Source: Gracilaria domingensis
Taxonomy: Eukaryota; Rhodophyta; Florideophyceae; Gracilariales; Gracilariaceae
Assembly (NCBI GenBank): GCA_022539475.1
Contig: VCMS01000316.1
Span: forward strand, 1-49,170
Direction: 5' to 3'
Length of the DNA stretch: 49,170 nt
A program made the position numbers and the translations under genes. Shown here in pieces: positions 1-49,170 of the stretch. Under the pieces are notes generated by a model. The model did not search any database. It saw only the letters and a program-made list of their open reading frames with translations, and was not told the origin of the DNA. Every line of letters starts with the position of its first letter. Position 1 is the stretch's first letter.

Positions 1-1140
1 TTGACCCCTTTACACACATACCTTTTCTTTGTCAAACACTACCGTGCAGCCCAGATCACAAATCTGTGACACAGACAACAAATGGTACCGTAAGTTGGGC
101 ACGTGTACCACCTGCTTTAGCTTGCACTTACGCTTGGACCCTTCAACTGTCAGATCGAGCTCCACACTTCCGTGACCAACAGACTGCAACTTGGAATCAT
201 TGCCGATACTCACACCCGACGACACCTTTGTCTCGTACGTTTGGAACATTGAGTCATCATAAGTCATGTGTGCAGTAGCTCCAGAGTCAACAATCCAGTC
301 ACTGTTAGTGGCCTTGTCGGCACCATTCGCAATGAGGCATACAAAGTCAGAATCGCTGCCGCCCGTACCTTGCTCATCGTTGAGCGCGGTATGTACACTT
401 GGGTGAGCAGCATCGATCTGATCCTTGTTAGCCCCATCACGTTGCTTTTTGAAACAGTTCTTCTGGATATGACCCTTTATGCCACAATAGTAACACACAA
501 CCGACTTCAATGACTTCCTACGAAACTGGCGTCCCAAGAGTGCAGCATCAACACCGGACTCCTCCTTGGCACGATCACTCATACGTTGCTCTTCTTGCAA
601 TAAACGGCTCTTCACAAACTCCATAGTGAGTTGGCGATCTCCGATCGTGGTGTCAATTGCAACAATGAGGTGCTCAAAACGATCCGGAAGTCCACATAGA
701 GCAGCCATAGCAATGTCCTCTTCTTCAACGTTGACGTCCATACTCTTGAGGTCGGAGGCCAAGTGCCGAACACGATTGATGAATTGCAACATCTTCTCGT
801 CCTCGCGCATTTTGACAGAGTAGAAGGCACGTCTGGCGTTGATTCGGTTAAGAAGAGTCTTACGTTGAAACACATTGCAAATGGCCTTCCATGCGTCAGC
901 AGCAGTCTCGATGTCTCGAATGTGATCCAAGTGCTCGTCGGCAAGCGTGAGTCCAATGATAGCTCTAGCCCTTTCGTCGCGGATTTGCCACTTTACCAGT
1001 TCCTCTTCATCCGTGGGTGCAGAAGTGGTGAGATGGTTCTTGAGGTCTTTCAGTGCAAGTACATACTGAATCTTCTGCTTCCAAGTATGGAAGTTATCCT
1101 CACCCAACTTCTCGATCTTGAGCCCACTAAACGAGTCCAT
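1..1140 (-). pseudogene. gag-pol: copia gag and protease start, truncated and frameshifted (element B)
   Basis: Starts at the ATG at 1140 (MDSFSGLKIEKLGEDN), chosen because the reading frame upstream is only the low-complexity TTG tract and the homologous start is used in A and H. Residues 1-210 are the copia-type Gag (KLGEDNFHTWKQKIQ and FQRKTLLNRINARRAFYSVK). Residues 216-229 are a CCHC zinc knuckle (CYYCGIKGHIQKNC) that binds RNA. The aspartic protease active site DSGA is at about 285-288 (WIVDSGATAHM). Gag would form the virus-like particle, and protease would cut the polyprotein. The frame ends at 10-12 because one G is missing from the run at about positions 6-11 relative to A (cccctttacac against ccccttgtacac), giving a premature stop in the linker before integrase. 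The rest of pol is beyond the window. Confidence 0.88.
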
Positions 1141-1212
1141 GATGTAAGAGAGGAACTGCAGCGAACCAGATAATGCGGTGGCAGACAGGCGGCAATAGCA
1201 AACGACAGCGGT

Positions 1213-1280
1213 AAACAACAACAGCAAACAACAACAACAAACAACAACAAACAACAATAACAACAAACAACAACAACAAT
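1213..1280 (-). repeat. (TTG/GTT)n low-complexity tract upstream of gag
   Basis: On the sense strand this is a run of TTG and TTGTT units lying 75-140 bases before the gag ATG. The same tract is in A (about 18543-18602), H (about 41948-42013) and the tail copy (about 48031-48095), with a different number of units in each. It is probably untranslated. If translated it gives a cysteine, leucine and valine run with no resemblance to Gag. The family 2 elements lose similarity to family 1 at this point. Confidence 0.75.
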
Positions 1281-2370
1281 AAAGATGAATAGTCGGGTGC
1301 AAAAGGAACTAAGATTCCTGGTACCCTAGGGAGTCGGACCCCTGACCCCCGGAGACTCTCCGGGTAAGAAACGACTTCTGCAGTCTACCTCCTCCTGCGT
1401 TCTAGGAGAAGGTGCGTCGCTCTCTACGAGACTTCCAGAGGATGGTTAATGACCGAAGATATGCCTTCACCAAGTAAAACCCTCTCTGGTCTCTTGCAAG
1501 AACTTGCGCGACCCTGAAACTGCAGGTACTATGACAAACCGAGGTACGCTTCTAGCAAGCAAACAATGAAGTTCACAAGCGGCCTGATCCTAAAAAGGAG
1601 GTCAGCCTACGACACGTCGCCTCCCCGCACCACCGAAGCAGTACGGATCAAAAGCTCGTTTCAGTTTGCCTTCGCCACAGATCAAGAACCCAACACAAAG
1701 TCAGGTCAGCAACAATAAAGGTGGACCACCTCCTGTCCAGTGCAGTACGTCACGGCACCCCGTCCACAAATGCCCCCGCGAAGAATACCAGGTCTTTCGA
1801 CCGACACCGTTATCTGCCCCTAAGGACCGGTGGGAAACTCGCAAGACGGAACAAATGCTTTGGTTCAAGCCGCCAGACTAACGTCCCCGATTGCTCGGAT
1901 CAACCGCTCGTCGCACCGAAACTCAAGTGATCACCACACCTGCCGAGCACACACGCAGTGCACGGACTTCAACAGAAACGAATGCTGAGCACAACACACA
2001 AGTGCACAGACTTCAACAACACAAGGTCCTCAACCTCTCGGATCAGAACCCACAAAGACGACGTGGGGATCCCAACAATAATAACAGAGGGAGACCAAAC
2101 GAAGCGGATAGCGATCGACAACACGGGCAACAACGAGCGCCCAAACACAATCACGATAGAAAGTCAACGTCGAACCACCACCAACAAAACGCCCTCAGGG
2201 AGGAACGAACGACCGAAAGAAGAAAGTCAACACCGACCAACGATACGGTCAACACACCCGACGCAACGGAGAAGGGAACGAAAGGGAAAACAGCGAAGCG
2301 GATGAACGGCGGTGAGGGAGAGCGGCGAGAATCAGCGGCGAGAGGGAACGATAACGGCAGAGGTCAGCGG
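1281..2370 (-). other. Untranslated leader of family 1 (element B)
   Basis: About 1.1 kb between the primer-binding site and gag with no convincing gene. Sense-strand inverted repeats lie at 1348-1364 (CCCGGAGAGTCTCCGGG) and 1305-1318 (GGAATCTTAGTTCC), with the palindrome CCCTAGGG between them. The small open frames here are not kept between families. The leader is shared with the family 2 elements and in outline with family 3, so it probably carries RNA packaging or dimerisation signals (inference). Confidence 0.7.
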
Positions 2371-2385
2371 GCTGGGCCCATAACC
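2371..2385 (-). promoter_or_regulatory. Primer-binding site, half-tRNA-iMet type (element B)
   Basis: The plus strand reads GCTGGGCCCATAACC directly beside the LTR end TGATAG. This is the 5' anticodon-arm sequence of initiator tRNA-Met, including the CAT anticodon. The element RNA would therefore pair with an internal part of the tRNA, as known for Drosophila copia and yeast Ty5, where a tRNA cut in the anticodon loop primes reverse transcription. Confidence 0.88.
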
Positions 2386-3171
2386 TGATAGAGGTTGAAG
2401 CTGAAAGGGAAGGTTGAAGAAAGGATAGGGGAATGAAGGGAAGTTCGCCAGCTCTGGCACGGATTTTACTTGGAGGTGCTCGAGTCACCGCTTATATAGA
2501 ACTACTTTGCGCAACCATCGCACAACTCCAACTCCAAGCAATACCTAAACCACTAGCTAGAGACACCCAATACTACCAATCATCTTCTAACATAACATGG
2601 TAACACTGCCACACTATCATGACAGCTTACAACAACAAAGCACAACAACGCACAACAGTGCACAACCGTGCACATCAAGTTACGTGCCTACACATAACCA
2701 TGACCATGCACAGATTCACATAGTGCCAACACACTGTAATCCGTACACGCCACCATAACAGTTACGTACAAGCTCACCAACCAACACGTCACCACAAACT
2801 CACTCCAAGTCCTACGTCACCAACAATACCACAGTGTAAACCTCTTGACAGCGCATCTACTCTTCACCATAGTGCCAAAGTCACATGAAGCTGTCCTACA
2901 TGTCCACGTACATACGTGTGTACCCTGTGCATCATGTACAGTATGCCCAGTGTACTAGCTACACACGTGTACCCCGGAAACAACCCATTAGCGCCACAAC
3001 ACTTGTACCAACCACAATGCATATGACCATTTGCAGTAGCCAATCACAAGCCCGTTTCACGTTGAGTTTGCGCAGAGGCGCATATGCGCTTTTCCAACGG
3101 CACCCTCCAAAACAGCCCATGCTCCCCAGCACTTTTGGTTTTCAGTGACAGCGCAGGGTCAACATCCAACA
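2386..3171 (-). repeat. Family 1 LTR, 5' LTR of element B
   Basis: 786 bp, from TGATAGAGG to CATCCAACA on the plus strand, so TGTTGGATG...CTCTATCA in sense. A TATA box (TATATAAG, plus 2491-2498) and an R/U5 core containing the inverted repeat GCCAGAGCTGGC (2447-2458) mark the promoter end. The U3 start carries a CCAAT box and the palindrome GCGCATATGCGC. Confidence 0.92.
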
Positions 3172-3262
3172 TATAGGTTGTGACTCAAGCACTCCAGTAT
3201 CTGAGCAAGCTGGCGACTCCTGCACCATCTCCTCATGTCAACTTCTGATCCAGCTATAACCT
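3172..3262 (+). repeat. Family 2 LTR 3'-end fragment, degenerate
   Basis: Begins tataggttgtgactcaagca and ends near ctataacctacaatc. It matches the last 110 bp or so of the family 2 LTR (compare 24150-24267) with several small deletions. It starts at the TATA box, right at the outer edge of the B LTR. Confidence 0.7.
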
Positions 3263-3867
3263 ACAATCAGCAACCATAGGTCTGTCGGCAGTAGAACAGT
3301 GCAATCGACTTGTCACGCAGAGCCTCTCGAGCAAGTGGAACCGAATGTCGATATGCTGTACTCTGTTCACATCCATTCGGCAAGATCAATGCACCCTGGT
3401 GTCAACATACACAGGCGTTGGTTCAACCAGTAGTTCACGACTCGTCACTCAACTCCACTCACGATTGCAATGCCGTTCCAAGTCGCCGTAGCCAGATCGC
3501 CTCCTTGCACAGAGCACAGCTCACATACTCAGCTTCAGCACTGGAAGCGCAACCACTTCTGCTGACGCGAGCACACGACACTGGACTCCGCACATCATGA
3601 CAGTATCCACTGGTAGACTTGCGGTAGCAACATCGCCTGCCATCGAGTCACGTACCATGCAGATCCATAGCAGTGGTGAGCCATATGTGAGTCCAAAGCG
3701 GTGCCATTGAGGTAGCGAAGAACACGTTGACTGCCTTCCAGTGAGTCTCTCCGGTTCTCGACATACTTGCAAGTTGGACACTGCGTACGAGATATCCGGA
3801 CGAGTACCACAGACAGTACATGAGACAGCAATGCTGACGTAGGCACGTGCGAAGACCTTCACAGACA
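3263..3867 (-). pseudogene. Decayed copia pol fragment (RNase H to RT C-terminus)
   Basis: Minus-strand sequence alignable by eye to 14510-15130 of element A: the distal RNase H domain, the AEAEY region and the part of RT next to RNase H. It has numerous substitutions and deletions, and only short open pieces remain (for example the DISYAVSNL segment near 3780). It is more diverged in base substitutions than the other broken copies, so it may come from a related subfamily. It is cut on the right by the LTR of element C at 3868. Confidence 0.75.
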
Positions 3868-4858
3868 TGTTAGAGGTTATAGCTGGGATCAGAAAGTTGA
3901 CATGAGGAAGGATGGGGGGATGCAAGGGAAGTTCGCCAGCTCTGGCTCAGATTTACTTGGAGGTGCTTGAGTCACAACCTATATAGCACTTCTTCGCTAC
4001 TCCATCATGGGACTCCAACTCTGACCAACATGCAACTCACTAACCAGAGACACTCAATACTACCAATCATCTACAGACATAACATGGTAACAGTGCCAAA
4101 CTGCTTACAACAGCAGTGCACAACAACGCACAACAGTGTACAACAGTGCACAACAATTCGTACACTACTGCACAGCAGTGCACAACAATGCACAACAATG
4201 CACACCAATGTAGTAGCCATGCACGTCCCTGACAGTGTACCGACACATTTCTACAGCACACCACGAGCACCACACATCAACGCAGTCAACAATATGACAG
4301 CTCACCATAGTAACACGACCATGCATACACACAATGCAACACCTCACCATCATGACCAGCCATGCTTACGGAACATCACATCACACTTCACGTGTTGCTG
4401 GCACGCTGTAATCTGTACACCACACCGTAAGTGTACGTGCCAGATACCCAAGTCCCACATCATCAACAAGTACCTGTAAACCACATGACGTCAGTCACTT
4501 AGCTGCAACATGTTCCATTCATCCATACACACACATTTGCATGTAGCACAACTCAAACATGGTGTAAACTTCACAACACTGACAGTGCTGCCACCTGTAC
4601 CTTGTGTGCACATACATAGCCTTCAACCCTGTACTTCATGACCACTGTACAACCTGTCATCGTTGTACCTTGTGGTCATCCCAGCTGAACGATAGCGTTC
4701 CAGTGTAGCCATAAACGTTCAACCCATACTGAGTATACCACACAGCAACGTAGTATACCAAACAGAACAACATCAATCTCGGTTTCACGTATCAAGGTAC
4801 CATTCTAGACTCCACACATCTCAACTGCTTGATGTCAGTGACAGCATGACTTCCAACA
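3868..4858 (-). repeat. Family 2 LTR, 3' LTR of element C
   Basis: 991 bp, TGTTAGAGG to TTCCAACA on the plus strand (TGTTGGAAGTC...CTCTAACA in sense). It contains a cluster of GTGCAC-type repeats at about 4115-4210, and near its R/U5 end the GCCAGAGCTGGC inverted repeat (3935-3946) shared with family 1. Confidence 0.92.
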
Positions 4859-4871
4859 CCCTCCCTCTGTT
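4859..4871 (-). promoter_or_regulatory. Polypurine tract of element C
   Basis: Sense strand AACAGAGGGAGGG directly before the LTR start TGTTGG. It would prime plus-strand DNA synthesis. The upstream context GAAGTCAGTAACAGAGG is nearly the same as in family 1. Confidence 0.82.
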
Positions 4872-5087
4872 ACTGACTTCAAGCAACCAGCGCTCCTGGT
4901 CAAGTACATGCTAAGTAACAAGTCGGGCAGTCAAGAAACCAATGTTACTGCAAATAAACCTTACGATGGCCAACGGTGACAACCAAACATCAAGTGCAGT
5001 TAGTGTGTGTCCAAGCCCACGGCTGTACCGTTCTACCAGTATACCAAGATCATAGTTCTGTTCTGTACGATTCGGATGTTCTGGAAA

Positions 5088-5106
5088 CACCCTCCTTTTG
5101 TCACAC
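5088..5106 (-). other. Internal polypurine-tract-like sequence 1
   Basis: Sense GTGTGACAAAAGGAGGGTG followed by TTTCC. It resembles a diverged copy of the terminal PPT plus the first bases of the LTR. It is repeated at the same relative place in D and E (E: about 26543-26560). Confidence 0.5.
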
Positions 5107-5213
5107 ACTCTGAACTTCTTACTCATCCTTCGTATGGCAACGAAGACAACAGCTTCCGGTTCAAACAGATATCAACAACAGACAGTGAGAGCCTAAGTCT
5201 GAGGATGTTACTC

Positions 5214-5240
5214 TGACACCCTCCCTCTCTCACTGGCTTT
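5214..5240 (-). other. Internal polypurine-tract-like sequence 2
   Basis: Sense AGTGAGAGAGGGAGGGTGT followed by CAGAGTAAC, preceded by GAAGTTCAAAGCC. This is very close to the true PPT/LTR junction and repeated in D and E (E: about 26413-26434). It could be a relic of an earlier 3' end or a secondary plus-strand priming site. Confidence 0.5.
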
Positions 5241-5336
5241 GAACTTCTCTCGGAACGAAAATGCACCTCAGAGTCCTTCACAAAAGGGATCTAGATGTCC
5301 ACAAGTGACCACATTCTAGACACCGAAAACGAATGT

Positions 5337-6253
5337 TGCTCCGAGCATGTAACACATAACAACCTCTCGGAGCACCATTAATCACAGTACTTCAACCAGA
5401 CATGCAAACACACGCAACCTTCTGATTCAAGACCGATTTTCTGAACACCGGACATGCAACAAGTAGCAACCTTCCAGTTCAACATCACCTTCGTAACAGC
5501 TGGACATGCAAAAGAGAGCAACCTTCCAGCTCAACAAATCTCTTCAAACAGCGGACATCAAAATCACAGCAACCTTCCGCGAATAACACACAAAGAGAAT
5601 TGCAACACAGGCATCCTGGACTTGCAAAATGACAACCTTCCAGGCCCCGTCCATACAAAGTGATGTCCTACACACTCAGGCATGAAACACTCAACTCCTG
5701 AGTCAATTAGCTCTTTCATTCACACCGGACATGCAAACACATAGCAAACTTCCAGTGACAACAAACTGAAACAAAGAGCAAAACAAACATCACAAGCAAT
5801 GAAACAAACACTCAGGCATGAAACACTCAACCTCCTGAATCGAACAGCTCTTCCATAACCAGGACATGCATACATGTAACAACCTTCTGGTAACATGAGA
5901 ACAACATGGAGAGCAAAACACACATCACAAGTGATCAATAATACACTCAGGCATGAAACACTCAACCTCCTGAGTCAAACAGCTCTTCCATACACACCGG
6001 ACATGCAACCAAATAGCAACCTTCCGGTACAACAGAAGTAAAGCGAAGAGCACAGCACACATCCCGGGCATACATAACGACAACCTTCTGAGCCTGCGTA
6101 AGGAAGTCACGATAACAACGGACAAGTAACATCGCAACTTTCCAAAGTTGATACAAAGAAGAGCTCAGACATGTTCAACAACAAACACCCAGGAAGTGTC
6201 ATAAACGAATCTCACACACACAGTCTCAGGCAGGAAACACTCCACCTCCTGAA
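5337..6253 (-). repeat. Hairpin array with conserved loop (element C)
   Basis: Thirteen clear inverted repeats in about 0.9 kb, at (plus coordinates) about 5337-5374, 5394-5427, 5447-5478, 5499-5531, 5553-5580, 5608-5643, 5675-5705, 5726-5757, 5811-5841, 5858-5893, 5945-5975, 5995-6029 and 6225-6253, plus one or two weak ones. In sense, each is a 5-9 bp stem, then AGGTTG, 4-9 variable bases, (T)TGCATG or TCATG, and the matching stem strand. The stems differ in sequence but stay paired. No coding frame spans the array. An RNA structure bound by a protein is likely, but its function is unknown. Confidence 0.85.
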
Positions 6254-7374
6254 CTGTAGCGAGAATAACAACAACAAACTGCAAGCGATCGGGTGCATAA
6301 GGAACTAAGATTCCTGGTACCCTAGGGAGTCGGACCCCTGACCCCCGGAGACCCTCCGGGTAGGAAACGACTTTCTTCTGTCTACCTCCTCCTGCGTTCC
6401 AGGAGAAGGCGCGTCGCTCTCTACGAGACGTCCAGAGGATGGTTAGTGACCAAAGATATGCCTTCACCAAGTTAAACCCTCTCTGGTCTCTTGCAAGAAC
6501 TTGCGCGACCCTGATACTGCAGGTACTATGACAAACCGAGGTACGCTTCCAGCAAGCAAACAATCAAGTTCACAAGCGGCCTGATCCTGAAAAGGAGGTC
6601 AGCCTACGACACGTCGCCTCCCCGCACCACCGCAGCAGTACGGATCAAAAGCTCGTTTCAGTTTGTCTTCCCAACAGATCAAGAACCCAACACACAGTCA
6701 GGTCACACACAACAAAGGTGAACCACCCCTGTTCGATGCAGTACGTCACGGCACCCCGTCAACTTCAGCACTCGCGGTACTACCAGGTCTTCCGACCGAC
6801 ACCGTTATCTGCCCCGAAGGACCGGTGGGAGCCCGCTCGACAGCGCGTCCGAATTGGTTCAAGCCGCCAGACTAACGTCCCCGATTGCTCGGATCAACCG
6901 CTCGTCGCACCGAAACCCAAGTGATCACCACAAATGCCGAGCACACAGGCAGTGCCCGGACTTCAACGAAAAAACGAATGCTGAGCACAACACACAAGTG
7001 CACAGACTTCAACGACAACGGTACTCAACCCCTCGGATCAGAACCCGCAAACACGACACGGGGATCACAACAACGAAAACAGAGGCGAGAAACCAACAAA
7101 GCGGATAGCGATCGACGAAAACGAAAATGAACTAGAAACCAAACAGAATCACGAAAGTAGAACAGCGTCGAGCCACTACCACCACAACGCCCTCAGGGAG
7201 GAACGCAAACCAAAAGGGAAATACAACACCACCAAACCGGTCAATGACAAGAAACACGACGGAGAAAAAACATCGAAAACATCAACAACGGCGTTCAACA
7301 ACACGGACGGCGGTGAGGGAGAGCGGCGGAAAGGGAAACCTCATGACGAACGACAAACGGCAGAGGTCAGCGGG
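6254..7374 (-). other. Leader of element C, homologous to the family 1 leader
   Basis: Matches the family 1 leader along most of its length: the GGAATCTTAGTTCC and CCCGGAG...CTCCGGG hairpins, the GGTGAAGGCATATCTT block, and the segment next to the primer site. Several blocks are replaced or shortened near the PBS. A 132-codon open frame (6165-6563) overlaps it but is not maintained in family 1 and is taken as chance. Confidence 0.72.
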
Positions 7375-7389
7375 GCTGGGCCCATAACC
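7375..7389 (-). promoter_or_regulatory. Primer-binding site of element C
   Basis: GCTGGGCCCATAACC on the plus strand, immediately inside the 5' LTR. It is identical to the family 1 site and complementary to the initiator tRNA-Met anticodon arm. Confidence 0.88.
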
Positions 7390-8380
7390 TGTTAGAGGTT
7401 ATAGCTGGGATCAGAAAGTTGACATGAGGAAGGATGGGGGGATGCAAGGGAAGTTCGCCAGCTCTGGCTCAGATTTACTTGGAGGTGCTTGAGTCACAAC
7501 CTATATAGCACTTCTTCGCTACTCCATCATGGGACTCCAACTCTGACCAACATGCAACTCACTAACCAGAGACACTCAATACTACCAATCATCTACAGAC
7601 ATAACATGGTAACAGTGCCAAACTGCTTACAACAGCAGTGCACAACAACGCACAACAGTGTACAACAGTGCACAACAATTCGTACACTACTGCACAGCAG
7701 TGCACAACAATGCACAACAATGCACACCAATGTAGTAGCCATGCACGTCCCTGACAGTGTACCGACACATTTCTACAGCACACCACGAGCACCACACATC
7801 AACGCAGTCAACAATATGACAGCTCACCATAGTAACACGACCATGCATACACACAATGCAACACCTCACCATCATGACCAGCCATGCTTACGGAACATCA
7901 CATCACACTTCACGTGTTGCTGGCACGCTGTAATCTGTACACCACACCGTAAGTGTACGTGCCAGATACCCAAGTCCCACATCATCAACAAGTACCTGTA
8001 AACCACATGACGTCAGTCACTTAGCTGCAACATGTTCCATTCATCCATACACACACATTTGCATGTAGCACAACTCAAACATGGTGTAAACTTCACAACA
8101 CTGACAGTGCTGCCACCTGTACCTTGTGTGCACATACATAGCCTTCAACCCTGTACTTCATGACCACTGTACAACCTGTCATCGTTGTACCTTGTGGTCA
8201 TCCCAGCTGAACGATAGCGTTCCAGTGTAGCCATAAACGTTCAACCCATACTGAGTATACCACACAGCAACGTAGTATACCAAACAGAACAACATCAATC
8301 TCGGTTTCACGTATCAAGGTACCATTCTAGACTCCACACATCTCAACTGCTTGATGCCAGTGACAGCATGACTTCCAACA
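7390..8380 (-). repeat. Family 2 LTR shared by elements C (5' LTR) and D (3' LTR)
   Basis: 991 bp. A PBS lies on its left side (for C) and a polypurine tract (8381-8393) on its right side (for D), so one LTR closes both elements. TATA-like TATATAGG is at plus 7500-7507. Confidence 0.92.
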
Positions 8381-8393
8381 CCCTCCCTCTGTT
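8381..8393 (-). promoter_or_regulatory. Polypurine tract of element D
   Basis: Sense AACAGAGGGAGGG immediately before the LTR start, as in C. Confidence 0.8.
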
Positions 8394-8858
8394 ACTGACT
8401 TCAAGCAACTATCGCTGCTGCCCAAGTACATGCTAAGTAACAGGTCGGGTAATGAGGAAACCAACGTTACTGCACTTAGACCTTACGACGTGCAACGGTG
8501 ACAATCAAACATCAAGTGCAGTTAGTGTGTGTCCAAGTCCACAGCTGTACCATTCTACCAGTATACCAAGATCATAGTTCTGTTCTGTACGATTCGGATG
8601 TTCTGGAAACACCCTCCTTTTGTCACAAACTCTGAACTTCTTACTCATCCTTCGTATGGCAACGAAGACAACAGCTTCCGGTTCAAACAGATATCAACAA
8701 CAGACAGTGAGAGCCTAAGTCTGAGGATGTTACTCTGACACCCTCCCTCTCTCACTGGCTTTGAACTTCTCTCGGAACGAAAATGCACCTCAGAGTCCTT
8801 CACAAAAGGGATCTAGATGTCCACAAGTGACCACATTCTAGACACCGAAAACGAATGT

Positions 8859-9829
8859 TGCTCCGAGCATGTAACACATAACAACCTCTCGGAGCACCAT
8901 TAATCACAGTACTTCAACCAGACATGCAAACACACGCAACCTTCTGATTCAAGACCGATTTTCTGAACACCGGACATGCAACAAGTAGCAACCTTCCAGT
9001 TCAACATCACCTTCGTAACAGCTGGACATGCAAAAGAGAGCAACCTTCCAGCTCAACAAATCTCTTCAAACAGCGGACATTCAAAATCACAGCAACCTTC
9101 CGCGAATAACACACAAAGAGAATTGCAACACAGGCATCCTGGACTTGCAAAATGACAATTAGCTCTTCACACCGGACATGCAAACACATAGCAAACTTCC
9201 AGTGACACAAACTGAAACAAAGAGCAAACAAACATCACAAGCATGAAACAACACTCAGGCATGAAACACTCAACCTCCTGAATCGAACAGCTCTTCATAA
9301 CCAGGACATGCATACATGTAACAACCTTCTGGTAACATGAGGACAACATGGAGAGCATAACACACATCACAAGTGATCAATAATACACTCAGGCATGAAA
9401 CACTCAACCTCCTGAGTCAAACAGCTCTTCCATACCCAGGACATGCATACATGTAACAACCTACTGGTAACATGAGAACAACATGGAGAGCAAAACACAC
9501 ATCACAAGTGATCAATAATACACTCAGGCATGAAACACTCAACCTCCTGAGTCAAACAGCTCTTCCATACACACCGGACATGCAACAAATAGCAACCTTC
9601 CGGTACAACAGAAGTAAAGCGAAGAGCACAGCACACATCCCGGGCATACATAACGACAACCTTCTGAGCCTGCGTAAGGAAGTCACGATAACAACGGACA
9701 AGTAACATCGCAACTTTCCAAAGTTGATACAAAGAAGAGCTCAGACATGTTCAACAATAAACACCCAGGAAGTGTCATAAACGAATCTCACACACACAGT
9801 CTCAGGCAGGAAACACTCCACCTCCTGAA
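8859..9829 (-). repeat. Hairpin array with conserved loop (element D)
   Basis: Homologous to the array in C. The strong 9-bp stem TGCTCCGAG/CTCGGAGCA opens it at 8859. The hairpin expected after about 9157 is deleted and its neighbour is broken. A 135-bp unit holding one CTCAGG-stem hairpin and one ACCAG-stem hairpin is present twice (units start at 9387 and 9522). The module number therefore changes while the loop motif stays. Confidence 0.83.
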
Positions 9830-10949
9830 CTGTAGCGAGAATAACAACAACAAACTGCAAGCGATCGGGTGCATAAGGAACTAAGATTCCTGGTACCCTA
9901 GGGAGTCGGACCCCTGACCCCCGGAGACCCTCCGGGTAGGAAACGACTTTCTTCTGTCTACCTCCTCCTGCGTTCCAGGAGAAGGCGCGTCGCTCTCTAC
10001 GAGACGTCCAGAGGATGGTTAGTGACCAAAGATATGCCTTCACCAAGTTAAACCCTCTCTGGTCTCTTGCAAGAACTTGCGCGACCCTGATACTGCAGGT
10101 ACTATGACAAACCGAGGTACGCTTCCAGCAAGCAAACAATCAAGTTCACAAGCGGCCTGATCCTGAAAAGGAGGTCAGCCTACGACACGTCGCCTCCCCG
10201 CACCACCGCAGCAGTACGGATCAAAAGCTCGTTTCAGTTTGTCTTCCCAACAGATCAAGAACCCAACACACAGTCAGGTCACACACAACAAAGGTGAACC
10301 ACCCCTGTTCGATGCAGTACGTCACGGCACCCCGTCAACTTCAGCACTCGCGGTACTACCAGGTCTTCCGACCGACACCGTTATCTGCCCCGAAGGACCG
10401 GTGGGAGCCCGCTCGACAGCGCGTCCGAATTGGTTCAAGCCGCCAGACTAACGTCCCCGATTGCTCGGATCAACCGCTCGTCGCACCGAAACCCAAGTGA
10501 TCACCACAAATGCCGAGCACACAGGCAGTGCCCGGACTTCAACGAAAAAACGAATGCTGAGCACAACACACAAGTGCACAGACTTCAACGACAACGGTAC
10601 TCAACCCCTCGGATCAGAACCCGCAAACACGACACGGGGATCACAACAACGAAAACAGAGGCGAGAAACCAACAAAGCGGATAGCGATCGACGAAAACGA
10701 AAATGAACTAGAAACCAAACAGAATCACGAAAGTAGAACAGCGTCGAGCCACTACCACCAAACGCCCTCAGGGAGGAACGCAAACCAAAAGGGAAATACA
10801 ACACCACCAAACCGGTCAATGACAAGAAACACGACGGAGAAAAAACATCGAAAACATCAACAACGGCGTTCAACAACACGGACGGCGGTGAGGGAGAGCG
10901 GCGGAAAGGGAAACCTCATGACGAACGACAAACGGCAGAGGTCAGCGGG
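9830..10949 (-). other. Leader of element D
   Basis: Nearly identical to the leader of C, including the paired hairpins and the block next to the PBS. No gene seen. Confidence 0.7.
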
Positions 10950-10964
10950 GCTGGGCCCATAACC
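10950..10964 (-). promoter_or_regulatory. Primer-binding site of element D
   Basis: GCTGGGCCCATAACC, adjacent to the LTR start TGTTAGAGG at 10965. It is the same half-tRNA type as the others. Confidence 0.87.
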
Positions 10965-11954
10965 TGTTAGAGGTTATAGCTGGGATCGGAAAGTTGACAT
11001 GAGGAAGGATGGGGGGATGCAAGGGAAGTTCGCCAGCTCTGGCTCAGATTTACTTGGAGGTGCTTGAGTCACAACCTATATAGCACTTCTTCGCTACTCC
11101 ATCATGCGACTCCAACTCTGACCAACATGCAACTCACTAACCAGAGACACTCAATACTACCAATCATCTACAGACATAACATGGTAACAGTGCCAAACTG
11201 CTTACAACAGCAGTGCACAACAACGCACAACAGTGTACAACAGTGCACAACAATTCGTACACTACTGCACAGCAGTGCACAACAATGCACAACAATGCAC
11301 ACCAATGTAGTAGCCATGCACGTCCCTGACAGTGTACCGACACATTTCTACAGCACACCACGAGCACCACACATCAACGCAGTCAACAATATGACAGCTC
11401 ACCATAGTAACACGACCATGCATACACACAATGCAACACCTCACCATCATGACCAGCCATGCTTACGGAACATCACATCACACTTCACGTGTTGCTGGCA
11501 CGCTGTAATCTGTACACCACACCGTAATGTGTACGTGCCAGATACCCAAGTCCCACATCATCAACAAGTACCTGTAAACCACATGACGTCAGTCACTTAG
11601 CTGCAACATGTTCCATTCATCCATACACACACATTTGCATGTAGCACAACTCAAACATGGTGTAAACTTCACAACACTGACAGTGCTGCCACCTGTACCT
11701 TGTGTGCACATACATAGCCTTCAACCCTGTACTTCATGACCACTGTACAACCTGTCATCGTTGTACCTTGTGGTCATCCCAGCTGAACGATAGCGTTCCA
11801 GTGTAGCCATAAACGTTCAACCCATACTGAGTATACCACACAGCAACGTAGTATACCAAACAGAACAACATCAATCTCGGTTTCACGTATCAAGGTACCA
11901 TTCTAGACTCCACACATCTCAACTGCTTGATGCAGTGACAGCATGACTTCCACA
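10965..11954 (-). repeat. Family 2 LTR, 5' LTR of element D
   Basis: About 990 bp, differing from the middle LTR at a few sites (for example catgcgactcc against catgggactcc). The outer end is slightly eroded (gacttccaca). The next 30 bp (11955-11984) look like a worn polypurine region (cctcactctgcaactg), perhaps the remains of another array unit. Confidence 0.88.
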
Positions 11955-11984
11955 CCTCACTCTGCAACTGTTCAGTGACTCTGC

Positions 11985-13469
11985 ACTGAGATGCAATCAT
12001 CGACGTACACAGGATTACAGTATCTTATGCCGTAGCTGAAAGCATGCTGGTCTTGGAAACCATGGATGTAGATCACGTTGAACTTGGTATGCATGCTAGA
12101 TGGCTGCTCATCCATACATGGCTTCTGAAGTTGTAGCACGTACCAAGCCAGGAACACAGCGTGACATGACCAACATCTCTCGAGTCGCATTGAGGAAGCA
12201 GTCTTGCATCGACTGTCCAAACATCTGCAGCAGGTCAGTGGAGACGCCACTATGACCACTGGCATATGTGTCCTGTAGCTCCGAAGTTGTATCCACAGCG
12301 ACAACTCGACCTTGAGCGTCCAGACCATGCATACGTTACTGAGAATGTTGGGATCTGGCTGACTGGTCACCTTCAGTTCTTCGACTCAAGAGATGCAGCT
12401 TCCTCAATGCAGCACGCCAAGCTCTGTCCGTAGCGTTGCGACATGCTTCCTGAGTGTTGGTCATCACTCGTGACCTGGACTCCAGCTGGTTGCGAACCAG
12501 CATGAACACCTGCGAGTGCACGACGAGTGCGCTGTGGTAGCGTGATCTCCTGTACGGCTATCTTGCTGCACAGTAGGACCTGATCGTGTCATCGTCCACA
12601 TCTGAGTCGCTGGAGCATCATCGTCACTTCGTCACACCAGAGTCACTTCATTGACTGGACACTTGTGCAGCTCAACGACTTCTGCATCAGGTGCACTTTC
12701 TTCTGGGAATGATCGTCAGCATCAGTTATTCATCACAGGACTCATCAAGTACATTCGATCTGTACTGGAGACACTTCGGTGCTGTGAGACTCTGATCGGT
12801 GAATCGGTATCAGATGCGCTTCATCCCATGTACTTCAAGTACTCTGCACGGAAGATCTTCGTCATGTGACATGACGGACGCATGATCGCGCAGTCATCTG
12901 CAGCACAAGATGTCGTAGCACCATGCTCAGGTCTCCGTACACCTCAGTGCACGGACTCGACTGGTTCACCAGTCATCTTAGACGATGCGGACACGAACAG
13001 CGAGTGTGCTTCAACGTTGGTTGTTCCAGTCACAGACGGGTACTCCATGTGATGGGTACACGTACGCACTATAGACATGTTGGTGCGAAGGCACAGCACT
13101 CTGTGATTGCTTGATGAGCAAGCTCGAGCAGCTTCTCCATGTACGGTTGATGCGTCGGCAATGCGTTGTTCCGGTGTATGGCAGAGACGTGTATCGTCGA
13201 AGGTTCTCCGGATCTCTGCAGAGCGATGTACTCTTGCATGTCAGTGTACCTCTACACAGCTTCATTGCTGAGCTTCTGCGCAGTTGTCACCATGATCTCA
13301 CTGCTGAGACCTTGTCACATACCGGATTACATGCTGATGCTACTTGTGGTCACGAACTATGTCAGTGCCAGTGTACACTCGGTTCACGTATCTCCAGTGA
13401 TTGGTGCTCAGCGACGTGACACTGTCATCTGAGCTGTGCACCACTGCATGTTGTGCACCATTGAAGTTC
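11985..13469 (-). pseudogene. Degenerate family 3 pol, RT to integrase (element J, 3' half)
   Basis: Aligns by eye along 33130-34980 of element F in the same order: YVDD region of RT, RT N-terminus, the acidic serine/aspartate linker, then integrase core. Single-base deletions occur roughly every 8-15 bases, so no frame is open for long. It ends on the right at accattgaagttc, exactly where the solo family 2 LTR begins. Homology to F resumes at 21158 (tcgggttgatatgag), so J was one element before two later insertions. Confidence 0.82.
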
Positions 13470-13630
13470 TGTGGAGTCATGCTGTCACTGATCCGTTAGA
13501 TGGTGAGTCTGTGACTGATCGAACGTTGATGGTTCTGTTGATACACGTTGCTGTGTGATACTTATGGTGAACGTTATGGCACTGGACGTTGTCAGCTGTG
13601 ACCAATCGTGCAGTTTACCATGTCATGTAT
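13470..13630 (+). repeat. Solo family 2 LTR inside element J, left piece
   Basis: Starts tgtggagtcatgctgtcact, a worn family 2 LTR start. It is interrupted at 13630 by element A and continues at 20496. The orientation is opposite to C and D. Confidence 0.72.
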
Positions 13631-14415
13631 TGATAGAGGTTGAAGCTGAAAGGGAAGGTTGAAGAAAGGATGGGGAATGAAGGGAAGTTCGCCAGCTCTG
13701 GCTCGGAATTTACTTGGAGGCGCTCGAGTCACCGCTTATATAGAACTACTTTGCGACACCATCGCACAACTCCAACTCCAAGCATTACCTAAACCACCAG
13801 CTAGAGACACTCAATACTACCAATCATCTTCTAACATAACATGGTAACACTGCCACACTATCATGACAGCTTACAACAACAAAGCACAACAACGCACAAC
13901 AGTGCACAACCGTGCACATCAAGTTACGTGCCTACACATAACCATGACCATGCACAGATTCACATAGTGCCAACACACTGTAATCCGTACCTGCCACCAT
14001 AACAGTTACGTACAAGCTCACCAACTAACACGTCACCACAAACTCACTCCAAGTCCTACGTCACCAACAATACCACAGTGTAAACCTCTTGACAGCGCAT
14101 CTACTCTTCACCATAGTGCCAAAGTCACATGAAGCTGTCCTACATGTCCACGTACATACGTGTGTACCCTGTGCATCATGTACAGTATGCCCAGTGTACT
14201 AGCTACACACGTGTACCCCGGAAACAACCCATTAGCGCCACAACACTTGTACAAACCACAATGCATATGACCATTTGCAGTAGCCAATCAGAAGCCCGTT
14301 TCACGTTGAGTTTGCGCAGAGGCGCATATGCGCTTTTCCAACGGCACCCTCCAAAACAGCCCATGCTCCCCAGCACTTTTGGTTTTCAGTGACAGCACAG
14401 GGTCAACATCCAACA
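13631..14415 (-). repeat. Family 1 LTR, 3' LTR of element A
   Basis: 785 bp with TGATAGAGG...CATCCAACA ends on the plus strand. The outer flank is the interrupted family 2 LTR. Confidence 0.94.
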
Positions 14416-14428
14416 CCCCCCCTCTGTC
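14416..14428 (-). promoter_or_regulatory. Polypurine tract of element A
   Basis: Sense GACAGAGGGGGGG directly before TGTTGGATG, 8 bp after the pol stop codon. Confidence 0.85.
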
Positions 14429-14435
14429 ACTGACT

Positions 14436-17400
14436 TCAAACTTCTATGTGGATCACACCACCGGCTTCGCGGAACCTCTCGTGCTTCACTCGCGCAAGCG
14501 GCTTATTCAGCATGTCGGCAACCATGGAATCCGTCGGGCAGTAGAACAGCACAATCGACTTGGCCTGCAGAGCTTCTCGAGTGAAGTGGAACCGAATTTC
14601 AATATGCTTGGTTCGCCTGTTCACCACTCCATTTCGAGCAAGGTCAATGCTGCCCTGGTTGTCAACATACATGGGAGTTGGTTCAACCAGCAGCTTTACA
14701 GACCCGTCTGCTTCCATGCCAATCACACTGCCAATGCCGTTCCAAAGTCGCCTAAGCCAGATCGCCTCCTTGGTGCCAGAGCACAAGCTCACGTACTCAG
14801 CCTCCGCACTCGACAGAGCAACTACCTCCTGTTGACGAGACGACCACGACACAGCACCTCCGCACATCATGAACAAGTATCCACTAGTGGACTTGCGGTT
14901 GGCAACATCGCCAGCCCAGTCAGAGTCCACATAGCCGTGCAGTTGCAAATCGGTGCTGGAGCCATACGTCAACCCGAACGTGGTAGTGCCATTGAGGTAG
15001 CGAAGAACACGCTTGACCGCCTTCCACTGAGTGTTTCCCGGCTTCTCAACATACTTGGCCAGCTTAGCCACAGCATATGAGATGTCTGGACGAGTTCCCA
15101 CAGAGAGATACATGAGGCAGCCAATCGCCTGACGATACGGTACATGCGTGAGCACTTCCTCCTCAACAGACAAGTCCACACCGCACTCCATAGGAGTGTC
15201 AACGGGTTTCGACAGCTGCATGCCAAATCGCTCCAGGACCTTGTTCGTGTACGCTGACTGAGTCAAGTACAGCTCTCGCTTGGTTCTGTCTCGATGGATT
15301 TCAAATCCAAGAACCATGCGAGCTTCTTTGAGGTCCTTCATGCGGAAACGACTTGACAGCTCTGCCTTCACACGTTCCACGGTTTTCATGCTCGGACTCG
15401 CAATCAGCAAGTCGTCAACATACAGAGCAATGATAACCAAGAAACCCAGTATGATCCCGGTGTAGACACACTCGTCTGCGTCATTCGGCTTGAGGTGCAT
15501 TTCACCAACAAGGAAGGCGTATATCTTGGCGTGCCACTGTCTTGGTGCTTGTCTAAGCCCATAGATCGCTTTCTTCAGTCGGCACACCAAGTCCTCCTTT
15601 CCCTGCTGTGTGAATCCCATTGGCTGCTCCATGTACACTGTCTCGTCAAGGTCACCGTTCAGAAAGGCAGTCTTCACATCCATCTGGTGCAAGTGGAAGT
15701 CTCGTACGGCAGTCACTGACAGGATCATTCTGATGGATGTGAACTTCACCACAGGTGCATAAGTCTCTGAGAAGTCCACACCCTCGATCTGCAGGAAACC
15801 TCTTGCAACCACACGAGCCTTGTAACGCACTGTCGGTTCACCAGATGACGAAGCCTCATACTTTGTACATACACCCACTTGGACGAAATCACGTTGCTGT
15901 CTGCTGGCCTTGGCACTAGATCCCATGTGTCATGCTCCATCAATGACTCGTACTCACTCTTCATCGCCTTCTTCCAAGCTTCGGAATCAGGACGTGACAC
16001 TGCGTCACCGTACGACGAAGGAGTATCATCACTGGCTGTAAGGAAAGCACTGGCACCACGCCACCACGAGGATGGCGTCTTTCTCTGACGTGTGGATCTA
16101 CGAAGGGGCTGCGTCTCTGTCACTTCCGGCTCATCTTGTGGAACTGGTGTGGTGTCTTCATCCGTACTGGCATTCGTGGTACTCTCATGAGAAGCTGGTG
16201 CAGAAGGATCATCTTCAGAATGATCGGCGGATGTGTCGGAGGTTGGGGCTTCAGCAGATACCGACTTGTCGACCAAGTCGATATCCGCATAGTCCTCGTC
16301 TTCAGAGTGCTCGTCACTTTCAGTTGCAGAGCACTCGTCAAACCTCACATCTCGTGACACAATCACCTTCTTCTTCTGGCTGTCCCACAACTTGTACCCG
16401 TGGGAGCCTGAAGTGTACCCAATGAAGATGGCCTCCACTGCACGCTCTTCCAGCTTCTTCAACTTGTGATCAACCACCTTGTACCAGCAATGGCTACCAA
16501 ACACACGCAGATTGCTCAGATCAGGCTTCTGTCCATGCCACAGCTCAAACGGCGTCACGTCACTCGGAAGCGCTTTGCAGGTCACTCTGTTGCGCACATA
16601 CACAGAAACATTCAGAGCCTCAGCCCAAAAGCTTTTTGGCACATTCTTGTGATGCAACATTGACCTGACCAAGTCCATGAGTGTGCGGTTGAACCTCTCG
16701 GCAAGCCCGTTCTGCTGTGGATTATAAGGCACAGTTCGCTGATGCTCAATACCGTACTGCTCAAGCTTTTCGGAGAACCGATTGGACAAGTACTCACCAC
16801 CATTGTCAGTGCGTAATGCACGCAACACACTCTTGCGAGCGGTGATGGTTAACACTTTCCTGCCCATCTGGTTCTCCACAAACCTGAGCCACTTGATGAA
16901 CATCCGGAACACCTCATCCTTCGTCTTGAGCATGTACAAGAAGCAGTAGCGGCTGTGGTCATCGATGAATGTGACAAAGTAGTGCGAGCCTCCCAAGGAC
17001 TTCACGTTCACTGGACCCGATATATCAGAGTGTACCAGGTCCAGTACGTGTTCAGCTCGTTCCCCCCCTTGCTTGGGAGTCGGAGCACGGGTTGCTTTGC
17101 CCACTACACAAGAGCCACACACATCCAGCTTCTGAGCCACATCCACATTCAGACCTGACACAACACCGTTTCGAGCCATCTGCTTGATGCCTTCCACATT
17201 CACATGAGCCATTCGAGCATGCCAAAGAGACAAGTCTGACACAAGCGCACTGTCCGTGTCCGTGAACTGATCTGCAGCAGTGCAAAGGTAGTACAGGTCT
17301 TTGACGCGGCGCCCAACGGCAACCACTTTTGACCCCTTGTACACACATACCTTTTCTTTGTCAAACACTACCGTGCAGCCCAGATCACAAATCTGTGACA

Positions 17401-18469
17401 CAGACAACAAATGGTACCGTAAGTTGGGCACGTGTACCACCTGCCTTAGCTTGCACTTACGCTTGGACCCTTCAACTGTCAGATCGAGCTCCACACTTCC
17501 GTGACCAACAGACTGCAACTTGGAATCATTGCCGATGCTCACACCCGACGACACCTTTGTCTCGTACGTTTGGAACATTGAGTCGTCATAAGTCATGTGC
17601 GCAGTAGCTCCAGAGTCAACAATCCAGTCACTGTTAGTGGCCTTGTCGGCACCATTCGCAATGAGGCATACAAAGTCAGAATCGCTGCCGCCCGTACCTT
17701 GCTCATCGTTGAGCGCGGTATGTACACTTGGGTGAGCAGCATCGATCTGATCCTTGTTAGCCCCATCACGTTGCTTTTTGAAACAGTTCTTCTGGATATG
17801 ACCCTTTATGCCACAATAGTAACACACAACCGACTTCAATGACTTCCTACGAAACTGGCGTCCCAAGAGTGCAGCATCACCACCGGACTCCTCCTTGGCA
17901 CGATCACTCATACGTTGCTCTTCTTGCAATAGACGGCTCTTCACAAACTCCATGGTGAGTTCGCGATCTCCGATCGTGGTGTCAATTGCAACAATGAGGT
18001 GCTCAAAACGATCCGGAAGTCCACATAGGGCAGCCATAGCAATGTCCTCTTCTTCAACGTTGACGTCCATACTCTTGAGGTCGGAGGCCAAGTGCCGAAC
18101 ACGATTGATGAATTGCAACATCTTCTCGTCCTCGCGCATTTTGACAGAGTAGAAAGCACGTCTGGCGTTGATTCGGTTCAGAAGAGTCTTACGTTGAAAC
18201 ACATTGCAAATGGCCTTCCATGCGTCAGCAGCAGTCTCGATGTCTCGAATGTGATCCAAGTGCTCGTCGGCAAGCGTGAGTCCAATGATAGCTCTAGCCC
18301 TTTCGTCGCGGATTTGCCACTTTACCAGTTCCTCTTCATCCGTGGGTGCAGAAGTGGTGAGATGGTTCTTGAGGTCTTTCAGTGCAAGTACATACTGAAT
18401 CTTCTGCTTCCAAGTATGGAAGTTATCCTCACCCAACTTCTCGATCTTGAGCCCACTAAACGAGTCCAT
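14436..18469 (-). CDS. gag-pol: copia Gag-Pol polyprotein, one frameshift (element A)
   Basis: About 1344 codons from ATG at 18469 to TGA at 14436. Order of domains: Gag 1-210; CCHC knuckle 216-229 (CYYCGIKGHIQKNC); protease DSGA 285-288; integrase zinc domain H417, H422, C451, C454; integrase core D482 (HSDISGP), D555 (RTDNGGEY), E591 (NGLAERFN); acidic serine-rich linker about 760-830; RT from about 880 with YVDD at 1017-1020; RNase H with SDWAGD and SSAEAEY; end IHIEV. Capsid, cleavage, cDNA synthesis and integration are all represented, with all catalytic residues visible. One C is missing near 15863 (catactttgtac against catacttctgtac in G), which moves RT into another frame. The break falls between integrase and RT, but G and H lack it, so it is a mutation or sequence error, not a family-wide programmed shift. 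Confidence 0.93.
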
Positions 18470-19694
18470 GATGTAAGAGAGGAACTGCAGCGAACCAGAT
18501 AATGCGGTGGCAGACAGGCGGCAATAGCAAACGACAGCGGTAAACAACAACAGCAAACAACAACAAACAACAAACAACAATAACAACAAACAACAACAAC
18601 AATAAAGATGAATAGTCGGGTGCAAAAGGAACTAAGATTCCTGGTACCCTAGGGAGTCGGACCCCTGACCCCCGGAGACTCTCCGGGTAAGAAACGACTT
18701 CTGCAGTCTACCTCCTCCTGCGTTCTAGGAGAAGGTGCGTCGCTCTCTACGAGACTTCCAGAGGATGGTTAATGACCGAAGATATGCCTTCACCAAGTAA
18801 AACCCTCTCTGGTCTCTTGCAAGAACTTGCGCGACCCTGAAACTGCAGGTACTATGACAAACCGAGGTACGCTTCTAGCAAGCAAACAATGAAGTTCACA
18901 AGCGGCCTGATCCTAAAAAGGAGGTCAGCCTACGACACGTCGCCTCCCCGCACCACCGAAGCAGTACGGATCAAAAGCTCGTTTCAGTTTGCCTTCGCCA
19001 CAGATCAAGAACCCAACACAAAGTCAGGTCAGCAACAATAAAGGTGGACCACCTCCTGTCCAGTGCAGTACGTCACGGCACCCCGTCCACAAATGCCCCC
19101 GCGAAGAATACCAGGTCTTTCGACCGACACCGTTATCTGCCCCTAAGGACCGGTGGGAAACTCGCAAGACGGAACAAATGCTTTGGTTCAAGCCGCCAGA
19201 CTAACGTCCCCGATTGCTCGGATCAACCGCTCGTCGCACCGAAACTCAAGTGATCACCACACCTGCCGAGCACACACGCAGTGCACGGACTTCAACAGAA
19301 ACGAATGCTGAGCACAACACACAAGTGCACAGACTTCAACAACACAAGGTCCTCAACCTCTCGGATCAGAACCCACAAAGACGACGTGGGGATCCCAACA
19401 ATAATAACAGAGGGAGACCAAACGAAGCGGATAGCGATCGACAACACGGGCAACAACGAGCGCCCAAACACAATCACGATAGAAAGTCAACGTCGAACCA
19501 CCACCAACAAAACGCCCTCAGGGAGGAACGAACGACCGAAAGAAGAAAGTCAACACCGACCAACGATACGGTCAACACACCCGACGCAACGGAGAAGGGA
19601 ACGAAAGGGAAAACAGCGAAGCGGATGAACGGCGGTGAGGGAGAGCGGCAAGAATCAGCGGCGAGAGGGAACGATAACGGCAGAGGTCAGCGGG
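18470..19694 (-). other. Leader of element A
   Basis: Same layout as in B: TTG tract 18543-18602, then paired hairpins and the conserved GGTGAAGGCATATCTTCGG block. No gene seen. Confidence 0.72.
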
Positions 19695-19709
19695 GCTGGG
19701 CCCATAACC
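19695..19709 (-). promoter_or_regulatory. Primer-binding site of element A
   Basis: GCTGGGCCCATAACC abutting the LTR at 19710, complementary to the initiator tRNA-Met anticodon arm. Confidence 0.9.
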
Positions 19710-20495
19710 TGATAGAGGTTGAAGCTGAAAGGGAAGGTTGAAGAAAGGATGGGGGAATGAAGGGAAGTTCGCCAGCTCTGGCTCGGAATTTACTTGGAGG
19801 CGCTCGAGTCACCGCTTATATAGAACTACTTTGCGACACCATCGCACAACTCCAACTCCAAGCATTACCTAAACCACCAGCTAGAGACACTCAATACTAC
19901 CAATCATCTTCTAACATAACATGGTAACACTGCCACACTATCATGACAGCTTACAACAACAAAGCACAACAACGCACAACAGTGCACAACCGTGCACATC
20001 AAGTTACGTGCCTACACATAACCATGACCATGCACAGATTCACATAGTGCCAACACACTGTAATCCGTACCTGCCACCATAACAGTTACGTACAAGCTCA
20101 CCAACTAACACGTCACCACAAACTCACTCCAAGTCCTACGTCACCAACAATACCACAGTGTAAACCTCTTGACAGCGCATCTACTCTTCACCATAGTGCC
20201 AAAGTCACATGAAGCTGTCCTACATGTCCACGTACATACGTGTGTACCCTGTGCATCATGTACAGTATGCCCAGTGTACTAGCTACACACGTGTACCCCG
20301 GAAACAACCCATTAGCGCCACAACACTTGTACAAACCACAATGCATATGACCATTTGCAGTAGCCAATCAGAAGCCCGTTTCACGTTGAGTTTGCGCAGA
20401 GGCGCATATGCGCTTTTCCAACGGCACCCTCCAAAACAGCCCATGCTCCCCAGCACTTTTGGTTTTCAGTGACAGCACAGGGTCAACATCCAACA
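19710..20495 (-). repeat. Family 1 LTR, 5' LTR of element A
   Basis: 786 bp. It holds a TATA box TATATAAG (plus 19815-19822). Transcription would start roughly 30 bp further along the minus strand, leaving a short R/U5 of about 80 bp (inference). No AATAAA is seen. Confidence 0.94.
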
Positions 20496-21157
20496 GTTAC
20501 AGGTGCACTGCAGTGTGTGAAGTACATGTGGGTACATGCTGGTGTATGATGTGGACATGTGCAGCGTACTGACGTCATGTACAGTACTGGTGATGGGCTG
20601 TACGGCACTTACTGTGGTACAGCGTGCAGCAACACGTGAAGTGTGATGTGATGTTCCGTAAGCATGGCTGGTCATGATGGTGAGGTGTTGCATTGTGTGT
20701 ATGCATGGTCGTGTTACTATGGTGAGCTGTCATATTGTTGACTGCGTTGATGTGTGGTGCTCGTGGTGTGCTGTAGAAATGTGTCGGTACACTGTCAGGG
20801 ACGTGCATGGCTACTACATTGGTGTGCATTGTTGTGCATTGTTGTGCACTGCTGTGCAGTAGTGTACTGAATTGTTGTGCACTGTTGTACACTGTTGTGC
20901 GTTGTTGTGCACTGCTGTTGTAAGCAGTTTGGCACTGTTACCATGTTATGTCTGTAGATGATTGGTAGTATTGAGTGTCTCTGGTTAGTGAGTTGCATGT
21001 TGGTCAGAGTTGAGTCCCATGATGGAGTAGCGAAGAAGTGCTATATAGGTTGTGACTCAAGCACCTCCAAGTAAATCTGAGCCAGAGCTGGCGAACTTCC
21101 CTTGCATCCCCCATCCTTCCTCATGTCAACTTTCCTATCCAGCTATAACCTCTATCA
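20496..21157 (+). repeat. Solo family 2 LTR inside element J, right piece
   Basis: Continues the LTR cut by element A, from gttacaggtgcactgcag to ctataacctctatca. After it, family 3 integrase sequence resumes at 21158. No PBS follows it, so it is a solo LTR left by LTR-LTR recombination. Confidence 0.8.
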
Positions 21158-22602
21158 TCGGGTTGATATGAGCCAGTCGCGTGCCATAGTTGAGTCAACT
21201 CCGTAATGATGCCTTCAACATGCACTGCAAATCGGCTTACCAGCGAGTAATGCGTGCTCCGCGCCGAATGCATGACCGGTTCGGGCAAGTATACAGGCCA
21301 GACGTTTATCGCGCTGTCCGCACCGAACCAAGCATTTTCATGATCAGCGAACTTCACGTGCACGGAACCGAGACTCATAGACTTGTCGGCAAGGCTCCAA
21401 CATAACTAGGTTGTACTCCATGTCAGGCACGAGTAGGCATCAGTCACCTTAGATTCACATTGTCAAAGGCAGATAACATCTCCACATTTCGTCGCAGACA
21501 CAGTACTCTTGTCGGCCACCGTATGTGTCGCTCTCCACATCGTGCAATGACTTGGAACGAAGGCAGCTGCAGAGTGGAAGTATGAGAAGTTGCTCCACTG
21601 TCTGCATAGGTGTCCATTCTCGTTGCGCAGGTGGCAGGACTGTCGCTTTCTCAAATGACATGCCTGCAATCTCTATCTTGGAGGACTTACCAGACGACTT
21701 TGCTGACGCTTTAGATCCTCCAGACTTGTCTTCGCCTTCAAAGCCACTTGTCGAGTATGCTCTGAGGCAGATGGTTGTCAGGATTGTCCGGTTACAAGCA
21801 ACGATCTTGGTATGTCCATCTCGACCACAAAGTCACAGTGATACCCGCTGCCACTGGCTGCTGCAAGTGCATGTGTGCAGAACATCATCCGATCATTACC
21901 GTCTCGATGATGTGTGATAGAGAGTACCATGAGACTTGTTGGAACCTCTTCCTTTCCTTCTTTCGGCTGCGACTGCGACAGTAGTCATGTGACGTGCATT
22001 GTATCATCAATGAGGTGGTAGCAACATAGTCCACGTTAACTCAGAGATCTCCTTGGTACGTAATGCTGCAGCCGTGGACTCCAGTAGCTCTGCGGATCAT
22101 AGAAGCCACAACATTGGAGCTTTGTGAGATTCGGGGATGCAGCATCCTTGCCATACGATCCAACTGCGAGAACAGAGCCGTGAATTGGTCACGTATTCGG
22201 ACATGTTCTGCCCATGTATGTCATACGGAATAGTTGGTCTGAACAGCATCCTAGACACGTGCGATTCGAAGCATAGCGTGCATCCAGCAACTTGATCATC
22301 TTGCCGGATCGTCATCCACGTCCATAACCACACGTAAGGAGCATCACAGTGCACAGATGATGATTCCGCAAGCTTCTCGCGTTGGATAACGTGCGAATGG
22401 CATCACAGAGGATCCTGACATCAGTAGCGGTCGTCTCAGTTGAAATAGACTGCTCAGTATCTGTGTTAACCACATTCCAGACACTTGATGCGACAGGCGG
22501 CACGAAGTCGATGCTCCAGAGTGCGTAATCCTCACACGCTTGCCATGGAAGCGAGGAATCTTCACACCAGAGTGGTATCCGTTTCCTTTCGGAGTCAGAC
22601 AT
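21158..22602 (-). pseudogene. Degenerate family 3 gag, protease and integrase start (element J, 5' half)
   Basis: Aligns to 34983-36496 of F from the integrase zinc region back to the gag ATG (about 22600-22602). Most differences are losses of one base, often from a run of the same base (ttt to tt, aaa to aa, ccc to cc), with few substitutions. Recognisable words remain in shifting frames, such as the knuckle region near 21810 and the protease region near 21590. Either a dead copy or unpolished sequence of a young one. Confidence 0.82.
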
Positions 22603-23234
22603 GACAAAGAGCCTGAGGACACAGTCGGAATCGCAACCAGGTAGTACCAGCCAAGAAAGTAGAGACCAGCTCGGAAGTGAAAGCAAGCTCAAAGAACAAC
22701 AAGAGCGGGAAGAGGAATCAACGCTTCAGTTCACAGAGGTAAGCTGGAGTGAGTATTCTCACACTCACAGCGAGGGCCAGCGGAGACCGTGTACCAGGTC
22801 TACAACGCTCGTCGGGACGCGTCCCGTACGCGATCACAGGCGATTCGGGTACTCGACGCTGGAGTATCTCACGGTGAGACAGAACTCACCGGAACAACAG
22901 AAGAAGAAAAGCAGCGGTCACTGCAGGATCTAATATCGGTTACCTAGAGTCCGAACCTTGTCCTGGTTACTCTCTCCAGGTGAGGCACGAATTCTTGACC
23001 TACCTGCTCTGGTACTTCAGAGCGAGGGCTTTCAATCCGTACGAGACGTCCAGGAGGTTAGTAGCCAAAGATATGCGTTCACCAGTTAGCCTGCTAGTCG
23101 CTTGCGGAAATCAGCGCGTCTTCTGCTCGCTCGTCGCTCGCTGCTCGCAACGCGTACTGTCGCAGAACAAACTTCGTAGATGCAACGAGATTGTAGAAGA
23201 CGTGACGTCTGCGAGAGTCGACGCTTGGCCATAC
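22603..23234 (-). other. Leader of degenerate element J (family 3)
   Basis: Matches 36497-37206 of F with many single-base losses. It includes the shared block near 23070 (aaagatatgcgttcacc) and the GCTC-rich stretch near 23130. The primer site is reduced to a remnant (ggccatac). Confidence 0.7.
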
Positions 23235-23276
23235 TAAAGTACGAACGCAGGTTAGACAGTAGAAGGAAAGAGTGAC
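23235..23276 (-). repeat. Family 3 LTR remnant of element J
   Basis: taaagtacgaacgcaggtta matches the family 3 LTR end (taacgtaacgaacgcaggtt). Only about 42 bp remain before the 5' LTR of element E. Confidence 0.7.
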
Positions 23277-24267
23277 TGTTGGAAGTCATGCTGTCACTGA
23301 CATCAAGCAGTTGAGATGTGTGGAGTCTAGAATGGTACCTTGATACGTGAAACCGAGATTGATGTTGTTCTGTTTGGTATACTACGTTGCTGTGTGGTAT
23401 ACTCAGTATGGGTTGAACGTTTATGGCTACACTGGAACGCTATCGTTCAGCTGGGATGACCACAAGGTACAACGATGACAGGTTGTACAGTGGTCATGAA
23501 GTACGGGTTGAAGGCTATGTATGTGCACACAAGGTACAGGTGGCAGCACTGTCAGTGTTGTGAAGTTTACACCATGTTTGAGTTGTGCTACATGCAAATG
23601 TGTGTGTATGGATGAATGGAACATGTTGCAGCTAAGTGACTGACGTCATGTGGTTTACAGGTACTTGTTGATGATGTGGGACTTGGGTATCTGGCACGTA
23701 CACATTACGGTGTGGTGTACAGATTACAGCGTGCCAGCAACACGTGAAGTGTGATGTGATGTTCCGTAAGCATGGCTGGTCATGATGGTGAGGTGTTGCA
23801 TTGTGTGTATGCATGGTCGTGTTACTATGGTGGCTGTCATATTGTTGACTGCGTTGATGTGTGGTGCTCGTGGTGTGCTGTAGAAATGTGTCGGTACACT
23901 GTCAGGGACGTGCATGGCTACTACATTGGTGTGCATTGTTGTGCATTGTTGTGCACTGCTGTGCAGTAGTGTACTGAATTGTTGTGCACTGTTGTACACT
24001 GTTGTGCGTTGTTGTGCACTGCTGTTGTAAGCAGTTTGGCACTGTTACCATGTTATGTCTGTAGATGATTGGTAGTATTGAGTGTCTCTGGTTAGTGAGT
24101 TGCATGTTGGTCAGAGTTGGAGTCGCATGATGGAGTAGCGAAGAAGTGCTATATAGGTTGTGACTCAAGCACCTCCAAGTAAATATGAGCCAGAGCTGGC
24201 GAACTTCCCTTGCATCCCCCCATCCTTCCTCATGTCAACTTTCCGATCCCAGCTATAACCTCTAACA
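23277..24267 (+). repeat. Family 2 LTR, 5' LTR of element E
   Basis: 991 bp, TGTTGGAAGTC...CTCTAACA. TATA-like TATATAGG at 24150-24157. The inverted repeat GCCAGAGCTGGC at 24189-24200 lies in the predicted transcribed part. GTGCAC-type repeats lie at about 23935-24025. Confidence 0.93.
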
Positions 24268-24282
24268 GGTTATGGGCCCAGC
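24268..24282 (+). promoter_or_regulatory. Primer-binding site of element E
   Basis: GGTTATGGGCCCAGC directly after the LTR, the reverse complement of the initiator tRNA-Met anticodon arm. Confidence 0.88.
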
Positions 24283-25397
24283 CCCGCTGACCTCTGCCGT
24301 TGTCGTTCGTCTGAGGTTTCCCTTTCCGCCGCTCTCCCTCACCGCCGACCGTGTTGTTGAACGCCGTTGTTGATGTTTTCGATGTTTTTTCCGTCGTGTT
24401 TCTTGTCGTTGACTGGTTTGGTGGTGTTGTATTTCCCTTTTGGTTTGCGTTCCTCCCTGAGGGCGTTGTGGTGGTAGTGGTTCGACGCTGTTCTACTTTC
24501 GTGATTCTGTTGGTTTCTGTTCATTTTCGTTTTCGTCGATCGCTATCCGCTTTGTTGGTTTCTCGCCTCTGTTTTCGTTGTTGTGATCCCCGTGTCGTGT
24601 TTGCGGGTTCTGATCCGAGGGGTTGAGTACCGTTGTCGTTGAAGTCTGTGCACTTGTGTGTTGTGCTCAGCATTCGTTTTTTCGTTGAAGTCCGGGCACT
24701 GCCTGTGTGCTCGGCATTTGTGGTGATCACTTGGGTTTCGGTGCGACGAGCGGTTGATCCGAGCAATCGGGGACGTTAGTCTGGCGGCTTGAACCAATTC
24801 GGACGCGCTGTCGAGCGGGCTCCCACCGGTCCTTCGGGGCAGATAACGGTGTCGGTCGGAAGACCTGGTAGTACCGCGAGTGCTGAAGTTGACGGGGTGC
24901 CGTGACGTACTGCATCGAACAGGGGTGGTTCACCTTTGTTGTGTGTGACCTGACTGTGTGTTGGGTTCTTGATCTGTTGGGAAGACAAACTGAAACGAGC
25001 TTTTGATCCGTACTGCTGCGGTGGTGCGGGGAGGCGACGTGTCGTAGGCTGACCTCCTTTTCAGGATCAGGCCGCTTGTGAACTTGATTGTTTGCTTGCT
25101 GGAAGCGTACCTCGGTTTGTCATAGTACCTGCAGTATCAGGGTCGCGCAAGTTCTTGCAAGAGACCAGAGAGGGTTTAACTTGGTGAAGGCATATCTTTG
25201 GTCACTAACCATCCTCTGGACGTCTCGTAGAGAGCGACGCGCCTTCTCCTGGAACGCAGGAGGAGGTAGACAGAAGAAAGTCGTTTCCTACCCGGAGGGT
25301 CTCCGGGGGTCAGGGGTCCGACTCCCTAGGGTACCAGGAATCTTAGTTCCTTATGCACCCGATCGCTTGCAGTTTGTTGTTGTTATTCTCGCTACAG
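24283..25397 (+). other. Leader of element E
   Basis: Homologous to the family 1 leader and near-identical to C and D. Hairpin CCCGGAGGGTCTCCGGG is at 25291-25307. No gene supported. Confidence 0.72.
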
Positions 25398-26311
25398 TTC
25401 AGGAGGTGGAGTGTTTCCTGCCTGAGACTGTGTGTGTGAGATTCGTTTATGACACTTCCTGGGTGTTTGTTGTTGAACATGTCTGAGCTCTTCTTTGTAT
25501 CAACTTTGGAAAGTTGCGATGTTACTTGTCCGTTGTTATCGTGACTTCCTTACGCAGGCTCAGAAGGTTGTCGTTATGTATGCCCGGGATGTGTGCTGTG
25601 CTCTTCGCTTTACTTATGTTGTACCGGAAGGTTGCTATTTGTCTGCATGTCCGGTGTGTACGGAAGAGCTGTTTGACTCAGGAGGTTGAGTGTTTCATGC
25701 CTGAGTGTATTATTGATCACTTGTGATGTGTGTTTTGCTCTCCATGTTGTTTCATGTTACCGAGGTTGTTACATGTATGCATGTCTGGTTATGGAAGAGC
25801 TGTTCGATTCAGGAGGTTGAGTGTTTCATGCCTGAGTGTTTGTTTCATTGCTTGTGATGTTTGTTTTGCTCTTTGTTTCAGTTTGTTGTCACTGGAAGTT
25901 TGCTATGTGTTTGCATGTCCGGTGTGAATGAAAGAGCTATTGACTCAGGAGGTTGAGTGTTTCATGCCTGAGTGTGTAGGACATCACTTTGTATGGACGG
26001 GGCCTGGAAGGTTGTCATTTTGCAAGTCCAGGATGCCTGTGTTGCAATTCTCTTTGTGTGTTATTCGCGGAAGGTTGCTGTGATTTTGCATGTCCGCTGT
26101 TTGAAGAGATTTGTTGAGCTGGAAGGTTGCTCTCTTTTGCATGTCCAGCTGTTACGAAGGTGATGTTGAACTGGAAGGTTGCTACTTGTTGCATGTCCGG
26201 TGTTCAGAAAATCGGTCTTGAATCAGAAGGTTGCGTGTGTTTGCATGTCTGGTTGAAGTACTGTGATTAATGGTGCTCCGAGAGGTTGTTATGTGTTACA
26301 TGCTCGGAGCA
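25398..26311 (+). repeat. Hairpin array with conserved loop (element E)
   Basis: Sense-strand copy of the array. Clear members: 25398-25426, 25623-25655, 25676-25706, 25807-25837, 25891-25923, 25943-25973, 26003-26032, 26067-26097, 26117-26150, 26170-26201, 26221-26254, 26274-26311, with weaker ones at 25506-25533 and 25758-25790. Stem pairs include ACTCAGG/CCTGAGT, AGCTGGA/TCCAGCT, CCTGGA/TCCAGG, GCGGA/TCCGC, ACCGGA/TCCGGT and TGCTCCGAG/CTCGGAGCA. The loop starts AGGTTG and ends in CATG, usually GCATG. A further inverted repeat TCTAGA...TCTAGA (26328-26358) may be an eroded member. Confidence 0.87.
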
Positions 26312-26412
26312 ACATTCGTTTTCGGTGTCTAGAATGTGGTCACTTGTGGACGTCTAGATCCCTTTTGTGAAGGACTCTGAGGTGCATTTTGGTTCCGAGA
26401 GAAGTTCAAAGC

Positions 26413-26434
26413 CAGTGAGAGAGGGAGGGTGTCA
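26413..26434 (+). other. Internal polypurine-tract-like sequence (element E)
   Basis: AGTGAGAGAGGGAGGGTGTC, a near copy of the terminal PPT/LTR junction. A second lies at about 26543-26560 (GTGACAAAAGGAGGGTG). The TG positions after the tracts are 26430, 26559 and 26790. Confidence 0.5.
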
Positions 26435-26776
26435 GAGTAACATCCTCAGACTTAGGCTCTCACTGTCTGTTGTTGATATCTGTTTGAACCGGAAGCTGTT
26501 GTCTTCGTTGCCATACGAAGGATGAGTAAGAAGTTCAGAGTGTGTGACAAAAGGAGGGTGTTTCCAGAACATCCGAATCGTACAGAACAGAACTATGATC
26601 TTGGTATACTGGTAGAACGGTACAGCCGTGGGCTTGGACACACACTAACTGCACTTGATGTTTGGTTGTCACCGTTGGCCATCGTAAGGTTTATTTGCAG
26701 TAACATTGGTTTCTTGACTGCCCGACTTGTTACTTAGCATGTACTTGACCAGGAGCGCTGGTTGCTTGAAGTCAGT

Positions 26777-26789
26777 AACAGAGGGAGGG
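26777..26789 (+). promoter_or_regulatory. Polypurine tract of element E
   Basis: AACAGAGGGAGGG immediately before the 3' LTR start TGTTGGAAG. Confidence 0.82.
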
Positions 26790-27316
26790 TGTTGGAAGTC
26801 ATGCTGTCACTGACATCAAGCAGTTGAGATGTGTGGAGTCTAGAATGGTACCTTGATACGTGAAACCGAGATTGATGTTGTTCTGTTTGGTATACTACGT
26901 TGCTGTGTGGTATACTCAGTATGGGTTGAACGTTTATGGCTACACTGGAACGCTATCGTTCAGCTGGGATGACCACAAGGTACAACGATGACAGGTTGTA
27001 CAGTGGTCATGAAGTACAGGGTTGAAGGCTATGTATGTGCACACAAGGTACAGGTGGCAGCACTGTCAGTGTTGTGAAGTTTACACCATGTTTGAGTTGT
27101 GCTACATGCAAATGTGTGTGTATGGATGAATGGAACATGTTGCAGCTAAGTGACTGACGTCATGTGGTTTACAGGTACTTGTTGATGATGTGGGACTTGG
27201 GTATCTGGCACGTACACTCTACGGTGTGGTGTACAGATTACAGCGTGCCAGCAACACGTGAAGTGTGATGTGATGTTCCGTAAGCATGGCTGGTCATGAT
27301 GGTGAGGTGTTGCATT
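26790..27316 (+). repeat. Family 2 LTR, 3' LTR of element E, part before the gap
   Basis: Matches the first 527 or so bases of the 5' LTR closely, up to ggtgaggtgttgcatt, where the N occurs. Confidence 0.85.
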
Positions 27317-27317
27317 N
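27317..27317. other. Assembly gap (single N)
   Basis: One ambiguous base. The sequence after it repeats LTR sequence already present before it (acacgtgaagtg and ggtcatgatggtgaggtg on both sides), so this is a join between contigs or reads, not a single unknown base. Confidence 0.9.
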
Positions 27318-27908
27318 ACTCTATCATCGTGTTACGGATTTACAGATGCAAGCAAACACGTGAAGTGTGGGTGTTATGTTATCGGTAAGTATGTCTGGTC
27401 ATAATGGTGAGGTGCAGCTTGTGTGTATGCCTGGTCCGCGTTGCTATGGTCTGGCTGTCATAATTGTTGATGCAGTGAGGTGTGTGGTCTTGTGGTGGTC
27501 CCTGTCGAAATGTGTCGGTACATCTGTCACGGGACGTGTACGGCTACATACATTGGTGTGTGCATTGGTGATGCATTGCTGTGACTGCTGCAAGTAGTGT
27601 ACGGGAATTTGTTGTGCACGTGTTGTACACTGTTGTGCGTTGTTGTGCGACTGCTGTTGTAAGCAGATTTTTGGCACTGTTCCGATGTAATGTGCGATTA
27701 GATGATTGTAGTATGTGAGTGTCTTGGGTTCTGTTGAGTTTTGCATGTTGTTCAGAGTTGGAGTCGCATGATAGAGTAGCGAAGTAGTGGTATATAAGTT
27801 GTTGACCAAGCACCTCCAAAGTAAAATCTAGCCAGAGCTGGCGAAGCTCCTTGCATAGTCCCGCACCTCCCATGTCAACTTTTCGATTCCCAGCTATAAG
27901 CTCTAACA
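27318..27908 (+). repeat. Family 2 LTR 3' part after the gap, error-rich
   Basis: Recognisable to the end ctataagctctaaca, but with many scattered extra or missing bases compared with all other copies (for example gatttttggcact). It probably comes from a low-quality read or another copy. Confidence 0.75.
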
Positions 27909-29355
27909 GTGGTCGTCGGGTGTGAGTATGGCAATGGATTACCCAAGTTGCAAGGTCTGTGGTCCACGGAAGTGGTGATGCTCGATCGAACAGTTGGAAA
28001 GGTCAAATCGTAAGTGCAAGCTAAAGACAGGTTGTACAGTGCCAACTTACGGTACCACTTTGTTGTCTTGTCCAAACAGATTTGTGATCTGGGATGCACG
28101 GTAGTGTTTGATAAAGAAAAGGTTTTGTGTGTAAAAGGGGTCAATAAGTGGTTTGCCTGTCGGGCGACCAGTCAAAGACCTGTAACTACCTTTGAACTGC
28201 TTGCAGAAAGCTGACGCGAATGGAACAGTGCGCTTGTGTCAGACTTGTCTCTTTGGCAATGCCGAAATGGCCTCACTGTGAACTGTGAAGGCAGCAACAA
28301 TGGTTTTTTTTCGAAATGGGGTTTTGTCAGGTCTGAATGTGGCATGTGCTCAGAAGGGTGATTGTGTGTGCTCATGTGTAGTGGGCAAAGCCAACCCGTG
28401 CTCCGAAGGAGGGGAACGAGCTGAACACGTACTGGACCTGGTACACTCTGACATTTCGGGTCCAGTGAACGTGAAGTCCTTGGGAGGCTCGCATACTTTG
28501 TCACATTCATCGATGACCACAGCCGTTACTGCTTTCTGTACATGCTCAAGACGAAGGATGAGTTGTCCGGATGTTCATCAAGTGGCTCAGGTTTGTGGAG
28601 AAGCAGATGGGCAGGAAGGTCCTAACCATCACCGCTCGTAAAAGTGTGCTGCGTGCTTTGCGCACAGACAACGGTGGTGAGTACCTGTCCAATCGATTTT
28701 CCGCGAAACTGGAGCAGTACGTATTGAGCATCAGCGAACTGTGCCCTACAATCCACAGCAGAACGGGCTTGCCGAGAGGTTCAATCGCAAACTCATGGAC
28801 TTGGTCAGGTCAATGTTGCATCACAAGAATGTGCCAAAAAGCTTTTGGGCTGAGGCCCTGACTGTTTCTGTGTATGTGCGCAACAGAGTGACCTGCAAGG
28901 CGCTTCCGAGTGACGTGACTCTGTTTGAGCTGTGGCATGGACAGAAGCCTGATCTGAGCAATCTGCGTGTGTTTGGTAGCCGTTGCTGGTACAAGGTGGT
29001 TGATCACAAGTTTGAAGAAGCTGGAAGAGCGTGCAGTGGAAGCCATCTTCATTGGGTACACTTCAGGCTCCCACGGATACAAGTTGTGGGACAGCCAGAA
29101 AAAGAAGGTGATTGTGTCACGAGATGTGAGGTTTGACGAGTGCTCTGGAACTGAAAGTGACTAGCACTCTGAACACGAGGACTACGCGGATATCGACTTG
29201 GTCGACAAGTCGGGAGCTGCTGAAGCCTCAACCTCTGACACATCCACCCATGATTCTGAAGATGACCCTTCTGCACCAGCTTCTCACGAGAGTACCACGA
29301 ATGCCAGTACGGATGAACACACCACACCAGACGCCCATGATGAGCCAGGAGTGCC
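27909..29355 (+). pseudogene. Family 1 pol fragment, protease linker to integrase/RT linker (I)
   Basis: Plus-strand sequence matching codons from about 305 (GVSIGN region) through the integrase zinc domain and core to the acidic linker at about 800. Recognisable pieces: HSDISGPVNVKSLGG near 28450, RTDNGGEYLSNRFS near 28665, NPQQNGLAERFNRKLMDLV near 28750, VIVSRDVRFDEC near 29110. At least six frameshifts and one in-frame TAG (SD then TAG near 29161) break it. There is no LTR on the left, where it abuts the worn family 2 LTR. On the right it jumps to leader sequence in the opposite orientation. Confidence 0.85.
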
Positions 29356-29795
29356 AAAGATATGCCTTCACCACTTAACCCAATCTGGCCTCTTGCAAGA
29401 ACTTGCGCGACCTCGAAACTGCAGCTACTATGACAAACCAAGGTACGCTCCTAACGAGCAGACAATAATGCCCACACGCGGCCTGATCCTGAAAAGGAGG
29501 TCAGTCTTCGGTACGTCGCCTTCCCGCTCAACCGAAGTTGCACGGATCAAAAGCTCGTTTCGGTTTGCCTTCACCACAGATCAAGAACCCGACACAAAGT
29601 CAGGTCAACAACAACAAGGGTGAGCCACCCAAGTCCAACAGTGCGTCACGGCACCCCGTCCACTTCAGCACTCGCGGTACTACCAGGTCTTCCGACCGAC
29701 ACCGTTATCCGCCACGAGGGACCGGTGGGAGCCCGATAGAGAGCACGTCCGCTTTGGTTCAAGTCGCAAGACTAACGTCCCGGATTGCTCGGATC
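29356..29795 (-). other. Leader fragment of a family 1-like element, rearranged
   Basis: Starts caaagatatgccttcacca and follows the family 1 leader to about ggattgctcggatc, then jumps straight to an LTR end. About 500 bp of leader and the primer-binding site are missing. It is more diverged than the leaders in A and B. No gene. Confidence 0.7.
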
Positions 29796-29995
29796 TGATA
29801 GAGGTTATACCTGGAAAGGGAAGGTTGAGAGAAAAGATGGGGGGAATGAAAGGAAGTTCGCCAGCTCTGGCTCGGAATTTACTTGGAGGTGCTCGAGTCA
29901 CCGCTTATATAGAACTACTTTGCGCAACCATCGCAAACCTCCAACTCCAAGCAATACCTAAACCACTAGCTAGAGACACTCGATACTACCAATCA
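29796..29995 (-). repeat. Family 1 LTR fragment, R/U5 end
   Basis: 200 bp from tgatagaggttatacc to ctaccaatcatc, with the TATA box and GCCAGAGCTGGC core. It is cut at 29995 and joined to pol sequence through a 3-bp shared atc. Confidence 0.8.
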
Positions 29996-31440
29996 TCGCC
30001 TCCTTGGTGCCAGAGCACAAGCTCACGTACTCAGCCTCTGCACTCGACAGAGCAACTACCTCCTGTTGACGAGACGACCACGACACAGCACCACCGCACA
30101 TCATGAACAAGTATCCACTAGTGGACTTGCGGTTGGTAACGTCGCCAGCCCAGTCAGAGTCCACATAGCCGTGCAGTTGCAAATCAGTGCTGGAGCCATA
30201 CGTCAACCCGAACGTGGTAGTGCCATTGAGGTAGCGAAGAACACGCTTGACCGCCTTCCAGTGAGTGTTTCCCGGCTTCTCAACATACTTGGCCAGCTTA
30301 GCCACAGCATATGAGATGTCTGGACGAGTTCCCACAGAGAGATACATGAGGCAGCCAATCGCCTGACGATACGGTACATGCGTGAGCACTTCCTCTTCAA
30401 CAGACAAGTCCACACCGCACTCCATAGGAGTGTCAACGGGTTTCGACAGCTGCATGCCAAATCGCTCCAGGACCTTGTTCGTGTACGCTGACTGAGTCAA
30501 GTACAGCTCTCGCTTGGTTCTGTCTCGATGGATTTCAAATCCAAGAACCATGCGAGCTTCTTTGAGGTCCTTCATGCGGAAACGACTTGACAGCTCTGCC
30601 TTCACACGTTCCACGGTTTTCATGCTCGGACTCGCAATCAGCAAGTCATCTACATACAGAGCAATGATAACCAAGAAACCTAGTATGATCCCGGTGTAGA
30701 CATACTCGTCTGCGTCATTCGGCTTGAGGTGCATTTCACGAACAAGGAAGGCGTATATCTTGGCGTGCCACTGTCTTGGTGCTTGTCTAAGCCCATAGAT
30801 CGCTTTCTTCAGTCGGCACACCAAGTCCTCCTTTCCCTGCTGTGTGAATCCCATTGGCTGCTCCATGTACACTGTCTCGTCAAGGTCACCGTTCAGAAAG
30901 GCAGTCTTCACATCCATCTGGTGCAAGTGAAAGTCTCGCACGGCAGTCACAGACAAGATCATTCTGATGGATGTGAACTTCACTACAGGTGCATAAGTCT
31001 CTGAGAAGTCCACACCCTCGATCTGCAGGAAGCCTCTTGCAACCACACGAGCCTTGTAACGCACTGTCGGTTCACCAGATGACGAAGCCTCATACTTCTG
31101 TACATACACCCACTTGGACGAAATCACGTTGCTGTCTGCTGGCCTTGGCACTAGATCCCACGTGTCGTGCTCCATCAACGATTGATACTCACTCTTCATC
31201 GCCTTCTTCCAAGCTTCGGAATCAGGACGTGACACTGCGTCACCGTACGACGAAGGAGTATCATCACTGGCTGTAAGCAAAGCACTGGCACCACGCCACC
31301 ATGAGGATGGCGTCTTTCTCTGACGTGTGGATCTACGAAGGGGCTGCGTCTCTGGCACTCCTGGCTCATCATGGCCGTCTGGTGTGGTGTGTTCATCCGT
31401 ACTGGCATTCGTGGTACTCTCGTGAGAAGCTGGTGCAGAA
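29996..31440 (-). pseudogene. gag-pol: Family 1 pol, linker, RT and most of RNase H (element G, 3' part)
   Basis: One uninterrupted frame of about 480 codons: acidic linker, SRPDSEAWKKAMKSEY, RT with KARVVARGFLQ, MDVKTAFLNGDL and YVDDLLIAS, then RNase H with YVDSDWAGD and SSAEAEYVSL. It stops at LCSGTKEA, where the LTR fragment begins, so the last 90 or so codons and the 3' LTR are lost. Unlike A, the integrase/RT junction is in frame here (tacttctgtac), which shows the family's normal reading. It is separated from its 5' part (37933-40056) by element F. Confidence 0.9.
31436..31440. repeat. Target-site duplication of element F, left copy
   Basis: CAGAA, identical to 37933-37937. In uninterrupted element A the site reads gctggtgcagaaggatc, with one copy. 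Confidence 0.93.
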
Positions 31441-32168
31441 TAACGTAACGAACGCAGGTTAGACAAGTAGAAAGGAAAAAGATGTGAACAAGATAGGTAA
31501 GACAAACAAAGGGGGTAGGCCACCTTCGACCGAGTTTAGTGAACGGGGACGATCGCAACCTACTAGTACTAACCGCGCACCGCCGCCGTCGCTGCATGAG
31601 ACATAACAGCACACGCTGTCAAAGTGTACACCTTGACAACGAAAGCGCGCGCAAATCACAATACGAATTCGAAACAACTAAATCAAACCGCGCCAAATCC
31701 AATGCCAACTCCATGATCCAAAATCGCTCTAAAAAATCAACATTTTCCATCTGGCGCAACAAACCCCCTCGCGCAGCTCAGAATCGCACATTCGCTCCAA
31801 AATCCTTCGTACTAGCCTAGAATCGCACATAAAGCAAAACCCGCCCAGAACAGCCTGTATTCGCACATTCTCAGCTACTGCATAACTGGCCAGCACTAGC
31901 ACACTTCAGCCAATCACAGCGCACCACTTGTGCCATCCGCCACTCCTGCCCCATACAGCCAGGTCCACTTGTCCACACTACGTTGCATATACGCATTTGC
32001 AGTAGCCAATCATATTGCAGTATCACGTTGGGTTTACGGAGAGGCGCATACGCGCTTTTCGCGCGAGGGTGCCCAAAAGTGCCCATGCTCCCCTGCAACT
32101 TTGTGTTCCAGGTACTTGGAGACAAATTCAAGGACTGCCAGGCACTCGACACCATCCAAACATCAACA
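31441..32168 (-). repeat. Family 3 LTR, 3' LTR of element F
   Basis: 728 bp, taacgtaacg...catcaaca on the plus strand (TGTTGATG...CGTTA in sense; the end is TA rather than CA). The U3 start shares a CCAAT-box block and a GCGCATACGCGC near-palindrome with family 1. No clear TATA box found. Confidence 0.93.
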
Positions 32169-35100
32169 CTCCTCCTCGAGTTCCTGTCCAAGACCAATCC
32201 TTTTCATAATGGCCTGGGCGTCGAGAGGACCTAGAGGCTTTGTGAGTATGTCCGAGTCATTCAACTTACTTGGGACATACAGCACCACAATGACAGACTC
32301 CTTTACCAGTTCCCTAATGAAGTGCAACTTGACATCAATATGCTTCGCAGGACCAGATGGGCACCGCTCACCTGCACTCCAGCCAATGGCAATCTGATTG
32401 TCAGAGTGCATAGGAACAGCCCCGGAACTATCCAGACCAATCTCAGAGAGTACACGCCTCATCCACACAACCTCCTGAGCAGCCATGGTTAACGCGTAGT
32501 ACTCAGCCTCAGCAGTAGACAAAGCAACAGACGACTGCTTCTTGGCACCGAAGAACACCACCGCAGATCCGAACTTGATCATGTAACCAGACATGGACTT
32601 GCGATCGCAGGTGTCACCGGCGAAGTCCGAGTCCACATACGCTTGCATGTCCAGGGATCCAGCCTTGTAGTTCAAGCCATGTCTGCGAGTTCCTTGCAGG
32701 TAACGCAACACTCGTTTGGCGGCCCTGTGACAGTATGCCGTGGGGTTGCTCTGGAAACGAGCGAGGATGAGCACCGGAGCCAGAATGTCCACGCGCGTGC
32801 GCAGTGCCAAGTACAGCAGAGACCCGATCATCTGCTGGTACAGCTGCACATCCTGGGGTTACTGGTCTTCCTCGGCCACGAGACCCGAGAAGAATGACTC
32901 CACCATTGGACTACGAGCCGGCTTAGAGTTGTCCAGACCGAAACGTCGCAGAATTCCTTCGATGTAGAGTGTCTGACCAAGGTGCACTCCAGTGACACGA
33001 CCATCGTCATTAATGCTCCATGTCAACTCTACACCGAGGTAGAGGGTCACTTTGTTCTCAACGCGAATCTCGTACAATCGCTTGAGCTCCTCCAAGATCC
33101 CAGATCGTTCCTTGGCAGAGGGCGTGAAGATGAGCAAGTCATCGACGTACACAAGGATATAGCAGTATCCATTATGCTCGCTAGCCTCCGAAACACGCAT
33201 GGGGCACTCGGTAGTTCTTGGAAACCAATGGAGTGTAGATCACGTGTGAACTTGGTATGCCATGCTAGATGGGCTTGCTTCAATCCATACATGGCTTTCT
33301 GAAGCTTGTAGCAGCGTGAACCAAGACCAGGAACACCACGCGGTGACATGACCCACACATCCTTCTCGAGGTCGCCATTGAGGAAGGCAGTCTTCACATC
33401 GACTTGTGCCACAAACATCTGCAAGCACAGCGTCAGGTAGAGGAAGAACCGCACCAAACTAAATGAAACCACTGGAGCATATGTGTCCATGTAGTTCTCC
33501 CCGAAGGTTTGGTGATTACCACCAGCGACAACTCGAGCCTTGAAGCGATCCACAGACCCATCCGCATTACGTTTAACTTTGAGAATGATATGTGTGGGAA
33601 GTGGTTGCTGAGCTGGGGACTGGTCAACCTTCCAGGTTTTCTTCGACTCAAGAGATGCCAGCTCTTCCTCAATAGCAGCACGCTACAAGCTCTGTTCCGT
33701 AGGTGTTGCGGACATTGCTTCCTTGAGTGTTGGTTCATCACTCGTGGTGACTTGGACTCCAGCTGGGGTTGCGGAACCAGCCATGAACCACCTGCGAGGT
33801 GCACGACGAGTGCGCTGTGGGTAGCGTGACTCCTCCTGTACGGGCTCATCTTGCTGCACAGTAGGGACCTGATCGGTGTCATCGTCCACATCTGAGTCGC
33901 TGGAGTCATCATCGTCACTCTCGTCACCACCAGAGTCACTATCATTTGACTGGACACTTGGTGCAGCTTCAACGACTTCTGCATCAGGTGCACTTTCTTC
34001 TGGAGAATGATCGTCAGCATCAGTTATATCATCAACAGAGACCTCATCAAGTACATTCCGATCTGTACTGGAGACATCTTCGGTGCTGTGAGACTCTGAA
34101 TCGGTGAAGTCGGTATCAGATGCGCTTTCATCCTCCATGTACTCCTCCAAGTACTCTGCACCGGAGAATGAATCTTCGTCAAATGTGACATGACGGGAAC
34201 GCATGATGCGCGGCAGTCCATCATCGCCAGCAACAAGAATGTCGTAGACACCATGCTCAAGAGTCTCCAAGTACACCCCATCAAGTGCACGAGACTCGAA
34301 CTTGGTTCCACCAGTCATCTTCAGGACGAATGCGGAACAACCGAACACGCGAGTGTGCTTCAACGTTGGTTTGTTTCCAGTCAACAACAAGAACGGCGTA
34401 CTCCCAGTTGTAGAGTGGGGTACACGGTTACGCACATATAGAACATGTTTGAGTGCGAAATGCCACAAGCACTCTGGTAGATTTGCTTGAATGAGCAAAG
34501 CTCGAGCAGCTTCTTCCATGGTACGGTTGATGCGCTCGGCAATGGCGTTATGTTCCGGAGTGTATGGGGCAGAGAAAGATGTATCGTCGAAGGAGTTCTC
34601 CGGATTCTCCTGCAGAGCTATGTACTCCTTTGCATCATCAGAGTGTACCTTCTTCACCACAGCTCCTCCAAGCTGCTTGAGCTTCTGCGCCACTCCATCA
34701 TACACATCATTGATTTCACTGCGGTGTTTCATGAACCCTACCATGACATAACGCGAGTGATCATCCACAAATGCTGATGCGTACTTGAATCGGTCGGGGA
34801 AGGACAGGGTGAGTGGAGCTATTATGTCGGAGTGCACAGTGTCACCAACCTCGGATTCACGAGTAAATACTCCAGGAAATGGAAGTTTGTGTGCTTTCCC
34901 AAGACGACAAGGGTGACACACCTCCCTCATTTCTGTGACCTGTGGGACACCACTGGCATGCTTGTGCACCATTTGAAGGTCTCTCGGGTTGATATGAGCC
35001 AATCGGCGGTGCCATAGTTGAGTCAACTCCGGTAATGATGCCTTCAACATGCACTGCAAATCGGCTTTACCAGCGAGTAATGCGTGCTCCGCGCCGAAAT

Positions 35101-36496
35101 GCATGACAGGTTCGGGCAAAGTATACAGGCCAGAACGTTTATCGCGCTGACCGCTCCCGATGACCAAGCCATTTTCATGAATCAAGCGAACTTCACGTAC
35201 ACGGAACCGAGACTCAATAGACTTGTCGGCAAGGCTCCCAACGGAAACTAGGTTGTACTCCATGTCAGGCACGAGTAGGGCATCAGTCAACCTTAGATTC
35301 ACATTGTCAAAAGGCAGAATAACATCTCCACATTTCGTCGCAGACACAGTACTCTTGTCGGCCAGCCGTATGTGTCGCTCCTCCACATCGTGCAATGAGC
35401 TTGGAACGAAGGCAGCTGCAGAGTGGAAGTAATGAGAAGTTGCTCCACTGTCTGCATAGGTGTCCATTTCTCGTTGCGCAGGTGGCAGGACTGTCGCTTT
35501 CTCAAATGACATGCCTGCAATCTCTATCTTGGAGGACTTACTAGACGACTTTGCTGACGCTTTAGATCCTCCAGACTTGTCCTTCGCCTTCAAAGCCAAC
35601 TTGTCGAGTATGCTCTGAGGCAGATGGTTGTCAGGATTGTCCGGGTTTACAAAGCAACGATCTTTGGTATGTCCATCTCGACCACAAAAGTCACAGTGAT
35701 ACCCGCTGCCACTGGCTGCTGCAAGTGCATGTGTGCCAGAAACATCATCCGAATCATTACCATCTCGATGATGTGTGATAGAGGAGGTACCATGAGACTT
35801 GTTGGAACCTCTTCCCTTTCCTTTCTTTCGGCTGCGACTGCGACCAGTAGTCATGTGACGTGCATTGTATTCATCAATGAGGGTGGTAGCAACATAGTCC
35901 CACGTTAACTCAGAGATCTCCTTGGTACGTAATGCTGCAGCCGTGGACTCCAGTGAGCTCTGCGGATCAATAGAAGCCAACAACATTGGAGCTTTGTGAG
36001 ATTCGGGGATGGCAGCATCCTTGCCCATACGATCCAACTGCGAGAACAGAGCCGTGAATTGGTCAACGTATTCGGACATGTTCTGCCCATTGTATGTCAT
36101 ACGGAATAGTTGGGTCTGAACAGCAATCCTAGACACCGTGCGATTCGAAGCATAGCGTGCATCCAGCAACTTGATCATCTTTGCCGGATCGTCATCCACG
36201 TCCATAACCACACGTAAAGGAGCATCACCAAGTGCACAGATGATGATTCCGCAAGCCTTCTCGCGTTTGGATAACGTGCGAATGGCATCAACAGAGGATC
36301 CCTGACCATCAGTAGCGGTCGTCTCAGTTGAAATAGACTGCTCAGTATCTGTGTTAACCACATTCCAGACACCTTTGATGCGACAGGCGGCACGAAGTCG
36401 ATGCCTCCAGAGTGCGTAATCCTCACCACGCTTGCCATGGAAGCGAGGAATCTTCACACCGGAGTTGGTATCCGTTTCCTTTTCGGAGTCAGACAT
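32163..36496 (-). pseudogene. gag-pol: Family 3 copia Gag-Pol, two stops and a frameshift (element F)
   Basis: Starts at ATG 36496 (MSDSEKETD), about 1444 codons. Gag has PRFHGKRGEDYALWRHRL at the N-terminus; CCHC knuckle 268-281 (CDFCGRDGHTKDRC); protease DSGA 349-352; integrase zinc motif (HRRLAHINP, CHPC); catalytic aspartates in VHSDIIAP and VHSDDAKEY and glutamate in IAERINR; acidic linker; RT with MDTYAPVVSF, VDVKTAFLNGDL and YVDDLLIF; RNase H with YVDSDFAGD and STAEAEYYAL. Breaks: in-frame TAG at 33683-33685 where a tryptophan would fit, a one-base shift near 33190, and in-frame TAA at 32859-32861. The final codons EEE are the polypurine tract, and the stop codon lies inside the 3' LTR. 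Confidence 0.92.
32169..32177 (-). promoter_or_regulatory. Polypurine tract of element F
   Basis: Sense GAGGAGGAG directly before TGTTGATG. It also codes for three glutamates at the end of Pol. Confidence 0.75.
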
Positions 36497-37192
36497 GACA
36501 AAAGAGCCTGAGGAACACAGTCGGAATCGGCAAACCAGGTAGTAACCAAGCCAAGAAAAGTAGAAAACCAGCTCGGAAGTGAAAAGCAAAGCTCGAAGAA
36601 ACAAACAAAGAAGCGGAAAGAGGGAATCAACGCTTCAGTTACACAAGAGGGTAAAGGCTGGAGTGGAGTATTCTCAACACTCAACAGCGAGGGCGCCAGC
36701 GGAGACCGTGTAACCAGGTCTACAACGCTCGTCGGGACGCGTCCCGTACGCGATCACAGGCGGAGTTCGGGTACTCGACGCCTGGAGTATACTCACGGGT
36801 GAGACAGAACTCAACCCGGAAACAACAAGAAGAAGAAGAAGCAGCGGGTCCACTGGCAGGATCTAATATCCGGTTACCCTAGAGGTCCGAACCTCTGGTC
36901 CCTGGTTACTCTCTCCAGGTGAGGCACGAATTCTTCTTGACCTACCCTGCTCTGCGTACTTCAGAGCGAGGGGCTTTACAATCCCTACGAGACGTCCCAG
37001 GGAGGTTAGTAGCCAAAGATATGCGTTCACCAGTTAGCCCCTGCTAGTCGCTTGCGGGAAAACAGCGCGGTCCTTCTGCTCGCTCGCTCGCTCGCTCGCT
37101 CGCAACGCGTACCTGTCGCAAGAAAACAAAACTTCGTAGAATCCAAACGAGAAATTAGTAGAAGAGCGTGACGTCTGCGAAGAGTCGACGCT
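36497..37192 (-). other. Leader of element F (family 3)
   Basis: About 0.7 kb without a gene. Sense hairpins: AGAGGTTCGGACCTCT (plus 36881-36896) and CCTGG...CCAGG (36901-36919). A block shared with family 1 (GGTGAACGCATATCTTTGG, 36981-37032) follows, then a (GCTC)n microsatellite at about 37078-37103. Confidence 0.75.
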
Positions 37193-37206
37193 CTGGGCCC
37201 ATAACC
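37193..37206 (-). promoter_or_regulatory. Primer-binding site of element F
   Basis: CTGGGCCCATAACC beside the LTR at 37207. It is complementary to the same initiator tRNA-Met anticodon arm as families 1 and 2, one base shorter. Confidence 0.87.
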
Positions 37207-37932
37207 TAACGTAACGAACGCAGGTTAGACAAGTAGAAAGGAAAAAGATGTGAACAAGATAGGTAAGACAAACAAAGGGGTAGGCCACCTTCGACCGAGT
37301 TTAGTGAACGGGGACGATCGCAACCTACTAGTACTAACCGCGCACCGCCGCCGTCGCTGCATGAGACATAACAGCACACGCTGTCAAAGTGTACACCTTG
37401 ACAACGAAAGCGCGCGCAAATCACAATACGAATTCGAAACAACTAAATCAAACCGCGCCAAATCCAATGCCAACTCCATGATCCAAAATCGCTCTAAAAA
37501 ATCAACATTTCCATCTGGCGCAACAAACCCCCTCGCGCAGCTCAGAATCGCACATTCGCTCCAAAATCCTTCGTACTAGCCTAGAATCGCACATAAAGCA
37601 AAACCCGCCCAGAACAGCCTGTATTCGCACATTCTCAGCTACTGCATAACTGGCCAGCACTAGCACACTTCAGCCAATCACAGCGCACCACTTGTGCCAT
37701 CCGCCACTCCTGCCCCATACAGCCAGGTCCACTTGTCCACACTACGTTGCATATACGCATTTGCAGTAGCCAATCATATTGCAGTATCACGTTGGGTTTA
37801 CGGAGAGGCGCATACGCGCTTTTCGCGCGAGGGTGCCCAAAAGTGCCCATGCTCCCCTGCAACTTTGTGTTCCAGGTACTTGGAGACAAATTCAAGGACT
37901 GCCAGGCACTCGACACCATCCAAACATCAACA
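37207..37932 (-). repeat. Family 3 LTR, 5' LTR of element F
   Basis: 726 bp, matching 31441-32168 except for one missing G and one missing T in runs. Confidence 0.94.
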
Positions 37933-37937
37933 CAGAA
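37933..37937. repeat. Target-site duplication of element F, right copy
   Basis: CAGAA, identical to 31436-31440. Confidence 0.93.
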
Positions 37938-40056
37938 GGGTCATCTTCAGAATCATCGGTGGATGTGTCACAGGTTGACGCTTCAGCAGCTCCCGACTTG
38001 TCGACCAAGTCGATATCCGCGTAGTCCTCGTGTTCAGAGTGCTCGTCACTTTCAGTTTCAGAGCACTCGTCAAACCTCACATCTCGTGATACAATCACCT
38101 TCTTTTTCTGGCTGTCCCACAACTTGTATCCGTGGGAGCCTGAAGTGTACCCAATGAAGATGGCTTCCACTGCACGCTCTTCCAGCTTCTTCAACTTGTG
38201 ATCAACCACCTTGTACCAGCAACGGCTACCAAACACACGCAGATTGCTCAGATCAGGCTTCTGTCCATGCCACAGCCCAAACGGAGTCACGTCACTCGGA
38301 AGCGCCTTGCAGGTCACTCTGTTGCGCACATACACAGAAACATTCAGAGCCTCAGCCCAAAAGCTTTTTGGCACATTCTTGTGATGCAACATTGACCTGA
38401 CCAAGTCCATGAGTGTGCGATTGAACCTCTCGGCCAGCCCGTTCTGCTGTGGATTATAAGGCACAGTTCCTGATGCTCAATACCGTACTGCTCAAGCTTT
38501 TCGGAGAACCGATTGGACAAGTACTCACCACCGTTGTCTGTGCGCAAAGCACGCAGCACACTTTTACGAGCGGTGATGGTTAGCACCTTCCTGCCCATCT
38601 GGTTCTCCACAAACCTGAGCCACTTGATGAACATCCGGAACACCTCATCCTTCGTCTTGAGCATGTACAGAAAGCAGTAACGGCTGTGGTCATCGATGAA
38701 TGTGACAAAGTAGTGCGAGCCTCCAAGGACTTCACGTTCACTGGACCGGAAATGTCAGAGTGTACCAGGTCCGGTACGTGTTCAGCTCGTTCCCCTCCTT
38801 GCTTGGGAGTCGGAGCACGGGTTGCTTTGCCCACTACACATGAGCCACACACATCCACCTTCTGAGCCACATCCACATTCAGACCTGACACAACACCGTT
38901 TCGAGCCATCTGCTTGATGCCTTCCACATTCACATGAGCCATTCGAGCATGCCAAAGAGACAAGTCTGACACAAGCGCACTCTCCATGTCCGTGAGCTGT
39001 TCTGCAGCAGTGCAAAGGTAGTACAGGTCTTTGACGCGTCGCCCGACGGCAACCACTTTTGAACGCTTGTACACACATACCTTTTCTTTGTCAAACACTA
39101 CCGTGCAGCCCAGATCACAAATCTGTGACACAGAAAACAAGTGGTACCGCAAGTTGGGCACGTGTACCACCTGTTTCAACTTGCACTTACGCTTGGACCC
39201 TTCAACTGTCAGATCGAGCTCCACACTTCCGTCACCAACAGACTGCAACTTGGAATCATTGCCGATACTCACACCCGACGACACCTTTGTCTCATACGTT
39301 TGGAACATTGAGTCATCATACGTCATGTGCGCAGTAGCTCCAGAGTCAACAATCCAGTCACTGTTAGTGGCCTTGTCGGCACCATTCGCAATGAGGCATA
39401 CAAAGTCAGAATCGCTGCCGCCCGTACCTTGCTCATCGTGGAGCGCGGTATGTACACTTGGGTGAGCAGCATCGATCTGATCCTTGTTGGCCCCATCACG
39501 TTGCTTCTTGTTGCAACAGACGGCTCTTCACAAACTCCATAGTGAGTTGCCGATCTCCGATCGTGGTGTCAATTGCAACAATGAGGTGCTCAAAACGTTC
39601 CGAAAGTCCACATAGAGCGGCCATGGCAATGTCCTCTTCTTCAACGTTGACGTCCATACTCTTGAGGTCGGAGGCCAAGTGCCGAACACGATTGATGAAT
39701 TGCAACATCTTCTCGTCCTCGCGCATCTTGAAAGAGTAGAAAGCACGTCTGGCGTTGATTCGGTTCAGAAGAGTCTTGCGTTGGAACACATTGCAGATGG
39801 CCTTCCATGCGTCAGCAGCAGTGTAAATGTCACTAATGTGATCCAAGTGCTCGTCGGCAAGCGTGAGTCCAATGATCGCTCTAGCCCTTTCGTCTCGGAT
39901 TTGCCATTTTGCCAGTTCCTCTTCATCGGTGGGTGCAGAAGTGGTGAGATGGATTTTGAGGTCTTTCAGTGCAAGTACGTACTGAATCTTCTGCTTCCAT
40001 GTGTGGAAGTTATCCTCACCCAACTTCTCGATCTTGAGCCCACTGAACGAAACCAT
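37938..40056 (-). pseudogene. gag-pol: Family 1 gag, protease and integrase (element G, 5' part)
   Basis: Starts at ATG 40056 (MVSFSGLKIEKLGEDN) and runs through Gag, protease, integrase and part of the linker to the F insertion. Gag differs from A at several residues (LKIHL, HISDIYTAAD, YSFKMRED), so G is a distinct, older subfamily member. About 143 bp between two copies of ACGTTGCT are deleted near 39505, removing the whole CCHC zinc knuckle and shifting the frame. One-base losses near 38723 and 38468 break integrase. No 5' leader or LTR of its own is left, because base 40060 is already the LTR of H in the opposite orientation. Confidence 0.9.
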
Positions 40057-40059
40057 GTT

Positions 40060-40843
40060 TGTTGGATGTTGACCTGTGCTGTCACTGAAAACCAAAAGTG
40101 CTTGAGAGCATATGCTGTTTTGGAGGGTGCCGTTGGAAAAGCGCATATGCGCCTCTGCGCAAACTCAACGTGAAACGGGCTTCTGATTGGCTACTGCAAA
40201 TGGTCATATGCATTGTGGTTGGTACAAGTGTTGTGGCGCTAATGGGTTGTTTCCGGGGTACACGTGTGTAGCTAGTACACTGGGGATACTGTACATGATG
40301 CAGAGGGTACACACGTATGTTCGTGGACATGTAGGACAGCTTGGTGTAACTTGGGCACTATGGTGAAGAGTTGATGCCGTGTCAAGAGGATTACAGTGTG
40401 GTGTTGTTGGTGACGTAGGACTTGGAGTGAGTTTGTGGTGAAGTGTTGTTGGTGAGCTTGTACGTAACTGTTATGGTGGCGTGTAGGGATTACAGTGTGT
40501 TGGCACTATGTGAATCTGTGCATGGTCATGGTTATGTGTAGGCACGTAACTTGATGTGCACGGTTGTGCAGTGTTGTGCGTTGTTGTGCTTTGTTGTTGT
40601 AAGCTGTCATGATAGTGTGGGATTGTTACGATGTTATGTTAGAAGATGATTGGTAGTATTGAGTGTCTCTAGCTAGTGGTTTTGGTATTGCTTGGAGTTG
40701 GAGGTTTGCGATGGTTGCGCAAAGTAGTTCTATATAAGCGGTGACTCGAGCACCTCCAAGTAAATTCTGAGCCAGAGCTGGCGAACTTCCCTTCATTCCC
40801 CTATCCTTTCTTCAACCTTCCCTTTCAGCTTCAACCTCTATCA
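40060..40843 (+). repeat. Family 1 LTR, 5' LTR of element H
   Basis: 784 bp. TATA box TATATAAG at 40731-40738 and inverted repeat GCCAGAGCTGGC at 40771-40782. It carries a U3 variant (gcttgagagcatatgctg) unlike that of A. Confidence 0.92.
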
Positions 40844-40858
40844 GGTTATGGGCCCAGC
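40844..40858 (+). promoter_or_regulatory. Primer-binding site of element H
   Basis: GGTTATGGGCCCAGC directly after the LTR. Confidence 0.88.
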
Positions 40859-42087
40859 CCCGCTGACCTCTGCCGTTATCGTTTCCTCTCGCCGCTGATT
40901 CTCGCTGCTCTCCCTCACCGCCGTTCATCCGCTTCGCTGTTTTCCGTTTCGTTCCCTTCTCCGTTGCGTCGGGTGTGTTGACCGTATCGTTGGTCGGTGT
41001 TGACTTTCTTCTTTCGGTCGTTCGTTCCTCCCTGAGGGCGTTTTGTTGGTGGTGGTTCGACGTTGACTTTCTATCGTGATTGTGTTTGGGCACTCGTTGT
41101 TGCCCGTGTTGTCGATCGCTATCCGCTTCGTTTGGTCTCCCTCTGTTATTATTGTTGGGATCCCACGTTGTCTTTGTGGGTTCTGATCCGAGAGGTTGAG
41201 GACCTTGTGTTGTTGAAGTCTGTGCACTTGTGTGTTGTGCTCAGCATTCGTTTCTGTTGAAGTCCGTGCACTGCGTGTGTGCTCGGCAGGTGTGGTGATC
41301 ACTTGAGTTCGGTGCGACGAGCGGTTGATCCGAGCAATCGGGGACGTTAGTCTGGCGGCTTGAACCAAAGCATTTGTTCCGTCTTGCGAGTTTCCCACCG
41401 GTCCTTAGGGGCAGATAACGGTGTCGGTCGAAAGACCTGGTATTCTTCGCGGAGGCATTTGTGGACGGGGTGCCGTGACGTACTGCACTGGACAGGAGGT
41501 GGTCCACCTTTATTGTTGCTGACCTGACTTTGTGTTGGGTTCTTGATCTGTGGCGAAGGCAAACTGAAACGAGCTTTTGATCCGTACTGCTTCGGTGGTG
41601 CGGGGAGGCGACGTGTCGTAGGCTGACCTCCTTTTCAGGATCAGGCCGCTTGTGAACTTCATTGTTTGCGTGCTAGAAGCGTACCTCGGTTTTTCATAGT
41701 ACCTGCAGTTTCAGGGTCGCGCAAGTTCTTGCAAGAGACCAGAGAGGGTTTTACTTGGTGAAGGCATATCTTCGGTCATTAACCATCCTCTGGAAGTCTC
41801 GTAGAGAGCGACGCACCTTCTCCTAGAACGCAGGAGGAGGTAGACTGCAGAAGTCGTTTCTTACCCGGAGAGTCTCCGGGGGTCAGGGGTCCGACTCCCT
41901 AGGGTACCAGGAATCTTAGTTCCTTTTGCACCCGACTATTCATCTTTATTGTTGTTGTTGTTTGTTGTTATTGTTGTTTGTTGTTGTTTGTTGTTGTTGT
42001 TTGCTGTTGTTGTTTACCGCTGTCGTTTGCTATTGCCGCCTATCTGCCACCGCATTATCTGGTTCGCTGCAGTTCCTCTCTTACATC
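40859..42087 (+). other. Leader of element H
   Basis: Sense hairpins CCCGGAGAGTCTCCGGG (41864-41880) and GGAATCTTAGTTCC (41910-41923), with CCCTAGGG between (41897-41904). The conserved GGTGAAGGCATATCTTCGG block is near 41757. The TTG tract is at 41948-42013. No gene. Confidence 0.75.
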
Positions 42088-45000
42088 ATGGACTCGTTTA
42101 GTGGGCTCAAGATCGAGAAGTTGGGTGAGGATAACTTCCATACTTGGAAGCAGAAGATTCAGTATGTACTTGCACTGAAAGACCCTCAAGAACCATCTCA
42201 CCAGTTCTGCACCCACGGATGAAGATGAACTGGTAAAGTGGCAAATCCGCGACGAAAGGCCAGAGCTATCATTGGACTTGTCTCACGCTTGCCGACGAGC
42301 ACTTGGATCACAGTCGAGACATCGAGACTGCTGCTGACGCATGGAAGGCCATTTGCAATGTGTTTCAACGTAAGACTCTTCTTAACCGAATCAACGCCAG
42401 ACGTGCCTTCTACTCTGTCAGGATGCGCGAGGACGAGAAGATGTTGCAATTCATCAACGTGTTCGGCACTTGGCTTCCGACCTCAAGAGTATGGATGTCA
42501 ACATTGAAGAAGAGGACATTGCTATGGCCGCTCTATGTGGACTTCCGGAACGTTTCGAACACCTCATTGTTGCAATTGACACCACGATCGGAGATCGGCA
42601 ACTCACTATGGAGTTTGTGAAGAGCCGTTGTTGCAAGAAGAGCAACGTATGAGTGATCGTGCCAAGGAGGAGTCCGGTGTTGATGCTGCACTCGTGGGAC
42701 GCCAGTTTCGTAGGAAGTCATTGAAGTCGGTTGTGTGTTACTATGGTGGCATAAAGGGTCATATCCAGAAGAACTGTTTCAAGAAGCAACGTGATGGGGC
42801 CAACAAGGATCAGATCGATGCTGCTCACCCAAGTGTACATACCGCGCTCAACGATGAGCAAGGTACGGGCGGCAGCGATTCTGACTTTGTATGCCTCATT
42901 GCGAATGGTGCCGACAAGGCCACTAACAGTGACTGGATTGTTGACTCTGGAGCTACTGCGCACATGACTTATGATGACTCAATGTTCCAAACGTACGAGA
43001 CAAAGGTGTCTTCGGGTGTGAGTATCGGCAATGATTCCAAGTTGCAGTCTGTTGGTCACGGAAGTGTGGAGCTCGATCTGACAGTTGAAGGGTCCAAGCG
43101 TAAGTGCAAGCTAAAGCAGGTGGTACACGTGCCCAACTTACGGTACCACTTTGTTGTCTGTGTCACAGATTTGTGATCTGGGCTGCACGGTAGTGTTTGA
43201 CAAAGAAAAGGTATGTGTGTACAAGGGGTCAAAAGTGGTTGCCGTTGGGCGCCGCGTCAAAGACCTGTACTACCTTTGCACTGCTGCAGATCAGTTCACG
43301 GACACGGACAGTGCGCTTGTGTCAGACTTGTCTCTTTGGCATGCTCGAATGGCTCATGTGTGAATGTGGAAGGCATCAAGCAGATGGCTCGAAACGGTGT
43401 TGTGTCAGGTCTGAATGTGGATGTGGCTCAGAAGCTGGATGTGTGTTGCTCTTCTGGGGTGGGCAAAGCAACCCGTGCACCGACTCCCAAGCAAGGGGGG
43501 GAACGAGCTGAACACGTACTGGACCTGGTACACTCTGATATATCGGGGTCCAGTGAACGTGAAGTCCTTGGGAGCTCGCACTACTTTGTCACATTCATCG
43601 ATGACCACAGCCGCTACTGCTTCTTGTACATGCTCAAGACGAAGGATGAGGTGTTCCGGATGTTCATCAAGTGGCTCAGGTTTGTGGAGAACCAGATGGG
43701 CAGGAAAGTGTTAACCATCACCGCTCGCAAGAGTGTGTTGCGTGCATTACGCACTGACAATGGTGGTGAGTACTTGTCCAATCGGTTCTCCGAAAAGCTT
43801 GAGCAGTACGGTATTGAGCATCAGAGAACTGTGCCTTATAATCCACAGCAGAACGGGCTGGCCGAGAGGTTCAACCGCACACTCATAGACTTGGTCAGGT
43901 CAATGTTGCATCACAAGAATGTGCCAAAAAGCTTTTGGGCTGAGGCTCTGAATGTCTCTGTGTATGTGCGCAACAGAGTGACCTGCAAAGCGCTTCCGAG
44001 TGACGTGACGCCGTTTGAGCTGTGGCATGGACAGAAGCCTGATCTGAGCAATCTGCGTGTGTTTGGTAGCCGTTGCTGGTACAAGGTGTTGATCACAAGT
44101 TGAAGAAGCTGGAAGAGCGTGCAGTGGAGCCATCTTCATTGGGTACACTTCAGGCTCCCACGGGTACAAGTTGTGGACAGCCAGAAGAAGAAGGTGATTG
44201 TGTCACGAGATGTGAGGTTTGACGAGTGCTCTGCAACTGAAAGTGACGAGCACTCTGAACACGAGGACTACGCGGATATCGACTTGGTCGACAAGTCGGG
44301 AGCTGCTGAAGCCTCAACCTGTGACACATCCACCGATGATTCTGAAGATGATCCTTCTGCACCAGCTTCTCATGAGAGTACCTCGAATGCCAGTACGGAT
44401 GAACACACCACACCAGTCCACAAGATGAGCCGGAAGTGACAGAGACGCAGCCCCTTCGTAGATCCACACGTCAGAGAAAGACGCCATCCTCGTGGTGGCG
44501 TGGTGCCAGTGCTTTCCTTACAGCCAGTGATGATACTCCTTCGTCGTACGGTGACGCAGTGTCACGTCCTGATTCCGAAGCTTGGAAGAAGGCGATGAAG
44601 AGTGAGTATCAATCGTTGATGGAGCACGACACGTGGGATCTAGTGCCAAGGCCAGCAGACAGCAACGTGATTTCGTCCAAGTGGGTGTATGTACAGAAGT
44701 ATGAGGCTTCGTCATCTGGTGAACCGACAGTGCGTTACAAGGCTCGTGTGGTTGCGAGAGGCTTCCTGCAGATCGAGGGTGTGGACTTCTCAGAGACTTA
44801 TGCACCTGTAGTGAAGTTCACATCCATCAGAATGATCTGTCTGTGACTGCCGTGCGAGACTTCACTTGCACCAGATGGATGTGAAGACTGCCTTTCTGAA
44901 CGGTGACCTTGACGAGACAGTGTACATGGAGCAGCCAATGGGATTCACACAGCAGGGAAAGGAGGACTTGGTGTGCCGACTGAAGAAAGCGATCTATGGG

Positions 45001-46127
45001 CTTAGACAAGCACCAAGACAGTGGCACGCCAAGATATACGCCTTCCTTGTTCGTGAAATGCACCTCAAGCCGAATGACGCAGACGAGTGTGTCTACACCG
45101 GGATCATACTAGGTTTCTTGGTTATCATTGCTCTGTATGTTGACGACTTGCTGATTGCCAGTCCGAGCATGAAAACCGTGGAACGTGTGAAGGCAGAGCT
45201 GTCAAGTCGTTTCCGCATGAAGGACCTCAAAGAAGCTCGCATGGTTCTTGGATTTGAAATCCATCGAGACAGAACCAAGCGAGAGCTGTATTTGACTCAG
45301 TCAGCGTACACGAACAAGGTTTTGGAGCGATTTGGCATGCAGCTGTCGAAACCCGTTGACACTCCTATGGAGTGCGGTGTGGACTTGTCTGTTGAAGAGG
45401 AAGTGCTCACGCATGTACCGTATCGTATCGTCAGGCGATTGGCTGCCTCATGTATCTCTCTGTGGGAACTCGTCGAGACATCTCATATGCTGTGGCTAAG
45501 CTGGCCAAGTATGTTGAGAAGCCAGGAAAAACTCACTGGAAGGCGGTCAAGCGTGTTCTTCGCTATCTCAATGGCACTACCACGTTCGGGTTGACGTATG
45601 GCTCCAGCACCGATTTGCAACTGCACGGCTATGTGGGCTCTGACTGGGCTGGCGATGTTGCCAACCGCAAGTCCACTAGTGGATACTTGTTCATGTTGTT
45701 CGGTGGTGCTGTGTCGTGGTCGTCTCGTCAACAGGAGGTAGTTGCTCTGTCGAGTGCAGAGGCTGAGTACGTGAGCTTGTGCTCTGGCACCAAGGAGGCG
45801 ATCTGGCTTAGGCGACTTTGGAACGGCATTGGCAGTGTGATTGGCATGGAAGCAGACGGGTCTGTAAAGCTGCTGGTTGAACCAACTCCCATGTATGTTG
45901 ACAACCAGGGCAGCATTGACCTTGCTCGAAATGGAGTGGTGAACAGGAGAACCAAACACATTGGGATTTGGTTCCACTTCACTCGAGAAGCTCTGCAGGC
46001 CAAGTCGATTGTACTGTTCTACTGCCCGACGGATTCCATGGTTGCCGACATGCTGAATAAGCCGCTTGCGCGAGTGAAGCACGAGAGGTTCCACGAAGCC
46101 GGTGGTGTGATTCACATAGAAGTTTGA
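42088..46127 (+). pseudogene. gag-pol: Family 1 copia Gag-Pol with many frameshifts (element H)
   Basis: All domains of element A can be followed in order from ATG 42088 to TGA 46125-46127: Gag, knuckle (CYYGGIKGHIQKNC, second cysteine changed to glycine, near 42745), DSGA near 42944, integrase HHCC and DDE, RT with YVDDLLIAS near 45140, RNase H with SSAEAEY near 45755. At least nine one- or two-base indels (for example an extra C at about 42185, extra GT at about 43360, a lost G at about 44087) move it between frames, while the residues within each piece stay close to A. That pattern suggests sequence errors or very recent loss. The knuckle substitution would weaken zinc binding if real. Confidence 0.9.
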
Positions 46128-46134
46128 AGTCAGT

Positions 46135-46147
46135 GACAGAGGGAGGG
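46135..46147 (+). promoter_or_regulatory. Polypurine tract of element H
   Basis: GACAGAGGGAGGG before the LTR start at 46148, 7 bp after the pol stop. Confidence 0.85.
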
Positions 46148-46932
46148 TGTTCGATGTTGACCGTATGCTGTCACTGAAAACCAAAAGTGCTGGGGAGCAT
46201 GGGCTGTTTTGGAGGGTGCCGTTGGAAAAGCGCATATGCGCCTCTGAGCAAACTCAACGTGAAATGGGCTTCTGATTGGCTACTGCAAATGGTCATATGC
46301 ATTGTGGTTCGTACAAGTGTTGTGGCGCTAATGGGTTGTTTTCAGGGTACACGTGTGTAGCTAATACACTGGGCATGCTGTACACGATGCACAGGGTACA
46401 CAGGTATGTATGTGGACATGTAGGACAGCTTCATGTGACTTTGGCACTATGGTGAAGAGTAGATGCGCTGTCAAGAGGTTTACACTGTGGTATTGTTGGT
46501 GACGTAGGACTTGGAGTGAGTTGTGGTGACGTGTTAGTTGGTGAGCTTGTACGTAACTGTTATGGTGGCAGTGCACGGATTACAGTGTGTTGGCACTATG
46601 TGAATCTGTGCATGGTCATGGTTATGTGTAGGCACGTAACTGATGTGCACGGTTGTGCACTGTTGTGCGTTGTTGTGCTTTGTTGTTGTAAGCTGTCATG
46701 ATAGTGTGGCAGTGTTACCATGTTATGTTAGAAGATGATTGGTAGTATTGATTGTCTCTAGCTAGTGGTTTAGGTATTGCTTGGAGTTGGAGTTGTGCAA
46801 TGGTTGCGCAAAGTAGTTCTATATAAGCGATGACTGGAGCGCCTCCAAGTAAATTCCGAGCCAGAGCTGGCTAACTTCCCTTCATTCCCCTATCCTTTCT
46901 TCAACCTTCCCTTTCAGCTTCAACCTCTATCA
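46148..46932 (+). repeat. Family 1 LTR, 3' LTR of element H and 5' LTR of the following copy
   Basis: 785 bp. Its U3 start (gctggggagcatgggctg) matches A better than the 5' LTR of H does. It is followed directly by a primer-binding site. Confidence 0.92.
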
Positions 46933-46947
46933 GGTTATGGGCCCAGC
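46933..46947 (+). promoter_or_regulatory. Primer-binding site after the second H LTR
   Basis: GGTTATGGGCCCAGC, showing that the LTR at 46148 also acts as the 5' LTR of the next copy. Confidence 0.86.
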
Positions 46948-48166
46948 CCCGCTGACCTCTGCCGTTATCGTTCCCTCTCGCCGCTGATTCTCGCTGCTCT
47001 CCCTCACCGCCGTTCATCCGCTTCGCTGTTTTCCCTTTCGTTCCCTTCTCCGTTGCGTCGGGTGTGTTGACCGTATCGTTGGTCGGTGTTGACTTTCTTC
47101 TTTCGGTCGTTCGTTCCTCCCTGAGGGCGTTCTGTTGGTGGTGGTTCGACGTTGACTTTCTATCGTGATTGTGTTTGGGCGCTCGTTGTTGCCCGTGTTG
47201 TCGATCGCTATCCGCTTCGTTTGGCTCCCTCTGTTATTATTGTTGGGATCCCCACGTTGTCTTTGTGGGTTCTGATCCGAGAGGTTGAGGACCTTGTGTT
47301 GTTGAAGTCTGTGCACTTGTGTGTTGTGCTCAGCATTCGTTTCTGTTGAAGTCCGTGCACTGCGTGTATGCTCGGCAGTGTGGTGATCACTTGAGTTTCG
47401 GTGCGACGAGCGGTTGATCCGAGCAATCAGGGACGTTAGTCTGGCGGCTTGAACCAAAGCATTTGTTCCGTCTTGCGAGTTTCCCACCGGTCCTTAGGGC
47501 AGATAACCGGTGTCGGTCGAAAGACCTGGTATTCTTCGCGGGGCATTTGTGGACGGGGTGCCGTGACGTACTGCACTGGACAGGAGGTGTCCACCTTATT
47601 GTTGCTGACCTGACTTTGTGTTGGGTTCTTGATCTGTGGCGAAGGCAAACTGAAACGAGCTTTTGATCCGTACTGCTTCGGTGGTGCGGGAGGCGACGTG
47701 TCGTAGGCTGACCTCCTTTTCAGGATCAGGCCGCTTGTGAACTTCATTGTTGCTTGCTAGAAGCGTACCTCGTTTGTCATAATACCTGCAGTTTCAGGGT
47801 CGCGCAAGTTCTTGCAAGAGACCAGAGAGGGTTTTACTTGGTGAAGGAATATCTTCGGTCATTAACCATCCTCTGGAAGTCTCGTAGAGAGCGACGCACC
47901 TTCTCCTAGAACGCAGGAGGAGGTAGACTGCAGAAGTCGTTTCTTACCCGGAGAGTCTCCGGGGGTCAGGGGTCCGACTCCCTAGGGTACCAGGAATCTT
48001 AGTTCCTTTTGCACCCGACTATTCATCTTTATTGTTGTTGTTGTTTGTTGTTATTGTTGTTTGTTGTTTGTTGTTGTTGTTGCTGTTGTTGTTTACCGCT
48101 GTCGTTTGCTATTGCCGCCTATCTGCCACCGCATTATCTGGTTCGCTGCAGTTCCTCTCTTACATC
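46948..48166 (+). other. Leader of the tail family 1 copy
   Basis: Follows the leader of H closely with scattered single-base losses, including the paired hairpins (near 47948-48010) and the TTG tract (48031-48095). No gene. Confidence 0.72.
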
Positions 48167-48776
48167 ATGGACTCGTTAGTGGCTCAAGATCGAGAAGTTG
48201 GGTGAGGATAACTTCCATACTTGGAAGCAGAAGATTCAGTATGTACTTGCACTGAAAGACCTCAAAACCATCTCACCAGTTCTGCACCCACGGATGAGAT
48301 GAACTGGTAAAGTGGCAAATCCGCGACGAAAGGTGCCAGAAGCACATTGGACTGGTCTTCACGCTTGGACGAGCACTTGATCACAGTCGAGACTCGCAGA
48401 CTCTGCTGACGCATGGAACGCCATTTCAATGTGTTTCAACGTAAGACTCTTCTTAACCGAATCAACGCCAGACGTGCCTTCTACTCTGTCAAATGGCCGA
48501 GGACGAGAAGATGTTGCAATTCATCAATCGTGTCGGCACTTGGCCTCCGACCTCAAGAGTATGGACGTCAACGTGAAGAAGAGGACATGCCTATGGCTGC
48601 TCTATGTGGACTTCCGGAACGTTTCGAAACACCTCATTGTTGCAATACACCCACGGATGCGGAGATCGTTCAACTCACCATGGAGTTTGTTGAAGAGCCG
48701 GTTCTGTTGTCAAGAGAAGCAACGTAATGATGATCGAGCTGCCAAGGAGAGCCAGACGGGTATCTGATGAAGCAAT
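48167..48776 (+). pseudogene. Truncated family 1 gag (tail copy)
   Basis: Starts at ATG 48167 (MDS). It follows Gag to about codon 205 (near LLQEEQR) with many indels, then ends at an inverted family 1 LTR. The zinc knuckle, protease and pol are absent. Recognisable pieces include FNVFQRKTLLNRINARRAFY near 48430. Single-base errors become denser towards the window end. Confidence 0.78.
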
Positions 48777-49170
48777 GATAGAAGTGAACGCTAGAAACGG
48801 ACTACGGTTGAAGAAAAGCGAAAGGAATGACAGGGAATGATTCGCCAGCTTTGCTCGGATCTTACTGGCAGGCGCTCCAGTCACCGCTTAATAGATATAT
48901 TTGATGCCAACCATCGCACAACTCCAACTCAAGCTAATACCTAAAACCACCAGCTAGTGACCAAATCAATACTACCAATGCATCTTCTAACAAAACCATG
49001 ATCAACAACTGCACCATTCATGACGAGCTTGACGGAACACCACCAAAGCACAAACAACGCACAACAGTGCACAAACGCCGTGCACATCAGTTACGTGAGT
49101 CCAACACAAATAACCATGACCATGCACAGATATCACATAGGTGCCAAAACTACTGAATCCGTGCACGCCA
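48777..49170 (-). repeat. Family 1 LTR, partial and degenerate, at the window end
   Basis: Starts tgatagaagtgaacgctaga (compare tgatagaggttgaagctgaa) and follows the LTR past the TATA region, with many extra and missing bases, to the last base of the window. Orientation is opposite to H. Confidence 0.78.

Follow-up and report, generated by a model that had tools for sequence, protein, structure and literature searches.

The gene-less element and its Copia partner

The 49,170-nucleotide stretch of Gracilaria domingensis DNA analyzed here (hereinafter, the window) is packed with nested LTR retrotransposons. One of these elements carries no genes and contains, in its interior, an array of hairpins. 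The principal features are the following (coordinates, strand, feature).

23277..24267, +, 5' LTR of the gene-less element, TGTTGG...CTCTAACA
24268..24279, +, PBS GGTTATGGGCCC, the same sequence as in the autonomous Copia partner
24268..25384, +, non-coding leader of ~1.1 kb; identity to the autonomous Copia leader, ~83%
25395..26311, +, hairpin array of ~0.9 kb, units U1-U15
26312..26789, +, 3' non-coding region with three polypurine-tract-like blocks, the last of which, AGAGGGAGGG, adjoins the 3' LTR
26790..27908, +, 3' LTR: 26790-27316 nearly the same as in the 5' LTR, followed by an N (27317) and an 83%-identical part
13631..20495, -, Copia partner, copy 1: LTRs 99.9% identical; Gag, integrase and reverse transcriptase; no hairpin units
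40060..46932, +, Copia partner, copy 2: 97% identical to copy 1; one chance-level match to the covariance model (43424-43461, E=0.23)
5337..6256, -, second copy of the array, found with the covariance model
8859..9832, -, third, rearranged copy of the array, found with the covariance model

The gene-less element possesses the features that define a non-autonomous LTR retrotransposon, namely LTRs with the TG...CA ends, a polypurine tract and a PBS, which is presumably complementary to the anticodon region of the initiator tRNA-Met. An ORF scan of 24268-26789 detected no gag-pol coding capacity: the longest ORF overlapping this region is 132 amino acids and starts from TTG, and the longest one within the array is 70 amino acids; with no credible ORF, a coding function for the array was rejected. 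The proposal of an earlier note on this DNA, that the array takes the place of gag-pol in a gene-less retrotransposon, is thus borne out by the LTRs, the PBS, the polypurine tract and the lack of a gag-pol ORF. As judged from its sequence, the element is a non-autonomous LTR retrotransposon of the LARD/TRIM type. The scan of the window for tRNA and tmRNA genes yielded none.

The segments 23277-23802 and 26790-27316 of the two LTRs are 99.4% identical; where a target-site duplication would lie, this copy has GTGAC, 5' of the 5' LTR, and GTGGT, 3' of the composite 3' LTR. The single N at 27317, past which the identity of the 3' LTR to the 5' LTR drops to 83%, reflects either the collapse of a gap or the composite nature of this LTR. 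Each of the three polypurine-tract blocks (26400-26432, 26529-26561 and 26766-26792) is followed by TGT and resembles the 3' terminus of the Copia partner.

The PBS, the leader and the 3' terminus are common to the gene-less element and the Copia partner. The homology of the leaders ends at 25384, and the array starts 11-14 bases farther on; beyond 25384, the homology is limited to the polypurine-tract blocks and the start of the LTR; the gene-less element's LTR matches the partner in its 3' part as well. The open frames of partner copy 1 match the Retrotran_gag_2, integrase and RVT_2 domains, with a marginal zf-CCHC match in the first frame (21.0 bits, compared with the cut-off of 20.8). In the genome, the gag regions of all 40 scored places (out of 188 candidates) are 99-100% identical, so the partner family looks young and abundant. 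The first Copia frame of the window has at least 81 relatives, of which nine are assigned to an organism, seven to Chondrus crispus (39-45% identity) and two to insects (28-34%); a transcript-derived protein among the relatives has 82% identity. Neither partner copy in the window contains a hairpin unit better than E=0.23 under the covariance model and, accordingly, these two copies provide no helper bearing the same hairpin that could be the source of the array. At 29350-29795, next to an RVT_2 frame, the window has a leader of a third lineage, with 86% identity to the gene-less element's leader; this lineage is possibly a closer helper family.

Architecture of the hairpin units

The array (25395-26311, plus strand) consists of 12 clear hairpins, an imperfect one (U6) and two degenerate ones (U2 and U3). 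The bit scores below come from a covariance model made from 13 units; all units are on the plus strand.

25395..25429, +, U1, 37.3 bits; inner stem GGA/TCC where the others have UGN/NCA
25502..25537, +, U2, degenerate, 10.2 bits, E=1
25556..25591, +, U3, degenerate, 14.2 bits, E=0.051
25620..25658, +, U4, 47.9 bits
25674..25708, +, U5, 46.3 bits
25754..25792, +, U6, imperfect stem in this copy, 27.1 bits
25805..25839, +, U7, 44.1 bits
25888..25926, +, U8, 44.4 bits
25941..25975, +, U9, 46.3 bits
26000..26035, +, U10, 35.5 bits
26063..26101, +, U11, 40.2 bits
26115..26152, +, U12, 45.9 bits
26167..26204, +, U13, 47.7 bits
26219..26256, +, U14, 43.4 bits
26274..26311, +, U15, longest stem (9 bp), 47.3 bits; fold z -4.2

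The count of twelve clear hairpins given in the earlier note is reproduced by a strict unit descriptor that was composed after the units had been seen, and all seven stem pairs listed there are present in the sequence. The single conserved loop that the note described has to be replaced: the constant part of the unit is an AGGU/UG internal loop together with a covarying 3-bp inner stem, and the apical loop is free to vary. The predicted unit, then, has a variable outer stem of 5-9 bp, continues through the 4x2 internal loop AGGU/UG into the 3-bp inner stem and is capped by an apical loop of 5-9 nt. The inner stem shows C-G, A-U, U-A and U-G pairs, with U-A replaced by G-C in U1. The sequence at the end of the loop is not always GCATG or TCATG, being GCAAG in the CCTGGA unit (U10) and ACATG in the last unit (U15). 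The hexamer UGCAUG, an RBFOX-type site, was rejected as the conserved element, given that U5, U7, U9 and U15 have UCAUG or ACAUG, U1 has CCUG and U10 has GCAAG.

Neighboring hairpins are mostly 51-83 nt apart, with, in most cases, 52-63 or 83 nt between the cores, and 11 of the 13 units include the palindrome CATG. Both this quasi-regular spacing and the palindrome would suit an array that serves the RNA itself, through dimerization, as a scaffold or spacer, or by slowing or guiding reverse transcription. U1, however, trades CATG for CCTG and retains the inner pair via a double change, which indicates that it is the pairing, not the palindrome, that is preserved in this unit; a kissing role for CATG is therefore disfavored, and we consider a function confined to the RNA itself improbable.

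The hairpin pattern is concentrated in the arrays. Within the window, the covariance model recovers the three arrays and otherwise has no match with E <0.2; the best weak matches outside the arrays, 43424-43461 (12.2 bits, E=0.23) and 32439-32482 (12.4 bits), were set aside as chance-level. With the descriptor, the density of units is 12.2 per kb across 38 arrays and 0.19 per kb in the rest of the window. The reverse strand of the arrays has, on average, 0 units, and none of 200 mononucleotide shuffles of one array has more than 3. A chance origin of the hairpin pattern is excluded. With 2.13 occurrences expected, the window has 33 instances of the pattern AGGTTG-N-CATG, five of which are a different motif in the LTR. 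These five correspond to the second arm of an inverted repeat in the LTR (23460-23505 and 26970-27015, TGACCAC...GTACAAC / GTTGTAC...GTGGTCA), which fits the hairpin loop pattern.

The Rfam comparison suggested in the earlier note was performed, and the array matches no family: the window has no match at the gathering score and, at E up to 5, the one match in 23200-28000 is to mir-3747, below threshold and located in the LTR.

The pairs U4+U5, U6+U7 and U8+U9 form two-hairpin blocks, 131-136 bp apart, and the units, to go by their sequences, arose through duplication.

Copies of the array in the genome

The search of the genome (77.9 Mb in 680 contigs) identified the array in at least 40 places, this copy included (46 matches among the best 40 of 61 candidates), and at least 41 matches to the 3' region (best 40 of 81). 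A locus-level scan with the model covered 13 loci, with 150 of the 154 matches aligned. The number of units varies between copies: two of the three two-hairpin blocks are gone in copies L053, L056 and L057, and one additional block is present in L016, in a set of 23 chosen arrays. Some other copies have variants of U6 with better-paired stems than the one in this copy. Among the 38 distinct arrays used in the rate tests below, 27 are 944-954 nt long, a uniformity to be read with the fact that the copies lacking a 700-nt match, some with fewer units, are mostly outside this set. The copies are structurally uniform and have a conserved RNA structure, as is characteristic of the LARD/TRIM type.

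Covariation among the units

For the analysis of covariation, the units of this copy were aligned one per row (alignment A1; 13 rows, 12 of them distinct), with U2 and U3 omitted as degenerate. The paired columns are complementary in 93.3% of the cells compared with 71.9% in shuffles (0 of 500 as high), in 9 of the 10 pairs both partners have changed (0 of 500 shuffles), and double changes are found in 30 of 120 cells, with 10.7 expected (again, 0 of 500); the number of pair types was equaled in a single shuffle of the 500. When the partner is shifted by 1-3 columns, pairing falls to 28-48%.

The earlier note pointed to the possibility that the covariation is lost once copies of the same unit are collapsed. 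Merging U5, U7 and U9 leaves 11 units, and merging both sets of duplicates leaves nine. The null model, run in 2000 simulations, places as many changes in each column as observed on a tree of the units; units this short give a weak tree, which limits the test. Under this model, the observed number of paired cells and the covariation score were never reached with 13, 11 or 9 units, and the count of pairs changed on both sides was reached 1, 3 and 9 times, respectively; the signal, therefore, persists at 11 and 9 units. Nor are the units decayed copies of one perfect inverted repeat, the other possibility raised in the note, because the paired double changes surround an unpaired core. The hairpin arms have changed in step, with pairing kept; therefore, the fold has been maintained by selection.

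The pattern of wobble pairs bears on the strand. The 130 unit cells include 110 Watson-Crick pairs, 12 G-U pairs, no A-C and 8 others (four of these eight in U6), whereas changes from Watson-Crick pairs on the terminal branches of the copy tree yield 23 G-U and 21 A-C, the neutral expectation (Fisher p=0.002, with the cells of related units not fully independent). This 12:0 ratio in the units, compared with 23:21 on the terminal branches, points to sense-strand RNA as the form that was selected. A result that runs against this reading is that A-C cells are present in the count over all distinct rows, 120 rows in which old and new changes are mixed, with 105 G-U and 35 A-C.

Two alternatives to a selected sense-strand RNA have to be weighed against these data. 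Quasi-palindrome correction, that is, template switching, can create paired changes without selection and could, in principle, have produced the complementary arms. Such a process has no reason to favor G-U over A-C, would tend to pair up the unpaired AGGU/UG core and would not spare the outer stems on internal branches alone (see below), so that we regard it as very unlikely. The other alternative is selection on a DNA-level feature, such as a cruciform or a protein-binding site, or on the reverse-strand RNA. Inverted repeats are present on either strand, and the sense and reversed sequences fold nearly equally well in U1 (-10.2 and -10.1 kcal/mol) and in U15 (-17.8 and -16.0 kcal/mol). Against this stand the wobble asymmetry and the folding energies at large, the sense orientation being favored by 1.8 kcal/mol or more in 11 of the 12 units and U1 being about equal; this is the least probable of all the explanations considered here.

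Selection across the array copies

Changes fixed during replication and those accumulated after insertion can be separated on the tree of the copies, where internal branches carry mostly the former and terminal branches mostly the latter, the tree being built on the premise of no recombination among copies. Of 59 stretches, 56 have an array match, and in 15 the best match is shorter than 700 nt; four of these 15 (L030, L031, L032 and L034) were taken into the test set. The 48 arrays collected, some places having been fetched twice, were reduced to 38 by dropping identical and contained ones; L018, L033, L036, L049-L053, L056, L057 and the third window copy were kept out. The rate tests did not include the columns of U2, U3 and U6.

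In the 38 arrays, changes in the outer-stem columns number 12 on internal and 67 on terminal branches, compared with 159 and 214 elsewhere (odds ratio 0.25, p=3e-6). None of the 898 circular shifts of the outer-stem mask gives as low a value; this control becomes weaker, with one such shift, when the inner stem is added to the mask, and with four when the inner stem and the core are added. The inner stem (13 internal and 17 terminal changes) does not differ from the spacers (106 and 145; p=1.0), nor does the AGGU/UG core (13 and 28; p=0.23). A run on 25 arrays (the set of 23 chosen arrays minus L016, L018 and L019 plus five) goes in the same direction, with 12:54 in the outer stem and 81:122 in the spacers. 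Segmental copies shift some post-insertion changes onto the internal branches, an effect that runs against the outer-stem result. The outer stems, then, were selected during replication, and they are the one part of the unit for which continuing constraint is clear. The claim of a selected RNA fold made in the earlier note thus gains support from two sides, the covariation among the 13 rows under the tree null and the constraint on the outer stems in the copy tree.

Predicted folding

Folding of the 15 stretches one by one gave z-scores of -1.5 to -4.2 for the 12 units with intact stems. In this unit-by-unit folding, also proposed in the note, the described fold is obtained in 10 of the 12 intact units (in U14, with one extra inner pair), the inner parts of U1 and U10 are paired otherwise, and U2, U3 and U6 of this copy fold no better than shuffles (z of -0.2, 1.7 and 1.1, respectively). 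In the lowest-energy fold of U1, the core is paired differently from the model. When the whole interior is considered, its predicted ensemble retains the outer stem of each of the 12 intact units, with mean probabilities of 0.72-0.99, and the inner stem of U1 is weak, with a probability of 0.3.

Possible function of the array

How gene-less LTR elements gain access to the particles of another element is poorly understood, and their interiors are often taken as filler. The interior described here is a repeated, selected fold with a fixed core, so that each site is known with single-base precision and a direct search for the binding protein is feasible; furthermore, the element permits a clean contrast between changes at the time of replication and those after insertion.

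The array is very probably a selected multivalent protein-binding module of one kind or another. As for the partner, we propose, with a probability of roughly 40%, that the array is a cis-acting multivalent module for packaging in trans, with the Gag of the Copia family as the likeliest ligand. Under this model, the transcript of the gene-less element would fold into ~13 small hairpins, each presenting the same asymmetric AGGU/UG internal loop between the outer and inner stems; this repeated core would be bound many times by one protein, most likely the zinc-knuckle nucleocapsid part of the Gag of the Copia family with which the element has the PBS, leader and 3' terminus in common; and the gene-less RNA would be packaged in trans, competing with the RNA of the helper by avidity. 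Helper Gag is favored because packaging is a step at which the RNA of a gene-less LTR element relies on another element and because small viruses are reported to use several stem-loops that share one motif as packaging signals; Gag packaging as the role of the array is, nevertheless, a tentative assignment.

The simplest version, a Gag signal shared with the helper, has no support from homology because the two partner copies in the window lack hairpins. For the same reason, neither copy having a unit better than E=0.23, the partner Gag need not recognize the hairpins, and the packaging signal of the partner itself may lie within the common leader; this lack of units in the two copies is the chief argument against Gag. 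A variant that we entertain with similar reserve is that the array is a private RNA module, without a match in the two helper copies, that would capture helper Gag or a host carrier by avidity and outcompete the helper RNA, the tandem array having grown by duplication of units and compensatory evolution of the stems.

The close rival to Gag is a host RNA-binding protein that many sites would jointly recruit for nuclear export of the intron-less, gene-less RNA, for its stability or for localization. That the two window partner copies are devoid of units, although the family encodes Gag, is compatible with such a protein, and the fixed core with variable stems would suit any single-protein target. 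However, no host locus with the motif came to light in the best 100 places of each search pattern. The two stem-anchored patterns occur 183 and 121 times in the genome (none in the reversed-pattern controls), and in these best 100 places per pattern, part of which were viewed individually, C43:143404 alone, a place among the best 100 of the 183 GGA-type ones, is outside the contig stretches known to carry the element, with ~0.6 isolated matches expected by chance (78 Mb, uniform bases). This isolated unit-like hairpin (L035:899-934, that is, C43:143398-143433) scores 17.3 bits and is not accompanied by an array. Recruitment of a host protein accordingly appears plausible but somewhat less likely than capture of Gag.

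Comparison with known systems

The stem-loops of satellite tobacco necrosis virus each reportedly show one short motif to the coat protein, and psi of retroviruses and LTR retrotransposons is usually one compact region close to the 5' end. The array resembles psi in being a cis-acting RNA fold in a non-coding part and differs from it in being a 0.9-kb repeated array downstream of an intact long leader. With the packaging signals of hepatitis B virus (HBV) and satellite tobacco necrosis virus, it shares the multiple stem-loops with one short motif apiece. The respective reports describe several dispersed stem-loops in HBV, each with one short recognition motif for the core protein (PMC8677749, PMC7612645), and multiple dispersed packaging signals in the satellite virus (PMC3593212). 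In both viruses, the signals are dispersed over the genome, whereas here they are tandem and non-coding; in HBV, the motif is in the loop of the stem-loop, whereas in the array, known from its sequence and predicted fold, it is in the internal loop.

Like LARDs and TRIMs, for example, Cassandra, the element has LTRs, a PBS and a polypurine tract, no gag-pol and many similar copies; unlike them, it has an interior built as a modular array of ~13 paralogous hairpins, in which the stems covary and the internal loop is fixed. A packaging structure conserved as structure only has been suggested in the gene-less interior of a TRIM (PMC4558846), and conserved RNA structure in LTR elements without genes has already been published (PMC7215508), so the principle is not new. 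The statement in the earlier note that no described retrotransposon has such a module is narrowed accordingly: among the open-licence papers screened by title and opening of the abstract, no retrotransposon with an array of covarying-stem hairpins was found.

Finally, at 3865-11964 of the window, the gene-less element is arranged in tandem (LTR-interior-LTR-interior-LTR), and the clusters of copies on C161, C422 and C297 (4655-bp spacing) look like this arrangement; tandem arrays of this kind are known for Cassandra (PMC7215508).
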